From Xanthobacteraceae bacterium (GTDB lineage Bacteria > Pseudomonadota > Alphaproteobacteria > Rhizobiales > Xanthobacteraceae), in the NCBI GenBank assembly GCA_023954195.1, contig JAMLIK010000002.1, positions 744,001-808,000 of the forward strand: 64,000 nt of DNA, in the 5' to 3' direction. The position numbers and the translations under genes were made by a program. The notes under the pieces are model-generated. The model worked only from the letters and a program-made list of their open reading frames with translations. It was not told the DNA's origin and did no database searches. Shown one piece after another: positions 1 through 64,000 of the stretch (positions within the stretch are counted from its first letter, which is position 1; each line of letters starts with the position of its first letter).

Positions 1-1
1 C

Positions 2-1132
2 ACCGAAGTCGAGGGCACCATCGGGTTCGAGGACCTGGTGGAAGGCCAGTCGATTTCGGAAACGCTCGACGAATCGACCGGTATCGCCAAGCGCGTGGTC
101 ATCGATTGGCGCTCGACGCGCGGCGGCGCCGACCTGCGGCCCGCCATCGTCATCAAGGGCAAGGACGGCAAGGTGCTGAAGCTGCCGCGCGGCGGCGACG
201 CGCGCTACATGCTTTCGGTCGACGGCATTCTGTCGGTGGACCTCGACGCCAAGGTGAAGCCCGGCGATATTCTCGCCCGCGTCTCCACCGAAAGCGCCAG
301 GACGCGCGACATCACCGGCGGTCTGCCGCGGGTCGCCGAACTGTTCGAGGCGCGCAAGCCGAAGGATGCCGCGATCATCGCGGAAATCGCCGGCACCATC
401 CGCTTCGGCCGCGACTACAAGAACAAGCGCCGCATTTCGATCGAGCCGGTGGACAAGACCGAGGAGCCGCGCGAGTACCTCATTCCGAAGGGCAAGCACA
501 TCCACTTGCAGGATGGCGACATCGTCGAGAAGGGTGACTTCATCGTCGAGGGCAATCCGGCGCCGCACGACATTCTGGCGATCAAGGGCATCGAGGAACT
601 CGCGGCCTATCTGGTCAACGAAATCCAGGAAGTCTACCGGTTGCAGGGCGTGCTGATTAACGACAAGCACATCGAAGTCATCGTGCGCCAGATGCTGCAA
701 AAGATCGAGATCACCGATTCCGGCGAGACCGACATGATCTCGGGCGAGCAGATCGACAAGATCGAGTTCGACGCGCTCAACGCCAAGGCGAAGGAGGAGG
801 GCAAGAAGCCCGCCACCGGAACCCCGGTGCTGCTCGGCATCACCAAGGCGAGCCTGCAAACCCGCTCGTTCTTCTCGGCCGCGTCGTTCCAGGAGACCAC
901 CCGCGTGCTCACCGAAGCCGCCGTCAACGGCAAGGTGGACCCGCTGGAGGGCCTCAAGGAGAACGTCATCGTCGGCCGGCTGATCCCGGCGGGCACCGGC
1001 GCCTCGATGGCCCGCATCCGCGAGGTGGCGATGAAGCGCGATCGCCTGATCCTCGACGAGCGCGAGAAGCAGGCGGCGATCACCCCGGCCGCGCCGGAAG
1101 CCGAGCCGCTGGCCTTGCCGCCGGCGGAATAG
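2..1132 (+). CDS. rpoC: DNA-directed RNA polymerase subunit beta' (3' part, start outside window)
   Basis: This is the C-terminal part of the beta' subunit of RNA polymerase, open from the first bases of the window in frame 2, so the start lies upstream. About 376 residues are present. The end matches the conserved beta' C-terminus: the segment around [15 protein letters not shown], the [14 protein letters not shown] helix and the closing LIPAGTG region, followed by a short Ala/Pro/Glu tail. The protein forms the clamp and jaw side of the enzyme together with beta, alpha and omega. A strong hairpin lies 24 bases after the stop, so the rpoBC transcript probably ends there. Confidence 0.97.
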
Positions 1133-1155
1133 TCTGCCCGTGATCGATCAAAACC

Positions 1156-1183
1156 CGAAAGGCCGGCGCAAGCCGGCCTTTCG
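1156..1183 (+). terminator. hairpin after rpoC
   Basis: A perfect 12-bp stem (CGAAAGGCCGGC, 1156-1167) and its complement (1172-1183) close a GCAA tetraloop just behind the rpoC stop. The downstream side has only a weak T-rich stretch (tcgtcgttat). It should end the rpoBC transcript, although the U-tract is poor. Confidence 0.75.
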
Positions 1184-1549
1184 TCGTTATGGGGCGGCTC
1201 ATGGGGGCGGCATCCGCGCCGGCGCGGCCGCCGGCGGGACGGCCGGTGGGGGACGGCGGCGCGGGCCGGCTTGGCTCTTGACCTCCTGAAAAGCCGTGAC
1301 TTTCCGGCCTCAGCCGGGAAAATTTCGGTTGCCGGGAGGGGCGGCGGGGTTTGTTCATCTTTCTTTCAGGTGAAAAGCGCTTTTGCTTGAGGCCGCCGAT
1401 GGAAATCAGCGATAGTGACGGCGGCCCCTGGCGGGGGCCTCGGTGCCGGGAAGGGCGCGGCCCGAAGGGGCGCTTTCATCGTCGTGACAATCCGGGATGC
1501 GTGGTCGCAACGGCCGCATGGCGCGGCGGTTGCGTTTCGGAACAGGCAG
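1184..1549. other. non-coding spacer between rpoC and the FAD/methyltransferase gene
   Basis: No convincing gene is seen here. Very GC-rich runs at 1200-1270 are followed by a more AT-rich stretch (1350-1390) holding a perfect 12-bp palindrome, AAAAGCGCTTTT (1373-1384). The palindrome could be an operator for the next gene, but nothing else supports this. No clear -35/-10 pair was found. Confidence 0.4.
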
Positions 1550-3598
1550 ATGTTCGATCTTGCAATCATAGGTGGTGGTCCGGGCGGCCTGATGAGCGCC
1601 TGGTATCTCAAGCGGAAGCTCGGGCCTCAATGCCGGGTGACGATCTTCGAGGCGTCCGACCGTGTCGGCGGCAAGGTGATGTCGGCCAAGTTCGACGCCG
1701 TGCCTGCGCCCTATGAAGCCGGCGTCGCCGAAATCTACGATTACTCGATGACCGGGCCGGACCCGCTGCGCGAACTGATCCAGCATTTCGGCTTGCAGAC
1801 CATTCCGATGGACGCCGAGCAGGTGATGCTCGACGGCGAGTTGCTGAACGACGTCCCCGGCATGCGCCGCAAATACGGCGACGCCACCGCCGACGCCATT
1901 CTCGCTTTCCGCAAGCGCTGCGAGGGCATGATCTCCCCGACCGAATACTACGAGGGCGTCGGCGCGCAAGACAACGAACATCCCTGGATCGACGTCAATT
2001 GCGAGGAATTGCTGGATCGCGAGGTGAGCGATCCGGTCGCCAAACGCTTCTTCAAGGTGATGGCGCGCTCCGATATCGCCACCGAGAGCCACAACACCAA
2101 CGGCCTCAACGCGCTGAAGAACTTTGTGATGGATATCGACGGCTACATCGGGCTGTATGCGATCCAGAACGGCAATGAGCAGTTGATTACCTGCCTTCAG
2201 TCGGAGGTCGATGCCGACATCCAGCTCAACCATCGTGTGCTGGAGGTCGGCAAGACCGAGCAAGGCCGCTACCGGCTCAACATGATGAACGGCAAGGGCC
2301 CCGAGACCAGGGATTTCGATCTGGTGATGGTCTGCCTGCCGCATAGCTGGCTCGCGACCATGCGCTGGGGTGGCGAGCAACTGCGCAAGTCGATGGTCAG
2401 GCACGTCGCCTATTTCGATCGCCCGGCGCATTATCTGCGCATCTCGCTGTTGTTCGACGAGCCGTTCTGGGGCGAGCAGATTCCCGGCGCCTGGTTCATG
2501 TCGGAAGCATTCGGCGGGTGCTGCGTCTACAACGAGGGCGCCCGCCTCGACGTCGGGCGCAACGGCGTGCTGAATTTCCTGGTGCCGGGCTCGGACGCGC
2601 TGGCCTTCGCCAACCTCGGTGACGAGGCGTTGATCGACGCCGCGCTGAAATCGCTGCCGGCGTCGTTCGGCAATGCGCGGGCGCATTTCATCGAAGGCAA
2701 GATCCATCGCTGGCTGTCGTCGGTGAATGCGATCCCCGGCGGCGTACCGGTGCGCGACGTCGCCACCAACCACCGGCCGGAGCCCAAGCAGCATCCCGGC
2801 ATCGTGCTGGTCGGCGACTACCTGTTCGACTCCACACTGAACGGTCTGCTCGATTCCTCCGACGCCGCCACCGACATCGTGGTGACGGAGACGATGCGGT
2901 TGCGTTATGCCCGCGAGCAGGGCGCGCGCGGCGGCAAGATCGACGCGGCCTATTTCGAGAACTACCGCGGGCTCGGGCCGTATCGCGACGCCTGGCGGCA
3001 CTTCACCGATCCGGGATATCTCGCCGGGCTGATCGAAATCGTCTGGAACAGGCGCGGTGGTTACCGGCTGCTGGTTGCCGGCTCCGCCAGCGGCGAACTT
3101 GTCGGCGCCTTGCGCGCGCTCGGCATCGACGCCTGGGGCGTCGAGAACAACCGCGCCATTCATGCCAGGACGCCGGCCGAATTGCGTAAGTTCAACCGGC
3201 TCGGCTCGGTCAACGAGCTTCCGTTCGAGGACGGCGAATTCGATTTCGTATTCGAGACCTGTCTGTGTCACGTCGCGGAGCGGCGTGTGCCGGCGGCGGT
3301 GCGCGAACTCAATCGCGTGGTCAAGACCGGCCTGATCTTCGGCTCGGTCACCAGCGATTTCGATTTGAAGCTGATCGAGCGCTACGATCTGTTGCGGGGG
3401 GTGAAGAAGCTCGGCACCTGGTGGGAATGGTCAGAAATCTTCTTCAACAACGGTTTCGATCTGGCCATGAGTCGCAACGATTGCCTTGACGCGGTCTGGA
3501 CGGCGACGCTCACAGCCGGCAAGGGGCCGGGCGACTGGTATCTCGATCCGGACAGTCTGCGCTATTCGTTCTTCGACAAGCTCGCGTCGGACGATTGA
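1550..3598 (+). CDS. FAD-dependent oxidoreductase fused to a SAM-dependent methyltransferase domain
   Basis: This 682-residue protein has two parts. The N-terminal part opens with a dinucleotide-binding Rossmann motif (GGGPGG, residues 8-13) and EASDRVGGK, as in the amine-oxidase/phytoene-desaturase type of flavoprotein. A C-terminal FAD motif (LVGDYLFDSTLNGLLDSSDA) lies near residue 420-440. From about residue 500 a second domain looks like a class I methyltransferase: VAGSASGELVGALRA as motif I, VENN as the acidic strand end, and FEDGEFDFVFETCLCHV as the substrate/SAM strand. I chose ATG 1550 because the Rossmann strand starts right after it. The frame is open further upstream, but that stretch is not protein-like. 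The substrate is unknown. The ABC exporter starts 40 bases downstream and is probably co-transcribed. Confidence 0.8.
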   Translation: MFDLAIIGGGPGGLMSAWYLKRKLGPQCRVTIFEASDRVGGKVMSAKFDAVPAPYEAGVAEIYDYSMTGPDPLRELIQHFGLQTIPMDAEQVMLDGELLNDVPGMRRKYGDATADAILAFRKRCEGMISPTEYYEGVGAQDNEHPWIDVNCEELLDREVSDPVAKRFFKVMARSDIATESHNTNGLNALKNFVMDIDGYIGLYAIQNGNEQLITCLQSEVDADIQLNHRVLEVGKTEQGRYRLNMMNGKGPETRDFDLVMVCLPHSWLATMRWGGEQLRKSMVRHVAYFDRPAHYLRISLLFDEPFWGEQIPGAWFMSEAFGGCCVYNEGARLDVGRNGVLNFLVPGSDALAFANLGDEALIDAALKSLPASFGNARAHFIEGKIHRWLSSVNAIPGGVPVRDVATNHRPEPKQHPGIVLVGDYLFDSTLNGLLDSSDAATDIVVTETMRLRYAREQGARGGKIDAAYFENYRGLGPYRDAWRHFTDPGYLAGLIEIVWNRRGGYRLLVAGSASGELVGALRALGIDAWGVENNRAIHARTPAELRKFNRLGSVNELPFEDGEFDFVFETCLCHVAERRVPAAVRELNRVVKTGLIFGSVTSDFDLKLIERYDLLRGVKKLGTWWEWSEIFFNNGFDLAMSRNDCLDAVWTATLTAGKGPGDWYLDPDSLRYSFFDKLASDD

Positions 3599-3638
3599 GC
3601 CAAACGAGAGTCGATCATATCGAAACGATTGGTAGATC

Positions 3639-5651
3639 GTGGCCAGAAAATCATCCGGCGAGTCGGATTCGGAAATCTCCGGCGAGGACCGCAAGGCGCC
3701 GCCGCGTGACGACGATCCGTTGAGATCGGCGCGCGCGGCCGAGGCCATTGCCGCGCCCGGCAAGCCGGCCGGGACCCGCGACCGCGACGAGGATGACGAC
3801 GACCTCGACGACGATCCGGAACTCGACGACGAGGACGAGGAGCTTGTCGTCTACACCGCGAGCGAGGCGGCGGGGGCGCTGGCGACCGTCTACGGATTCG
3901 TCCGGCCGCATTTCGGCCCGTACAAAAAGGCGCTTTCGTTCGTGGCGTTCGGCCTTCTGGTCGAGACGCTATTCAACGTCATCATGCCGCTCAGCCTCAA
4001 GTTTCTCATCGACGACGCGCTCGGCGAGGAGGATTTCGGCGTCCTGATGCGGATTCTGTCGGTGCTGGCGGTCGCCGGCATCGTCACCTCGATCATCTCG
4101 ATCTGGTACGAGAAATGGGACGCCTGGCTGTCGGCCTCGATCATCTCGGACGTTCGCGCGCGCCTGTTCGGTCATATCCAGGATTTGCCGTCGAGTTTCT
4201 TCGCCCGCACCAGGCGTGGCGATATCCTGTCGCGGTTCTCGGTCGACATGGCGGCGTTCGAAGGCACGATGAAGACCATGGCCAACGGCGCGGTGCTGCC
4301 CGCGCTGGAACTGGTCGCCGGGCTGATCCTGATGTTCTTCCTCAACTGGCAGCTCGCGCTGATCGCGCTATTGATCTTTCCGATCACCTTGATCGGCCCG
4401 CGCATCCTGACGCCGAAGGCGGTCAAGGCGAACTACGAGCAGAAGGTCAGCGAGTCGTCGATTCTCGGCATGGTGCAGGAGAACATCGCGGCGCAGGCCG
4501 TGGTGAAAGCGTTCAGCCTGCAACGCCGGGTGCTGGGCTGGTTCACCGTCGGCAACGACAGCACCCGGAATAAGATCGCCTCGGCGACGTTCCTCTCCAG
4601 CATGGTCGAGCGTTCCGTCACCGTCGCGGTGCTGCTGTTGCATCTGGTGGTGCTGGCGTCCGGCGCCTATCTTGCGACCAAGGGCCACATCACCATCGGC
4701 ACCTTCGTGACGTTCGAGAGCGCGTTCTGGGAAATTTCCTACAATATCGCTCATCTGATGCACTTCATCCCGGTGTCGATCCAGTCGGCGGCGGCGATCC
4801 GGCACATGAACGAACTGCTGGACGAGCCGACGCGCGGCATCGATCGCCCCGGCGCGCCGGCGTTGCCGCGCATCAGGAGCGACATCACCTTCGATCATGT
4901 CAGCTTCGGCTACGAGGGCAGCGAACGGCCGGTGCTCGACGATCTCAACCTGAGGATCGCGTTCGGCAAGTCGATCGCCATCGTCGGGCCGAGCGGATCG
5001 GGCAAGAGCACGCTGCTCAACCTCATCCTGCGAATCTACGTGCCGACCGCGGGACGGGTGACCATCGACGGCGTCGATATCGGCAAGGTGACGCGCGAAT
5101 CATTGCGGGCCAACATGGCCGTGGTGTTTCAGGATAACGTGCTGTTCAACATGTCGATCCGCGAGAACATCCGGCTCGGCAAGGAGGACGCCACCGACGC
5201 GGAGGTCGAGGAGGCGGCGCGCAAGGCCGAGATCCACCGCTTCATCAAGAGCCTGCCGCAGGGCTACGACACCGTCGTCGGCGAGCGCGGCGACACGCTG
5301 TCCGGCGGCCAGCGCCAGCGCATGGCGATCGCCCGCGCCATCGTCCGCGATCCCTCGGTACTGCTGCTCGACGAGGCCACCTCCGCGCTCGACCAGACCA
5401 CCGAGGCCGCGATCAACCGCACGCTGCTCAAGCTGGCGCGCGGCCGCACCATGATCTTCTCGACCCATCGGCTGACGTCGGTGGTGGAGATGGACGAGAT
5501 CATCGTCATCAACGAGGGCCGGGCGATCGAACGCGGGTCGCATGCCGAATTGCTGGCGGCGGGCGGCTTCTATCGCAAGCTGTGGGACGATCAGAGCCAC
5601 GTCATCCACGACGATGGAGATGACGACGAGGACGAGGACGAGGACGAATGA
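3639..5651 (+). CDS. ABC transporter, fused permease and ATPase (exporter type)
   Basis: A 670-residue half-transporter of the MsbA/LmrA exporter class, starting at GTG. Residues 1 to about 85 are a hydrophilic tail rich in Asp/Glu (a nearly continuous acidic run around residues 47-68). A six-helix membrane domain follows (about 90-380), then the ATPase domain: Walker A GPSGSGKST near 450, LSGGQ near 554, Walker B LLLDEAT near 575, and H-loop FSTHR. The last dozen residues are again almost all Asp/Glu. It would work as a homodimer in the inner membrane. The FAD/methyltransferase gene upstream hints that it exports a product of that enzyme, which is inference. The cargo cannot be told from sequence. 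Confidence 0.92.
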   Translation: MARKSSGESDSEISGEDRKAPPRDDDPLRSARAAEAIAAPGKPAGTRDRDEDDDDLDDDPELDDEDEELVVYTASEAAGALATVYGFVRPHFGPYKKALSFVAFGLLVETLFNVIMPLSLKFLIDDALGEEDFGVLMRILSVLAVAGIVTSIISIWYEKWDAWLSASIISDVRARLFGHIQDLPSSFFARTRRGDILSRFSVDMAAFEGTMKTMANGAVLPALELVAGLILMFFLNWQLALIALLIFPITLIGPRILTPKAVKANYEQKVSESSILGMVQENIAAQAVVKAFSLQRRVLGWFTVGNDSTRNKIASATFLSSMVERSVTVAVLLLHLVVLASGAYLATKGHITIGTFVTFESAFWEISYNIAHLMHFIPVSIQSAAAIRHMNELLDEPTRGIDRPGAPALPRIRSDITFDHVSFGYEGSERPVLDDLNLRIAFGKSIAIVGPSGSGKSTLLNLILRIYVPTAGRVTIDGVDIGKVTRESLRANMAVVFQDNVLFNMSIRENIRLGKEDATDAEVEEAARKAEIHRFIKSLPQGYDTVVGERGDTLSGGQRQRMAIARAIVRDPSVLLLDEATSALDQTTEAAINRTLLKLARGRTMIFSTHRLTSVVEMDEIIVINEGRAIERGSHAELLAAGGFYRKLWDDQSHVIHDDGDDDEDEDEDE

Positions 5652-5716
5652 TCGTCCTGCGCCGCGGCATTTCATGCCGCCCCGCGTCCGAGGCGCGGCG
5701 TCCTTTCAACAGCCGG

Positions 5717-6013
5717 CTAACCGCAATAGGCCCGGACGATCTTCCGGGTCTTGCCGTCGGTTTCAATCGTCACGCGCTCTGGCCTGTAGTCCATCGTCAC
5801 ACCCTGGCCGGGCTTGATCTGGCGGACGATCGTCGCGCCCGTCAGTCGCTTCGCGCGTCGGTTCGAAATTCTGCTTTTGCCAGCGAGGGCATCCGCCGCG
5901 GCCGGGTTGCAAACGCCGGGCTGTGGGCCGGCCGCCTGGGAAGGCGCGTGGCCGCCGCCGATGATGGCGAAAGCCGTCGTCAGCACGGCGAGGCAATGCT
6001 TGAGGGTCATCAT
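5717..6013 (-). CDS. small secreted protein, peptidase inhibitor I78-like
   Basis: A 98-residue protein with an N-terminal signal peptide (MMTLKHCLAVLTTAFAIIGG, then cleavage near SQAAG). The C-terminal half matches the I78 inhibitor pattern: GATIVRQIKPGQGVTMDYRP, then VTIETDGKTRKI and a closing cysteine (AYCG). Family members are short periplasmic or secreted proteins, some of which inhibit serine proteases. ATG 6013 is preferred over the longer frame because GGAG lies 6 bases upstream and the signal peptide begins there. It is convergent with the ABC exporter gene. Confidence 0.75.
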   Translation of the reverse strand: MMTLKHCLAVLTTAFAIIGGGHAPSQAAGPQPGVCNPAAADALAGKSRISNRRAKRLTGATIVRQIKPGQGVTMDYRPERVTIETDGKTRKIVRAYCG

Positions 6014-6837
6014 GATCGGCTCCGGAAAGGAGATGATGTCAGGATAAAGAAATGTGAATATAATCCCAATATACAAATTTTGTCAAAAATTGATGTCAAT
6101 GACCCCGGATTTCCGTCATGGCGAGGAGCGCACGCGACGACGCAATCCGGGAGCCCCGGAGTCAAGGGCTGGATTGTTTCGCGGAGCCTGTGCTCGGACG
6201 ACGCGGAGCGCCGATTCGAGGGCCCGCTCCCGAATTTCGAATCGAAGGCGGGTTGATGCTGCGGTGCGAAGGACCAGGAGAGCGTTTCGCGCGTTCCTTG
6301 CCGCGAATTATTGAGCGCCCCGGTCGCGCCATCACCGAAAAGCCTTATAAAACGGGACTTGGCGGCATCCCGGCGGCGGCAACACACGGCCGATAAGTCT
6401 TGACTTGGGGTGAGGCGGCCGATAAAACCCGCCCACTTACCAGCAGGCGGTGAGCTGCGCCGGCGTCGGAACGGATCACTCCTTCCAGTTCGCAACCATG
6501 CGAGACGGGAAGCGGGCACCAACCTCGACCTATGCCGCTCAAACGCTGCTGTCCTAAGCCAGGCAATGCCAAGGCGATTTTCGATCTCTTGAGGACATGC
6601 GCGTTCTTGAGGGGCTGATTTCGGAAGCATGAGCTCGGGGTGCGCGAGTGGCGACAGCCGCTCGGCCGGCTCCGAGGTCCTCTGTGGCACGACGCGCTTT
6701 CCGCTCCGCGAAGGAGTGGCTGGCGCGGTTTCGTTTTGCTTGTCGGGGTTGGGGTCGACGAAATCACGGAGCTTGTCGCTCCAGACCACCGGCGAGGCCC
6801 GAACAGGGGTTCGCGCGAACAAGGGTAAAGGCGAACG
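6014..6837. other. long leader and spacer before the str operon
   Basis: No supported gene lies in these 824 bases. Positions 6115-6225 hold a decayed copy of a dispersed alphaproteobacterial repeat: the left half reads gtcatggcgaggagcgcacg and the right half carries ctggattgtttcg. Frames open on both strands are GC-driven and resemble no family. The rest (6400-6837) should contain the promoter and the long untranslated leader of rpsL-rpsG-fusA-tuf. Confidence 0.5.
6400..6428 (+). promoter_or_regulatory. candidate promoter for the str operon
   Basis: TTGACT (6400-6405) is followed after 17 bases by TAAAAC (6423-6428). The -35 box is good and the -10 box is weak. If used, the rpsL leader would be about 400 nt. 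This is a visual call only. Confidence 0.25.
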
Positions 6838-7209
6838 ATGCCGACGATCAACCAACTGGTCGCAAAGCCGCGCATTCTGCAGAAGGCGCGCAAGAATGCT
6901 CCGGCGCTGCAACAGTCGCCGCAGAAGCGCGGCGTTTGCACGCGCGTCTATACGACGACGCCGAAGAAGCCGAACTCGGCCTTGCGCAAGGTCGCCAAGG
7001 TGCGCCTGACCAACGGCTTCGAGGTCATCGGCTACATTCCGGGCGAAGGCCACAACCTGCAAGAGCACTCGGTGGTCATGATCCGCGGCGGCCGCGTCAA
7101 GGACTTGCCGGGCGTGCGCTATCACATCCTCCGCGGCGTCCTCGATACGCAGGGCGTTAAGAACCGTAAGCAGCGCCGTTCGAAGTACGGCGCGAAGCGT
7201 CCGAAGTAA
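6838..7209 (+). CDS. rpsL: 30S ribosomal protein uS12
   Basis: 123 residues, full length. uS12 sits at the decoding centre of the 30S subunit. The conserved [10 protein letters not shown] loop and the KDLPGVRYH segment are present. The lysines at 43 and 88 match the positions where substitutions give streptomycin resistance in other bacteria, so this is the unmutated, sensitive-type sequence. It is the first gene of the rpsL-rpsG-fusA-tuf cluster, and rpsG follows after 15 bases. Confidence 0.98.
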
Positions 7210-7695
<486 letters not shown>

Positions 7696-7729
7696 CGGCG
7701 ACCCGAACGGATATTCAAGGACGAAACTC

Positions 7730-9800
<2,071 letters not shown>

Positions 9801-9802
<2 letters not shown>

Positions 9803-9819
9803 TCGTCGTCGCGACGATC
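9801..9819 (+). other. perfect hairpin between fusA and tuf
   Basis: GATCGTCG, a TCG loop and CGACGATC form an 8-bp stem starting inside the fusA stop codon. No T-run follows. It may be an RNA processing or stability element that lets tuf be expressed differently from fusA. Confidence 0.4.
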
Positions 9820-9840
9820 ACCGCTTGAACGGAGATTAAG

Positions 9841-11031
<1,191 letters not shown>

Positions 11032-11035
11032 GCCA

Positions 11036-11120
11036 GCGAATAGGGAATAGCGCGCGGCACAGAGCCGCTCGCTATTCCTCACGATTGATTACTTCGCTAC
11101 CCACTATTCGCTATTCGCTA
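11036..11120. repeat. AGCGAATAG-type palindromic repeat, copy 1 (tuf/rpsJ)
   Basis: The spacer consists of units of AGCGAATAG on the left (11036-11053) and their complement CTATTCGCTATTCGCT on the right (11104-11119), with another partial arm near 11070. It folds into an imperfect hairpin. Two related copies lie at 23743-23809 and 25405-25483. Confidence 0.7.
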
Positions 11121-11131
11121 GGAAACAGGCA

Positions 11132-11440
11132 ATGAACGGCCAGAATATTCGCATCCGTCTCAAGGCGTTCGACCATCGGATCCTCGATACGTCGACCCGC
11201 GAGATCGTGAATACGGCGAAGCGCACCGGCGCGCAGGTTCGCGGACCGATTCCGCTGCCGACGCGCATCGAGAAATTCACCGTCAACCGCTCGCCGCACG
11301 TCGATAAAAAGAGCCGCGAGCAGTTCGAGATGCGCACGCACAAGCGCCTCCTCGATATCGTCGATCCGACGCCGCAGACCGTCGATGCTCTGATGAAGCT
11401 CGATCTTGCCGCCGGCGTCGACGTCGAGATCAAGCTCTAG
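11132..11440 (+). CDS. rpsJ: 30S ribosomal protein uS10 (NusE)
   Basis: 102 residues. The start [19 protein letters not shown] and the RTHKRLLDI segment are typical. uS10 sits in the 30S head and also acts as NusE in transcription antitermination. It is the first gene of the S10 cluster. The window shows no E. coli-like L4-responsive S10 leader; only the palindromic repeat lies in front. Confidence 0.97.
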
Positions 11441-11535
11441 GGGCATGACCTTATAAGGATCCGGCTTCCGGATCGGGTTATGCGAAACAGGTTTAGTCAT
11501 TGTCCCTCGGGACAGAAACAACAGGATGCACGCCG

Positions 11536-12264
11536 ATGCGCTCCGGAGTGATCGCACAAAAGGTCGGGATGACACGGGTTTTCACGGAAGCCGGTGAGCA
11601 TATCCCCGTGACCGTGCTGAAGCTCGGCAATTGCCAGGTGCTTGGTCATCGCACCAACGAGAAGAACGGTTACGTCGCGTTGCAGCTCGGGTCGGGCGCG
11701 CGCAAGTCGGTTTACATGCCGAAGGCGGAGCGCGGCCAGTTCGCGGTCGCCAAGGTCGAGCCGAAGCGCAAGGTCGCCGAATTCCGCGTCTCCGAGGATT
11801 CGCTGATCCCGGTCGGCGCGGAAATCCAGGCCGATCACTTCGTCGTCGGCCAGTTCGTCGATGTCACCGGCACCTCGGTCGGCAAGGGTTTCGCCGGCGG
11901 CATGAAGCGCTGGAATTTCGGCGGTCTGCGCGCCACCCACGGCGTCTCGGTCTCGCACCGCTCGATCGGTTCGACCGGCGGCCGTCAAGACCCCGGCAAG
12001 ACCTTCAAGAACAAGAAGATGCCCGGCCACATGGGCGTCGACCGCATCACCACGCTGAACCTGCGGGTGGTGTCGACCGACGTCGAGCGCGGCCTGATCC
12101 TGGTCGAGGGCGCGGTGCCCGGCTCCAAGGGCGGCTGGATCGCGGTGCGCGACGCCGTCAAGAAGGCGCTGCCGAAGGACGCGCCGAAGCCCGGCAAGTT
12201 CAGGCTCGCGGGCGAGCAGGCAGACGCGCCGGCTGAAACCGCGACCGAAGAAAAGGGTGCGTGA
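11536..12264 (+). CDS. rplC: 50S ribosomal protein uL3
   Basis: 242 residues from ATG 11536 ([18 protein letters not shown]). An in-frame upstream codon at 11500 is less likely because homologues start at MRSG. The loop [17 protein letters not shown] reaches the peptidyl transferase centre and includes the region methylated on glutamine in other bacteria. A short Ala/Glu C-terminal extension is typical of alphaproteobacteria. The rplD start follows the stop by 1 base. Confidence 0.97.
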
Positions 12265-12265
12265 G

Positions 12266-12886
12266 ATGGAACTGAAAGTCACCACGCTTGAAGGCAAGGA
12301 AGCCGGCTCGGTCCAGCTCTCCGACGCCATTTTCGGTCTTGAGCCGCGCAAGGACATCATCCAGCGCTGCGTCAACTGGCAGCTCGCCAAGCGTCAGGCC
12401 GGCACCCACAAGACCAAGGGGCGCGCCGAAATCTGGCGCACCGGCAAGAAGATGTACAAGCAGAAGGGCACCGGCGGCGCCCGTCACGGCTCGGCCCGCG
12501 TGCCGCAGTTCCGGGGTGGCGGCCGCGCGTTCGGTCCCGTCGTGCGCAGCCACGCCTTCGATCTGCCGAAGAAGGTGCGGGCGCTGGCGCTCAGGCACGC
12601 GCTGTCGGCCAAGGCCAAGGACGGCGGCCTGATCGTGATCGACAACGCCGCGCTGGAAGCCGCCAAGACCAAGACGCTGGTCGGCCACTTCTCCGGGTTG
12701 GGCCTGAGCAACGCGCTAATCATCGACGGCGCCGAGCTGAACGCCGGTTTCGCGACCGCCGCGCGCAACATTCCGAACATCGACGTGCTGCCGATCCAGG
12801 GCATCAACGTCTATGACATTCTGCGCCGCCACAAGCTGGTGTTGACCAAGGCGGCGGTCGATGCGCTGGAGGCGCGCTTCAAATGA
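12266..12886 (+). CDS. rplD: 50S ribosomal protein uL4
   Basis: 206 residues from ATG 12266 ([14 protein letters not shown]). The basic loop with [24 protein letters not shown] extends into the exit tunnel. In enterobacteria uL4 also represses the S10 operon; the RNA target was not seen here. The stop overlaps the rplW start as ATGA. Confidence 0.97.
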
Positions 12887-13179
12887 CAATCGATGCGAAG
12901 CATTACGACGTGATCGTCGCGCCGGTGATTACCGAGAAGGCGACGACGGCCTCCGAGCACAGCAAGGTCGTGTTCAAGGTGGCCGCCAAGGCGACCAAGC
13001 CGCAGATCAAGGAAGCGGTCGAGAAGCTGTTCGACGTCAAGGTCAAGAGCGTGAATACGCTGGTGCGCAAGGGCAAGACCAAGGTCTTCCGCGGGCATCT
13101 CGGATCGCAGTCGGACTCCAAGCGCGCGGTCGTGACCCTCGAAGAGGGCCACCGCATCGACGTCACCACCGGGCTGTGA
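12883..13179 (+). CDS. rplW: 50S ribosomal protein uL23
   Basis: 98 residues, starting in a 4-base overlap with rplD (ATGA), a sign of translational coupling. uL23 sits at the tunnel exit and is the docking site for trigger factor and SRP. The [12 protein letters not shown] start and the KGKTKVFRG loop are conserved. Confidence 0.97.
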
Positions 13180-13192
13180 GGCGGATACGACG

Positions 13193-14026
13193 ATGGCACT
13201 GAAAAAATTCAATCCGACCACGCCCGGCCAGCGCCAGTTGGTGATGGTCGATCGTTCGACGCTCTACAAGGGCAAGCCGGTCAAGGCGCTGACCGAGGGC
13301 AAGACCTCGGCCGGCGGCCGCAACAACACCGGCCGCATCACCGTGCGGTTCCGTGGCGGCGGTCACAAGCAGACCTATCGCCTGGTCGATTTCAAGCGCA
13401 CCAAGGTCGATGTCGCCGCGACCGTCGAGCGCCTGGAGTACGATCCGAACCGCACCGCGTTCATCGCGCTGATCAAGTACGCCGACGGCGAACAGGCTTA
13501 TATCCTGGCGCCGCAGCGCCTCGCGGTGGGCGACCAGGTGATCGCCGGCAATTACGTCGACGTGAAGCCGGGCAACGTCATGCCGCTCGGCAACATGCCG
13601 GTCGGCACCATCGTCCACAACATCGAGCTGAAGATCGGCAAGGGCGGGCAGATCGCGCGCTCCGCCGGCACCTACGCCCAGATCGTCGGCCGCGATCAGG
13701 ATTACGTCATCCTGCGCCTCAATTCGGGCGAGCAGCGCCTGGTGCACGGTCGCTGCCGCGGCTCGATCGGCGCGGTGTCGAACCCGGATCACATGAACAC
13801 CTCGATCGGCAAGGCCGGCCGCAAGCGTTGGATGGGCCGCCGCCCGCACAACCGCGGCGTCGTCATGAACCCGATCGATCACCCGCACGGCGGCGGTGAA
13901 GGCCGCACCTCCGGCGGCCGTCATCCGGTGACGCCGTGGGGCAAGCCGACCAAGGGCAAGAAGACGCGGTCGAACAAGTCGACCACCAAGTTCATTCTCA
14001 TCAGCCGCCACAAGCGGAAGAAGTAA
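13193..14026 (+). CDS. rplB: 50S ribosomal protein uL2
   Basis: 277 residues, the normal length. uL2 binds 23S rRNA near the peptidyl transferase centre and the subunit bridge. The conserved [17 protein letters not shown] stretch with its functional histidines is intact. rpsS starts 12 bases downstream. Confidence 0.98.
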
Positions 14027-14038
14027 GGATCGCCGGAC

Positions 14039-14314
14039 ATGGTTCGTTCAGTCTGGAAAGGCCCGTTCGTCGAGGGCTCGCTGCTCAAGAAGGCGGATGC
14101 CGCGCGCGCCTCGGGGCGTCATGACGTCATCAAGATCTGGAGCCGCCGCTCGACCATCCTGCCGCAGTTCGTCGGCCTGACGTTCGGCGTCTACAACGGG
14201 CAGAAGTTCGTGCCGGTGTCGGTCAACGAGGAAATGGTCGGTCACAAGTTCGGCGAATTCTCGCCGACCCGCACCTTCCACGGCCACGCGGGCGACAAGA
14301 AAGCCAAGAAGTAG
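14039..14314 (+). CDS. rpsS: 30S ribosomal protein uS19
   Basis: 91 residues, starting [18 protein letters not shown]. uS19 lies in the 30S head near the A site with uS13. The [20 protein letters not shown] segment is conserved and the Lys-rich end is intact. It belongs to the S10 cluster, with rplV 11 bases downstream. Confidence 0.97.
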
Positions 14315-14325
14315 GACTTATATCC

Positions 14326-14712
14326 ATGAGCAAGCCCAAGCGCGAACGGAGCCTCCCGGACAACGAGGCCAAGGCGGTGGCCCGGATGCTTCGCGTCAGC
14401 CCGCAGAAGCTCAATTTGGTCGCCCAGATGATCCGCGGCCGCAAGGCGTCGGCCGCGCTCGCCGACCTGCAATTCTCGCGCAAGCGGATCGCGGTCGATG
14501 TCAAGAAGTGCCTGGAATCGGCGATCGCCAACGCCGAGAACAACCATGATCTCGAAGTCGACGACCTGATCGTCTCCGAGGCGCATGTCGGCAAGGGCAT
14601 CGTGATGAAGCGTTTCGCGCCGCGCGGCCGTGGCCGTTCGGGTCGGATTTTCAAACCGTTCGCGCAACTGACGATCGTGGTTCGTCAGGTTGAAGCGGAA
14701 CAAGCCGCTTAA
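14326..14712 (+). CDS. rplV: 50S ribosomal protein uL22
   Basis: 128 residues. uL22 lines the nascent peptide tunnel through its long beta hairpin (around [15 protein letters not shown]). The N-terminal [20 protein letters not shown] region is typical. It lies between rpsS and rpsC in one transcription unit. Confidence 0.97.
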
Positions 14713-14730
14713 GACGCGCGGGAGAGAACG

Positions 14731-15429
14731 ATGGGTCAGAAGATCAATCCGATCGGGCTTCGCCTAGGCATCAACCGGACCTGGGATTCGCGCTGGTACG
14801 CCGGCAAGAACGATTACGGCCGGCTGTTGCACGAGGACGTCAAGATCCGCGAGTTGCTGCACAAGGAACTGAAGCAGGCGGCGGTCGCGCGCATCGTGAT
14901 CGAGCGCCCGCACAAGAAATGCCGCGTGACGATCCATTCGGCGCGTCCGGGCGTGGTGATCGGCAAGAAGGGCGCCGATATCGACAAGCTGCGCAAGAAG
15001 GTCGCCGACATCACGTCGTCCGACGTCGTCATCAACATCGTCGAAATCCGCAAGCCGGAACTCGACGCGACCTTGGTGGCGGAATCGATCGCCCAGCAGC
15101 TCGAACGCCGCGTCGCGTTTCGCCGCGCCATGAAGCGCGCGGTGCAGTCGGCGATGCGTCTCGGCGCCGAGGGTATCCGCATCAACTGCTCGGGCCGTCT
15201 CGGCGGCGCCGAAATCGCGCGGATGGAGTGGTATCGCGAAGGCCGCGTGCCGCTGCACACGCTGCGCGCCGATGTCGATTACGGCGTGGCGACGGCGTTC
15301 ACCACGTTCGGCACCTGCGGCGTCAAGGTCTGGATCTTCAAGGGTGAAATCCTTGAGCACGATCCGATGGCCCAGGACAAGCGGATGGCCGAGGGCGAGA
15401 GTTCGCGTCCGCGCCGCGACGCCGCCTGA
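14731..15429 (+). CDS. rpsC: 30S ribosomal protein uS3
   Basis: 232 residues. It carries an N-terminal KH domain ([14 protein letters not shown], about residues 70-84) and the C-terminal S3 domain ([15 protein letters not shown]). uS3 forms part of the mRNA entry channel. The closing Arg/Asp-rich tail is short. rplP follows after 30 bases. Confidence 0.98.
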
Positions 15430-15459
15430 TTTGAATTGGAAGGTTTGAGGGCGTAAGCC

Positions 15460-15873
15460 ATGATGCAACCTAAGAAAACCAAGTTCCGCAAGGCGCATAA
15501 GGGCCGTATCCACGGCACCGCGTCCTCGGGCGCGACGCTGGCGTTCGGCCAGTTCGGCCTGAAGGCGATGGCGCCGGAGCGGATCACCGCGCGCCAGATC
15601 GAGGCCGCGCGCCGCGCGCTGACGCGCCACATGAAGCGCGCCGGCCGCGTCTGGATCCGGGTGTTCCCGGATCTGCCGGTGTCCTCGAAGCCGGCCGAAG
15701 TTCGCATGGGCTCCGGCAAGGGCTCGCCGGAATACTGGGTGGTGCGGGTCAAGCCGGGCCGCATCATGTTCGAGATCGACGGCGTCAACCAGCAGACCGC
15801 GCGCGAGGCGCTGACGCTGGCGGCCGCCAAGCTGCCGATCAAGACGCGCTTCGTCGCGCGCATCGCCGAGTGA
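15460..15873 (+). CDS. rplP: 50S ribosomal protein uL16
   Basis: 137 residues, [19 protein letters not shown] at the start. uL16 organises the A-site tRNA region of the 50S subunit. The conserved [19 protein letters not shown] segment is intact. Two adjacent ATG codons exist, and either could be used. Confidence 0.97.
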
Positions 15874-15880
15874 GGGTGTG

Positions 15881-16090
15881 ATGGCCGAATTGAAACTCGA
15901 TGACATCCGCGCGATGAGCGAAGACCAGATGAGCGACGCCATCGCCAATCTGAAGAAGGAACGCTTCAATCTGCGCTTCCAGCGCGCCACCGGGCAGCTC
16001 GAAAACACCTCGCGGCTGCGCGAGGCCCGCCGCGACATCGCTCGTATCAAGACCGTCGCCGCGCAGAAGCGCGCCGCCAAGACGAAGTAA
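15881..16090 (+). CDS. rpmC: 50S ribosomal protein uL29
   Basis: 69 residues from ATG 15881 (a GTG directly before it is in frame but less likely). Two-helix protein at the tunnel exit next to uL23. [19 protein letters not shown] is the family core. It is 7 bases from the rplP stop. Confidence 0.95.
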
Positions 16091-16101
16091 GGGGCTTACA
16101 G

Positions 16102-16350
16102 ATGCCGAAACGTACCTTGCAGGGCGTGGTCGTCAGCGACAAGCAGGAGAAGACCGTTGTGGTGCGGGTGGATCGCCGCTTCACGCATCCGATCTACAAG
16201 AAGACGATCCGCCGCTCGAAGAACTACCACGCGCACGACGAGAACAACGAGTTCAAGCCGGGCGACATGGTGTGGATCGAGGAAAGCAAGCCAATCTCCA
16301 AGCTCAAGCGCTGGACCGTGATCCGGGGCGAGCAGAAGAAAACCGCCTGA
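16102..16350 (+). CDS. rpsQ: 30S ribosomal protein uS17
   Basis: 82 residues, an OB-fold protein that binds 16S rRNA early in assembly. [21 protein letters not shown] and [13 protein letters not shown] are conserved. It ends the S10 cluster. A 98-base spacer without visible structure precedes rplN. Confidence 0.97.
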
Positions 16351-16448
16351 GGGCAACCGTTTCAGACGAGCCGCCCGGCCGCCCCAGATGACGGCGGGTC
16401 CGGCTCCCAAGCGCGACGAGCGCAGCAGAAAGAGGACGAGGTGCATCA

Positions 16449-16817
16449 ATGATTCAGATGCAGACCAACCTCGACGTGGCCGACAATTCAGGCGCACGCC
16501 GTGTCATGTGCATCAAGGTGCTGGGTGGATCCAAGCGCCGCTACGCCTCCGTGGGCGACATCATCGTGGTGTCGATCAAGGAAGCGATTCCGCGCGGCAA
16601 GGTGAAGAAGGGCGACGTCATGAAGGCGATCGTCGTCCGCGTCGCCAAGGACATCCGCCGCCCCGACGGGTCGGTGATCCGCTTCGACCGCAACGCGGCG
16701 GTGCTCATCAACAACCAGTCCGAGCCGATCGGCACCCGCATCTTCGGGCCGGTGCCGCGCGAGCTGCGCGCCAAGAACCACATGAAGATCATTTCGCTTG
16801 CGCCGGAGGTGTTGTGA
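16449..16817 (+). CDS. rplN: 50S ribosomal protein uL14
   Basis: 122 residues, exactly the family length. uL14 contacts 16S rRNA at a subunit bridge and binds the silencing factor RsfS in other bacteria. [18 protein letters not shown] is conserved. Its stop overlaps the rplX start as TGATG. Confidence 0.98.
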
Positions 16818-17131
16818 TGGCCGCCAAGATTCGCAAGGGTGACAAGGTCATCGTGCTGAGCGGCCGCGACAAGGGCCGCACCGGCGAGGTGTTCGAGGTG
16901 CGTCCCTCGGAGAACCGCGCCCTGGTGCGCGGCGTCAACGTGGTGAAGCGTCACCAGAAGCAGACGCAGAGCCAGGAGGGCGGCATCATCTCCAAGGAGA
17001 GCCCGATCCACCTCTCCAACATCGCCATCGTTGGCCGCGACGGCAAGCCGACCCGCGTCGGATTCAAGATTCAGGCGGACGGCACCAAGGTGCGTGTCGC
17101 CAAGCGTTCGGGAGCAGAGATCGATGGCTGA
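16817..17131 (+). CDS. rplX: 50S ribosomal protein uL24
   Basis: 104 residues from ATG 16817, coupled to rplN by a 1-base overlap. The KOW motif ([20 protein letters not shown]) is at the N-terminus. uL24 starts 50S assembly. Its last codons overlap the rplE start by 8 bases. Confidence 0.97.
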
Positions 17132-17681
17132 GACCGCTTACGTTCCGCGGCTTCGCGCGGAATACGACAAGAGCATTCGGGCCAAGCTGATCGAGCAGTT
17201 CGGCTACGCCAACGTCATGCAGGTGCCGCGGCTGGACAAGGTCGTGCTCAACATGGGCGTCGGCGAGGCGGTCAACGACCGCAAGAAGGCCGAGACCGCC
17301 GCCGGCGACCTGTCGCTGATCGCCGGCCAGAAGGCCGTCGTGACCTATTCGCGGGTCGCGATCGCGACCTTCAAGCTGCGTGAGAACCAGCCGATCGGCT
17401 GCAAGGTGACGCTGCGCAAGGCGCGCGCCTATGACTTCATCGACCGCTTAATCAACGTCGCGCTGCCGCGCGTGCGCGACTTCCGCGGCCTCAATCCGAA
17501 AAGCTTCGACGGCCGCGGCAACTATTCGCTCGGCATCAAGGAGCACATCGTTTTCCCCGAGATCGATTTCGACAAGGCCGGGGAGCCGATGGGCATGGAC
17601 ATCACGGTTTGCACCACGGCGCGGACCGACGACGAGGCGCGCGCCTTGTTGACCGCTTTCAATTTCCCGTTCCGGCAGTGA
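17124..17681 (+). CDS. rplE: 50S ribosomal protein uL5
   Basis: 185 residues from ATG 17124 ([19 protein letters not shown]). The open frame runs further upstream inside rplX, but homologues start here. uL5 binds 5S rRNA in the central protuberance. The [18 protein letters not shown] segment is typical. Confidence 0.97.
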
Positions 17682-17723
17682 GACGCTGAAGGCCTCTCAA
17701 ACGCGGAAACCCAGGAGCCACGC

Positions 17724-18029
17724 ATGGCGAAGAAAAGCTCGATCGAGAAGAACAACCGTCGGAAGAAGATGTCCAAGAACGCCGCGCCGAAGCGCGCGCG
17801 TCTGAAGGCCATCATCGCCGACAAGTCGAAGCCGATGGAGGAGCGGTTCGCCGCCACCCTCAAGCTCGCCGAGATGCCGCGCAACTCGTCGACCACGCGC
17901 ATCCGCAATCGCTGCGAACTGACCGGCCGCTCGCGCTCGGTGTACCGGCTCAACAAGCTAAGCCGCATCGCGCTGCGTGAACTGGGCTCCAAGGGCCTGG
18001 TTCCGGGTCTTGTCAAGTCGAGCTGGTAA
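17724..18029 (+). CDS. rpsN: 30S ribosomal protein uS14, long zinc-free form
   Basis: 101 residues. It is the long form without the CXXC zinc motifs, since only one Cys ([11 protein letters not shown]) is present. uS14 helps assemble the 30S head. A Shine-Dalgarno (CAGGAG) precedes the ATG. Confidence 0.97.
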
Positions 18030-18041
18030 GGAGGCGCGAGC

Positions 18042-18440
18042 ATGTCCACGCACGATCCGATCAGCGATCTCATCACCCGCATCCGCAACGCGCAGATGCG
18101 CGCCAAGTCGAAGGTGTCGACGCCGGGCTCGAAGATGCGCGCCAGCGTCCTCGACGTGCTGAAGGCCGAGGGCTACATCCGCGGCTACGCCAGCGTCGAG
18201 CACGTCTCCGGCCGCAGTGAGCTGGAGATCGAGCTGAAATATTTCGACGGCGAGCCGGTGATCCGCGAGATCGAGCGGGTGTCGAAGCCGGGCCGCCGGG
18301 TCTATGCGTCGGTGAAGAACCTGCCGCGCGTCAACAACGGCCTCGGCATCTCGGTGCTGTCGACGCCGAAGGGAATCATGGCCGACCACGAGGCGCGTGA
18401 AGCGAACGTGGGCGGCGAGGTTCTCTTTACGGTGTTCTGA
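18042..18440 (+). CDS. rpsH: 30S ribosomal protein uS8
   Basis: 132 residues; the start [18 protein letters not shown] and the C-terminal [18 protein letters not shown] are conserved. uS8 is a primary 16S rRNA binder, and in E. coli it represses the spc operon. A Shine-Dalgarno (AAGGAGG) precedes it. Confidence 0.97.
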
Positions 18441-18454
18441 GGAAGGATTCAGAC

Positions 18455-18988
18455 ATGTCACGAGTTGGCAAGAAGCCCGTCGTGGTGCCGTCCGGCGTGA
18501 CGGCGGCCGTCGAGGGCCAGACCGTCAAGATGAAGGGGCCGAAGGGCCAGCTTCAGTTCGTCGTGCACGACGACGTCGAGGTCAAGTTCGAGGATGGCGC
18601 GGTCAAGGTCGCGCCGCGTTTCGAGACCAAGCGGGCGCGCTCGCTGTACGGCACCGCGCGCGCACAGGTGGCGAACCTGGTCGAGGGCGTCACCAAGGGT
18701 TTCGAGAAGAAGCTGGAAATCACCGGCGTCGGCTATCGCGCCGCGTTGCAGGGCAAGAACCTGCAACTCGCGCTCGGCTACAGCCACGACGTGGTGTATG
18801 CGATCCCGGAAGGCATCGCCATCACCGTGCCGAAGCCGACCGAGATCGTGATCGCCGGCAACGATTCGCAGCGCGTCGGCCAGGTCGCCGCCGAGATCCG
18901 CGGCTATCGTCCGCCGGAACCGTACAAGGGCAAGGGCGTGCGCTACGCCGATGAATTCATCTTCCGCAAGGAAGGCAAGAAGAAGTAA
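18455..18988 (+). CDS. rplF: 50S ribosomal protein uL6
   Basis: 177 residues with the two repeated L6 folds. [15 protein letters not shown] and the closing [16 protein letters not shown] are typical. uL6 sits near the factor-binding site. rplR starts 11 bases further. Confidence 0.98.
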
Positions 18989-18999
18989 CGGAGCCGGTC

Positions 19000-19362
19000 A
19001 TGTCGAAGATGAAAGTTACGAATGCCCGGCGCCAGCAGCGCGTGAGGCTTTCGCTGCGCCGCGCCGCCAACGGCCGCCCGCGGCTGTCGGTGTTCCGTTC
19101 GTCGAAGCACATCTACGCCCAGGTCATCGACGACCAGAAGGGCGAGACCTTGGCGTCGGCGTCCTCGCTGGAGAAGGCGATGCGCGAGGGCGGCAAGAGC
19201 GGCGCCAACGTCGACGCGGCGGCGGCGGTCGGCAAGCTCTTGGCCGAGCGCGCGGTGAAGAACGGCGTCAAGGAAGTGGTGTTCGATCGCGGCAGCTATC
19301 TCTATCACGGCCGCGTCAAGGCGCTGGCGGACGCGGCGCGCGAGAGCGGCCTGAGCTTCTGA
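19000..19362 (+). CDS. rplR: 50S ribosomal protein uL18
   Basis: 120 residues; binds 5S rRNA with uL5. [20 protein letters not shown] and the [21 protein letters not shown] core are seen. A 59-base spacer leads to rpsE. Confidence 0.97.
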
Positions 19363-19421
19363 GATTTATTTGAACGGACAGATGGATTGGGGTTGCTACC
19401 CCGCAAGGATTGGAAAACACC

Positions 19422-19997
19422 ATGGCAGGTGAACGCGAACGCGGCGGACGCGAACGGAGCAGGGATCGCGAGGAGCGCGACAGCGAGTTCGTCGACAAGC
19501 TCGTCCACATCAACCGTGTGGCCAAGGTCGTCAAGGGCGGCAAGCGCTTCGGCTTCGCGGCGCTGGTCGTGATAGGCGATCAGAAGGGCCGGGTCGGGTT
19601 CGGCCACGGCAAGGCGCGCGAGGTGCCGGAGGCGATTCGCAAGGCCACCGAATCGGCCAAGCGCAACCTCACCCGCGTCGCGCTGCGCGAGGGCCGCACG
19701 CTGCATCATGACATCGCCGGCCGCCATGGCGCCGGTCGCGTCTATCTGCGCGCGGCGCCCGCCGGCACCGGCATCATCGCCGGCGGCCCGATGCGCGCGG
19801 TGTTCGAGACGCTCGGCATTCAGGACGTGGTGGCGAAGTCGATCGGCTCGTCCAACCCCTACAACATGGTTCGCGCCACCTTCAACGCGCTGAAGCATCA
19901 GGACTCGCCGCGCTCGGTCGCCGCCCGCCGCAACATCAAGGTCTCGACCTTGCAGGCGCGCCGCGTCGGCGGCGACGCCGAAGTCGTGGCCGAGTGA
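19422..19997 (+). CDS. rpsE: 30S ribosomal protein uS5
   Basis: 191 residues from ATG 19422. A TTG at 19410 in the same frame is less likely. The N-terminal 24 residues are rich in Arg/Glu, a common alphaproteobacterial extension. The S5 double-stranded RNA-binding fold ([18 protein letters not shown]) and the C-terminal domain ([17 protein letters not shown]) follow. uS5 shapes decoding accuracy and the mRNA entry channel. Confidence 0.97.
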
Positions 19998-20026
19998 ATA
20001 GCCGCGTGAACCTTGGAGCAATGACG

Positions 20027-20215
20027 ATGGCCACAAAGACGATCAAGGTCATGCAGACCGCCAGCGCGATCCGCCGCCAGCAGGTGCAGCGGCAGACGCT
20101 GATCGGCCTCAAGCTGAACAAGATCGGCCGCGTCGCCGAGCTTCAGGATACCCCTGAGGTTCGCGGCATGATCGATCGGGTGCGCCACCTCGTGCGCGTG
20201 GTGGACGACAAGTAG
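20027..20215 (+). CDS. rpmD: 50S ribosomal protein uL30
   Basis: 62 residues. ATG 20027 is chosen over ATG 20021 because the GGAG at 20015-20018 is then 8 bases away and the protein begins [13 protein letters not shown]. The core [20 protein letters not shown] is typical of uL30. Confidence 0.95.
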
Positions 20216-20222
20216 GAATTCG

Positions 20223-20304
20223 CCGTCATGCCGGCCTTGCGCCGGGCAGCCGCGTCTTGTCGATGCAGTCAACCTTGACTGAGACACGCGGAAGGCCATG
20301 ACGG
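20223..20304. repeat. inverted repeat between rpmD and rplO
   Basis: CCGTCATGccgGCCTT (20223-20238) mirrors AAGGCCATGACGG (20292-20304), with inner arms ccgcgtct and agacacgcgg. It resembles dispersed CGTCATG-type palindromes common in this bacterial group. Its position splits the spc cluster. Confidence 0.6.
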
Positions 20305-20323
20305 AAACGATGAGGACAGGACG

Positions 20324-20809
20324 ATGAAACTCACCGATATCGCCGACAACGCCGGTTCGCGCAAGAAGCGGATGCGGGTCGGCCGTGGCATCGGCTCCGG
20401 CAAGGGCAAGACCTCCGGCCGTGGCGGCAAGGGCCAGACCGCGCGCTCCGGCGTGCGCATCAAGGGCTTCGAGGGCGGCCAGATGCCGTTGCATCGGCGG
20501 CTGCCGAAGCGCGGCTTCAACAACATCTTCGCCCTCGACTTCGCAGAAGTGAACCTCGACCGCCTGCAAGCCGCGATCGACGCCGGCAAGCTCGACGCCG
20601 CCAGCGCGATCAACGCCGAAACGCTGGTCAAGGCGCGCGTGCTGCGACGGGCCAAGGACGGCGTGCGGCTGCTCGGGCGCGGCGAGATCAAGGCCAAGCT
20701 GACCGTCGAGGTTCACGGCGCCTCGAAGTCGGCGATCGAGGCCATCGAGAAGGCGGGCGGATCGGTCAAGATCCTGGCGCCGAAAAAGGACGAAGGCGAA
20801 GCGGCATAA
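20324..20809 (+). CDS. rplO: 50S ribosomal protein uL15
   Basis: 161 residues. The glycine/arginine-rich N-terminal arm ([20 protein letters not shown]) threads into 23S rRNA, and the C-terminal globular part is complete. Shine-Dalgarno GAGGACAGG precedes the ATG. Confidence 0.97.
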
Positions 20810-20880
20810 CATTCGCGTCATCGTCCGCCGCGGACGAGCGATGCAAGATGCCGCTGTGATAGACATCCGGCGTCTGCTGA

Positions 20881-20902
20881 ATGCCCCGCCACGGCGGGGC
20901 AT
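20881..20902. repeat. perfect palindrome between rplO and secY
   Basis: ATGCCCCGCC, then AC, then GGCGGGGCAT: a 10-bp stem with a minimal loop, followed by gacgg. It has the sequence of a widely dispersed GTCATGCCCCGCC repeat. No T-run follows, so it is a repeat or RNA-stability element rather than a terminator. Confidence 0.6.
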
Positions 20903-20934
20903 GACGGTGTAAGGGGCGCGGGAGAAAGCTGGTC

Positions 20935-22266
20935 ATGGTCTCTGCTGCTGAACAACTCGCCTCGAATCTCAACTTCTCCGCGCTGGCCAAGGCGGACGAG
21001 CTGAAGAAGCGGATCTGGTTCACGCTGGGCGCGCTCCTGGTGTACCGGCTCGGCACCTATGTCCCGCTGCCCGGCATCGACCCCGGCGTCTGGAGCCAGA
21101 TCTTCCGCACCCAGGCGGGCGGCATCCTCGGCATGTTCAACATGTTCTCGGGGGGCGGCATCGATCGCATGGCGATCTTCGCGCTCAACATCATGCCGTA
21201 CATCTCGGCCTCGATCATCCTTCAGCTCCTGACCTCGGTGGTGCCGTCGCTGGAAGCCCTGAAGAAGGAAGGCGAGGCGGGGCGCAAGGTCATCAACCAG
21301 TACACCCGCTATCTCACCGTGGTGCTCGCGGTGTTGCAGGCTTACGGCATCGCCGTCGGCCTTCAGGGCGCCGGCAACGTGGTCAGCCAGCCCGGCCCGT
21401 TCTTCCTGATTTCGACCGCGCTGACGCTCACCGGCGGCACCATGTTCCTGATGTGGCTGGGCGAGCAGATCACCGCGCGCGGCATCGGCAACGGCATTTC
21501 GCTGATTATCATGGCCGGCATCGTCGCCGAGCTGCCGTCGGCCCTGGCCTCGACCCTCGAACTCGGCCGGCAGGGGGCGCTGTCGACGGCGGTGATTCTC
21601 GCCGTTCTGGTGATGGCGGTGGTGGTCATCGCCGTCATCGTGTTCGTCGAGCGCGCCCAGCGCCGGCTGCTGATCCAGTACCCGAAGCGTCAGGTCGGCA
21701 ACAAGATGTTCGAGGGGCAATCCTCGCATCTGCCGCTGAAGCTCAACACCTCGGGCGTGATCCCGCCGATCTTCGCCTCGTCGCTGCTGCTGCTGCCGAC
21801 CACGGTCGCCAACTTCAACGCCGGCTCCGGCCCGGAGTGGCTGCAATGGCTGAACACCAATCTGGGGCATGGCCGGCCGCTCTATCTGGTGCTTTATCTG
21901 GCGCTGATCGTGTTCTTCACGTTCTTCTATACCGCCGTGGTGTTCAACCCGACCGAGACCGCCGACAACCTGAAGAAGCACGGCGGCTTCATTCCGGGCA
22001 TCCGCCCCGGCGAGCGCACCGCCGAATATATCGACTACGTATTGTCGCGCATCACCGTGGTCGGCGCGATCTATCTGGCGGTGGTCTGTCTGGTGCCGGA
22101 GATTCTCATTTCGTATGCCTCGGTTCCGTTCTACTTTGGCGGAACATCGTTGCTGATCGTGGTCAGCGTGACGATGGATACGGTGGCGCAGGTTCAGGGC
22201 TACCTGCTGGCGCACCAGTATGAGGGCTTGATACGCAAGTCGAAATTGAGGGGCCGACGCAAATGA
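20935..22266 (+). CDS. secY: preprotein translocase subunit SecY
   Basis: 443 residues with ten membrane helices. SecY is the channel of the general secretion pathway. The first helix ([24 protein letters not shown]), the plug region ([14 protein letters not shown]) and the cytoplasmic loop [20 protein letters not shown] are seen. Its stop overlaps the adk start as ATGA, coupling the two. Confidence 0.98.
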
Positions 22267-23213
22267 GATTGATTCTTCTCGGGCCGCCGGGGGCGGGCAA
22301 GGGAACGCAGGCGCAGCACATCGTTCAGCGGCACGGCATCGTTCAGCTTTCCACCGGCGACATGCTGCGCGCCGCGGTGAAGGCGGGAACGCCGGTCGGC
22401 CTCAAGGCCAAGGACATCATGGCCGCCGGCGGGCTGGTGCCCGACGAGATCGTGGTCGGCATCATCGCCGATCGCATCGAGGAGCCGGATGCGAGGAACG
22501 GCTTCATCCTCGACGGCTTTCCGCGCACGGTGCCGCAGGCGGCGGCGCTCGACAAGCTCCTGAAGTCGAAGGGATTGACGCTCGACGCCGTGATCGAGCT
22601 GCGGGTCAACGAGGGCGCGCTTCTGCGCCGGGTCGAGACCCGAATCGCCGAGATGAAGGCGCGGGGCGAGGCGGTTCGCGCCGACGATACGCCGGAGGTG
22701 CTGTCGCAGCGGCTCGCCAACTACCGCGCCCAGACCGAGCCTTTGATCGATTACTACGGCGAGAAGCGCAAGCTTGCGACCATCGACGGCATGAAGGCGA
22801 TCGAGGAGGTCACCGCCGACATCAAGCGGGTGCTGGACGCCCTCGGCGACTCCGCCGCCAAGATTCGCAGCCGGGCCGCGCGCAAGCCGGCCGCCAAAAA
22901 GACCAAGGCCAGCAAGGGAGCCAAGAAGGCCGTCAAGGCGGCGTCGGCCGGCCGGACTGGCAAAAAGGCCGGCAAGAAGGCCAAGGTCGCTAAAAAGACG
23001 GTGAAGAAGGCCGCCAAGAAAGCCGTCAAGAAAGTCGCGCCCAAGCGGGCGGGTGCCAAAAAGGCGAAGAAATCGGCCAAACCGGCCGCCAAAAAGGCCA
23101 AAACAGCCGTCCGCAAGGGAGCCAAGAAGGCTTCCAGGGCGAGTTCCCGGCCCGCGAAAAAGGTCACGAAAACGCGAGCCAAAACCGCCAGGCGGTTGAC
23201 GAAACGAGGATGA
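22263..23213 (+). CDS. adk: adenylate kinase with a histone-H1-like C-terminal tail
   Basis: 316 residues. Residues 1 to about 195 are a complete short-LID adenylate kinase: P-loop [10 protein letters not shown] (7-16), [10 protein letters not shown] (30-39), DGFPRT (84-89), and no zinc cysteines. It interconverts AMP, ADP and ATP. Residues 201-316 are unlike ordinary Adk: I count 38 Lys and 12 Arg and no Asp or Glu, in Ala/Lys repeats such as AAKKAVKK, similar to bacterial histone-H1-like proteins. The frame is continuous to a clean stop. The tail may bind nucleic acid or ribosomes; this is inference. It overlaps secY by 4 bases. Confidence 0.95.
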
Positions 23214-23370
23214 ATCCTTTAATAAGCCCCGCATTCAGTCGGATTTTCCAGACGATGCCGGGCCTCAAGGTGATTGAAGGGCGGGCGTCGTATTCGCGTT
23301 TGCGACCGCCTGCCTAAACCAGTTGACAATAACCGGCCCGAAAGCAGGACCGGTGACAGGAGAGAAGTCT

Positions 23371-23739
23371 GTGGCCCGTATCGCAGGTGTGAATATCCCG
23401 ACCAACAAGCGCGTTCTGATCGCGCTGCAATACATTCACGGCATCGGCCAGAAGAACGCCGCCGAGATCCTCGAAAAGGTGAAGATTCCGGTGGAGCGCC
23501 GGGTCAACCAGCTCACCGACGCTGAAGTGCTGCAAATCCGCGAAGTGATCGACCGCGACTATCTGGTCGAGGGCGACCTTCGCCGCGAGACCGGCATCAA
23601 CATCAAGCGGCTGATGGATCTGGGCTGCTATCGCGGCCTGCGGCACCGTCGCGGCCTTCCGGTTCGCGGCCAGCGCACGCATACCAACGCGCGCACCCGC
23701 AAGGGCCCGGCCAAGGCGATCGCCGGCAAGAAGAAGTAA
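23371..23739 (+). CDS. rpsM: 30S ribosomal protein uS13
   Basis: 122 residues from GTG 23371 ([14 protein letters not shown]), with AGGAGAG about 8 bases upstream. uS13 contacts P-site tRNA and forms subunit bridges. [19 protein letters not shown] is the conserved basic tail. It is the first gene of the alpha cluster; the 157-base spacer after adk may hold a promoter, but none is convincing. Confidence 0.97.
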
Positions 23740-23742
23740 GAA

Positions 23743-23809
23743 AGCGAATAGCGAATAGGGAGTAGCGAATAGAGTTCCTCTACTCGCTATTCGCTACTTA
23801 CTACTCGCT
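23743..23809. repeat. AGCGAATAG-type palindromic repeat, copy 2 (rpsM/rpsK)
   Basis: A left arm of about 32 bases (23743-23774, AGCGAATAGCGAATAGGGAG...) pairs imperfectly with the right arm 23778-23809 around a 3-base loop. This is the cleanest hairpin of the family. Confidence 0.8.
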
Positions 23810-23865
23810 CATCAGGTGGAGCCGCTGGCGTCACGGCGGCGTTGAGATCGTAAGAAGGAATTGCA

Positions 23866-24255
23866 ATGGCTAAAGAAGCTGCCCGCGTTCGCCGTCGTGA
23901 ACGCAAGAACATCGCGTCCGGCATCGCGCATGTGAATTCGTCGTTCAACAACACGACCATCACCATCACCGACGCGCAGGGCAACACCATCGCCTGGTCG
24001 TCGGCCGGCACCATGGGCTTCAAGGGCTCGCGCAAGTCGACGCCGTACGCGGCGCAGGTCGCGGCCGAGGACGTTTCCAAGAAGGCGCAGGAACACGGCA
24101 TGCGCACCCTCGAAGTCGAGGTCGCGGGGCCCGGCTCGGGGCGTGAATCGGCGCTGCGGGCGTTGCAGGCGGCGGGCTTCACCGTCACCTCGATTCGCGA
24201 CGTGACCACGATCCCGCATAACGGCTGCCGCCCGCGCAAGCGCCGCCGCGTTTGA
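23866..24255 (+). CDS. rpsK: 30S ribosomal protein uS11
   Basis: 129 residues. uS11 sits on the 30S platform near the E site. The [19 protein letters not shown] and [13 protein letters not shown] segments are conserved. It is preceded by the palindromic repeat and its own Shine-Dalgarno (AAGGAATT). Confidence 0.98.
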
Positions 24256-24376
24256 TCTTTTTGGGGCGCGGACGCCACATGCGTCCGCGACATTTTCGAC
24301 GTCCGATACGCGGGCCGATCCCCGCGAACTCCAACGCCAGCCGTCGCGGCCGACGCCTGGCCTGTATGGGTGAACA

Positions 24377-25396
24377 ATGACGATCCAGAAAAATTGGCAA
24401 GAATTGATCCGTCCCAGCAAGCTCCAGGTGACGCCGGGCGCGGACGCGACTCGTTTCGCAACGCTCGTCGCCGAGCCGCTTGAGCGCGGCTTCGGCCAGA
24501 CGCTGGGCAATGCGCTGCGCCGCATCCTTTTGTCGTCGCTGCAAGGCGCGGCGGTGCAGTCGGTGCATATCGACGGCGTGCTGCACGAATTCTCCTCGAT
24601 CGCGGGCGTCCGCGAGGACGTCACCGACATCGTGCTCAACATCAAGGACATCTCGATCAAGATGCAGGGCGAAGGCCCCAAGCGCATGGTCGTGAAGAAG
24701 CAGGGACCGGGAACGGTGACGGCCGGCGACATCCAGACCGTCGGCGACATCACCATCCTCAATCCGGAATTGCAGCTTTGCACGCTGGACGACGGCGCTG
24801 AAATCCGCATGGAATTCACCGTCAACACCGGCAAGGGCTATGTCGCCGCCGAGCGCAACCGCCCCGAGGACGCGCCGATCGGCCTGATTCCGGTCGACAG
24901 CCTGTACTCGCCGGTGCGCAAGGTGTCCTACAAGGTCGAGAACACCCGCGAGGGTCAGATCCTCGACTACGACAAGCTGACCATGACCATCGAGACCAAT
25001 GGCGGCATCACGCCGGAGGATTCGGTGGCCTATGCCGCGCGCATCCTGCAAGATCAGCTCAACGTCTTCGTCAACTTCGAGGAGCCGCGCAAGGAAGTGA
25101 CCGCCGAGATCATTCCGGATCTGGCGTTCAACCCGGCGTTCCTCAAGAAGGTCGACGAACTGGAATTGTCGGTGCGCTCCGCCAACTGCCTGAAGAACGA
25201 CAACATTGTCTATATCGGCGACCTGGTGCAGAAGTCGGAAGCCGAGATGCTGCGCACGCCGAACTTCGGCCGCAAGTCGCTCAACGAGATCAAGGAAGTG
25301 CTGGCCCAGATGGGGCTGCACCTTGGCATGGAAGTGCCCGGCTGGCCGCCGGAGAACATCGACGAACTGGCCAAGCGCTTCGAGGATCATTATTGA
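24377..25396 (+). CDS. rpoA: DNA-directed RNA polymerase subunit alpha
   Basis: 339 residues. The N-terminal domain (1-~235) dimerises and assembles beta and beta'. A linker then leads to the C-terminal domain (~250-325), which binds UP elements and activators; the RSANCLK helix lies near residues 267-273. Both domains are complete. A 121-base spacer separates it from rpsK. Confidence 0.98.
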
Positions 25397-25404
25397 GCCA
25401 AGAG

Positions 25405-25483
25405 AGCGAATGGCGAATAGTAAGTAGCGAACAGAGAAAGCTACTCTCTACTTACTATTCGCTACTCACTACCAACTACTCAC
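25405..25483. repeat. AGCGAATAG-type palindromic repeat, copy 3 (rpoA/rplQ)
   Basis: It contains a perfect 15-bp inverted repeat GCGAATAGTAAGTAG (25413-25427) and its complement (25448-25462), flanked by further AGCGAA and TACTCACT units. Confidence 0.75.
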
Positions 25484-25561
25484 TCCCTGGGCGAACGCAG
25501 GAAGCCCACCTGAGCAACATGTCGGGCCAGCGGTCGCGGCAAAGAGATCGAGGATAGAGAA

Positions 25562-25975
25562 ATGCGTCACGGAAAAGTTCATCGCAAGCTCAACCGCACC
25601 GCCGAGCACCGCAAGGCGATGTTCGCCAACATGGCGGCGTCGCTGATCAAGCATGAGCAGATCGTCACCACGCTGCCGAAGGCGAAGGAGCTTCGCCCGA
25701 TCGTCGAGAAGCTGGTGACGCTGGGCAAGAAGGGCGGCCTCGCGCTGCGCCGTCAGGCGATCAGCGAATTGCGCGATCAGGATCAGGTCAGGAAGCTGTT
25801 CGACACGCTGGCGACCCGCTACAAGGATCGTCAGGGCGGCTACACCCGCATCATCAAGGCCGGCTTCCGTTACGGCGACAACGCGCCGATGGCGGTGATC
25901 GAGTTCGTCGACCGCGACGTCGACGCCAAGGGCAAGGATTCCGGCCCGGTGCAGGGCGAGGCCGAGGCGGCGTAA
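25562..25975 (+). CDS. rplQ: 50S ribosomal protein uL17 (bL17)
   Basis: 137 residues; [20 protein letters not shown] and the [25 protein letters not shown] core are typical. bL17 lies at the tunnel exit. A short Lys/Asp/Glu-rich end follows. It is the last gene of the alpha cluster, with a terminator 40 bases behind. Confidence 0.97.
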
Positions 25976-26014
25976 GCCGGGCCGGTTCCCATCGACCGGC
26001 CTCCATCGACACGG

Positions 26015-26038
26015 CGGCGTCCCTCGGGACGCCGTTTT
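26015..26038 (+). terminator. rho-independent terminator after rplQ
   Basis: CGGCGTCCC, TC, GGGACGCCG forms a 9-bp stem followed directly by TTTT. It closes the ribosomal protein block. Confidence 0.85.
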
Positions 26039-26109
26039 GCGTTTGCGGGGCACGCTTCTCTTGCCGTGCCGGCGCACCTATATTCGGGTTCGGATTCGGG
26101 AAAACCCAC

Positions 26110-27501
26110 ATGACATCATTTCGCTCGCTCATCCTGCCGCTCTTGATTCTGACGGCGTCGATTCCGGCCCATGCCCAGGATCGTCGCGTGCCCGCCTCGC
26201 AAAACGAATTGCGGCTGTCCTATGCGCCGATCGTGCAGCGGGTGACGCCGGCGGTCGTCAACGTCTACGCCGCCAAGGTGATCCAGAACCGCAATCCGCT
26301 GCTCGACGATCCGATCTTCCGCCGCTTCTTCGGCGTGCCGGGCCAGCAGCCGGAGCAGATGCAACGCTCGCTCGGTTCCGGCGTCATGGTCGATGCCTCG
26401 GGGCTGGTGGTGACCAACAATCACGTCATCGAGGGCGCCGATCAGGTCAAGGTGTCGCTGGCGGACAAGCGCGAGTTCGAGGCGGAGATCGTGCTCAAGG
26501 ACACCCGCACCGATCTGGCGGTGCTGCGGTTGAAGGACGCCAAGGAAAAATTCCCGACGCTCGAATTCGCCAACTCCGACGACCTTCAGGTCGGCGACGT
26601 GGTGCTGGCGGTGGGCAATCCGTTCGGCGTCGGCCAGACCGTGACCCACGGCATCGTCTCGGCCTTGGCGCGCACCCAGGTCGGCATCACCGACTATCAG
26701 TTCTTCATCCAGACCGACGCCGCCATCAATCCCGGCAATTCCGGCGGCGCGCTGGTGGACATGACCGGCAAGCTGGTCGGCATCAACACCGCGATCTTCT
26801 CCCGCTCCGGCGGCTCGCAGGGCATCGGCTTCGCCATTCCCGCCAACATGGTGCGGGTGGTGGTGGCCTCGGCCGAGCGCGGCGGCAAGGCGGTGAAGCG
26901 GCCATGGCTCGGGGCGCGCTTGCAGGCGGTGACGCCGGAGATCGCCGAGTCGCTGGGATTGCCGCGGCCGACCGGCGCGCTGGTGGTCAAGGTGGTGCCG
27001 GGAAGCCCGGCGGCGCGGGCCGGGCTGAAAGCCTCCGATCTGATCGTCGCGGTGGACGGCCAGACCATCGACGACCCCAACGGTTTCGGCTATCGCTTCG
27101 CCACCCGGCCGCTGGGCGGCACCGCGCAGATCGAGGTGAGGCGCGGCGGCAAGCTGATGAAACTCGCGGTTCCGCTGGAAGTGGCGCCCGACACCAACCG
27201 CAACGAGGTCGTCATTACCGCCCGCTCGCCGTTCCAGGGGGCGAAGGTCGCCAACATCTCGCCGGCGGTGGCCGACGAACTGCACATCGACAGCGAGGAC
27301 GGTGTGGTGATTACCGAATTGGCCGACGACGGCACGGCCGCCGGCGTCGGCTTCCAGAAGGGCGACGTGATCCTCTCGGTCAACGGCACCAAGATCGACG
27401 ACACCAAGACCCTGCAACGGGTCGCAGGTGAACGCAGCCGGCTGTGGCGTATCACCGTGGTGCGCAACGGTCAGCAGATTCATGTGACGCTCGGGGGGTA
27501 G
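26110..27501 (+). CDS. Deg/HtrA-family periplasmic serine protease
   Basis: 463 residues. A signal peptide (to about AHAQ, residue 23) is followed by a trypsin-like domain with the triad His105 (TNNHVIEG), Asp135 (RTDLAVL) and Ser211 (NPGNSGGAL). Two PDZ domains follow (about 280-365 and 385-460). The enzyme degrades or refolds misfolded envelope proteins. It belongs to the DegP/DegQ/DegS group, and the two PDZ domains argue against DegS. It lies downstream of the rplQ terminator and so has its own promoter. Confidence 0.92.
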   Translation: MTSFRSLILPLLILTASIPAHAQDRRVPASQNELRLSYAPIVQRVTPAVVNVYAAKVIQNRNPLLDDPIFRRFFGVPGQQPEQMQRSLGSGVMVDASGLVVTNNHVIEGADQVKVSLADKREFEAEIVLKDTRTDLAVLRLKDAKEKFPTLEFANSDDLQVGDVVLAVGNPFGVGQTVTHGIVSALARTQVGITDYQFFIQTDAAINPGNSGGALVDMTGKLVGINTAIFSRSGGSQGIGFAIPANMVRVVVASAERGGKAVKRPWLGARLQAVTPEIAESLGLPRPTGALVVKVVPGSPAARAGLKASDLIVAVDGQTIDDPNGFGYRFATRPLGGTAQIEVRRGGKLMKLAVPLEVAPDTNRNEVVITARSPFQGAKVANISPAVADELHIDSEDGVVITELADDGTAAGVGFQKGDVILSVNGTKIDDTKTLQRVAGERSRLWRITVVRNGQQIHVTLGG

Positions 27502-27570
27502 CGGCCGGTGGCATTGTCCTGAGCGCGCGACCGGACATTCAATTTGCGGGCGGACTTGCAATACGAAAAT

Positions 27571-27692
27571 CGTCGTCCCCGCGCAGGCGGGGACCCATAC
27601 GCCGCAGCGGTGCGGTTCTATCAACAAAGGCGAAGTTATTTTCTCGCAACTGATGCCAGGGGCTATGAATCCCCGCCTGCGCGGGAACGACG
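27571..27692. repeat. dispersed GTCGTCCCCGC repeat, copy A1
   Basis: A 122-base element with terminal inverted repeats of 22 bases (one mismatch): CGTCGTCCCCGCGCAGGCGG at the left and its complement at the right. The core carries the phrase ACCCATACGCCGCAGCGG. Copies or parts recur at 31008, 33202, 41385 and, reversed, 51432. Confidence 0.85.
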
Positions 27693-27725
27693 CCGAGACT
27701 GTAGGGACGCTCCAGGCCGGTCACC

Positions 27726-29066
27726 ATGAACGCAAAGCGCGCAGCGTCGTCTTCCTCGAATCTGTTCTCCGCCGCCGGGCTGGAGCAGGACGCCCCGCGC
27801 CCGCTGCCGGAGCGGCTGCGGCCGCGGAAACTCGCCGACGTGGTCGGACAGGATCACATCCTCGGCCCCGACGGCGCGCTGACGAGGATGCTGGAGACCC
27901 GCACGCTGGGCTCGCTGATCTTCTGGGGGCCGCCCGGCACCGGCAAGACCACGGTGGCGCGGCTGCTGGCGGACGCGACCGAACTGCATTTCGAGCAGAT
28001 CTCGGCGGTGTTTTCCGGCGTCGCCGATCTCAAGAAGGTGTTTGACGCCGCGCGCGCGCGCCGCGAGACCGGCCAGGGCACGCTGTTGTTCGTCGACGAG
28101 GTGCATCGCTTCAACCGCGCCCAGCAGGATTCGTTTCTCCCGGTGATGGAGGACGGCACCGTGGTGCTGGTCGGCGCCACCACGGAGAATCCGTCGTTCG
28201 AGCTCAACGCGGCGTTGCTGTCCCGCGCCCGCGTGCTGGTGTTCCATTCGCTCGACGCCGACGCGATCGAAAAACTGTTCGCGCAGGCCGAACGCGCCGA
28301 GGGCAAGCCGCTGCCGCTCGATGCCGAGGCGCGCGCGGCGCTGGCGCGGATGGCCGACGGCGACGGCCGCGCCGCGCTGACGCTGGTCGAGGAAGTACGG
28401 CGCTCGGCGCGCGCCGGCGAGACATTCAATGCCGCGCAGTTGCAGGACATTCTGCAACGCCGCGCGCCGATCTACGACAAGTCGGCGGACGGCCACTACA
28501 ACCTGATCTCGGCGCTGCACAAGTCGGTGCGCGGCTCCGATCCCGACGCCGCGCTGTATTATCTGGCGCGGATGCTGGATGCCGGCGAGGACCCGCTGTT
28601 CCTGGCGCGGCGGGTGGTGCGGATGGCGGTCGAGGATATCGGGCTCGCCGACCCGCAGGCGCTGGCGATCTGTAACGCCGCCAAGGACGCCTACGATTTT
28701 CTCGGCTCGCCGGAAGGCGAGCTTGCGATCGCGCAGGCCGTGATCTATCTCGCCACCGCGCCGAAATCCAACGCCGCCTACAAGGCTTTTGGCGCGGCGA
28801 TGCGGACCGCGAAGGAGGCGGGGTCGCTGCTGCCGCCAAAACACATCCTCAACGCGCCGACCAAGCTGATGAAGTCCGAAGGCTATGGCGGCGGCTATCA
28901 GTACGACCACGACACGCCGGAGGCGTTTTCCGGGCAGGATTACTTCCCGGAGGCGCTGGGCCGGCAAACCTTCTACCATCCGCCGGATCGCGGTTTCGAG
29001 CGCGAAATCCGCAAGCGGCTGGAGTATTGGGCCAAGTTGCGGCGCGACAAGGCGCGCGACACATGA
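27726..29066 (+). CDS. rarA: replication-associated recombination ATPase RarA (MgsA)
   Basis: 446 residues, AAA+ clamp-loader-like ATPase. Walker A GPPGTGKTT (68-76), Walker B LFVDEVHRFN, sensor region GATTENPSFELN, and the C-terminal tetramerisation domain (YGGGYQYDHDTPEAFSGQDY) are all present. RarA acts at stalled replication forks. Its stop overlaps the next gene as ATGA. Confidence 0.95.
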   Translation: MNAKRAASSSSNLFSAAGLEQDAPRPLPERLRPRKLADVVGQDHILGPDGALTRMLETRTLGSLIFWGPPGTGKTTVARLLADATELHFEQISAVFSGVADLKKVFDAARARRETGQGTLLFVDEVHRFNRAQQDSFLPVMEDGTVVLVGATTENPSFELNAALLSRARVLVFHSLDADAIEKLFAQAERAEGKPLPLDAEARAALARMADGDGRAALTLVEEVRRSARAGETFNAAQLQDILQRRAPIYDKSADGHYNLISALHKSVRGSDPDAALYYLARMLDAGEDPLFLARRVVRMAVEDIGLADPQALAICNAAKDAYDFLGSPEGELAIAQAVIYLATAPKSNAAYKAFGAAMRTAKEAGSLLPPKHILNAPTKLMKSEGYGGGYQYDHDTPEAFSGQDYFPEALGRQTFYHPPDRGFEREIRKRLEYWAKLRRDKARDT

Positions 29067-29785
29067 GACGGGATTTTGCGCGGATGACGGGACGCGGAAT
29101 AGTGGGCGTGATGATCGGCCTGGTGCTGCTGGCGCTGTCCGGCGCGGCGCGGGCCGAGACGGTCGAGGTCGCCCCCGGCGTGCGGGTGACGAAGACCACG
29201 TTCGACGCGCCCATCGACGAGCAGCCGTTCTACGGGTTCGCGACCAAGACGCCGGAGCAGCGCGCGGCCGACGCGAAACTGGTTACCGATCTGATCGCGG
29301 CGGCCGGTTCGCGCGAGCAGGCGTTCGAGGCCGTCACCATGCGCGGCTGGAAGGCTATACAGGACGGCCGCCTCGCCGAGGCCGCGCGGCGCTTCAATCA
29401 GGCGTATCTGCTGATGCCTGAACGGAGCGCGGTCTATCACGGGCTGGCGATGGTGGCGCAGATGCGCTTCAACGATCTCGCCTTCGCTGATGAACTGTTC
29501 AGGGTGGCCACCACGCAGCCGCATCCGCTGAAGATACTCAATACCGATTACGGCCGTCTGCTGCTGATGCGGAAGCGCTATCGCGAGGCGCAGCCGGTGC
29601 TGGAAAAGGCGGTGGTGGACACCGCCGATGTCGGCGACGCCTGGGCCTATCTGGCCTTCGCCAAATTGCAGAACGGCGACAAGCGCGGCGCCTGCGTCGA
29701 TGCCGCGCAAGCGCGCAAGCACAATCCGTCGCGCGCCACCGTGCGGGACCTGGCGCATATCGAGAAAGACGCCCAATGCAACTAG
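29063..29785 (+). CDS. TPR-like periplasmic protein of unknown role
   Basis: 240 residues from ATG 29063, overlapping rarA by 4 bases. ATG 29084 would also give a normal signal peptide (GIVGVMIGLVLLALSGAARA). After the signal, the region about 110-230 has tetratricopeptide-like helices (AARRFNQAYLLMPERSAVYHGLAM; REAQPVLEKAVVDTADVGDAWAYLA is split over two helices). Likely periplasmic; the function is unknown. Confidence 0.75.
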   Translation: MRRDFARMTGRGIVGVMIGLVLLALSGAARAETVEVAPGVRVTKTTFDAPIDEQPFYGFATKTPEQRAADAKLVTDLIAAAGSREQAFEAVTMRGWKAIQDGRLAEAARRFNQAYLLMPERSAVYHGLAMVAQMRFNDLAFADELFRVATTQPHPLKILNTDYGRLLLMRKRYREAQPVLEKAVVDTADVGDAWAYLAFAKLQNGDKRGACVDAAQARKHNPSRATVRDLAHIEKDAQCN

Positions 29786-29795
29786 AGCCCACAGC

Positions 29796-30980
29796 ATGAG
29801 CCGCCGCGTCAAACGCCCGCTCGCCAAGAAGTCCGACCGCGGCGGTGAAAAACGCGGCGGCTGCAAATCTTCTCCCCTCCCTCCGCGAAGCGAAGCGAAG
29901 CGGCGGGGAGGGGTCGGGGGTATGGGGCAACTTGCGCCGAAGCGTCCCGCCGCGACCGCGCCGGCGACCCTCCCCGAGAAAGCGCCGCTTCCTACAAAAG
30001 TGCAGACCGTCACCGTCAGCGCCGACGAAGCCGGCATGCGCGTCGATCGCTTTCTCGAAGCGCGGTTTCCCGGCTTGTCGTTCTCGCACATCCAGCGCGT
30101 CGTGCGCAAAGGCGAGCTGCGCGTCGACGGCAAGCGCGCCGACAGCAAGGACCGCCTTGAGGAAGGCGCGAGCGTGCGCATCCCGCCGCTCAGGCTCGAT
30201 GCGCCGAAGCTGGCGCAGGTCTCCGAGGCGCAGCAGAAGACGCTGGACGCATTGAAGGCGATGACGCTCTATGAAGACGCCGACGTCATGGTGCTGAACA
30301 AGCCGGCCGGGCTCGCGGTGCAGGGCGGCTCCGGCATGACGCGGCATGTCGACCAGATGCTGGAGGCGATGCGCGACGCCAAGGGGCAGAAGCCGCGCCT
30401 GGTGCATCGGCTCGACCGCGAAACCGCCGGCTGCCTGCTGATCGCCAAGACCCGCTTCGCCGCCACCGCGCTGACGGCGTCGTTCCGCCACCGCTCGGCG
30501 CGCAAGATCTACTGGGCGCTGGTGGCGGGGGTGCCGAAGCCGAAGCAGGGCCGCATCTCCACCTATCTCGCCAAGGAGGAGAACGAGGAGGATTCCATCA
30601 TGCGCGTCGCCGCCCACGGCGACGAGGGCGCGAGCCACGCCGTCACCTATTACGCGGTGGTGGAAGCCTCGGCGCAAAAGCTCGCCTGGGTGTCGCTGAA
30701 GCCGGTGACCGGCCGGACGCACCAGTTGCGCGCCCACATGGCGCATATCGACCACGCCATCGTCGGCGATCCGAAATACTTCAACAAGGAGAACTGGCAG
30801 TTGCCGGGCGGCATCCAGAACCGGCTGCATCTTCTGGCGCGGCGCATCGTCATTCCGCACCCGCGCGGCGGCATGATCGACGCCACCGCGCCGCTGCCGC
30901 CGCACATGCTGCAATCGTGGAACCTGCTCGCCCTGGAGGCGGACCGCTTCGATCCCATCGAGAACGCGCCGGAGGAGTGA
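29796..30980 (+). CDS. RluA-family 23S rRNA pseudouridine synthase (RluC/RluD-like)
   Basis: 394 residues from ATG 29796. A basic N-terminal tail of about 70 residues contains a stretch encoded by a palindromic DNA repeat (SSPLPPRSEAKRRGG). An S4 RNA-binding domain follows (GMRVDRFLEARFPGLSFSHI), then the catalytic domain with the Asp in LVHRLDRETAG. The enzyme isomerises uridines in 23S rRNA. RluC-like specificity is likely but cannot be fixed by eye. Confidence 0.88.
   Translation: MSRRVKRPLAKKSDRGGEKRGGCKSSPLPPRSEAKRRGGVGGMGQLAPKRPAATAPATLPEKAPLPTKVQTVTVSADEAGMRVDRFLEARFPGLSFSHIQRVVRKGELRVDGKRADSKDRLEEGASVRIPPLRLDAPKLAQVSEAQQKTLDALKAMTLYEDADVMVLNKPAGLAVQGGSGMTRHVDQMLEAMRDAKGQKPRLVHRLDRETAGCLLIAKTRFAATALTASFRHRSARKIYWALVAGVPKPKQGRISTYLAKEENEEDSIMRVAAHGDEGASHAVTYYAVVEASAQKLAWVSLKPVTGRTHQLRAHMAHIDHAIVGDPKYFNKENWQLPGGIQNRLHLLARRIVIPHPRGGMIDATAPLPPHMLQSWNLLALEADRFDPIENAPEE
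29862..29935. repeat. palindromic repeat inside the pseudouridine synthase gene
   Basis: CTCCCCTCCCTCCGC...GCGGCGGGGAGGGG forms a hairpin with GAAGC repeats at its tip (cgaagcgaagcgaagc). The sequence is of a type usually found between genes. Here it is in frame and translated. Confidence 0.65.
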
Positions 30981-31007
30981 CATCTTGTGTTTCGCAACAC
31001 CAAAGGC

Positions 31008-31163
31008 GTCGTCCCCGCCAACGGGGCGGCGCAAAGCGCCGCCCGATGACAGCCTCCGGCGGGGACCCATATGCCGCAGCGGTTCGGCTCAATCACGGCG
31101 CGGTGAAATTGTTCAAATCACCCATGCCAGGGGTTATGGGTCCTCGCCTTGGCGAGGACGACG
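31008..31163. repeat. dispersed GTCGTCCCCGC repeat, copy A2
   Basis: Same termini and ACCCATATGCCGCAGCGG core as copy A1, but with an additional internal hairpin near the left end (CGGGGCGGCG / CGCCGCCCG). It fills most of the 239-base gap between the pseudouridine synthase and the next gene. Confidence 0.8.
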
Positions 31164-31219
31164 CTGAGGTTGGTTGATCCCACGTGCCCTATTTTGGGTG
31201 AAACGCTGAAGTATCAGAT

Positions 31220-31525
31220 ATGAAATGGGTGTCGGTCATCTTGCTCGGCGTTGCGCTGGTTTTGCCCGGCGGCCTCGCCATGGCGCAACTGTTCGGGCCG
31301 GGCGTCACGCCGTCGAATCCGCCGCCGCCACCGCCGCCTCCGCCGCCACGCATCGAGGTGCCGGCGGTGCCGAAACTCGACGCGCCGCCGCCACCGCCGA
31401 AGGCCGGCGCGGCGCCGCGCGGTTCGTTCGGCGACCGCGTCATCGATTGCCTGCATCAGGGCGCGGCGGCGGGCATGACCCCCGGCGAGCGCGCCGCCTA
31501 TTCGCGCGCCTGCGCCAACCAGTGA
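31220..31525 (+). CDS. small proline-rich secreted protein
   Basis: 101 residues. A signal peptide (KWVSVILLGVALVLPGGLAMA) is followed by a run of ten prolines (about residues 34-43), a second Pro stretch, and a C-terminal segment with two cysteines (DRVIDCLHQG, RACANQ). I do not recognise a named family. The start lies only 57 bases after repeat A2, and the ATP12 gene follows after 9 bases. Confidence 0.7.
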   Translation: MKWVSVILLGVALVLPGGLAMAQLFGPGVTPSNPPPPPPPPPPRIEVPAVPKLDAPPPPPKAGAAPRGSFGDRVIDCLHQGAAAGMTPGERAAYSRACANQ

Positions 31526-31534
31526 GAGACGACC

Positions 31535-32323
31535 ATGCGTGAGCTGTTCGACGAGGTTGCCGCCAACGGCGCGCTCGACCCGCAGGAGGCGGTTCGCCAA
31601 ACCTCGCGCGCGCCGCAGCGCAAGCGCTTCTATGCCAGCGCCGGATTCGTCGAGGCCGAGGGCGGCTTCGCCATCGTGCTCGACGGCAAGCCGGTGCATA
31701 CCCCGGCGCGGCAGCCGCTGGTGGTGCCGTCGCGCGACATCGCGCAGGCGATCGCCGACGAATGGAACGCGCAAGACGAGGCGATCGATCCGATGACCAT
31801 GCCGCTGACGCGGCTCGCCAACAGCGTCATCGCCGGCGTGGTCGGCCGCGTCGAGGCGGTGGCCGCCGACATCGCCAAATATTTCGAGTCCGATCTTTTG
31901 TTCTACCGCGCCGCGCATCCGGAGGCGCTGGTGGCGCGCGAGGGCGAGCATTGGGACCCGGTGCTGTTCTGGGCCACCGAGGCGCTCGGCGCGCGCTTCA
32001 TGCTGGCGGAGGGCATCATGCACGTGCGCCAGCCGGAGACCGCCGTGGCGGCCGCCACGCTGGCGCTGCCGGACGATCCGTGGGCCATCGCGGCGCTGCA
32101 CGTGGTCACCACGGTCACCGGCTCGGCGCTGCTGGCGCTGGCGCTGTCGCGCGGCGCGCGCACGGCGGACGAGGTGTGGGCGGCGGCGCATGTCGACGAG
32201 GACTGGAACATCGCGCAATGGGGCGCCGACGCCGAGGTGATGGCGCGGCGCGCCGCCCGTTCGCGCGACTTCCGCGCCGCCGCTTTCGTGCTGGCGGCCG
32301 GTGACGCGCCGCAGGCGGATTAG
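31535..32323 (+). CDS. ATP12-family F1-ATPase assembly chaperone
   Basis: 262 residues. The core FYASAGFVEAEGGFAIVLDG, KPVHTPARQPLVVPS and ADEWNAQDEAIDPMTMPLTR is diagnostic of ATP12, which binds the F1 alpha subunit before assembly in mitochondria and alphaproteobacteria. The protein is complete and soluble. The beta-lactamase gene starts 14 bases downstream. Confidence 0.92.
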   Translation: MRELFDEVAANGALDPQEAVRQTSRAPQRKRFYASAGFVEAEGGFAIVLDGKPVHTPARQPLVVPSRDIAQAIADEWNAQDEAIDPMTMPLTRLANSVIAGVVGRVEAVAADIAKYFESDLLFYRAAHPEALVAREGEHWDPVLFWATEALGARFMLAEGIMHVRQPETAVAAATLALPDDPWAIAALHVVTTVTGSALLALALSRGARTADEVWAAAHVDEDWNIAQWGADAEVMARRAARSRDFRAAAFVLAAGDAPQAD

Positions 32324-32337
32324 CCAGGATCACGCCT

Positions 32338-33171
32338 ATGCTTGATCGTCGCCAGGCCCTCGCCGTTCTCGCCGCCGCCGCCCTGCCACCTGGCGCGCGC
32401 GCCGACGTCGCGCCGCAGCGAAGCGAAATCCGCGACAGCCTCGCCAGGCGTTTCACCGACGCCGGCACGGTCGGCACCTTCGTCGGCTACAAGACGGACG
32501 ATTACCTGATCGTCGCCAGCGACGCGACGCGCTCCGGCGAGGCGATCCTGCCGGCCTCGACCTTCAAGATTCCCAACTCGCTGATCGCGCTGGATACCGG
32601 CGTCGTCGCCGATCCCGACAAGGACGTGTTCAAGTGGGACGGCGTGAGGCGCGCCTATCCCGACTGGAACAAGGACCACACCCTGCGCTCCGCCATCGCG
32701 GCCTCCGCGGTGCCGGTCTATCAGGAAATCGCGCGGCGGATCGGCGAGGAGCGGATGCGGCGTTATGTCAAGCTGCTCGACTACGGCAACAAGAACATCG
32801 GCGGCGGCATCGACCGGTTCTGGCTTTCCGGCGACCTGCGGATCGACCCGATGCAGCAGATCGACTTTCTCGACCGGCTGCGGCGCGGCGTGCTGCCGGT
32901 GGCGAAACGCAACCAGGATTTGACCCGCGACATCCTGCCGGTGGAGAAGGCGGGCGGGGCGGTGATCCGCTACAAGACCGGGCTGGTCGGGGTCGGCGAC
33001 CGCTCGGAGGCGGGCAAGGCGCGCCCGTCGGTCGGCTGGCTGGTCGGCTGGGCCGAGACGCCCCGCGAGCGGACCGTGTTCGCGCTCAATCTCGACATCC
33101 GCGAGCCGCGCCACAGCGCCGCGCGGATGGTGCTGGCGAAGCAGCTTCTGGGCGATATCGGCGCGATTTGA
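32338..33171 (+). CDS. class D (OXA-type) serine beta-lactamase family protein
   Basis: 277 residues. The N-terminal export signal carries twin arginines (LDRRQALAV), so Tat export is possible. Class D motifs are intact: S74-T-F-K77 (PASTFKIPNS), S123-A-V125, Y149-G-N151, and K213-T-G215, with GWLVGWAE after it. These residues acylate and hydrolyse beta-lactams in characterised members, with Lys77 carbamylated. The neighbourhood is ordinary chromosome with no mobile genes, so it looks intrinsic. Its real substrate range is unknown. Confidence 0.9.
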   Translation: MLDRRQALAVLAAAALPPGARADVAPQRSEIRDSLARRFTDAGTVGTFVGYKTDDYLIVASDATRSGEAILPASTFKIPNSLIALDTGVVADPDKDVFKWDGVRRAYPDWNKDHTLRSAIAASAVPVYQEIARRIGEERMRRYVKLLDYGNKNIGGGIDRFWLSGDLRIDPMQQIDFLDRLRRGVLPVAKRNQDLTRDILPVEKAGGAVIRYKTGLVGVGDRSEAGKARPSVGWLVGWAETPRERTVFALNLDIREPRHSAARMVLAKQLLGDIGAI

Positions 33172-33201
33172 GGAGCGGTGGTCCCGACGCCCCAACCTCG
33201 G

Positions 33202-33257
33202 CGTCGTCCTTGCCCAACGGGGCGGCGCTTTGCGCCGACCCGTTGGCGGGGACGACG
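33202..33257. repeat. dispersed GTCGTCC repeat, shortened copy A3
   Basis: CGTCGTCCTTGCCCAACGGG at the left and CCCGTTGGCGGGGACGACG at the right, with GGCGGCGCTTTGCGCC between. The flank GACGACGATTTTCGGGTTGA is shared with copy A4. It lies between the beta-lactamase and DUF4260 genes. Confidence 0.75.
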
Positions 33258-33327
33258 ATTTTCGGGTTGATAATTCGTGCTCGAAACGAATTTCCGGTCA
33301 GGCTTTCGGCGTGATGCCACCGGCCGC

Positions 33328-33744
33328 TTAGACATCCGCCCGCGCCGCCCTGCCGATGCGGCCGAGGTGGGTGAAGCGGAAGCCGCGATCGTATTTCAGG
33401 CCGAGGCCGAGCGCGCGGTCGATGCCGATGTGGGCCATCCAGATCATCGACACCGACAGCGTCATCGGCATCATCAGGGCGAAGCCGATCACCGACAGGA
33501 TCAGCGCGGGCAGGTAGGTGTGCATGGCGTTGTAGGCCGTGGCGCCCGCCCGAGGGCCGATGAGGTAGCCGAGCAGGCCCAAGTCGGGCACGAGGAACAG
33601 CGCCGCGTAGAGCCACCACGAGCCTCCCCACAGCCCGTAGAGCAGCGTCATGCCGGCGAACAGCGTCAGTCCCTCGATCCGCAACAACGTGTTGACGCCT
33701 CCGGTGGTGGCGCCGGTGGCGGGGTCGGTCGGGGCTGCGGTCAC
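33328..33744 (-). CDS. DUF4260-family membrane protein
   Basis: 138 residues from GTG 33744, which has AGGAGAG about 7 bases upstream. A longer open frame extends to 34011 but runs through a dispersed repeat and is not protein-like. Three to four hydrophobic segments (LTLFAGMTLLYGLWG, WLYAALFLVPDLGLLGYLIG, ILSVIGFALMMPMTL) and the ending HIGIDRALGLGLKYDRGFRFTHLG match DUF4260. Function is unknown. Confidence 0.82.
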   Translation of the reverse strand: MTAAPTDPATGATTGGVNTLLRIEGLTLFAGMTLLYGLWGGSWWLYAALFLVPDLGLLGYLIGPRAGATAYNAMHTYLPALILSVIGFALMMPMTLSVSMIWMAHIGIDRALGLGLKYDRGFRFTHLGRIGRAARADV

Positions 33745-33771
33745 GGCGGCTCTCCTGTTCGGTCGGGGGAC

Positions 33772-33840
33772 TCTAGTTTCTTGTTTTGACGCGTTTTCTT
33801 CACGCGAACCGGTATCCACTTCGCTCGAAAACGCTCTGGA
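33772..33840. repeat. dispersed GCGTTTTC...GAAAACGC repeat, copy E1
   Basis: The stretch reads GACGCGTTTTCTTCACGCGA then CCGGTATCCACTTCGCTCGA then AAACGC. The arms GCGTTTTC and GAAAACGC can pair. A reversed, diverged copy is at 52791-52860. It lies in the gap between the divergent DUF4260 and pccB genes. Confidence 0.75.
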
Positions 33841-33965
33841 GCATAGCGGTTTCGGCCGCCGCTTGCATCGTTTCCCCGGTTTCCATCCCTGAAAACCCCG
33901 TGATAGAACGCTTCGACGACGTACCGGGGGCGGCGCCCGCCGCCCGTATCGACTGGCTGGGACCG

Positions 33966-35498
33966 ATGACCGAAATTCTGGAATCTCTTGAGGCGAGGCG
34001 CGCCGGGGCAAAACTCGGCGGCGGCGAAAAGCGCATCGAGGCGCAGCACAAGCGCGGCAAGCTGACCGCGCGCGAGCGCATCGAGGTGCTGCTCGACAAG
34101 GGCTCCTTCGAGGAGTTCGACATGTTCGTCGAGCACCGCTCGACCGAGTTCGGCATGGAGAAGACCAAGGTCCCCGGCGACGGCGTGGTCACCGGCTGGG
34201 GCACCGTCAACGGCCGCAAGGTGTTCGTGTTCGCCAAGGACTTCACGGTGTTCGGCGGCTCGCTGTCGGAGACCCACGCGCTCAAGATCACCAAGTTGCA
34301 GGACATGGCGATGAAGGCGCGCTCGCCGATCATCGGCCTGTACGACGCCGGCGGCGCGCGTATTCAGGAAGGCGTCGCGGCGCTCGCCGGCTATTCCTAC
34401 GTGTTCCGCCGCAACGTGCAGGCGTCCGGCGTGATCCCGCAGATCAGCGTCATCATGGGGCCGTGCGCCGGCGGAGACGTCTATTCGCCGGCGATGACCG
34501 ACTTCATCTTCATGGTGAAGGGCACCAGCTACATGTTCGTCACCGGCCCGGACGTGGTGAAAACCGTGACCAACGAGGTGGTGACGGCGGAGGAACTCGG
34601 CGGCGCCTCGGTGCACGCCACAAAGTCCTCGATCGCCGACGGCGCGTTCGACAACGACGTCGAGACGCTGTTGCAGATGCGCCGGCTGTTGAACTTCCTG
34701 CCGTCGAACAATTCCGACGGCGTGCCGGAATGGCCGAGCTTCGACGACATCGAGCGGGTCGACAATTCGCTCGACACGCTGATCCCCGACAATCCGAACG
34801 TGCCCTACGACATCAAGGAGTTGATCCTCAAGGTGGTGGACGAGGGCGATTTCTTCGAGCTTGCGCCCACCTTCGCCAGGAACATCGTCACCGGCTTCGG
34901 CCGCGTCGGCGGCCGCACGGTCGGCTTCGTCGCCAACCAGCCGATGGTGCTGGCCGGCGTGCTCGATTCTGACGCCTCGCGCAAGGCGGCGCGCTTTGTC
35001 CGTTTTTGCGATGCCTTCAACATCCCGATCGTCACCTTCGTCGACGTGCCGGGCTTTCTGCCGGGCACCGCGCAGGAATATGGCGGCCTCATCAAGCACG
35101 GCGCGAAGCTGCTGTTCGCCTATTCGCAATGTACCGTGCCGCTGGTCACCGTCATCACCCGCAAGGCTTACGGCGGTGCGTTCGACGTGATGGCCTCGAA
35201 GGAAATCGGCGCCGACATGAACTACGCCTGGCCGACCGCGCAGATCGCGGTGATGGGGGCCAAGGGCGCGGTCGAGATCATCTTCCGCGCCGACATGAAC
35301 GATCCCGACAAGATCGCCGCGCGCACCAAGGAATACGAGGACCGCTTCCTGTCGCCGTTCGTCGCCGCCGAGCGCGGCTACATCGACGACGTCATCATGC
35401 CGCATTCGACCCGCCGACGCATCGCCCGCGCGCTCGCCATGCTGCGCGACAAGAAGGTGGAAATTCCGGCGAAGAAACACGACAACCTGCCGCTGTGA
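33966..35498 (+). CDS. pccB: propionyl-CoA carboxylase beta chain (acyl-CoA carboxylase carboxyltransferase)
   Basis: 510 residues from ATG 33966. It transfers carboxyl from biotin to propionyl-CoA, making methylmalonyl-CoA. The two crotonase-like halves are complete: [30 protein letters not shown] and [17 protein letters not shown] in the first, and [20 protein letters not shown] and [13 protein letters not shown] in the second. The biotin carboxylase partner (pccA) is not in the window. The downstream channel gene may be in the same transcript. Confidence 0.94.
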
Positions 35499-35529
35499 GC
35501 GGCGGCGAGCGGGCGTCGGGGAGGTTCCT

Positions 35530-36159
35530 CTGCACAGCGATCTGGTTCTCTACGCGCTGTCGCTGGTGGGATTCGTCGCGGAAGCCATGACCGCGGCGCT
35601 CGCCGCCGGCCGCCGCAACATGGACTGGATCGGTGTCGCGCTGCTCGGCTGCGTCACCGCGCTCGGCGGCGGCTCGGTGCGCGACGTGCTGCTCGGGCAT
35701 CACCCGCTGTTGTGGGTCGAGCATCCCTGGCTGCTCGGGCTGACCGCCGTTTCGGCGCTGCTGACGATCGCGGTCGCGCGCTTCATGCAGCGGTTGCGCA
35801 TGACCTTTCTGGTGCTCGACGCCATTGGGCTCGTGGTCTTCACCATTCTCGGCTGCAAGGTGGCGCTGATAATGCAGGTGCCGCTGATGATCGTCATCGT
35901 CGCGGGAATGATTACCGGCTGCGTCGGCGGCGTGCTGCGCGACGTCCTGTGCAACGACGTGCCGCTGCTGTTTCGCAGCGAGCTTTACGCCAGCGTTTCG
36001 GTGGTGGTCGGGATCGTCTATGTCGGCGGGGTCTGGTTGCAGTTCAATCACGACCTCGTCGCGCTGGTGGCGCTGGCGGTCGGGCTGACGTTCCGGCTCA
36101 TGGCCATCGCCTTCAAATGGGAGATGCCGAAGTTCGTCTACGACGCCGACCTGCATTGA
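35530..36159 (+). CDS. trimeric intracellular cation (TRIC) channel family protein
   Basis: About 209 residues, seven predicted membrane helices, with two internally repeated glycine motifs: GGGSVRDVLLG and GGVLRDVLC. The family forms homotrimeric cation channels. The start is unusual: no ATG, GTG or TTG lies ahead of the first helix. CTG 35530 has GGGGAGG 5 bases upstream and would give LHSDLVLYALSLVGFVAEAM, which fits the family N-terminus. The next options, GTG 35566 or ATG 35587, would cut into the first helix. Confidence 0.85.
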   Translation: MHSDLVLYALSLVGFVAEAMTAALAAGRRNMDWIGVALLGCVTALGGGSVRDVLLGHHPLLWVEHPWLLGLTAVSALLTIAVARFMQRLRMTFLVLDAIGLVVFTILGCKVALIMQVPLMIVIVAGMITGCVGGVLRDVLCNDVPLLFRSELYASVSVVVGIVYVGGVWLQFNHDLVALVALAVGLTFRLMAIAFKWEMPKFVYDADLH

Positions 36160-36204
36160 GGTTATGTGGTAGCATTCCATCACAACCGGCAAGGATGGCA
36201 GGCC

Positions 36205-37026
36205 ATGGCGATATCGGTTTCAGAAAAGCGCGCGGCATTCCGGCGGCTGCACCAAAGCGGCTGTTTCGTGATTCCCAACCCGTGGGATGTAGGTTCCGCC
36301 CGCGCCTTGCAACATCTTGGCTTCAAGGCGCTGGCCTCGACCAGCGCCGGCTACGCCTGGTCGACCGGGCGCGCCGACAACAAGGTGACTTGCGACGACG
36401 TGATCGATCATCTGGCGCGGCTGTGCGCCGCCGTCGATCTGCCGGTCAACGCCGATTTCGAGGGCGGGTTCGCCGACGCGCCGGATGGCGTCGCGGCCAA
36501 CGTGACGCGGGCGGTCGCGACCGGCGTCGCCGGATTGTCGATCGAGGATTCCACCGGCGACAAGGCGAAGCCGCTTTACGACCGCGCGCTGGCGGTGGAG
36601 CGCATCAAAGCCGCCCGCGCGGCCATCGACGCAAGCGGCGCGGACGTCATGCTGGTCGGGCGCTGCGAGAGCTTCCTGGTCGGCCAACCCGATCTCGACC
36701 TGGTGCTGGATCGCCTTACAGCCTATTCGGCCGCCGGCGCGGATTGCCTCTACGCGCCGGGCATCCGCGCGCCCGAACAGATTTCGGCGGTGGTCAAGGC
36801 GGTGGCTCCGAAGCCGGTCAACCTGCTGATCGGCTGGCCCGGCGGATTGACCGTCGCCGAGGCGGCCAGCCTCGGCGTCCGCCGCATCAGCGTCGGCGGC
36901 GCGCTCGCGCGCGTGGCGTGGGGTTCATTCATGCGCGCCGCGCGCGACATTCTCGATACCGGATCGTTCGAACAGTTCGCGCAAGGCCATCCCGGAGCCG
37001 AGTTGAACCGGTTGTTCGGCGGCTGA
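36205..37026 (+). CDS. isocitrate lyase/phosphoenolpyruvate mutase family protein
   Basis: 273 residues from ATG 36205 (AAGGA upstream). Beta/alpha-barrel enzyme: IPNPWDVGSARAL, NADFEGGFAD (metal-binding acidic residues), GLSIEDSTGD, and MLVGRCESFLVG. The classical KKCGH motif of isocitrate lyase is absent, so it is more like the carboxy-PEP mutase/oxaloacetate-hydrolase side. The substrate is unknown. Confidence 0.85.
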   Translation: MAISVSEKRAAFRRLHQSGCFVIPNPWDVGSARALQHLGFKALASTSAGYAWSTGRADNKVTCDDVIDHLARLCAAVDLPVNADFEGGFADAPDGVAANVTRAVATGVAGLSIEDSTGDKAKPLYDRALAVERIKAARAAIDASGADVMLVGRCESFLVGQPDLDLVLDRLTAYSAAGADCLYAPGIRAPEQISAVVKAVAPKPVNLLIGWPGGLTVAEAASLGVRRISVGGALARVAWGSFMRAARDILDTGSFEQFAQGHPGAELNRLFGG

Positions 37027-37061
37027 GCGCGCGGAGGAGGTGCGCGCGCTCGCGCCGGGAC

Positions 37062-37517
37062 CTACTGCGCCTTGCCGCCATTGCTCGCCGGCGGGGGCGA
37101 CGACGGTGACGGCGATGGTTGTGCTGGCGCCGCGCCGGTGGTCACGCCGGGCTGACTGTTGGGCGGCTGGTTGTTGGACGGCGTCACGTCGCGCACGCCC
37201 GGCGCCACGGGCGGCCGGGACTGGTCGGCCAGGTTGGGGTTGGCTGCGCCGCGATCGGATTTCGGCGTCGATGTGGATTGCGACGTCGATGTCGTGGCCG
37301 GTGTGCCGGTCGGCTCGCTGCTGTTGAGGCCATAAAATACCGCGCCGAGGATGACCGCGGCGACCACCGCATACAGGGCGATGCGTGTGGGGCTGGCCGG
37401 CCCTTCCGACAATTCCGGATCGGGCTGCAATTCATTGTCGAGCAACGGCGCGTCGGGCGGCGTCTCGTCGCGGCGTGTGGGGCGGAACGGATCTTGCGGG
37501 TCGCGTTCGTAAGCCAT
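37062..37517 (-). CDS. single-helix membrane protein with a Pro/Ser/Thr-rich outer part
   Basis: 151 residues. A charged 44-residue N-terminus, one membrane helix (IALYAVVAAVILGAVFYGL) and a low-complexity C-terminus rich in Pro, Ser, Thr and Asn, probably in the periplasm. A strong Shine-Dalgarno (AAAGGAG) precedes the ATG. It is convergent with the PEP mutase-like gene. The family is unknown to me. Confidence 0.7.
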   Translation of the reverse strand: MAYERDPQDPFRPTRRDETPPDAPLLDNELQPDPELSEGPASPTRIALYAVVAAVILGAVFYGLNSSEPTGTPATTSTSQSTSTPKSDRGAANPNLADQSRPPVAPGVRDVTPSNNQPPNSQPGVTTGAAPAQPSPSPSSPPPASNGGKAQ

Positions 37518-37880
37518 GGTTGCTGCGCTCCTTTATCTGCCGGGGTCAATGCCAGGGCGCGCGAAGCGTTCCGGGCGGAACCCGCGCGGTCACCGGACCA
37601 TCGCCGCCGCCGTTGTTCCGGCATTTTGCCGCGCTGCAAAACGCGAAGCCGGCGCGACCATGATTTCAGGGTTGGCAATGCAGCCAAAAAATATCGCGGC
37701 GGACGACATCTTTCACAACGAAACATCGGGTTTTCGGAATGAAATTGTGATCTGCGCGCGCGGCGTGGCACGGTTGCGATTTGTCGTGCACTAGGGGCAA
37801 AAACGGACGTAGACTGCTTCTAAAGTATTGAGTCATCGGTTCGAAAACAAACATCCTTGCGGGTGCAAAAAGAGGGCGGA
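37518..37880. other. divergent spacer before the indolepyruvate oxidoreductase gene
   Basis: 363 bases separate two divergent starts. The left end holds the Shine-Dalgarno of the minus-strand gene and the right end (GAGGGCGGA) that of the oxidoreductase. Positions 37660-37860 are clearly more AT-rich than the surroundings and should hold both promoters. No box pair is convincing, and no RNA gene or repeat was seen. Confidence 0.4.
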
Positions 37881-40800
37881 ATGGGAATCAACCAGGGTCC
37901 GATCAGTCTCGATCAGAAATACACCCAAGAATCCGGTCACGTTTTTCTCACGGGCATTCAGGCGCTGGTCCGGCTGCCGATGGCCCAGATCCGGCGCGAC
38001 CGCGCCAACGGACTGAACACCGCCGGATTCGTCACCGGCTATCGCGGCTCGCCGCTCGGCGGCTACGATCAGCAGTTGACGGCGGCGCGCAAGCACCTTG
38101 AGCGGTACAACGTCAAATTCCAGCCCGGCGTCAACGAGGACCTCGCCGCCACCGCGATCTGGGGCTCGCAGCAACTCAATCTGTCGCCGGGCGCGCGGCA
38201 CGACGGCGTCGTCGGCATCTGGTACGGCAAGGGCCCCGGCGTCGACCGCTGCGGCGACGTGTTCCGCCACGGCAACGCCGCGGGCTCCGCGAAGAACGGC
38301 GGCGTGCTGTGCCTCGCCGGCGACGACCACGGCGCGAAATCCTCCACCGTGCCGCATCAGTCCGACCACGCCTTCATCTCGGCCTTGATGCCGTATCTCT
38401 ATCCGTCCAGCATCCACGAGATGATCCAGATGGGGACGCTCGGCATCGCGATGTCGCGCTACTCCGGCTGCTGGGTCGGCATGAAGGTAATCACCGAGAC
38501 GGTGGAGACCACCGCCGAGATCGACCTCGCCGACGAACTGGCGCCGTTCGTGATCCCGACCGATTTCGAGATGCCGCCGGGCGGCCTCAATTTGCGCTGG
38601 CCCGACGACCGCTACGAGCAGGACCGAAGGCTTCAGGACTACAAGGGTTTCGCCGCCATCGCCTTCGCCCGCGCCAACAGGATCAACCGCGTCACCATGG
38701 ATTCGCCGAACGCGCGCTACGGCATCATGGCGTCCGGCAAGAGCTACGAGGATGTGCGGCAGGCGTTGCGCGAACTCGGCATCACCGAGCAGGTGGCGGC
38801 GCGCATCGGCCTGCGGCTCTACAAGATCGGCATGCCGTGGCCGCTGGAGCCGGAAGGCGTGCGGCAGTTCGCGGTCGGCTTGCAGGAGATCTTCATCGTC
38901 GAGGAGCGGCGCGAGATCGTCGAGAACCAGGTCAAGCAGGAGCTGTTCAACTGGCGCGACGACGTGCGCCCGCGCATCATCGGCAAGATGGACGATCACG
39001 ACAAGCGCTTCCTGCCGTTCGCGGAAGAACTCGGCGTCGCCAACATCGCGACATCGCTGGCGGACCGTCTGCTGGCGATGGAGATCGACCCCGAGATCGC
39101 GGCGCTGATCCGCGCCCGCGCCGACTGGTTCCACGGCCGCGCCGCCTCGCAGGTGCAGCCGGCGGTGCCGGTGGCGCGCGTGCCGTATTTCTGTTCGGGA
39201 TGCCCGCACAACACCTCGACCAAGGTGCCGGAAGGCAGCCGCGCCATGGCCGGCATCGGCTGCCATTTCATGGCGCTGTGGATGGATCGCTCGACCGAGA
39301 CCTTCACGCACATGGGGGGCGAGGGCGTCACCTGGGTCGGCATCGCGCCGTTCACCGACGAGCAGCACGTGTTCGCCAATCTCGGCGACGGCACTTACTT
39401 CCATTCCGGCAGCCTGGCGATCCGGCAGGCGATCGCCTCGAAGGCCAACATCACCTACAAGATTCTTTACAACGATGCGACCGCGATGACCGGCGGCCAG
39501 CATGTCGACGGCGAGTTATCGCCGCAGCAGATCACCTTCCAGCTTCACAGCGAGGGCATCCGCGACATCTACCTGGTCTCGGAGCATCCGGAGGACTATC
39601 CGTCGTCCACCATCGCCCCCGGCGTCAAGACCGCGCATCGCGACGATCTCGACACGGTGATGAAGACGCTGCGCGAGACGAAGGGCTGCTCGGCCATCGT
39701 GTTCGTGCAGACCTGCGCCGCCGAAAAGCGCCGCCGCCGCAAGCGCGGCATCATGGAGGATCCGGCGCGCCGGGTCGTCATCAACCCGGCGGTGTGCGAG
39801 GGCTGCGGCGACTGCTCGGTGCAATCGAATTGCATCTCGGTGGAGCCGCTGGAAACCGAACTCGGCCGCAAGCGCGCCATCAATCAGTCGAGTTGCAACA
39901 AGGATTATTCCTGCGTCAAGGGTTTCTGCCCGTCGTTCGTCTATGTCGACGGCGGCCGCCCGCGCAAGCGCGCGGCGATGGACGTGTCGGCGCTCGCCGG
40001 CGACCTGCCGGAGCCGGCCGCGCGGCCGTCGCTGGAAAAGCCCTACAACATCGCGGTGGGCGGCGTCGGCGGCACCGGCGTCCTGACCATCGGCGCGCTG
40101 CTCGGCATGGCCGCCCATATCGAGGGCAAGGCCAGCATGATCCTCGACATGAGTGGCCTCGCCCAGAAGGGCGGCGCGGTGCTGAGCCATGTCCGGCTGT
40201 CGAAAAACACCGACGACGTGAAAACCTCGCGCATCGTCACCGGATCCGCCGATCTCCTGATCGCCGCCGACGAGGTGATGGCGATTTCCAAGGAGACGCT
40301 GACATTGTGCGATGCCGGCCGCACCCACGGCGTCGTCAACACCCACCTGATCCCGATCGCCGACTTCATTCACAATCGCGACTTCGATTTCCAGAACCGC
40401 AAGGTCGACAGCGTGCTGCAAGGCGCGCTGGCCCGTGAATCCGCCTTCATGGATTTCACCAAGATCGCGGAAGGGCTGCTGGGCGACGCCATCGCCACCA
40501 ACATGATGATGCTGGGTTATGCCTACCAGCAGGGCCGGCTGCCGCTGTCGGGGCAGTCGCTGTTGCAGGCCATCGAGATCAACGGGGTGGGGATCAAGAT
40601 GAACACCCAGGCGTTCCAGTTGGGGCGTCTGGCGGCGGCCGACCCGGCGCGGCTGGCGCAGATGATTAAGGGCAGGGACGAAGTCGCCGCGCCGAAGACG
40701 CTCGACGCCATGTCGCTCGACGAGATCGTCGCGCATCGCGTGAAGCTTCTGACCGACTACCAGAACGCAGGCTTGGCCAGCGCCTATCGCAAGGTGGTGG

Positions 40801-41375
40801 ACCAGGTGAAGACGGTGGCCCGGCAGCATGGCTTCGACGAGGCGCTGCCGCGCGCGGTCGCGATCAACTACGCCAAGCTGCTCGCCTACAAGGACGAATA
40901 CGAGGTGGCGCGGCTCTACACCGACGGCGGCTTCCAGAAGCTGCTGCGCGAACAGTTCGAGGGCGACTACAAGCTCACCTTCAACCTCGCGCCGCCGATC
41001 CTGTCGGCGGAGCTCGATGTGCAGGGCCGGCCGCTGAAGCGGCAGTTCGGCCCGCGGATCCTGCCGCTGTTCCGGCTGCTGGCGAAGATGAAGGGGCTGC
41101 GCGGCACGCCGTTCGACGTCTTCGGCTACAACAAGGACCGCAAGATGGAGCGCGAACTGATCGCGGGCTACGAGCGCGACATCGAGACGGTGCTGCGGCT
41201 GGTGTCGCCGGCCAACATCGAGATCGCCGTCGAATTGCTGTCGCTGCCGGACCGCATCCGCGGCTACGGGCCGGTCAAGGAGAAGGCGGTGCAGGACACC
41301 CGCGCCCGCTACCAGCAACTGGCCAAGGATCTGGTCAACCCGCCGCCGGCGGCGCGGCAGATGGCGGCGGAATAA
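37881..41375 (+). CDS. indolepyruvate ferredoxin oxidoreductase, fused alpha-beta-gamma chain
   Basis: 1164 residues from ATG 37881. It oxidatively decarboxylates aryl-pyruvates (and possibly branched 2-oxoacids) to acyl-CoA, passing electrons to ferredoxin. It has a TPP-binding core (CPHNTSTKVP near residue 436; NDATAMTGGQHVDG). A two-cluster 4Fe-4S segment begins at Cys639 (CEGCGDCSVQSNC, then CNKDYSCVKGFCP). The gamma domain follows (GVGGTGVLTIGALLGMAAH). This one-chain form is usual in aerobic proteobacteria. It opens the catabolic region. Confidence 0.93.
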   Translation: MGINQGPISLDQKYTQESGHVFLTGIQALVRLPMAQIRRDRANGLNTAGFVTGYRGSPLGGYDQQLTAARKHLERYNVKFQPGVNEDLAATAIWGSQQLNLSPGARHDGVVGIWYGKGPGVDRCGDVFRHGNAAGSAKNGGVLCLAGDDHGAKSSTVPHQSDHAFISALMPYLYPSSIHEMIQMGTLGIAMSRYSGCWVGMKVITETVETTAEIDLADELAPFVIPTDFEMPPGGLNLRWPDDRYEQDRRLQDYKGFAAIAFARANRINRVTMDSPNARYGIMASGKSYEDVRQALRELGITEQVAARIGLRLYKIGMPWPLEPEGVRQFAVGLQEIFIVEERREIVENQVKQELFNWRDDVRPRIIGKMDDHDKRFLPFAEELGVANIATSLADRLLAMEIDPEIAALIRARADWFHGRAASQVQPAVPVARVPYFCSGCPHNTSTKVPEGSRAMAGIGCHFMALWMDRSTETFTHMGGEGVTWVGIAPFTDEQHVFANLGDGTYFHSGSLAIRQAIASKANITYKILYNDATAMTGGQHVDGELSPQQITFQLHSEGIRDIYLVSEHPEDYPSSTIAPGVKTAHRDDLDTVMKTLRETKGCSAIVFVQTCAAEKRRRRKRGIMEDPARRVVINPAVCEGCGDCSVQSNCISVEPLETELGRKRAINQSSCNKDYSCVKGFCPSFVYVDGGRPRKRAAMDVSALAGDLPEPAARPSLEKPYNIAVGGVGGTGVLTIGALLGMAAHIEGKASMILDMSGLAQKGGAVLSHVRLSKNTDDVKTSRIVTGSADLLIAADEVMAISKETLTLCDAGRTHGVVNTHLIPIADFIHNRDFDFQNRKVDSVLQGALARESAFMDFTKIAEGLLGDAIATNMMMLGYAYQQGRLPLSGQSLLQAIEINGVGIKMNTQAFQLGRLAAADPARLAQMIKGRDEVAAPKTLDAMSLDEIVAHRVKLLTDYQNAGLASAYRKVVDQVKTVARQHGFDEALPRAVAINYAKLLAYKDEYEVARLYTDGGFQKLLREQFEGDYKLTFNLAPPILSAELDVQGRPLKRQFGPRILPLFRLLAKMKGLRGTPFDVFGYNKDRKMERELIAGYERDIETVLRLVSPANIEIAVELLSLPDRIRGYGPVKEKAVQDTRARYQQLAKDLVNPPPAARQMAAE

Positions 41376-41384
41376 CAATCCCGA

Positions 41385-41411
41385 CGTCGTCCCCCCTGCG
41401 CGGGGACGACG
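41385..41411. repeat. short copy A4 of the GTCGTCC repeat
   Basis: CGTCGTCCCCCC then TGCG then CGGGGACGACG, directly behind the oxidoreductase stop. The flank GACGACGATTGTGGGGTTGA matches copy A3. It is only a remnant of the full element. Confidence 0.65.
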
Positions 41412-41530
41412 ATTGTGGGGTTGAAGATCCCCCAACTCAATCTCATGGCACGGAATATTTCCGCGCTTGCCAAGCCGGCGCGGACGGGCGAGAAAATCCG
41501 CCGGGGACCCAACGCCAGCGGAGACAGCTT

Positions 41531-42688
41531 TTGACGATCAAGGGCAAGGCCTATATCGCCGGGATCTTTGAGCATCCCACCCGGCACGCGCCGGATAAAT
41601 CCACCGCGCAGCTGCATGCCGAGGTTGCCAAGGGCGCGATCGAGGACGCCGGGCTGACCATCGACGACGTCGACGGCTATTTCTGCGCGGGCGACGCCCC
41701 CGGCGGCGCCTGGCCGATGGTGGACTACCTCGGGTTCAACACCCGGAAACTGCGCCACATCGATTCCACCGAAACCGGCGGCTGCTCCTACATCATCCAC
41801 ATCGGCCACGCCGCCGAGGCCATCGCCGCCGGCAAGTGCTCGGTGGCGTTGGTGACGCTGGCCGGCAAGCCGCGCACCAGCGTAATGCCGCCGCGCGCGG
41901 CCGGCGCGGAGGTTGATTTCGAGGCCGCCTACGGCGCCACCACCCATAACGCCTATGGCATGTGCGCCATGCGCCACATGCACGACTACGGCACCACCAG
42001 CGAGCAACTGGCCTGGATCAAGGTCGCGGCCTCGCATCATGCCCAGTACAATCCGCACGCCATGCTGAAGGACGTGGTCACCGTCGAGGACGTCGTCAAC
42101 TCGCCGATGATCTCCGATCCGCTGCATCGCATGGATTGCTGCGTCGTCACCGACGGCGGCGGCGCGCTGATCGTCACCACCCCCGAAATCGCCAAAAGCC
42201 TGAAGAAGCCGATGGTGCGCCTGATCGGCCACGGCGAGGCGATGAAGGGGCCGCGCGGCGGCCGCGACCTCGACCTCACCTACTCCGCCGGCGTGTGGTC
42301 CGGCCCGCGCGCCTTCGATGAGGCGGGCGTGACGCCGCAAGATATCAAGTACGCCTCGATCTACGACAGCTTCACCATCACGGTGCTGATGCAGCTTGAG
42401 GACCTCGGCTTCTGCAAGAAGGGCGAGGGCGGCAAGTTCGTCGCCGACGGCAACCTGATTTCCGGCGTCGGCAAATTGCCGTTCAACACCGACGGCGGCG
42501 GGCTGTGCAGCAACCATCCGGTCAATCGCGGCGGCATGACCAAGATCATCGAGGCGGTGCGGCAGTTGCGCGGCGAGGCTCATCCCAAGGTGCAGGTGCC
42601 GAACTGCGATCTCGCGCTGGTGCATGGCACCGGCGGCCTTCTCGGCGTGCGTCACGCCGCCTCTACCGCCGTTCTGGAGCGCGTGTGA
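41531..42688 (+). CDS. thiolase-fold acyl-CoA lyase/acetyltransferase (SCPx/Ltp-like)
   Basis: 385 residues from TTG 41531, with GGAG 7 bases upstream. Thiolase fold, with a nucleophile-type cysteine at Cys85 (ETGGCSYIIH). The C-terminal site reads CSNHPVNRGGM and not the GHPxGATG of biosynthetic thiolases. That variant, together with a DUF35 partner overlapping its stop by one base, matches the Ltp2/ChsH2-type pairs that act as retro-aldolases or thiolases on branched acyl-CoA. The exact reaction is inferred. Confidence 0.85.
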   Translation: MTIKGKAYIAGIFEHPTRHAPDKSTAQLHAEVAKGAIEDAGLTIDDVDGYFCAGDAPGGAWPMVDYLGFNTRKLRHIDSTETGGCSYIIHIGHAAEAIAAGKCSVALVTLAGKPRTSVMPPRAAGAEVDFEAAYGATTHNAYGMCAMRHMHDYGTTSEQLAWIKVAASHHAQYNPHAMLKDVVTVEDVVNSPMISDPLHRMDCCVVTDGGGALIVTTPEIAKSLKKPMVRLIGHGEAMKGPRGGRDLDLTYSAGVWSGPRAFDEAGVTPQDIKYASIYDSFTITVLMQLEDLGFCKKGEGGKFVADGNLISGVGKLPFNTDGGGLCSNHPVNRGGMTKIIEAVRQLRGEAHPKVQVPNCDLALVHGTGGLLGVRHAASTAVLERV

Positions 42689-43089
42689 TGAGCGAAGCGA
42701 AAACTCAAGACAAGAAATACCCCGCGCCGCAGGGCAACCCGGAAACGCAAGCGTTCTGGGACGCGGCGAAGCAGGGCAAGTTCCTCATCAAGCGCTGCAC
42801 CGCGTGCGGCGAGGCGCATTACTTTCCGCGGTCGATCTGTCCGTTCTGCTTCTCCGACAAGACGGCGTGGGAGGAGAGCGGCGGCGAGGGCGAGATTTAC
42901 ACCTTCAGCCTGATGCGGAAATCGCCGACCGGGCCGTATGCGATTGGCTACGTCAAGCTGAAGGAAGGTCCGGCGGTGCAGACCAATTTCGTCGATTGCG
43001 ATCTGGAGAAACTGAAGATCGGGCAAAAGGTGAAGGTGGTGTTCAAGCCGACCGACGGCGCGCCGCTGCCGTTCTTCACGCCGGTCTGA
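42688..43089 (+). CDS. DUF35 zinc-ribbon/OB-fold protein, partner of the thiolase
   Basis: 133 residues from ATG 42688, in a 1-base overlap (TGATG) with the thiolase. A rubredoxin-like zinc ribbon, CTACGEAHYFPRSICPFC (about residues 37-54), is followed by an OB fold that binds acyl-CoA (IYTFSLMRKSPTGPYAIGYV). In characterised systems such proteins complex with thiolase-like enzymes and are needed for activity. Confidence 0.88.
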   Translation: MSEAKTQDKKYPAPQGNPETQAFWDAAKQGKFLIKRCTACGEAHYFPRSICPFCFSDKTAWEESGGEGEIYTFSLMRKSPTGPYAIGYVKLKEGPAVQTNFVDCDLEKLKIGQKVKVVFKPTDGAPLPFFTPV

Positions 43090-43120
43090 ATGTGGCCCGT
43101 GGACTTTCAAAGCAACAACC

Positions 43121-43196
43121 CGTCATCCCCGCGCAGGCGGGGATCCAGTAAACGCGGGACTGGGAATACGGGATGCCCGCCTTCGCGGGCATGACG
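43121..43196. repeat. CGTCATCCCCGC palindromic repeat
   Basis: CGTCATCCCCGCGCAGGCGG at the left and CCCGCCTTCGCGGGCATGACG at the right, with GGATCCAGTAAACGCGGGAC between. It is related to, but distinct from, the GTCGTCC family, and sits in the gap before the MaoC gene. Confidence 0.75.
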
Positions 43197-43220
43197 ACAG
43201 AATCTGGAGGAACGACTCAC

Positions 43221-44081
43221 ATGGCGCTCAGTTACGACCAGCTCATGGCGCTCAAGAGCACGGGCCAGCGCTACAGCTACACCGATCGCGAGGTGATGCT
43301 CTACGCCTACGGCATCGGGCTCGGCGCCGATCCGATGGACGAGAACGAGCTGGCCTTCGTCAACGAGGCGTGTTTCACCGAACGGCCGCTCAAGGTGGTG
43401 CCGACGTTCGCGTCGGTCGCGGCCTGGGGCTCCGGCCCCGGCGACATGGAGTTGAACCGCTTGATGGTGGTGGACGGCGAGCGCGACATCACCTTTCACC
43501 AGCCGATGCCGGTCGCGGCCGACATCACCGCCGATTCCACCGTGCTTGGCGCGTTCGACAAGGGCAAGGACAAGGGCCTGGTGATCCGCCACCAGACCGT
43601 GCTCAGAAACGACAAGGGCGCGGCGCTGGCGACGCTGGTGGCGTCGCGCTTCGCGCGCGGCGACGGTGGCATCGGCGGCCCCTCGGACGGCCAGCCCGAG
43701 CCGCATCCGGTGCCCGCGCGCGCCCCGGACCGCAGCGTCGACATCGCCACGCGGCCGGACCAGGCGCTGATCTATCGGCTCTGCGGCGACCGCAATCCGC
43801 TGCACAGCGATCCCGAATTCGCCAAGCGCGCCGGCTTTCCGCGCCCCATCCTGCATGGCATGTGCACCTATGGCCTGACCTGCCGTGGCGTGTTGCAGAC
43901 CTATGCCGATTATGATCCGTCGGCGTTCCGCCGCCACGCGGTGCGGTTCTCCGCCCCGGTCTATCCCGGCGAGACCGTGACGATGGATTTGTGGAAGGAC
44001 GGCAATGTGATCTCGTTCGAGGCCAAGGTGAAGTCGCGCGGCGTCACCGTAATCAAGAACGGCCGGACGGAACTGGGGTAG
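43221..44081 (+). CDS. MaoC-type 2-enoyl-CoA hydratase (MFE-2 hydratase-like)
   Basis: 286 residues, a double hot-dog protein. The C-terminal half has the (R)-specific hydratase motif: YRLCGDRNPLHSDPEFAKRA, then GFPRPILHGMCTYG, with the catalytic Asp/His pair. It hydrates trans-2-enoyl-CoA to (R)-3-hydroxyacyl-CoA. GGAGG lies 10 bases before the ATG. The SDR downstream would oxidise its product. Confidence 0.92.
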   Translation: MALSYDQLMALKSTGQRYSYTDREVMLYAYGIGLGADPMDENELAFVNEACFTERPLKVVPTFASVAAWGSGPGDMELNRLMVVDGERDITFHQPMPVAADITADSTVLGAFDKGKDKGLVIRHQTVLRNDKGAALATLVASRFARGDGGIGGPSDGQPEPHPVPARAPDRSVDIATRPDQALIYRLCGDRNPLHSDPEFAKRAGFPRPILHGMCTYGLTCRGVLQTYADYDPSAFRRHAVRFSAPVYPGETVTMDLWKDGNVISFEAKVKSRGVTVIKNGRTELG

Positions 44082-44082
44082 C

Positions 44083-44229
44083 GGGCTGTTAAAAATGGCT
44101 CCGTGCCCCGGGCGCGCTGCGGCGCGAAGTGACGCTGCGCAGAACCGGGGCCGTTCCAAGCGCGGTGTTCGCGACGGTCCCGGCTCTGCGGTGCATCGTA
44201 AGAACGCTGCACCGCGTCCGGGACACAGG
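44083..44229. repeat. dispersed 147-base repeat, copy B1
   Basis: Starts GGGCTGTTAAAAATGGCTCC, then CCCGGGCGCGCTGCGGCGCGA and CCGGGGCCGTTCCA, ends TCCGGGACACAGG. It is about 80 percent alike by eye to 49381-49525. It separates the MaoC and SDR genes. Confidence 0.75.
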
Positions 44230-44246
44230 ACAAGCGAGGTGACACC

Positions 44247-45119
44247 ATGGGATTGCTCGACGGAAAAGTGGCGCTGATTACCGGCGCGGGCGGTGGGCTC
44301 GGCGAGGCTTACGCAAAACTGTTCGCGCGCGAGGGCGCGGCGGTGGTGGTCAACGATCTCGGCGGGCCGCGCGACGGCAGCGGCTCCGACCTCTCGATGG
44401 CTGAGAAGGTGGTCGAGGCGATCAAGGCGGAGGGCGGTCGCGCCGTCGCCAACGGCGCCGACATCTCCACCATGGCCGGCGGGCAGTCGGTGTTCGACGA
44501 CGCCATCAAGCATTTCGGCCGCGCCGACATTCTCGTCAACAACGCCGGCATCCTGCTCGACCGCTCCTTCGTCAAGATGACCGAGGCGGATTGGGACAAG
44601 TGCCTCAAAGTGCATCTCAAGGGCACGTTCTGCGTCACCTCGCCGGTATTCCGCTGGATGAAGGACAACGGCGGCGGCGTCATCGTCAACACCTCGTCGA
44701 CGTCTGGGCTGATCGGCAATTTCGGCCAGAGCAATTACGGCGCTGCGAAGGGTGGCATCTGGGGCCTCTCGAACGTCCTGGCCATCGAGGGCCGCAAGTC
44801 CAACATCCGGGTCTGGACGCTGGCGCCGGGCGCGCTCACCCGCATGACCGCCGACCTGCAACGCTATATCGACAATCCCGGCGCGGCGCTGGGCCCGGAC
44901 GGCATCGCGCCCGCCGTGCTATACATGGTCAGCGAACTGTCGGGCGACCAGACCGGCAAGGTGCTCGGCGTCTCCGGCCCGCGCGGCGTGCGCGAGATGA
45001 AGATGCTGGAAATGGAAGGCTGGAAGCCGCCGCATGACGGCTGGAAGGCCGAGGACATCGTCACCCACGCCAAGGAGATTTTCTTCTCCGACGAGACGAT
45101 GGCCGCGCGACGATTTTGA
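44247..45119 (+). CDS. SDR-family 3-hydroxyacyl-CoA dehydrogenase (MFE-2 dehydrogenase-like)
   Basis: 290 residues. Cofactor motif TGAGGGLGEAYA, NNAG at the strand end, and the catalytic S-Y-K set (NTSSTSGLIGNFGQSNYGAAK, with YxxxK). The insert VVVNDLGGPRDGSGSD is typical of the dehydrogenase part of peroxisomal multifunctional enzyme 2. It would oxidise (R)-3-hydroxyacyl-CoA, the product of the upstream hydratase. Confidence 0.9.
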   Translation: MGLLDGKVALITGAGGGLGEAYAKLFAREGAAVVVNDLGGPRDGSGSDLSMAEKVVEAIKAEGGRAVANGADISTMAGGQSVFDDAIKHFGRADILVNNAGILLDRSFVKMTEADWDKCLKVHLKGTFCVTSPVFRWMKDNGGGVIVNTSSTSGLIGNFGQSNYGAAKGGIWGLSNVLAIEGRKSNIRVWTLAPGALTRMTADLQRYIDNPGAALGPDGIAPAVLYMVSELSGDQTGKVLGVSGPRGVREMKMLEMEGWKPPHDGWKAEDIVTHAKEIFFSDETMAARRF

Positions 45120-45129
45120 GAGAACCGCG

Positions 45130-46083
45130 ATGAAGCTCACCCATGAGGCCGCCGGCACCTTCGCGATCGCCCCGACGCCGTTCCACGACGATGGCCGCAT
45201 CGATGACGGCTCGATCGACCGGCTGGTCGATTTCTACACCGAGGTCGGCTGCGACGGCGTCACCGTGCTCGGCATTCTCGGCGAGGCGCCGAAGATGGAC
45301 GCAGGCGAAGCCGAAGCCGTGGCGCGGCGTTTCATCAAGCGCGCGGCCTCGCTGCAAACCGTGGTCGGCGTTTCAGCGCCCGGCTTCGCCGCGATGCGCG
45401 CGCTGGCGCGGGCGTCGATGGAGGCGGGCGCGGCGGCGGTGATGATCGCCCCGACGCCGAATTTGCGCACCGACGACCAGATCGTCGCTTACTTCAAGCA
45501 GGCGGTGGAGGCGATCGGCGAGGATGTCCCGTGGGTGTTGCAGGATTATCCGCTGACCTTGAGCGTGGTGATGACGCCTTCGGTGATCCGCAGGATCGTG
45601 ATGGACAATCCGTCCTGCGTGATGCTCAAGCACGAGGACTGGCCGGGCCTTGAGAAGATCACCACGCTGCGCGACTTCCAGAAAGACGGTTCGCTGCGGC
45701 CGCTGTCGATTCTCACCGGCAACGGCGCGACCTTCCTCGATTTCGAGATGGAGCGCGGCGCCGACGGGGCGATGACCGGCTACGCCTTTCCCGAACTGCT
45801 GATCGATGTGGTGCGGCTGTCGAAGGCGGGCAGCCGCGACGCCGCGCACGACCTGTTCGACGCGCATCTGCCGCTGATCCGCTACGAGCAGCAGCCCGGC
45901 GTCGGGCTCGCGGTGCGCAAATACGTGCTCAACAAGCGCGGCGTCATCGCCTCCGCCGTGCAGCGCAAGCCGGGCTCGGCGCTCAGCGCCATCGCGCGGG
46001 CCGAGGTGGACTATCTGCTGTCCCGCGTGGCGAGCGTCGACAAGCGCGCGCTGACCATGCCGCGCGCAAGCGCCGCCGGTTAG
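45130..46083 (+). CDS. dihydrodipicolinate synthase family aldolase/lyase
   Basis: 317 residues from ATG 45130, 10 bases after the SDR stop. TIM-barrel Schiff-base enzyme: GILGEAPKMD in place of GTTGE, LQDYPL with the catalytic Tyr, and VMLKHEDWPG with the Schiff-base Lys. True DapA is unlikely given the divergent GTTGE motif and the catabolic context. The substrate may be a 2-keto or hydroxy acid. Confidence 0.88.
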   Translation: MKLTHEAAGTFAIAPTPFHDDGRIDDGSIDRLVDFYTEVGCDGVTVLGILGEAPKMDAGEAEAVARRFIKRAASLQTVVGVSAPGFAAMRALARASMEAGAAAVMIAPTPNLRTDDQIVAYFKQAVEAIGEDVPWVLQDYPLTLSVVMTPSVIRRIVMDNPSCVMLKHEDWPGLEKITTLRDFQKDGSLRPLSILTGNGATFLDFEMERGADGAMTGYAFPELLIDVVRLSKAGSRDAAHDLFDAHLPLIRYEQQPGVGLAVRKYVLNKRGVIASAVQRKPGSALSAIARAEVDYLLSRVASVDKRALTMPRASAAG

Positions 46084-46093
46084 GAGATCGTCC

Positions 46094-46894
46094 ATGTCCG
46101 TTCAAGCTGTCACCGCGCGTCCGGCCTCGACCATCCTGTTGCTGCGCGGCGGCGCCAGCGCCATCGAAGTGTTCATGATGGTGCGGCACTACCAGATCGA
46201 ATTCGCCTCCGGCGCGCTGGTGTTTCCCGGCGGCAGCGTCGATCCGGGCGATCGCGACATCGCGGGCGACGCCGCGCTTTGCGACGCGGCGGGGGATGCG
46301 GACACGATGGCGGCGCAATTTCGCGTCGCCGCGATCCGCGAGACATTCGAGGAGAGCGGCATCCTGCTGGCGCGCCCGCGCGACTCGCAGGAACTCATCA
46401 CCGCGTCGCGCGCCGCGTCGATTGCCGATGCGCACCGCGCCGCGCTGTGCGAGGGCAAGACCTCGTTTCGCGAGATTCTCGCGGCGAATGAACTGATCCC
46501 GGCGATCGATCGCCTCGCCCACTACGCGCACTGGATCACGCCCGAGGGACTGCCCAAGCGCTTCGATACGCATTTCTTCCTGGCCAAAGCGCCGCCGGAG
46601 CAGGTCGGCGCCCATGACGGCCGCGAGTCGACCGACTCGATCTGGGTTTCGCCGCGCGAGGCGCTGGACGGCGGCGAGAGCGGCCGCTTCATCCTGCCGT
46701 TTCCCACCATCCGCAACCTCATCAAGCTCGGCAAGCAGACGAGCGTCGAGGCCGCGCTTGAGGACGCGCGGCGTTCGCCGGTGGTGACGGTAATGCCGGT
46801 AATCACCCGCGACGGCGACAAGCGCCGCCTGCGCATTCCGGCCGAAGCCGGTTACGACGGCGAGCTGTTCGAGATGCCGGCCGGCGCGAGGTGA
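46094..46894 (+). CDS. Nudix hydrolase (NUDT19/acyl-CoA diphosphatase-like)
   Basis: 266 residues. The Nudix box is extended by an insert: FPGGSVDPGD near residue 44, then AAIRETFEESGILLA near 78-92 (the RExxEExG part is intact). This long-insert arrangement is typical of NUDT19-type CoA/acyl-CoA diphosphatases. A role in recycling CoA esters would fit its place behind the acyl-CoA genes. It lies 10 bases after the aldolase gene. Confidence 0.88.
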   Translation: MSVQAVTARPASTILLLRGGASAIEVFMMVRHYQIEFASGALVFPGGSVDPGDRDIAGDAALCDAAGDADTMAAQFRVAAIRETFEESGILLARPRDSQELITASRAASIADAHRAALCEGKTSFREILAANELIPAIDRLAHYAHWITPEGLPKRFDTHFFLAKAPPEQVGAHDGRESTDSIWVSPREALDGGESGRFILPFPTIRNLIKLGKQTSVEAALEDARRSPVVTVMPVITRDGDKRRLRIPAEAGYDGELFEMPAGAR

Positions 46895-46913
46895 TTGGAA
46901 CCGTTCCAGTCTG

Positions 46914-46942
46914 TTGACAGTCTTTGCATCGCTGTCCTAGCC
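46914..46942 (+). promoter_or_regulatory. candidate promoter for the PQQ dehydrogenase gene
   Basis: A consensus -35 TTGACA (46914-46919) lies 20 bases behind the Nudix stop. At 17-base spacing the -10 would be CTAGCC, which is poor. An activator-dependent promoter is possible. Confidence 0.3.
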
Positions 46943-46979
46943 TTGATGCGGCCCGCGAGAGGCTATCAGGGAGGACGTC

Positions 46980-49157
46980 ATGCGGAAGCTTCCACGTTCG
47001 ATTGGCGGCGCGTCGTCGCATTCCGGTCGGGGGCGCGGCCCCTTGCCCAGACAAGCCTTGCGCGGCATCGCCATGGCTGTGCTCGCGGTCTCGCTCGGCT
47101 GCGGCGGCGCCAGCGCGCAGGACGCCAAGGGCTCGGCGGCGCACATCAAGGCGGTGACGTCGGCGATCGACAGCAAGGCGATCGAAGCCAATGCCGCGAC
47201 CACCAAGGATTGGCTCAGCTACGGCCTCGACTACGCCGAAACCCGCTTCAGCAAGCTCGACAAGATCAATGACGGCAACGTCAAGGATCTTGGCCTGATG
47301 TGGACCTATAACCTCGAATCGATCCGTGGCGTCGAGGCGACGCCGCTGGTGGTCGATGGCGTGATGTACGTCACGGCGTCGTGGAGCGTGGTCCATGCCG
47401 TCGATGCCCGCACCGGCAAGCGGATCTGGAGCTATGATCCGGGCGTCGATCGCTCCAGGGGCTTCCGCGGCTGCTGCGACGTCGTCAATCGCGGCGTCGC
47501 GCTCTACAAGGGCAAGGTGTTCGTCGGCGCCTTTGACGGCCGTCTCGTGGCGCTGGACGCGGCGACCGGCGCCAAGGTCTGGGAAACCGACACCATCATC
47601 GACCATGCCCACTCCTATACCGTGACCGGCGCGCCGCGCGTCATCAACGGCAAGGTCATCATCGGCAACGGCGGCGCGGAATACGGCGTGCGCGGTTACG
47701 TGTCGGCCTATGACACCGAAACCGGCAAGCTGGCATGGCGCTGGTTCACCGTGCCCGGCGACCCGTCGAAGCCGTTCGAGGACGAGTCGATGGAGAAGGC
47801 CGCCAAGACCTGGGATCCGTCCGGCAAGTACTGGGTCAACGGTGGCGGCGGCACGCCATGGGACACCATGGCCTATGATCCGCAGTTGAACCTGCTCTAT
47901 ATCGGCACCGGCAACGGCTCGCCGTGGAATCGCAAGCTGCGCAGCCCCGCCGGCGGCGACAACCTCTATCTGGCGTCGATCGTCGCGCTCAATCCCGATA
48001 CCGGCAAATACGTCTGGCACTATCAGGAAACCCCCGGCGACAACTGGGACTACACCTCGACGCAGCCGATGATCCTGGCCGACCTGACCATCGAGGGCCA
48101 GCCGCGCAAGGTCATCCTGCACGCACCGAAGAACGGCTTCTTCTTCGTCATCGACCGCACCAACGGCAAGTTCATCTCCGCGAAGAACTTCGTCGATGTG
48201 AACTGGGCCACCGGCTACGACAAGGACGGCCGGCCGATCGAGGTGGCGGAAGCGCGCGGCGACAAGCCGTTCGATGCGATCCCCGGTCCGTTCGGCGCGC
48301 ACAACTGGCACCCGATGTCGTTCAACCCGCAGACCGGCCTGGTCTATCTGCCGGCGCAGCACGTGCCGCTCAACCTGACCGCGGAGCCGACCTTCGCGCA
48401 AAACGCGGTAGTGCCGGGCAAGCCGATGTCCGGCATCGGCTGGAACATCGGCTTCTCCGTCAACGCGGAGCCGCCGAAAAGCCAGCCGTTCGGCCGACTG
48501 ATCGCGTGGGATCCGGTCAAGCAGCAGCAGGTATGGAAGCAGGACTATGTCTCGCCGTGGAACGGCGGCACGCTGACCACGGCGGGCAACCTGGTGTTCC
48601 AGGGCACCGCCGACGGCCGCTTCGTCGCCTATAACGCCAAGACCGGCGACAAGCTGTGGGAGCAGTCCACCGGCACCGGCGTGGTGGCGGGGGCCTCGAC
48701 CTACATGGTGGACGGCGTGCAATACGTCTCCATCGCGGTCGGCTGGGGCGGCGTGTTCGGCCTGACCCAGCGCGCCACCGCTCGGGAGGGAGCGGGAACG
48801 GTGTACACCTTCGCCATCGGCGGCAAGGCCAAGCCACCGGAGTTCACCAAGCTGCAACTCGCCGGCCTCATCGAGGGCGTCAAGTACGACCCCAAGGATG
48901 TCGGACCGGGGACGCTGGTCTACATCGCCCACTGCGCGTTCTGCCACGGCGTGCCGGGGGTGGACAAAGGCGGCAACATTCCCAATCTCGGCTATTCGGC
49001 TCCGGCAACCATCACCCACCTGAAGGATTTCGTCCTCAAGGGGCCGCTGATGGACAAGGGGATGCCGGACTTCACCGGCAAGCTCTCCGAGACCGATATC
49101 CGCCAGATCACGGCGTTCATTCAGGGCACGGCGGACGCCATCCGTCCGAAGAAGTAA
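46980..49157 (+). CDS. PQQ-dependent quinohemoprotein alcohol dehydrogenase with C-terminal cytochrome c domain
   Basis: 725 residues. A signal peptide ends near ASAQ (47). An eight-bladed PQQ propeller follows, with the vicinal disulfide Cys165-Cys166 (RGCCDVV) and the catalytic Asp357 (GDNWDYTSTQ). The residue two after it is Thr and not Asp, pointing to calcium rather than a lanthanide. The C-terminal domain binds haem c through CAFCH (652-656). The enzyme oxidises primary alcohols in the periplasm. GGGAGG lies 5 bases before the ATG. PQQ synthesis genes are not in the window. Confidence 0.93.
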   Translation: MRKLPRSIGGASSHSGRGRGPLPRQALRGIAMAVLAVSLGCGGASAQDAKGSAAHIKAVTSAIDSKAIEANAATTKDWLSYGLDYAETRFSKLDKINDGNVKDLGLMWTYNLESIRGVEATPLVVDGVMYVTASWSVVHAVDARTGKRIWSYDPGVDRSRGFRGCCDVVNRGVALYKGKVFVGAFDGRLVALDAATGAKVWETDTIIDHAHSYTVTGAPRVINGKVIIGNGGAEYGVRGYVSAYDTETGKLAWRWFTVPGDPSKPFEDESMEKAAKTWDPSGKYWVNGGGGTPWDTMAYDPQLNLLYIGTGNGSPWNRKLRSPAGGDNLYLASIVALNPDTGKYVWHYQETPGDNWDYTSTQPMILADLTIEGQPRKVILHAPKNGFFFVIDRTNGKFISAKNFVDVNWATGYDKDGRPIEVAEARGDKPFDAIPGPFGAHNWHPMSFNPQTGLVYLPAQHVPLNLTAEPTFAQNAVVPGKPMSGIGWNIGFSVNAEPPKSQPFGRLIAWDPVKQQQVWKQDYVSPWNGGTLTTAGNLVFQGTADGRFVAYNAKTGDKLWEQSTGTGVVAGASTYMVDGVQYVSIAVGWGGVFGLTQRATAREGAGTVYTFAIGGKAKPPEFTKLQLAGLIEGVKYDPKDVGPGTLVYIAHCAFCHGVPGVDKGGNIPNLGYSAPATITHLKDFVLKGPLMDKGMPDFTGKLSETDIRQITAFIQGTADAIRPKK

Positions 49158-49238
49158 CAGCCCCGGTCCGGCCTCGCGCCGGGCCGGGCGACCTTGCGGC
49201 GCGTCGGGCGACCGGCGCGCCGCGTCCATGCGGCTTCC

Positions 49239-49326
49239 TCGCGCGAACCGGATTCCGCTTCGCGCGACAAAACTCTTAAGCATGATCCCGAAAAGTGGAA
49301 CCCGGTTTTCGGAAAAGATCATGCTC
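49239..49326. repeat. dispersed GCATGATCCCGAAAAG palindromic repeat
   Basis: GCATGATCCCGAAAAGTGG and TTTTCGGAAAAGATCATGC are inverted arms around AACCCGG. A preceding part (GCGCGAACCGGATTCCGCTT) carries another small palindrome. This is a familiar dispersed element in Bradyrhizobium- and Mesorhizobium-like genomes. Confidence 0.75.
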
Positions 49327-49373
49327 GAATAAAAAGATAGGCGACAAGTCCGATTCAACGCAGTTGAATCGGA

Positions 49374-49570
49374 CTCTCGTGGGCTGTTGAAAATGGTTCC
49401 GTGCCCCGGACGCGCTGCGGCACGAAGTGACGCCGCGCCGAACCGGGGCCGTTCCAGACACCGCATTTGCGACGGTCCCGATTCTGCGACGCAGCGTTTC
49501 ACGCTGCATCGCGCCCGAGACACGGCGGAAATGGATGTGGACCTGGCCGTTTTTCAATAGCCTGCGAGAG
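49374..49570. repeat. copy B2 of the 147-base repeat with terminal inverted repeats
   Basis: The core 49381-49525 matches copy B1. Here the outer ends also mirror each other: CTCTCGTGGGCTGTTGAAAA (49374) and the complement of CTCTCGCAGGCTATTGAAAA (to 49570). That gives a MITE-like shape of about 197 bases. Confidence 0.7.
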
Positions 49571-49637
49571 TGTGATCGAGCGAACCGGTTCTCCGGTTTG
49601 CGCGATCACGCTCGAACGGCGTTTCCACACGCGGCAG

Positions 49638-51410
49638 GTGACCGTGCTCGTTCCGCAACTCGCGATTGATCTGACCGGACCGGGAGCGCTGATCGGAGCA
49701 GGTGTCATCGCCGGCCTGATCGGCGCCGCGCTGGGCTATGCCGTGGCGCTCGCCGGCCGGTGGCGGAGCGCCGCCGCGGGCGAGGTGGCGCGCCGGTCGC
49801 TGGCCGAGCGCCGGTTCGCGGAAGCCGAGGAAAGCTACCGCAAGCTGTTCGACAGCTCGATCGACGGCATCTATGTCACCACGCCCGACGGCCAGTTGCT
49901 GAACGCCAACCCGGCGCTGGCGCGGATGATGGGCTATGTCAGCGCGCGCGAGCTGATCGACGCCGTCGCCGATGTTGCCGGCACGATCTATCTCGATCCC
50001 GCGATGCGCGCGGAATATCAGAACCGCATGGCGCGCGACGGCATGGTGCGCGAATTCGAATATCAGGCCCGGCGGCGCGACGGCAGCGTGCTCTGGCTCT
50101 CCGACAGCGCGACGACGGTGCGGGACGAAGCGGGCAAGGTGGTGCGCTACGAGGGCGTGGTCCGCGACATCACCAATCAGAAGCGGGCGGAGGGCGAGGT
50201 CGCCGAGGGACGCCGCCGCTTGCAGGAGGTGATCGATACCGTGCCGGCGGTCATCAACGTCAAGGACATGCGGATGCGCTATGTCCTGATGAACCGCTAC
50301 ATGGCGAACATCTTCAATATCGAGCCGGAAGACGCCATCGGCCGCACCACGTCCGACATCATGTCGCGCTACGGCGCCGACAAAACCGACGAGAACGACC
50401 GGCGCGTGATCGAATCCGGACAGGAGTTGGGCTTCTACGAGGAGGAGTATGTCGATTCGTCCGGCGTTATGCGCCAGTGGCTGGTCAACAAGCTGCCGCT
50501 GCGCGATTCCGACGGCGAGATCAGGCAGATCGTCACGGTCGCGCTCGACATCGGCGAGCGCAAGCGCAACGAGCAAGAGATGCGCAAGGCGCGCGACGCC
50601 GCCGAGGCGACCTTGCAGCATCTGCGGGAAACGCAGAACTCGCTGATCGAGGCCGAGAAGCTGGCGGCGCTCGGCCGCCTGGTGGCGGGCGTGGCCCACG
50701 AGGTCAACAATCCGGTCGGCATCAGCCTGACGGTGGCCTCGTCGCTGGAGCGCAAGGCGGCGATATTCGCAGAGGAGGTGGCGCGGGGCGCGTTGCGGCG
50801 CTCCAGCCTGAACGAGTTCGTCGAGACCAGCCGCAGCGCGGCGGCGCAACTGGTCGGCAACCTCAATCGCGCCGCCGAGCTTATTCAGTCGTTCAAGCAG
50901 GTCGCGGCGGATCGCAACTACTCCGACCAGCGCAGCTTCAATCTCGCCGATCTGACCGACCAGGTGGTGATGAGCCTGCGTCCCGGCATCCGCAAGCAGA
51001 ACCTCACGTTAAGCGTCGAATGCGAGCCGGGGCTGATGATGAACAGCTATCCCGGCCCCTACGGCCAGGTGCTGACCAACCTGTTCCTCAACTCGGTGGC
51101 GCATGCGTTTCCCGGCGGCGAGGCCGGCAAGGTCGATATCAAGGCGCGGGCCTGCGGCCCCGATCATGTCGAGGTGGAGTATTCCGACAACGGTCGCGGC
51201 ATGAGCCCGGAGATCCGGCGGCGCGCGTTCGATCCGTTCTTCACCACGCGACGCGACGAGGGCGGCACCGGTTTGGGTCTGCATATCGTCTACAGCATCG
51301 TCACCAGCCGCCTCGGCGGCCAGATTCATCTGGAGTCGGAGCCGGACAAGGGAACCCATGTGCGGATGATTCTGCCGCGCCACGCGCCCGGTGAATTCGC
51401 CGCGTCATAG
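49638..51410 (+). CDS. PAS-domain sensor histidine kinase
   Basis: About 590 residues if GTG 49638 is used. GTG 49572 or 49644 are alternatives; the frame is open further upstream but inside a repeat. An N-terminal membrane helix (GALIGAGVIAGLIGAALGYAV), two PAS domains (SYRKLFDSSIDGIYVTTPDG; IDTVPAVINVKDMRMRYVLM), and a phosphoacceptor His354 (AHEVNNPVG) followed by a HATPase domain (NLFLNS, DNGRGM, GTGLGLHI). It senses an unknown signal. No response regulator gene is adjacent. Confidence 0.87.
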   Translation: MTVLVPQLAIDLTGPGALIGAGVIAGLIGAALGYAVALAGRWRSAAAGEVARRSLAERRFAEAEESYRKLFDSSIDGIYVTTPDGQLLNANPALARMMGYVSARELIDAVADVAGTIYLDPAMRAEYQNRMARDGMVREFEYQARRRDGSVLWLSDSATTVRDEAGKVVRYEGVVRDITNQKRAEGEVAEGRRRLQEVIDTVPAVINVKDMRMRYVLMNRYMANIFNIEPEDAIGRTTSDIMSRYGADKTDENDRRVIESGQELGFYEEEYVDSSGVMRQWLVNKLPLRDSDGEIRQIVTVALDIGERKRNEQEMRKARDAAEATLQHLRETQNSLIEAEKLAALGRLVAGVAHEVNNPVGISLTVASSLERKAAIFAEEVARGALRRSSLNEFVETSRSAAAQLVGNLNRAAELIQSFKQVAADRNYSDQRSFNLADLTDQVVMSLRPGIRKQNLTLSVECEPGLMMNSYPGPYGQVLTNLFLNSVAHAFPGGEAGKVDIKARACGPDHVEVEYSDNGRGMSPEIRRRAFDPFFTTRRDEGGTGLGLHIVYSIVTSRLGGQIHLESEPDKGTHVRMILPRHAPGEFAAS

Positions 51411-51431
51411 CACGCGATGAACGTATCCCAG

Positions 51432-51553
51432 CGTCGTCCCCGCGCGGGCGAGGCCCCATAACCTCGGGCGCTGTTTATATAGAACGACCTTTGCCGTTGT
51501 TGATAAAGCCGAACCGCTGCGGCGTATGGGTCCGCGCCCGCGCGGGGACGACG
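51432..51553. repeat. dispersed GTCGTCCCCGC repeat, copy A6 (reversed)
   Basis: Same termini as copy A1, but the core CCGCTGCGGCGTATGGGTCC reads on the opposite strand. Flanking similarity continues to about 51600 (GTTGCAAATCCGCGGGCAAA), so the full repeat is longer than its palindromic ends. Confidence 0.8.
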
Positions 51554-51641
51554 CTGATCGAGTTGCAAATCCGCGGGCAAAATAAAATTCAGGTCGGATG
51601 CTCACGACGATATCGCGCGCGTCAATCCAAACCGATCACGC

Positions 51642-51992
51642 TCAATCGGCGTCCGCGAGCTTGCGCAGGGTGGCGGTGAAGATCTGGCTGGCTTTGCCGA
51701 CCAGCGCCGTTCCGGTCATGGTGCCGCCGGTGTCGGTGAAGCTGCCGGATACGCCGATGCCGACCGGCTGGCTTTGGCCGCCGAAGATCAGGTTCACGTC
51801 GGCGCTGCGGGTATGCTGGTTGACTTGCAGCTCGCCCTTGAAGACCGATCCCTCGATGATGTAGTGGCCGACATAGAAAAGGTAGGCGTCGCCGCCGAGG
51901 ATCCTGCCGTCGCGGAACACAACCACGCCGCTGCCTTTGCCGGTCCTGCCGTCGAGCAGATCGACGTGGACTGAATATAGCCCGTTCTTCAT
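51642..51992 (-). CDS. GrlR-like small beta-barrel protein
   Basis: 116 residues. The pattern MKNGLYSVHVDLLDGRTGKG, SGVVVFRDGRILGGDAYLFYVG, then TGTALVGKASQIFTATLRKL resembles GrlR, which in enteropathogenic E. coli restrains a type III secretion activator. No type III genes or GrlA homologue are in the window, so only the fold is inferred. A candidate promoter lies about 35-65 bases upstream. Confidence 0.7.
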   Translation of the reverse strand: MKNGLYSVHVDLLDGRTGKGSGVVVFRDGRILGGDAYLFYVGHYIIEGSVFKGELQVNQHTRSADVNLIFGGQSQPVGIGVSGSFTDTGGTMTGTALVGKASQIFTATLRKLADAD

Positions 51993-52028
51993 CGTGCCCC
52001 GAATTGCGGTTGCGCCATCCCGTCTCGG

Positions 52029-52057
52029 TTATGCCAAAGGCTGTCCGGGGCCGTCAA
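52029..52057 (-). promoter_or_regulatory. candidate promoter for the GrlR-like gene
   Basis: On the minus strand, TTGACG (52057-52052) and GCATAA (52034-52029) are spaced by exactly 17 bases. The predicted start of transcription would lie about 30 bases upstream of the ATG. Confidence 0.4.
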
Positions 52058-52251
52058 CGCGACATTCGGTTCCGCGAGCTTGCCAACTGGCGCGGATGGC
52101 GGAATCGAACCCGCCGATGTTCTGAAGCCCGATCGGTCGCGGTGACAGGAGCGTCGCGCTTTTTCTTCAAATTGAGCGCGGCCATATCGCAAACGTAGGG
52201 CGGGACACGCGACCCGCGCCCCGCCCTTTGCAATCATCACGCCGGTTTTGA

Positions 52252-52743
52252 TTAACGGCGAGGTCCGCCGCCGCCAGGTCCACCGCCGCCATGTCCGCCG
52301 CCGCCAGGTCCGCCCGGCCGACCACCGCCGGGGGGACGCCCGGCGTGAGGAGGCCGCCCACCGGGAGGTCTGGCGTGCGGAGGCCGTCCGCCCGGAGGTC
52401 TGGCGTGCGGCGGTGGGCGGCCTCCGCCATGCCAGCCCGGCGGGGGCCGACCGCCGCCATGCCAGCGCGGCGGGGGCGGCCGGCGATGATCCCAGCCGTT
52501 CCAGCCGTGGCCGCCGCCCCACCCCATTCCGCGGTGCCAGGCAAAACCGCACCAGTAGAATCCGGGGCCGTTCCAGCCGTTGGGATAGAAGCAGAAGTTA
52601 TGGCCGCCGAACCAGAATTGCGTCTGCTGCACGTCCGTCGGCGCCGGGATGCCCGGTTGCACCGGAAGCGCCTGCGCCGGCGCGAGCGCGCCGAAGCTCA
52701 CGAGAGACAAAGTTGTTGTTGCTGCGTAAATCCACCGGCGCAT
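52252..52743 (-). CDS. secreted Gly/Pro/His/Arg-rich protein
   Basis: 163 residues from ATG 52743 (GGAGG 5 bases upstream). A signal peptide (IYAATTTLSLVSFGALAPAQA) is followed by a Trp/Gly segment (FWFGGHNFCFYPNGWNGPGF) and a C-terminal low-complexity region with repeats such as GRPPHARPPG and GGGRPPP. Similar GPRH-rich exported proteins are common in this group; their role is unknown. The repeats could expand or shrink. Confidence 0.75.
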   Translation of the reverse strand: MRRWIYAATTTLSLVSFGALAPAQALPVQPGIPAPTDVQQTQFWFGGHNFCFYPNGWNGPGFYWCGFAWHRGMGWGGGHGWNGWDHRRPPPPRWHGGGRPPPGWHGGGRPPPHARPPGGRPPHARPPGGRPPHAGRPPGGGRPGGPGGGGHGGGGPGGGGPRR

Positions 52744-52790
52744 GCGGTCCTCCAGTTGCCGACCAACTCGGCAATCATGATTCGCAAAGC

Positions 52791-52860
52791 TATAGCGTTT
52801 TCGAGCGATGCGGAATCGGGTCCGCGCAAAGAAAACGCTCCAGAACAAGAATCGAGAGCG
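52791..52860. repeat. dispersed GCGTTTTC...GAAAACGC repeat, copy E2 (reversed)
   Basis: AGCGTTTTCGAGCGATGCGG then TCCGCGCAAAGAAAACGCTC then CAGAACAAGAATCGAGAGCG. It is the complement-strand version of 33772-33840, with several substitutions. Confidence 0.7.
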
Positions 52861-53025
52861 GTTTCGGTTCCGATTCCCCGCGAACGGAAGCGGCTCCGGC
52901 GGCCGGTGGCAAGAATAACTGACGCGCGGCGCCTGGGAGAAAGCCGTCGCAGCGGGCGGGGCCCGGCATGGCCGGCCGGCGGGGATGCGGCGTGTCCCGC
53001 TGCAGAATCACGATAAAGTCGATCG

Positions 53026-53295
53026 ATGAGCTTGCACCGGGATATCTACTGGCTGGGCCGGCAATGGGCCGTGACGGGTTACGGGATTCAGGCTGTCGAT
53101 CAAAAGCGTTTCGGACACTACGATGTCGAGGCCGCGCGGATCGGGGACGAGGAAGTGGTCGCCGCGCTGCAAGCGCTCGACTGGTTCGATCTGGATGATT
53201 TCCGCGCCGCGATGCATCACGTCAAGCGGCGCCCGGCATCCGCGCGGACTCCCGGCTTTGGCGGTCCGCTCGGCGGTTCAGGCGGCGAAAAATGA
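53026..53295 (+). CDS. small hypothetical protein
   Basis: 89 residues (MSLHRDIYWLGRQWAVTGYG...). The amphipathic core WAVTGYGIQAVDQKRFGHYD followed by ALQALDWFDLDDFRAAMHH looks like a folded small protein, and the end is Gly-rich. No motif I can name. Codon use is typical of the genome. The Shine-Dalgarno is weak. It could be a real conserved small protein of this group. Confidence 0.55.
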   Translation: MSLHRDIYWLGRQWAVTGYGIQAVDQKRFGHYDVEAARIGDEEVVAALQALDWFDLDDFRAAMHHVKRRPASARTPGFGGPLGGSGGEK

Positions 53296-53321
53296 CCGGA
53301 GCCCGGCGCGGGCGGATTTTT

Positions 53322-53813
53322 CTATTTTCCGCCCTCGAACGCCGGATCGTAGGCAATGAACCGAACGATGCGCCAGCGCCCGTCATTTTCCTTTCGAAAG
53401 ACATCGAGGCCGATTTCAGTGCTGACGATATCGCCGGGAGATATCTTCAACGTCCAGTTCAGCCTGACAACGGCGAGGGTTTTATCGACGATGATGTCCT
53501 TGATATTCAGGCTGTAGTGAAACGACCGTTGCGGGTCATCGAGGGCTTTGCCGATGGTCGCGCATCGCGTTTCGTAACTCGCTTCACCTTGCCCTTGAAC
53601 ATCGGAAACCAGCGATTTGGAGAACAGGTCGCATGCCCCGACCTTGTCCCGGCTGTTGAAGCTCTCCGTCCACCGCCGGAGCCGCGATCTGATATCGGCC
53701 GCGTCATCCGCGATCGCAACGACAGGGTGGAATTGCAGGGCAAAAACGATGAATGGCAATCCGATGCGAACGCGGGAGAACATTGCGCCGATCGTCGTGC
53801 GGTCGCGCCTCAT
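53322..53813 (-). CDS. exported NTF2/SnoaL-like protein
   Basis: 163 residues. A signal peptide (IGLPFIVFALQFHPVVAIA) is followed by a cone-shaped NTF2-like domain: ADIRSRLRRWTESFNSRD, CDLFSKSLV, VRLNWTLKI, and the last strand GRWRIVRFIAYDPAF. Such domains serve as small enzymes or binding proteins. Catalytic residues cannot be assigned. It is convergent with the small gene at 53026. Confidence 0.72.
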   Translation of the reverse strand: MRRDRTTIGAMFSRVRIGLPFIVFALQFHPVVAIADDAADIRSRLRRWTESFNSRDKVGACDLFSKSLVSDVQGQGEASYETRCATIGKALDDPQRSFHYSLNIKDIIVDKTLAVVRLNWTLKISPGDIVSTEIGLDVFRKENDGRWRIVRFIAYDPAFEGGK

Positions 53814-53831
53814 CGTTTCGCCCCGCTGAAA

Positions 53832-54173
53832 TCACTCCGCAGCCGCAGCTACCGACAATCGATTGACCCGTGTTTCGCCTGCGATGTTATCGACCGTGAC
53901 ATGGGTGTCGTACCAGGTCAGGCGCGGCTTGACTCCGAAGCGCTCGGTCAATTCAGCGATCCTCGCTTCGGTAAACCAGGCTTCGGCCGCCGCTCGGCTC
54001 TCCCACAGATAGACGCCGCCTCCGCCGGAGTCCCCATTCAAGTAATCTTTCCGGATCAATCCCTTTGAGGCAAGGGCCCGGTAGGTCGGGGCGGAGCCGG
54101 TCCCGCCTGCGATAGCCTGCTCCTCGGTTCGCTTCGGGAGGTCGAACTGGACGATGACGATGCACGTTGCCAT
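53832..54173 (-). CDS. YdhR-like dimeric alpha/beta-barrel protein
   Basis: 113 residues from ATG 54173 (GGAG 7 bases upstream). It begins MATCIVIVQFDLPKRTEEQA, with the later strand GGGGVYLWESRAAAEAWFTE and an ending THVTVDNIAGE. This resembles YdhR and related small monooxygenase-like proteins that act as dimers. The substrate is unknown. An open frame further upstream is not used. Confidence 0.75.
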   Translation of the reverse strand: MATCIVIVQFDLPKRTEEQAIAGGTGSAPTYRALASKGLIRKDYLNGDSGGGGVYLWESRAAAEAWFTEARIAELTERFGVKPRLTWYDTHVTVDNIAGETRVNRLSVAAAAE

Positions 54174-54493
54174 GGGCTTTCTCCGTCGGAAACACCGATC
54201 TAACCGGAATATCGCCGAAACCGCCATCACCTGATCTCCCGTGCGACCTGCGCATCGGATGCTGGGCGGCGTCACCGAACGAATTCGGTCGTGGATTATC
54301 GGCCCGTTCGTCGGGGCGATCAACGGCAGTCGAATACGGGCGCGGAAGGCGACGGGTGTTCAGACGATACACGGCCACCCTTGCGGCGAGTGGGGGATCT
54401 CCAGCGCCCCCGTAGGCGGCTTTTGATCGTCTTGCATTCTCCATTCCCCTCGAAGGTTGAAAACCGTTGTCAAATCAGAAATAACCGGGGCCT
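54174..54493. other. spacer before tRNA-Arg
   Basis: 320 bases with no convincing gene. Near the right end, TTGAAA (54457-54462) and AATAAC (54480-54485) are 17 bases apart and could be the tRNA promoter. The predicted start of transcription would be only about 2 bases ahead of the tRNA. Confidence 0.4.
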
Positions 54494-54570
54494 GCGCTCG
54501 TAGCTCAGCTGGATAGAGCATCGGATTTCGATTCCGAGGGCCGGGAGTTCGAATCTCTCCGAGCGCGCCA
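54494..54570 (+). tRNA. tRNA-Arg, anticodon UCG
   Basis: 77 bases. Acceptor arms GCGCTCG and CGAGCGC, D-arm GCTC...GAGC, anticodon stem TCGGA/TCCGA with loop TTTCGAT (anticodon TCG), T-arm GGGAG TTCGAAT CTCTC, discriminator G and encoded CCA. It reads CGA codons. The integrase lies 166 bases downstream in the same direction, so the 3' end of this gene is the likely attachment site of the element. Confidence 0.95.
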
Positions 54571-54614
54571 CTAAGCTGTTCGTCAGCGTCCGCCCTTGTT
54601 CGTTCATGAAAGAC

Positions 54615-54640
54615 AAGCCCTTGCAACGCAGGGGCTTTTT
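54615..54640 (+). terminator. terminator behind tRNA-Arg
   Basis: AAGCCCTTG (54615-54623), loop CAACG and CAGGGGCTT (54629-54637, one G-T pair), running into TTTTT. It ends the tRNA transcript 45 bases after the CCA. Confidence 0.8.
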
Positions 54641-54678
54641 GCGTTTTCAGTGGTTTTACGTATTCGTGCGAACACTCA

Positions 54679-54713
54679 TACTGCCGCAGTATTGACGTGA
54701 GGTTTGACGTGAG
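54679..54713. promoter_or_regulatory. operator-like repeats before the integrase gene
   Basis: A palindrome TACTGCCGCAGTA (54679-54691) is followed directly by two direct copies of TTGACGTGAG (54692-54701 and 54704-54713), 12 bases apart. They lie 24 bases before the integrase ATG and could bind the integrase arm domain or the AlpA-like protein. Confidence 0.5.
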
Positions 54714-54736
54714 TTCGGAACACCCTTGGAGGGATC

Positions 54737-55876
54737 ATGGGAAATCTGACGGCGCTACAGGTCAAAAACGCGCAACCGGGGACGAAGCTGTTAGACGGCG
54801 ACGGACTACGCCTGGACGTCGACAAACAAGGCAATGCGGCATGGAATTTTCGCTACACGTCGCCGGTGAATCGGCGCGAGCGACTCATGGGGCTGGGCTC
54901 GATCAAGGTCGTTTCGCTGGCGGATGCGCGCGAATTGGCAGCCGACATGCGGAAGCAAATCCGCAGCGGCATCGATCCGTTAGAGGCCAAGGCGGCAGCT
55001 AAGGCGGCAATCAAGGTCGAGGAACGCAAGGCGACCACGTTCCGGCAATACGCCAGCGGCTACATCGACGCGCACGAATCGGCGTGGCGAAGCCCGATCG
55101 TTCGGCGATCGTGGCGGAGCACAATGCGGGACCATGTATTTCCGGTCATCGGCGACATGGCAGCGGGGGACGTTGACGTCGAGGCCGTGTTAAAAGTCCT
55201 GCGGCCGATATGGGACGCGAAAAAAGAAACCGCCCGATCGGTGCGGAGCCGAATCGAAAACATCCTATCGGCCGCGCGCGTCGAAGGGTTGCGGACGGGA
55301 GAAAATCCCGCCGTCTGGCGCGGCAATCTCGAATTCTTGCTGGCGCGGCACAAGCGCAAGGCGGATGTGAAACATCATGCGGCCCTACCATGGAGGGAAA
55401 TGCCGGCTTTCTGGCGAAGCCTTGCCGCTGACACGTCGGACGCGGCGCGCATGTTGCGGTGGATCATCACGACCGCGGCTCGCTACGGCGAGGCTGCACG
55501 CATGGGAAAAGGCGAAATCGTCAGCGATCTGTGGACGGTGCCGGGCGCGCGGATGAAAGGCGGTAAAGAGCACTGTGTTCCGCTCACCAAGTTGGCGCTC
55601 GCGCAGTTACCATTTCGCCCCGTCAGCGACGTCGCATTGACGAAATGCATTCGGCGGAACACCGATCTACCAGCATCAACTCATGGATTCCGGAGTTGTT
55701 TTAGGGATTGGTGCGGCGATGCGACTGACTATCCGCGCGAGGTCGCAGAGGCGGCATTGGCTCACGCTGTTGGTAGCGAAGTTGAACAGGCGTATCGGCG
55801 TGGCAGCGCGTTGGCAAAACGGCGAAAACTCATGGACGAATGGTCCCGCTTTCTGGCGAACACGCCACCGTCTTGA
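54737..55876 (+). CDS. tyrosine-recombinase integrase
   Basis: 379 residues; GGAGGG lies 4 bases before the ATG. An N-terminal arm-binding domain of P4/DUF4102 type (LTALQVKNAQPGTKLLDGDG) is followed by the core-binding domain (about 98-190) and the catalytic domain, with Arg249 (TAARYGEA), His316-Arg319 (THGFRS), His343 (LAHAVG) and the nucleophile Tyr353 (EQAYRR). It integrates and, with an excision factor, excises the element at the tRNA. Confidence 0.93.
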   Translation: MGNLTALQVKNAQPGTKLLDGDGLRLDVDKQGNAAWNFRYTSPVNRRERLMGLGSIKVVSLADARELAADMRKQIRSGIDPLEAKAAAKAAIKVEERKATTFRQYASGYIDAHESAWRSPIVRRSWRSTMRDHVFPVIGDMAAGDVDVEAVLKVLRPIWDAKKETARSVRSRIENILSAARVEGLRTGENPAVWRGNLEFLLARHKRKADVKHHAALPWREMPAFWRSLAADTSDAARMLRWIITTAARYGEAARMGKGEIVSDLWTVPGARMKGGKEHCVPLTKLALAQLPFRPVSDVALTKCIRRNTDLPASTHGFRSCFRDWCGDATDYPREVAEAALAHAVGSEVEQAYRRGSALAKRRKLMDEWSRFLANTPPS

Positions 55877-55964
55877 CTTTGGGCGGCATTAGTAATAGGA
55901 TGTGTTTCTCTTGAGGATTGCGACTGGCGGACGCCGTTGCGATCCCTTTTTTGTATCTGTCGCA

Positions 55965-56003
55965 CCCTGCCTGTCTCTTGATTGAGATCGGCGGGGATTT
56001 TTT
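55965..56003 (+). terminator. hairpin with T6 behind the integrase, before the AlpA-like gene
   Basis: CCCTGCC (55965-55971) pairs with GGCGGGG (55990-55996), an inner stem GTCTC/GAGAT extends it, and TTTTTT follows (55998-56003). It can end integrase transcription. Its tail GGCGGGGATTTTTTG nearly repeats the one at 59729-59742. Confidence 0.75.
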
Positions 56004-56026
56004 GTTTCAAGATGGGAGAAAACTAA

Positions 56027-56212
56027 ATGCAGTCCTTTTCCATTTCCAAATTCTGCGAACGGCAGTCGATCGGCCGGACGCTTTATTACGAGCTGCGGAA
56101 GCGGGGCAAAACGCCACGCACGTTTAGAGTTGGCAGCGTCGAGCGGATATCCGAGGAAGCCGAACGCGAGTGGGTGAAGGCGCGCGAAGCGGAAAGCGAG
56201 GCCGCAGCATGA
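56027..56212 (+). CDS. AlpA/excisionase-like helix-turn-helix protein
   Basis: 61 residues. SISKFCERQSIGRTLYYELR is a typical winged-helix start in which the second helix (SIGRTLYYELRK) reads DNA, followed by FRVGSVERISEEAEREW. AlpA-type proteins turn on or direct excision of P4-like elements. Shine-Dalgarno GGGAG lies before the ATG. Its stop overlaps the next gene as ATGA. Confidence 0.75.
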   Translation: MQSFSISKFCERQSIGRTLYYELRKRGKTPRTFRVGSVERISEEAEREWVKAREAESEAAA

Positions 56213-56580
56213 CCGGACTCGCGTTCTATGCCGAACACCCCGAACGCCTGCCGCCGCTGCGCATCGCGCCGTACCGTGATCCAATGGGGTGGTTCTTAAA
56301 GCAATCGCCGACGGCATCCGACCCGCGCGTCGCAGCGGACTATATGTGGTTTCGCGATCACCCGGATCGTCGCTTCAGGATGCGCAACACCTCCCGCATC
56401 CGCGACGGTCACTGGCATGTGTCGATCACAGATCGATACCATCTCAATCGAACGCTTAACTTCAGCGTGGACGTTACTGATCGCCGCATCCCGCCGCCTG
56501 CATTCTGGCAGGACGAAATCATCATCGAAGTACTGCGCGACATCGGCCGAACGCTTCCGGAGCCTGAACATGCCGGATGA
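56209..56580 (+). CDS. element-encoded protein of unknown function
   Basis: 123 residues from ATG 56209, coupled to the AlpA-like gene by a 4-base overlap. The sequence is rich in Arg and aromatic residues (ADYMWFRDHPDRRFRMRN; WHVSITDRYHLNRTL) and has no motif I recognise. It looks soluble. Its position with AlpA suggests an early-region role. Confidence 0.6.
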   Translation: MTGLAFYAEHPERLPPLRIAPYRDPMGWFLKQSPTASDPRVAADYMWFRDHPDRRFRMRNTSRIRDGHWHVSITDRYHLNRTLNFSVDVTDRRIPPPAFWQDEIIIEVLRDIGRTLPEPEHAG

Positions 56581-56743
56581 AACTGTCACCATCCGCCGGG
56601 CCGATCTTGAACGTCTGGCGTTCGCGATTGCTGAAACAAAAGCCGCGCGCGCCAAGGCCGACAACGCCTATGGCACGTTCCGCCGTCAGCTTGCCGGACT
56701 CGAACATCTGATCGCGTCGATCCGCGTGCAGCAGGCGCAATAG
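56570..56743 (+). CDS. short coiled protein of unknown function
   Basis: 57 residues, starting in an 11-base overlap with the previous gene. The protein is almost wholly helical (RRADLERLAFAIAETKAARA), with a heptad-like pattern. Its function is unknown; the overlap supports it being real. Confidence 0.55.
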   Translation: MPDETVTIRRADLERLAFAIAETKAARAKADNAYGTFRRQLAGLEHLIASIRVQQAQ

Positions 56744-56755
56744 CGTAAAAGAAAA

Positions 56756-56776
56756 CCCCGCCGTGCGAGGGCGGGG
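56756..56776 (-). terminator. hairpin before the primase gene, oriented for the minus strand
   Basis: CCCCGCC, a 7-base loop and GGCGGGG form a 7-bp stem. The T-run (TTTTCTTTT) is on the minus strand only. On the plus strand it would act as an attenuator at most. No minus-strand gene reads into it here. Confidence 0.5.
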
Positions 56777-56808
56777 CTCTGTAGCGGCGATGGAGGCCGC
56801 ATTAAAGT

Positions 56809-59175
56809 ATGACAGACAACATATCATATGGCGTCACCGACACAAGCGTTTTTAACGCTGCGGTACATATGGCCCAGGCAGGCTGGATGATCTTCCCCGC
56901 ACCGCCGGGCGAAAAGAAATCGTACAAATCAATCGAATTTAGCGGCACACTATGGGGCGCCACTCGCGATCCGGACATTGTGCGCGACGACTTCACGCGT
57001 TGGCCGCAGGCTAGAATTGGCTTGCTGACCGGTCCGGACAATAATTGCTTCGTTCTCGACGTCGATACGGAGGAAGGCCACGGCGTCGACGGATTCGCGT
57101 CGCTCGCATTGCTTGAAACGGCACACGGTTCATTACCGCCGACCCTGCAAGCTGAAAGTCCGAGTGGGTCAATCCACTACTATTTTCGGCACCCTGGCAT
57201 TCACGTCAGATCGCGAAAGCTGAAAGGTTCGGCTGGAATTGACGTCAAGGGCAATGGCGGCATGATCATCGCACCGCCGAGTGCGAACCCTGAGGGCGGC
57301 GCCTATCGCTGGAGAAACGCGCTTCCCATCGCTGACGCGCCGTCGTGGTTGCTCGACATGATCGTGTCAACCGAGCCCGACCGTGCGACAGCGACCGACG
57401 TTGCGGCGATTACAGAATATTCGATCGATGAAATTCGATGGTGGATTGATCGCAATCGATCCGAATTCGACGAGATCACGCAAGACCAAGGCGAATGGGT
57501 ATTCTTCGGCAAAGCGCTTAAGCTGCACGCACCAGGCGACGACGGCCTAGACCTGTTATTGTCACTGACTTATGACGGCGCCGAGTTGATCACGAAGCGC
57601 TGGTGGAACGAATTCAGCGCGGACTACAAAGCCGGAATGCGAACGTGGGCGCACTACGTCTCAACGGACAATGTCACAAAAATCGATTGGATGTTTCGGC
57701 ATGTCATCGGCTGTCCGCGTCCGGCCCGCGACGGGCAGAACATAGAGATCGCGCCGGAAATCCTTAAGCGGCATCGGGCCGAGCGCGATCAGTATCTCGC
57801 GGCGCAGATAGGGCCGCTACCGGAGCATCCCGAACTGACTGCGCCGCAGGCCGACGCGCTTGTGCAGTTCTGGGCGCATCTTCCGTCGGGCAAGATTATT
57901 CACGAAGCATCGCGGGCGTTATGGGCATCCGGCAGTTTCGATAAGCATGTCGGGCGCGTCAAAGACGCGATGAAACTTGAAGGGCCGGGGGCGCTGGCGT
58001 CGACGTGGCTTTCGCAACATCGCGCGGTGCAGTCTATCGGCTGGGAACCGGCCGAACCAATGATCATTGAAGGCCGCGTCCTGACCGAGGGCGGATGGAT
58101 GTATGCACCGGGCTGTCGGACGTTCAATCTATACGCTCCGAGCAATTTGATCCCCGCGAAAGGCGACGTCTCGCTCTGGTTGGATCATCTGCGCTTCATC
58201 TATCCTGCGGAAGCGGAGCACGTCATCGCATGGTTTGCGCATCGCGTTCAGCGTCCAGGGGACAAGATCAACCACGGACTGGTGTTCATAGGCAGCCCCG
58301 GCATCGGCAAAGACACGGCGATCGAGCCGGTGGTGGCGGCGATCGGATCGCACAACTTCAAAAGCATCACTGCCGCGAAGTTCTTCAATTCGGATTTCAA
58401 TGGCTATCTCAAATCGGTGATGCTCCGGATCGACGAAGTTCACGATCTCGGTGGCGAGTCGAAATACGCATTTCACGACAGAACCAAGCCAATCCTGGCC
58501 GCTCCGCCGATGATGCACGACATTAACGAGAAGCATGTTCCCCACCACGCCGCGCGGAATGTCTGCGGCGTGATCCTGACCAGCAATCACGCGGACGCGC
58601 TGTTTCTCGATCGCGAAGATCGTCGCCACTTCGTCTGCATCTCGGATCGTCGGAAGGACGAATTTCCAAATGGCTATTTTGAACGTCTATATCGCTGGTT
58701 CGACGCCGGGGGAAACGAAGCCGTCGCATACTACCTGGCCCATTATGACCTGACCGCATTCGACGCCAAGGCGCCACCGCCAAAAACCGCGGGATGGCAC
58801 GCCGTCGTCGCGGCGGGGTTGGCACCGGAGAGCGGCGATCTGACCGATGCGATCGCGGATCTCGGAACGCCACCGGCGGTGACGATTGCGATGATCAAGG
58901 CGAAAGCGCCGATGCGGCTGTTGGCGATGTTCGAAGATGCAAAGTTTCGGAAGAACATTCCGCGGCGGTTTTCTGAATGCGGCTACGTCGCGGTCGTGAA
59001 CCCCGACGCTGTCGAGAGCGGTGGCCGTTGGCGCCTGCCGGGCGGGAAGGCGGCAATCTACGCTCGCCAGGATTTGTCAGAACCGGAACGAGTGAGCGCG
59101 GCGCGACGTCTGGTCGCGACCGGAAACCTATCGCCATCGACGCCAAGGGGACAATTGCCACCGCTGCCGTATTGA
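56809..59175 (+). CDS. bifunctional primase-polymerase/D5-type helicase
   Basis: 788 residues. An N-terminal prim-pol domain (about 10-185: PAPPGEKKSYKS, LTGPDNNCFVLDVDTEEGHG, GIDVKGNGGMIIAPPS) carries the acidic metal-binding residues. A PriCT-like middle part follows (about 200-300: DEIRWWIDRNRSEFDEITQD). The C-terminal SF3-like ATPase has Walker A GSPGIGKDT (495-503) and RIDEVHDLGGE as Walker B. It would start and drive replication of the excised element. No separate replication genes are near. Confidence 0.88.
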   Translation: MTDNISYGVTDTSVFNAAVHMAQAGWMIFPAPPGEKKSYKSIEFSGTLWGATRDPDIVRDDFTRWPQARIGLLTGPDNNCFVLDVDTEEGHGVDGFASLALLETAHGSLPPTLQAESPSGSIHYYFRHPGIHVRSRKLKGSAGIDVKGNGGMIIAPPSANPEGGAYRWRNALPIADAPSWLLDMIVSTEPDRATATDVAAITEYSIDEIRWWIDRNRSEFDEITQDQGEWVFFGKALKLHAPGDDGLDLLLSLTYDGAELITKRWWNEFSADYKAGMRTWAHYVSTDNVTKIDWMFRHVIGCPRPARDGQNIEIAPEILKRHRAERDQYLAAQIGPLPEHPELTAPQADALVQFWAHLPSGKIIHEASRALWASGSFDKHVGRVKDAMKLEGPGALASTWLSQHRAVQSIGWEPAEPMIIEGRVLTEGGWMYAPGCRTFNLYAPSNLIPAKGDVSLWLDHLRFIYPAEAEHVIAWFAHRVQRPGDKINHGLVFIGSPGIGKDTAIEPVVAAIGSHNFKSITAAKFFNSDFNGYLKSVMLRIDEVHDLGGESKYAFHDRTKPILAAPPMMHDINEKHVPHHAARNVCGVILTSNHADALFLDREDRRHFVCISDRRKDEFPNGYFERLYRWFDAGGNEAVAYYLAHYDLTAFDAKAPPPKTAGWHAVVAAGLAPESGDLTDAIADLGTPPAVTIAMIKAKAPMRLLAMFEDAKFRKNIPRRFSECGYVAVVNPDAVESGGRWRLPGGKAAIYARQDLSEPERVSAARRLVATGNLSPSTPRGQLPPLPY

Positions 59176-59189
59176 TCCGCTGGGCGCGT

Positions 59190-59298
59190 GGGCGCTATGG
59201 GCGCGGTTTTTCTACTGTTGTCAAAATCTCTCTCTATCTCTCTATAGAACGGACAGAAGCAAAAATGAATACAATGGAAAACCGCGCCCATAGCGCCC
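59190..59298. promoter_or_regulatory. perfect 21-bp inverted repeat spanning a gene start
   Basis: The arm 59190-59210 (GGGCGCTATGGGCGCGG plus TTTT) is matched exactly by its complement at 59278-59298. The 67 bases between hold a CT-rich tract (tctctctctatctctctat) and the start codon at 59265. The left arm is extended by a further GGGCGC unit (59182-59187). RNA from here could fold the start region into a long hairpin, or the arms may be protein-binding sites. Confidence 0.7.
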
Positions 59299-59651
59299 GA
59301 CCTGCCCAGCCGCTAATTCAACTCATAAAAATACTCCGCACGTATCCCGACCTGACGATCGAAGGCGTCGGTGGTGATCGCTACGGCGCGGCGCGCGCCA
59401 ACCTGCTTGGCCGTTACGATCAGTTCGGCGAAGTGCTTGCGTGGCTGGCGACGCCGTCGGCGCGGAAGTCGATCCGACGCAATGGCGGTTATAGTTATGG
59501 CATCAAGCACGATGCCGAGAAGGCGATCGGCGGGCACCTGCCGAACGGCGTCCTGATCGCGGCCGCACTGGCAGCCAGCCACCGCATCCGCCGAATTGCC
59601 GGCTCTGTGAACTGCCGGATTTGTCAACGCGCCGCCACTCCCAGAATGTAA
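59265..59651 (+). CDS. element-encoded protein of unknown function
   Basis: 128 residues from ATG 59265. The middle part (LIQLIKILRTYPDLTIEG, then RYGAARANLLGRYDQFGE) is helical, and the end has two Cys (NCRICQRA). No recognised family. Codons 5-11 form the right arm of the perfect inverted repeat, so translation may be controlled by RNA folding. Confidence 0.6.
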   Translation: MNTMENRAHSARPAQPLIQLIKILRTYPDLTIEGVGGDRYGAARANLLGRYDQFGEVLAWLATPSARKSIRRNGGYSYGIKHDAEKAIGGHLPNGVLIAAALAASHRIRRIAGSVNCRICQRAATPRM

Positions 59652-59704
59652 TTTTCTGTTAGGAGCTTTCGTTTACACTTCGTCTCCAAGTTGATGTGTG
59701 TCAA

Positions 59705-59741
59705 CCCGCTCGCGGTATGAAAGCCGCCGGCGGGATTTTTT
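59705..59741 (+). terminator. hairpin with T6 before the portal gene
   Basis: CCCGC (59705-59709) pairs with GCGGG (59730-59734) around an inner GCGG/CCGC stem, then A and TTTTTT. It separates the early (replication) and late (head) genes. It lies only 16 bases before the portal start codon. Confidence 0.65.
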
Positions 59742-59757
59742 GCGTTTCCGGAGAACC

Positions 59758-60948
59758 ATGGGCATCTGGCCCTTCAACCGTACCGTCGAAAAATCTCTCG
59801 CCGCTCCCGATGAAGCGACCTTTGCGATCCTTTCCGGTGAAACTTACGGTCCGGTCAATCCGCTTTCCGATCCGACCGTCGTCGCAGCCGTCACCACGAT
59901 CAGCACCGCGGCCTCGACTCTCGACCTGCACCTGGTAAAGCGCGACGACACGTCCGCCGACGTGTCGCATCCTGCTCTCGATCTGCTCCGCGGCCATGTA
60001 AACGACTGGACGTCCGGCTCTGACCTAATCCGCGATTTGATCGCGCAAGCGCTGACTCATGACGTTGGCGGGATCGCGTGGGTGAATAAATCCGCCGACG
60101 GTCGCCCGCTTGAAATTCTTCGGTACAACGCCGGCCGCATCGCTTGCACCTACGCGGGCGACGGATCGGGTCGGCCGAGTTACACCGTCAACGGTCGCAG
60201 CGTTCCGGCGAGCGACATCATTCACATTCGCGGCCCGTTTTCTCGGTGCCCGATCAGCTTGTGCTATCCGACCGTATCCGCGTCGATCGCGATGACGCGT
60301 TACATCGAGTCGCTGTTCAGGCGCATGGCCCGGCCCGGTGGCCTTGTCGAAGTGCCGAGCGGCGCCGGTGAGAAGGCGATTCAAAACATGATCGCCGGTT
60401 GGGAAGCGGCTTATGGCGGCGCGGACAGTGCCGGCGGTACTGCGTTTCTCTTCGATGGTGCGACTTTCAAGCAGATGGCGCTTACCACGACGGATGCGCA
60501 GTTCGTTGAAAACAAGCGCGCCTTGCTTGAAGACATTGCGCGAGCCTTCAACATTTCGAGCGTTATGCTCGGTGATCTTGTCAAGTCATCGTACAGCTCG
60601 GCGTGGCAGAAGTATCGCGAATTCCTCAGCATCACCCTGATGCCTTGGCTCAAGGCGCTTGAAGACGCATTCAATCGTGCGCTGCTCAACGACGATGAAC
60701 GCGCCAAGTATACGTTCAAGTTTGACGTTGACGATCTCACGCGGGTCGATCTCGAAAAGCGCGCCACGGCGATTTCGAGTCTCGTTTCGTCGCGCGTCAT
60801 CAATCCGAACGAAGCGCGCACCTGGCTCGATGCCGGGCTCGCTCCGTATGACGGCGGCAATGAATTCGCCAACCCAAACACTGGCGCCAGCCAACCCGGT
60901 GCGCCGCCGCCGCCCAAACCTGAACCCGACGGGGATAGCAATGAATGA
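59758..60948 (+). CDS. phage portal protein, HK97 type
   Basis: 396 residues from ATG 59758 (GGAG 4 bases upstream). The family pattern is clear: SDPTVVAAVTTISTAASTL, then HPALDLLRGHVNDWTSG, DIIHIRGPF, and EDIARAFNISSVMLGD, ending in a Pro-rich tail. The portal is the dodecameric ring through which DNA enters the head. The next gene starts 8 bases before its stop. Confidence 0.93.
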   Translation: MGIWPFNRTVEKSLAAPDEATFAILSGETYGPVNPLSDPTVVAAVTTISTAASTLDLHLVKRDDTSADVSHPALDLLRGHVNDWTSGSDLIRDLIAQALTHDVGGIAWVNKSADGRPLEILRYNAGRIACTYAGDGSGRPSYTVNGRSVPASDIIHIRGPFSRCPISLCYPTVSASIAMTRYIESLFRRMARPGGLVEVPSGAGEKAIQNMIAGWEAAYGGADSAGGTAFLFDGATFKQMALTTTDAQFVENKRALLEDIARAFNISSVMLGDLVKSSYSSAWQKYREFLSITLMPWLKALEDAFNRALLNDDERAKYTFKFDVDDLTRVDLEKRATAISSLVSSRVINPNEARTWLDAGLAPYDGGNEFANPNTGASQPGAPPPPKPEPDGDSNE

Positions 60949-61330
60949 TCTTGTCGCGTGCGATGATCTTGTCGCGTATCAGGACCGCGGTGCTGATTGC
61001 GTCATTACGCATCCAGTCACCGGCGAGACGATGGATATCGTTTTCGTCGTGGCCGGTCCCGACAGTGATACGCAGCGCCGCGCGCGTCTCGCCACCACTG
61101 ACGCCTTGATGGCCTATACCGGCCGTCCGCCGGCGGAAGAGCAGGAACGCCTTGCGATCGAACAACTCGCTCGCTGTGTCGTCGACTGGCGCGTCAAGCA
61201 GGACGGCGTCGAAGTGCCGTTCTCGTTCTCCGCGGTCGTGCGCTTGCTCCGCAAATTCCGGTTCATTCGCGAGCAAGTCGACGCATTCGCGGCATCGTAT
61301 GAACCGTATCTCCCGAAGGTGAGTCAATGA
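60941..61330 (+). CDS. small phage protein between portal and protease-capsid genes
   Basis: 129 residues, overlapping the portal end by 8 bases and the protease start by ATGA. The N-terminus is encoded by a near-perfect DNA repeat (gatcttgtcgcgt twice, giving DLVACDDLVAYQ). The C-terminal half (CVVDWRVKQDGVEVPFSFSA) could be a head or tail assembly factor, but I cannot name it. Confidence 0.6.
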   Translation: MNDLVACDDLVAYQDRGADCVITHPVTGETMDIVFVVAGPDSDTQRRARLATTDALMAYTGRPPAEEQERLAIEQLARCVVDWRVKQDGVEVPFSFSAVVRLLRKFRFIREQVDAFAASYEPYLPKVSQ

Positions 61331-62862
61331 AAGAACAGACGATTGTCACGAAAGCGCGCGTTGGCATTTCAGACGCCGGCGAAATTGAGGGCGTCGCATG
61401 GCTGTTCGGTTTACCCGATAGCGTCGGCGACGTAATTCAGCCGGGCGCGATCAGCTTCGCAAAGTCCGTCCCGATGGTGCGCGAGCACGACGAGGGCGCG
61501 GTTGTCGGCGTGTGGAACGGATTCACCGAGGATAGCGACAAGCTGACCGTCAAGGGCGCGATGTTTGTGGATGGTATCGCGCCGGCGCGCAAGGCCCGCG
61601 ACGAAGTGAAGGCCGGAAAGGCAACTGGTCTGTCGCTGAAATTTTCATCGGACGACTACGAAAAGAATGAGCACGGCGGCACGACGTTCAAGAAAGCCAT
61701 CGTGTCGGAAATTTCACTCTGCCGTCTGCCGGTTCATCCCGGTGCGCGGATCACTGCGGTCAAATCGAAAGGTACTAAACATATGGACGACAATAATCAG
61801 GTTGACGTTGCCGAGCAGATCAAAACGGAGGCGAAGGCGTTCGTCGATCCGATCATTGCTCGCATGGACAAGCTCGAAGCCAAGATGAATCGCCCGGCGG
61901 GCGGCGACGGCGCGCAGGAGCCGACCGAGCAGCGCAAGGCGTTCGGTGAATACCTGCGCAAGGGCGACCGAGCCAGTGCGGACGTGCTCAAGGCGCTCGT
62001 CGTCTCGTCCGATCCGCAGGGCGGCTATCTCGCGCCGACCGAGATGAGCGCCGAATTCATCCGCGACCTTGTCGAGTATTCGCCGATCCGCGGCCTCGCC
62101 ACCGTGCGCAGCACGTCGGCGCCGGCTGTTTCCTATCCGAAGCGCATCGGCGCCACGAATGCGAAGTGGAAGGGCGAGGGCCAGGCGCAGGAGGGCAGCG
62201 AACCGTCCTTCGGTCAGGTCGAGATTCCGGCACGGGAGATCAACACGTTCGTTGATATCAGCAACCAGCTTCTTGCTGATAGCGCCGGCGTTGCGGAGGC
62301 GGAAGTCCGGATGGCACTGGCGGAGGATTTCGGCCTGAAGGAAGGCACGTCGTTCCTCAAGGGAAGCGGCCCGCTTGAGCCCGAAGGCATTCTCAACGCG
62401 GCCGGCGTCACCGTCATTCCGACGGGTAATGCGTCGACGCTTGGCACCAATCCGGCCGATCTGCTGATCGACGTCATGTATGACCTACCGGCTGGCTATC
62501 GCGGTCGCGGCTCGTGGCTGATGAACGGCAAGACGCTGGCGGCGGCGCGAAAGTGGAAAGACGGGACCACCGGAACGTATCTGTGGCAGCCGGCCTATGT
62601 CGCAGGCCAGCCGGAAACCATTCTCGGCCGTCCGGTGATCGAGTGTCCTGACATGGACGACATCGGCGCCGGTGCCACGCCGATCGTATTCGGTGACATC
62701 GCGACGGGCTATCGCATCGTCGATCGCATCGGCCTGTCGATCCTCGTCAATCCGTACCTGCTCGCAACCAATGGCGTTACCCGCATTCACGCGACCCGTC
62801 GCGTCGGCGGCGCGGTGGTGCAGGCAGCGGCGCTCCGTAAGGTGGTCTGCAAGACGGCCTGA
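61327..62862 (+). CDS. prohead protease fused to HK97-type major capsid protein
   Basis: 511 residues in one frame. Residues 1-~150 are the U35 prohead protease, with His54 (MVREHDEG), Ser103 (ATGLSLKF) and Glu128 (VSEIS). A delta/scaffold-like helical stretch (about 155-200: EQIKTEAKAFVDPIIARMDK) leads to the capsid (about 205-511: SSDPQGGYLAPTEMSAEFI, KGSGPLEPEGIL, GYRIVDRIG). An internal ATG at 61783 with AAAGG 10 bases ahead could also make the capsid alone. Confidence 0.93.
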   Translation: MKEQTIVTKARVGISDAGEIEGVAWLFGLPDSVGDVIQPGAISFAKSVPMVREHDEGAVVGVWNGFTEDSDKLTVKGAMFVDGIAPARKARDEVKAGKATGLSLKFSSDDYEKNEHGGTTFKKAIVSEISLCRLPVHPGARITAVKSKGTKHMDDNNQVDVAEQIKTEAKAFVDPIIARMDKLEAKMNRPAGGDGAQEPTEQRKAFGEYLRKGDRASADVLKALVVSSDPQGGYLAPTEMSAEFIRDLVEYSPIRGLATVRSTSAPAVSYPKRIGATNAKWKGEGQAQEGSEPSFGQVEIPAREINTFVDISNQLLADSAGVAEAEVRMALAEDFGLKEGTSFLKGSGPLEPEGILNAAGVTVIPTGNASTLGTNPADLLIDVMYDLPAGYRGRGSWLMNGKTLAAARKWKDGTTGTYLWQPAYVAGQPETILGRPVIECPDMDDIGAGATPIVFGDIATGYRIVDRIGLSILVNPYLLATNGVTRIHATRRVGGAVVQAAALRKVVCKTA

Positions 62863-62925
62863 TCGTCCTGAGCGGGCCGGTTCGTCCGGCCCCTCATCGT
62901 CCTTTCCCGATTTGGAGAATTCAAC

Positions 62926-63312
62926 ATGCGAGATATCGCTTCTAACATCGGCGCCGTCCTGGCGCTTTCGCCGGCGGTGCAGGCCGCGACCATCAAGGGC
63001 AACGCCGTCGACACGGCGGGCTTTGGAAGCGTGGCGTTTGTCGTCAATACCGGCGCGGTTGCTGGCGCGGGCGACTACACTGCGAAGGTGCAGGAGTCCG
63101 ACACGACGACGGATGGCGACTTCACCGACGTTGCTGCCGGTGATCTTGTCGGCACGCTTCCGGCGACGCTCACCGCCAACGGCTCGTTCAAGCAGGGTTA
63201 CATCGGCCACAAGCGCTATGTCCGCGTCGTCGTGACGAAGAACAGCGGCACTTCGATTGCGGCCGGCGCCGTTGCCGTGCTTGGCGGCGCGCACAGTCGT
63301 CCCGTCGCATAA
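62926..63312 (+). CDS. phage head-associated protein
   Basis: 128 residues. The beta-rich core (AGFGSVAFVVNTGAVAGAGD, YTAKVQESDTTTDGDFTDVA, HKRYVRVVVTKNSG) is typical of small proteins encoded right behind HK97 capsid genes, often decoration or stabilising proteins. The precise role is not proven. Shine-Dalgarno GGAG is present before the ATG. Confidence 0.7.
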   Translation: MRDIASNIGAVLALSPAVQAATIKGNAVDTAGFGSVAFVVNTGAVAGAGDYTAKVQESDTTTDGDFTDVAAGDLVGTLPATLTANGSFKQGYIGHKRYVRVVVTKNSGTSIAAGAVAVLGGAHSRPVA

Positions 63313-63522
63313 CTCTTCGCCCGCGCATTCTGACGACGACGCGGCCAGTCGAACAACGATCAGCATCCTCCCGGCGGGCAAGTATTCAGTAGCGGGTCAA
63401 GGATGCGAGGCCGAGCCAGCAGTTGGGTTCCTGTTCTCGACGAAGCTGGCGGCGTCACGCATGGGGTGACGTAACGGTGGCGGGCCCTTCACAGGGTCCG
63501 CGACCTACAACCGAGAGGCATC
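63313..63522. other. 210-base gap in the head gene cluster
   Basis: No convincing gene. Two small hairpins are seen: CGTCAC...GTGACG near 63454-63472, and GGGCCC...GGGTCC near 63483-63500. They may separate the capsid transcript from the cold-shock-like gene. Confidence 0.4.
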
Positions 63523-63750
63523 ATGCAGCAGTACGGCACCATTCGCTATTTCGATCCTGCCACCGGTTACGGCCTGATCATCCCGGCCGACGGATCGCGC
63601 GACCTGCATTTCCGTGACGTTGACATCGGTACTGGATCGCAGCCCGTGCGCGTCGGTCATCCGGTCACCTTTCATCCCGTCACTGGCAAGCGTGCTGCGG
63701 CGGATCACGCCGCGAACGTCAGGACAGTCGATGCCGACGCGTGCGCCTAG
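63523..63750 (+). CDS. cold-shock-domain-like small protein
   Basis: 75 residues. YGTIRYFDPATGYGLIIPAD resembles the first strands and RNP1 of cold-shock proteins, and DLHFRDVDI resembles RNP2. The usual aromatics are partly replaced (GYGLI for GFGFI), so nucleic-acid binding is likely but altered. GAGAGG precedes the ATG. It overlaps the HNH gene by 20 bases. Confidence 0.72.
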   Translation: MQQYGTIRYFDPATGYGLIIPADGSRDLHFRDVDIGTGSQPVRVGHPVTFHPVTGKRAAADHAANVRTVDADACA

Positions 63751-64000
63751 AGTTTGTTCCTGTGGCCGCATCGTTGCCTATGGCGTGCAGTGCTCCTGTC
63801 AGGTGAGGCAGAAGGCAGAGGCGGACAAGCGCCGGCCGTCAGCGCGGCAGCGCGGCTATGACACAGCGTTCCAGCGCGAGGCGTCCGCGTTCCTGAAGGA
63901 TCATCCGACCTGTACGTGCGGCGCGCCTGCCGTGCTGGTCCGTCACCGCATCAGCATCCGCGCGCGTCCTGACCTGCGGATGGCGAAATCGAACTGGTTG
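63731..64000 (+). CDS. HNH endonuclease (3' part outside window)
   Basis: 90 codons to the end of the window, still open. The N-terminus has cysteine pairs (RVCSCGRIVA, QCSCQ), then RPSARQRGYDTAFQREASAF, LKDHPTCTCGAPAVLV and RHRIS, the usual entry into an HNH fold. Such nucleases are encoded next to terminase genes and help DNA packaging in HK97-like phages. Terminase genes are therefore expected beyond 64 kb. Confidence 0.78.
   Translation, partial: MPTRAPRVCSCGRIVAYGVQCSCQVRQKAEADKRRPSARQRGYDTAFQREASAFLKDHPTCTCGAPAVLVRHRISIRARPDLRMAKSNWL

Follow-up and report, generated by a model that had tools for sequence, protein, structure and literature searches.

Boundaries and gene content of the element

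The analysed window (the whole stretch of 64,000 nucleotides) contains a tRNA-Arg(TCG) gene (54494..54570, + strand), identified by ARAGORN and directly followed by an element whose in-window part occupies 54571..64000 (+). The tRNA gene serves as the attachment gene: by repeat comparison its final 14 bases (54557-54570), CTCCGAGCGCGCCA, form the attL core, and a second copy marks the right end of the element at approximately window position 71549 (G000:C2:815549), past the window edge. The element start at 54571 given in the first-pass annotation is exact, as the tRNA ends at 54570, and the direct repeat of the tRNA 3' end that it had suggested seeking is present. From att to att the element measures 16,979 bp, and it ends 1.4 kb past its last structural gene, adjoining a host molybdopterin oxidoreductase gene (named from its translation). 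By simple arithmetic, an exact 14-bp match within 20 kb would arise by chance with a probability in the order of 1e-4. Comparison of the joined flanks with seven other genomes of the genus gave matches at tRNA genes only, and the flanks showed no conservation in these genomes.

Twenty-four genes were called in the element, and Pfam was run on the first 20 of these. The in-window genes described here are all on the + strand, beginning with a tyrosine integrase (54737..55876; PF22022 E 1e-23, PF13356 E 1e-20, phrog_1 E 9e-33) and a small HTH protein (56027..56212) which is only weakly AlpA-like. An AlpA identity is not confirmed: the sole family match is to phrog_66 at E 0.093 and Pfam gives none. 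The protein is 51% identical over 57 aa to the product of a gene adjoining the integrase of a related element (L095). A small repressor-like gene is located on the opposite strand. Two small genes without PHROG or Pfam family matches (56209..56580 and 56570..56743) are followed by a prim-pol primase fused to a helicase-like domain (56809..59175; PF09250 E 8e-37, DUF5906 E 8e-9) and a gene with a weak match only (59274..59651; phrog_9576 E 0.012). The head genes comprise a portal protein (59758..60948; PF04860 E 8e-74), a fused S78 prohead protease and HK97-type major capsid protein (61327..62862; PF04586 E 2e-10, PF05065 E 1e-78) and, between them, a tail-assembly-chaperone-like gene, TACx (60941..61330; phrog_313 E 1e-11), which occupies the same position in many relatives. 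Further downstream are a likely jelly-roll capsid cement or decoration protein (62926..63312; phrog_5707 E 2e-35, a family of unknown function), a cold-shock-domain-like protein (63523..63750; PF00313 E 5e-6, just under the cut-off) and an HNH endonuclease (phrog_144 E 4e-12), which extends from 63731 to the equivalent of 64066 and thus runs off the window at 64000. The order proposed in the first-pass annotation, from integrase through AlpA-like gene, small genes, prim-pol/helicase, portal, protease-capsid and head protein to HNH, is borne out by the Pfam and PHROG profiles. All the genes it named are present, the AlpA-like one as a small gene at the place given, while TACx and the cold-shock-like gene before HNH had been omitted.

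The AlphaFold2 model of the cement candidate (pLDDT 85.5) is all-beta. Foldseek returned weak matches to the phage capsid-associated chains 3j4u_H and 8cjz_A, but the top hit when ranked by E-value was a chain of an archaeal protease with no relation to them, and the resemblance in fold does no more than hint at a cement protein. The idea that this protein is a hidden tail tube was rejected, as one relative (L043) encodes both the cement protein and a tube; the all-beta model and the weak capsid-associated matches also oppose it.

Beyond the window the profiles identify connectors, TerS, TerL, Neck1, a tail terminator, an intact tape measure protein (TMP) of 719 aa and TAC_18. The head and packaging set is complete (capsid, protease, portal, connectors, HNH, TerS and TerL), all structural reading frames are intact and the terminases are placed after the head and neck genes. 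The continuation thus contains the terminases and connectors for which the first-pass annotation had recommended a search, and no lysis genes were found in it. Nor does the element resemble the ordinary HK97-type prophage against which that annotation had set it, which would span 35-45 kb, have HNH and terminase ahead of the portal and include tail and lysis genes. The element measures 16,979 bp, has its terminase behind the neck genes and yielded no match for tube, tip or lysis, so that this identity is rejected on size, gene order and missing modules. Mesorhizobium phage vB_MseS-P1 and Labrenzia phage vB_LagS-V1, among the closest TMP relatives in phage records (724 and 729 aa by coordinates, compared to 719 aa here), illustrate the contrast. 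Both are about 40 kb, place the terminase before the portal and have annotated tube and lysis genes. The former, which also possesses distal tail, hub and fibre genes, indeed has HNH, TerS and TerL ahead of the portal, and a complete tail and a lysozyme gene behind it.

A tail ruler without a recognisable tube

A head block without tail genes had been anticipated. Tube, tip and lysis genes are indeed not found, while TMP, TAC_18 and the tail terminator are encoded. PHROG and Pfam searches of the called genes (Pfam for 20 of 24) detected no tube, tip or lysis gene, and a tube profile built from relatives reached a best E of 3.6 in the element, although this profile fails to detect the tubes annotated in two genuine phages, and a tube may therefore go unrecognised. 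Single-sequence searches of all frames with three phage tubes and with five proteins of vB_MseS-P1 (distal tail protein, hub, peptidase, megatron and lysozyme) gave a best E of 0.27, and the tail-tube family PF16461 had no match across the element's own genome. A minor-tail (gpM) profile matched at E 4e-4 an antisense frame within the integrase gene, which is taken as spurious.

These absences could be those of a minimal autonomous phage, the tube, tip and lysis proteins of which are too divergent to be recognised, and five small genes of the element are indeed without assignment. However, the usual tube site in this clade, between HNH and Ad1, is here a 75-bp gap, the approximately 1.4 kb after TAC_18 is too little for a hub, and the hub, peptidase and lysozyme of vB_MseS-P1 had no match in 202 family loci.

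Relatives of the element and the range of their tail genes

TerL of the element is up to 91% identical to TerL in genomes, whereas all 1772 matching phage records fall below 60% identity (34% for the best among 15 listed). TerL loci of the family number 228 in named genome contigs and 494 in IMG/VR, of which the best 80 each were fetched. The names of the best 80 of the 228 genome loci are almost all alphaproteobacterial (one is labelled a Cytophagaceae MAG), and the genera include Rhizobium, Bradyrhizobium and many Rhodobacterales. Judged by its sequences, the family is thus large and mainly alphaproteobacterial. Four such head-encoding elements, the studied one included, reside in this genome. 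An element of this type had been presented as new in an alphaproteobacterium, but with three more in the genome and 228 related loci in genome contigs it is not a one-off.

After omission of 45 cut windows, the 155 loci gave 110 non-redundant full windows. The block order in relatives largely matches that of the element. Tube, neck, TMP and tip genes were called by profiles built in this analysis. TMP is present in 86 of the 110 by a wider rule (a positional rule missed it in L164 and L173; in L102 and L195, where it starts 1.1-1.6 kb after TerL, the calls are less sure) and a tube in 65 by profile. TMP occurs without a detected tube gene in 21, and 24 have neither, so that members of this family can evidently do without tail genes. 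Three head-only elements of this genome (L057, L058 and one on contig C5) share with the studied element the order portal, protease, capsid, Ad1-like, HNH, TerS and TerL, a tRNA att site and a similar size (15.9-17.9 kb), but no neck, terminator, TMP or chaperone genes were detected in them.

Among elements with att repeats, 53 of 54 measure 15-19 kb, with or without tail genes. The first att search covered spans of 9-21 kb in windows of 14.5-26 kb, which longer elements could escape, and yielded 38 pairs, all enclosing TerL. A further 20 loci, chosen from the pair-less ones for which genome sequence existed, gave 16 pairs when windows of 40 kb were searched and the upper bound on span was lifted. 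L127 measures 11,890 bp between 15-bp repeats, a pair that may be false. A size of 15-19 kb whatever the gene content would be expected if every element fills a small capsid of its own making with its own DNA, and it gives indirect support to the predicted mobilisation by a helper in small-headed particles. A GTA-like or domesticated capsid island packaging host DNA is extremely improbable: a separate GTA-like cluster (named from gene order and a capsid match) exists in the genome, but the integrase, att repeats, prim-pol, near-constant unit size and own terminases indicate a mobile element that packages itself.

In two tube-less sister elements dN/dS is 0.050 for TMP and 0.047 for TAC_18, and at the sequence level TMP is under purifying selection in this pair. 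Between the studied element and the sisters, TMP is about 51% identical with a dN/dS of 0.30-0.42, more relaxed than in neighbouring genes. The values for head and packaging genes (0.05-0.20) argue against a decayed prophage remnant, as do the intact structural frames, a gene order unlike that of ordinary phages, and the similar layout and narrow size range retained among relatives. Such decay is very improbable, even though the usual tube gene of the clade is gone from the element and no empty site was found in the seven other genomes of the genus.

Some relatives extend further towards a complete tail. In one clade, tip, fibre-like and endolysin genes lie between TMP and TAC_18 (five of the 110 full windows; 11 of the 155 loci, cut windows included), and on TerL trees these members are nested among members without such genes. 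With the distal tail protein of vB_MseS-P1 as query, homologs were found in 13 of 202 loci, eight of these being full windows (L133, L140, L145, L171, L179, L198, L206 and L220). Besides the five tip-encoding ones, at least eight of the 110 full windows thus carry a distal tail gene, likewise between TMP and TAC_18. A profile from mixed candidate genes gave five more matches (L128, L135, L229, L249 and L269), which are not counted, since one or more of the seeds (the one from L128) is unlike a distal tail protein. In addition, 89 ORFs were scanned: three tip-region controls from L141, and 86 out of 138 chosen from the region that follows TMP in relatives lacking tip1/tip2. Pfam returned no tail-tip family among the 25 listed of 28 families, a result which says little as the controls were silent too. 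PHROGs gave the distal tail family for seven of the 89 (among the 25 listed of 30 families), besides single matches to a 'tail protein' and to a 'virion structural protein'. An 'endolysin' match in relatives was rejected because it falls inside the TMP frames of L047 and L051. One CHAP match was also seen in relatives.

The tip-and-endolysin clade and the distal tail genes suggest that tip parts, and perhaps autonomy, exist in the lineage. The distal tail homologs raised the autonomous-phage alternative for the studied element very slightly, and it is still unlikely when set against the gap at the tube site, the short sequence after TAC_18 and the unmatched phage proteins. They also lowered somewhat our confidence in a broader proposal, which we now put forward tentatively: the family may be a satellite class building head, neck and mostly also the tail shaft (tube and ruler), with a helper giving only the missing parts. 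These would be most of the tip and lysis for many members, the tube too for the studied element and the whole tail for head-only ones, and exchange of modules would be constrained by what the capsid can hold, about 17.5 kb. The nested position of the tip-and-lysis clade suggests that one satellite lineage may have acquired these functions and thereby turned into a phage, opposite to the decay that is usually assumed.

A probable capsid-forming satellite with its own ruler

PICI and P4-like satellites are not known to have capsid genes of their own, unlike the element, which has both capsid and portal. The capsid-forming cf-PICIs were reportedly the subject of work by Alqurainy et al. in 2023. 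As far as they are covered in the parts consulted of PMC10690885, PMC10803314 and PMC13230959, cf-PICIs are like the element integrative, with integrase and att repeats and with their own capsid, protease, portal, connectors, HNH, TerS and TerL. No tube or tip was found in either, and a similar reliance on helper tail parts is inferred for the element. It differs in adding tape measure, TAC and terminator genes, in placing its terminases after head and neck genes, in size (17 kb compared to an average of 14 kb in PMC10803314) and in host, as Alphaproteobacteria are not listed in that paper's account of cf-PICI hosts. The element works like a cf-PICI, yet does not share the feature 'no tail genes', which would apply to its head-only relatives. 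For the AlpA-type activator or Stl-type repressor of cf-PICIs it offers candidates only, in the weak AlpA-like match (E 0.093) and the small repressor-like gene on the opposite strand. The Mulch/Flayer satellites of Streptomyces (PMC10690885, in the part consulted) likewise have their own head and packaging genes, and MiniFlayer a tail fibre, but lack a primase and depend on virulent helpers; the term 'tape measure' is absent from the main text of that paper as consulted. No satellite with its own tape measure was found in the literature searched, mostly titles and abstract starts with few subscription journals.

The capsid-forming satellite interpretation of the first-pass annotation is hence supported by the sequence, which shows an integrase, an excisionase-like gene and a prim-pol replication protein between att repeats, together with all genes for a small head filled with DNA, a neck and a tail terminator. 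The element is probably an integrative capsid-forming phage satellite which supplies head, neck and tail ruler, and borrows tube, tip and lysis. As no tube, tip, fibre or lysis genes are recognisable, these would be taken from a helper siphophage. Upon induction or helper infection the element would excise and replicate, and its unit genome of about 17 kb would be packaged into its own small capsid, while the helper would supply tube, tip, fibre and lysis. Less certainly, the TMP and chaperones of the element may replace those of the helper, so that tube subunits made by the helper assemble along a ruler from the satellite, one fitted to the satellite terminator and neck. The outcome would be chimeric tails joining satellite heads, not helper heads. 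A prophage on contig C4 is not claimed as a proven helper, its TMP being 24% identical over 213 aa (724 compared to 719 aa).

Alternatively, TMP and chaperones may be interference factors that titrate the tube and tip of the helper, the satellite head being joined to wholly helper-made tails. The retention of TMP in the 21 full windows without a detected tube gene would agree with this, as would the 24 that manage without either gene, but the retained terminator and Neck1 appear to fit a structural role better, and interference is rather unlikely.

If the satellite interpretation is correct, its novelty compared to known capsid-forming satellites, which are said to use entire tails of a helper, lies in the retention of a tail ruler and chaperones without a tube. 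This would be a means of controlling to which head a borrowed tail is attached, and a ruler kept by the satellite could explain helper choice. As the family ranges from head-only through shaft-bearing to tip- and lysis-encoding members, at a near-constant size where measurable, it becomes directly testable whether satellites are phages in decay or have themselves given rise to phages by growth.

Boundaries and gene content of the element

Reading was extended past the edge of the window (G000:C2:744001-808000, G000 being the bacterium's own genome) as locus L007 (C2:797001-817000; window coordinate = L007 + 53000). The direct repeat of the tRNA-Arg 3' end, which the first-pass annotation looked to as the mark of attR, is present: the last 14 bases of tRNA-Arg(TCG), whose 3' end lies at window 54570, recur at window-equivalent 71536-71549 (L007 18536-18549). 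The element enclosed is 16,979 bp long, and host genes resume beyond the repeat. Profile searches give the order of its first half as integrase, weak AlpA-like gene, prim-pol helicase, portal, chaperone-like gene, fused protease-capsid, a phrog_5707 protein, a cold-shock-like gene and HNH (L007 10731-11066, + strand). The cold-shock-domain-like gene (window 63523-63750) lies within the head block, directly before HNH. The second half, likewise on the + strand, holds the connector and neck genes Ad1 (L007 11142-11474; PF05135, E 5e-17) and Neck1 (11464-11889; PF04883, E 6e-10), the tail terminator (11886-12311; PF11367, E 6e-21), head closure (12308-12619; PF05521, E 4e-24), the terminases TerS (12616-13011; PF05119, E 5e-27) and TerL (13011-14624; PF20441, E 2e-31), a 719-aa tape measure protein (TMP; 14628-16787; PF20155, E 9e-51 and PF09718, E 7e-8) and the tail assembly chaperone-like TAC_18 (16784-17158; PF23812, E 7e-14). 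An unknown gene (17230-17481), an excisionase-like gene (17534-17935; phrog_1840, E 5e-6), a small repressor-like gene on the opposite strand (17949-18182; phrog_7950, E 1e-4) and a further unknown gene (18288-18461, + strand) complete the element.

In profile searches the element gave no match to families of major tail, distal tail, hub or fibre proteins, or to holin, endolysin or spanin families. A tail tube profile built from relatives gave a best E of 3.6 against its frames of at least 30 aa. Single-sequence queries, comprising three phage tubes together with five proteins of the Mesorhizobium siphophage vB_MseS-P1 that have tip or lysis functions, reached a best E of 0.27. A minor-tail profile match (E 4e-4) fell in an antisense frame within the integrase gene and was regarded as chance. 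The order in vB_MseS-P1 is HNH-TerS-TerL-portal-protease-capsid-connectors-tube-TAC-TMP-distal tail-hub-peptidase-megatron-fibres-lysozyme, whereas in the element TerS-TerL follows the connectors and TMP-TAC_18 closes the block. Against 50,697 phage records the best TerL identity among the matches listed is 34%, while in genome loci it rises to 66% (order sample) and 91% (closest relatives). The closest TMPs among phage records belong to Mesorhizobium, Rhizobium and Labrenzia phages, none reaching 80% query coverage.

Capsid-forming PICIs (cf-PICIs) are described, in an excerpt of PMC10690885, as dependent on a helper for tails, with a capsid, protease, portal, connectors, HNH and terminases encoded by the element; an excerpt of PMC13230959 presents a plasmid-like element that SatelliteFinder typed as cf-PICI and that carries genes for capsid, portal and protease, for adaptor and closure proteins, and for HNH and terminases. 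The present element would resemble cf-PICIs in its mode of working, as read from its genes, but carries tail genes of its own, where cf-PICI tails come only from the helper; it is therefore kept apart from cf-PICI membership and treated as a variant.

Tail, tip and lysis genes across the family

At E 1e-40 TerL has matches in 61 of the 397 order genomes searched, and at E 1e-50 the capsid has matches in 61 of the 198 family genomes (own genome counted in both); many of the capsid matches, near 36-40% identity, are probably capsids of gene transfer agents (GTAs). Searching with a TerL profile gave 228 related loci among named genome contigs and 494 from IMG/VR, and the best 80 from either source were examined. 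Among those named (best 80 of 228) are Rhizobium, Brucella, Bradyrhizobium, Bartonella, Xanthobacter, Rhodopseudomonas, Roseovarius and Sphingobium, alongside a handful of Proteobacteria without closer placement and a single MAG labelled Cytophagaceae. The 202 pooled loci reduce to 155 at 98% TerL identity, 110 of them with full windows. Gene order is mostly common to relatives, with exceptions such as Neck1 after TerL (e.g. L090, L103, L151, L192). L050 and L125 have their att repeat within a tmRNA gene instead of a tRNA gene.

Under a wider TMP rule, TMP is present in 86 of the 110 full windows and a tube protein, by profile, in 65; 21 have TMP without tube and 24 neither, and the tail tip genes tip1/tip2 occur in five. 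Of the 57 full windows in the clade to which the element belongs (TACx/TAC_18), 48 combine tube and TMP without tip1/tip2, five carry tip genes, one (L198) has TMP with head genes not detected, and three, the present element, L094 and L095, have neck genes and TMP without tube. This distribution points to a probable loss of the tube within the small lineage containing the element. Two tube-profile matches each, neighbours in most, were seen in L122, L123, L130, L164, L176, L177, L187 and L188, both in L130 being phrog_158 (E 7e-27, 3e-12). Segments resembling transglycosylase or lysozyme (phrog_4067, phrog_1259) lie within the TMPs of L047 (4184-6859) and L051 (4333-6840).

Tip, fibre-like and endolysin genes stand between TMP and TAC_18 in L141-L144 and L146, cut loci showing part of the set, and the same set recurs in eight IMG/VR loci among the best 80 of 494 (L258, L259, L261, L262, L267, L268, L271, L276), partial in cut contigs. 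For tip1, tip2 and the fibre-like and endolysin genes of L141-L146, searches of the remaining order, family and genome-contig loci gave no homolog. A homolog of the vB_MseS-P1 distal tail lies between TMP and TAC_18 in at least eight of the 110 full windows; carriers, which include L133, L140, L145, L171, L179, L198, L206 and L220, have no recognised hub or lysis set. Across the 202 loci nothing matched the hub, peptidase or lysozyme of this phage, and a match to its megatron was confined to L223, where it lies on the opposite strand at a contig end. A pooled PHROGs scan placed the distal tail family in at least seven of 89 proteins (among matches listed); a pooled Pfam scan left even the L141 tip controls unrecognised among the families listed. 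Judged from these searches with phage and L141 proteins and from the uneven family scans, most elements have no recognised hub, fibre and lysis set, but some carry tip parts.

On both TerL trees (FastTree, 171 rows; IQ-TREE quick, 64 rows) the tip1/tip2 elements form a single clade nested among tip-less elements, including one cut locus on the larger. Support on the 64-row tree is 99, with 99, 99 and 98 at the three surrounding backbone forks. The portal tree (six tip rows) needs one change for the tip genes, with a tip clade support of just 27%. Six labels, cut loci and a phage group included, require at least 38 changes on the 171-row tree.

Element size and the other elements of the genome

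An att pair encloses TerL in 54 of the 110 full windows, 38 from a first search (checked), whose rule and window restrict spans to 9-21 kb, and 16 of 20 further loci tried in 40-kb windows without that ceiling. The median span is 17.4 kb, with 53 of 54 at 15-19 kb and the 16 later pairs at 16.6 to 18.5 kb. Head-only elements, in which neck, terminator, TMP and chaperone genes were not detected, have a median of 16.7 kb (n=14) against 17.4 and 17.6 kb for tail-bearing ones (n=39; Mann-Whitney p 0.013), and are thus just slightly shorter although the neck and tail genes they miss amount to about 3.7 kb by the present element's coordinates. Near-constant size despite changing content is what packaging in an own capsid predicts.

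The genome holds three head-only satellite-like elements besides, at tRNA-Ser (L057, C1 about 339985-355908, 17-bp repeat), tRNA-Asn (L319/L320, C1 about 388479-406458, 45-bp repeat) and tRNA-Gly (L063/L064, C5 about 140892-158284, 46-bp repeat); the four measure 16,979, 15,907, 17,935 and 17,347 bp. The C5 element, whose TerL is 26% identical to that of the present one, has a very long branch, and its position in the tree is therefore uncertain. A prophage region on C4 (L059/L060, about 282-300 kb) has a tube, a 724-aa TMP and a GTA-like tip set, a complete-looking siphophage tail, and adjoins IS21-like transposase genes (gene names partly from translations); L174 carries a close homolog of the tube of this region (2524-3462, E 8e-179). 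This prophage and a GTA-like cluster on C1 (about 985-1000 kb) are possible helpers, as candidates only.

Sister copies and selection on the tail genes

Genome G452 holds two sister copies, L094 and L095, whose TerL is 91% identical to that of the present element; in them, too, a tube gene was not seen. They lie about 159 kb apart and have a common 6.7-kb block at 94% DNA identity, while integrase and replication genes differ. Between head closure and TerS both carry a 349-aa glycine-rich gene (L094 6175-7224, L095 6155-7204) that the window's element does not have; its match is to phrog_863 'tail fiber assembly' (E 5e-11).

Between the two copies dN/dS is 0.050 for TMP (668 codons) and 0.047 for TAC_18 (124 codons). 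Between the present element and the copies it is 0.05-0.20 for head and packaging genes (HNH saturated), 0.30-0.42 for TMP and 0.35-0.38 for TAC_18, these ratios being rough at a dS of 0.83-1.76. In these tube-less elements such values indicate that TMP and TAC_18 are maintained in the absence of a tube gene, yet diverge faster than the head, a faster divergence that would fit the tracking of changing helpers.
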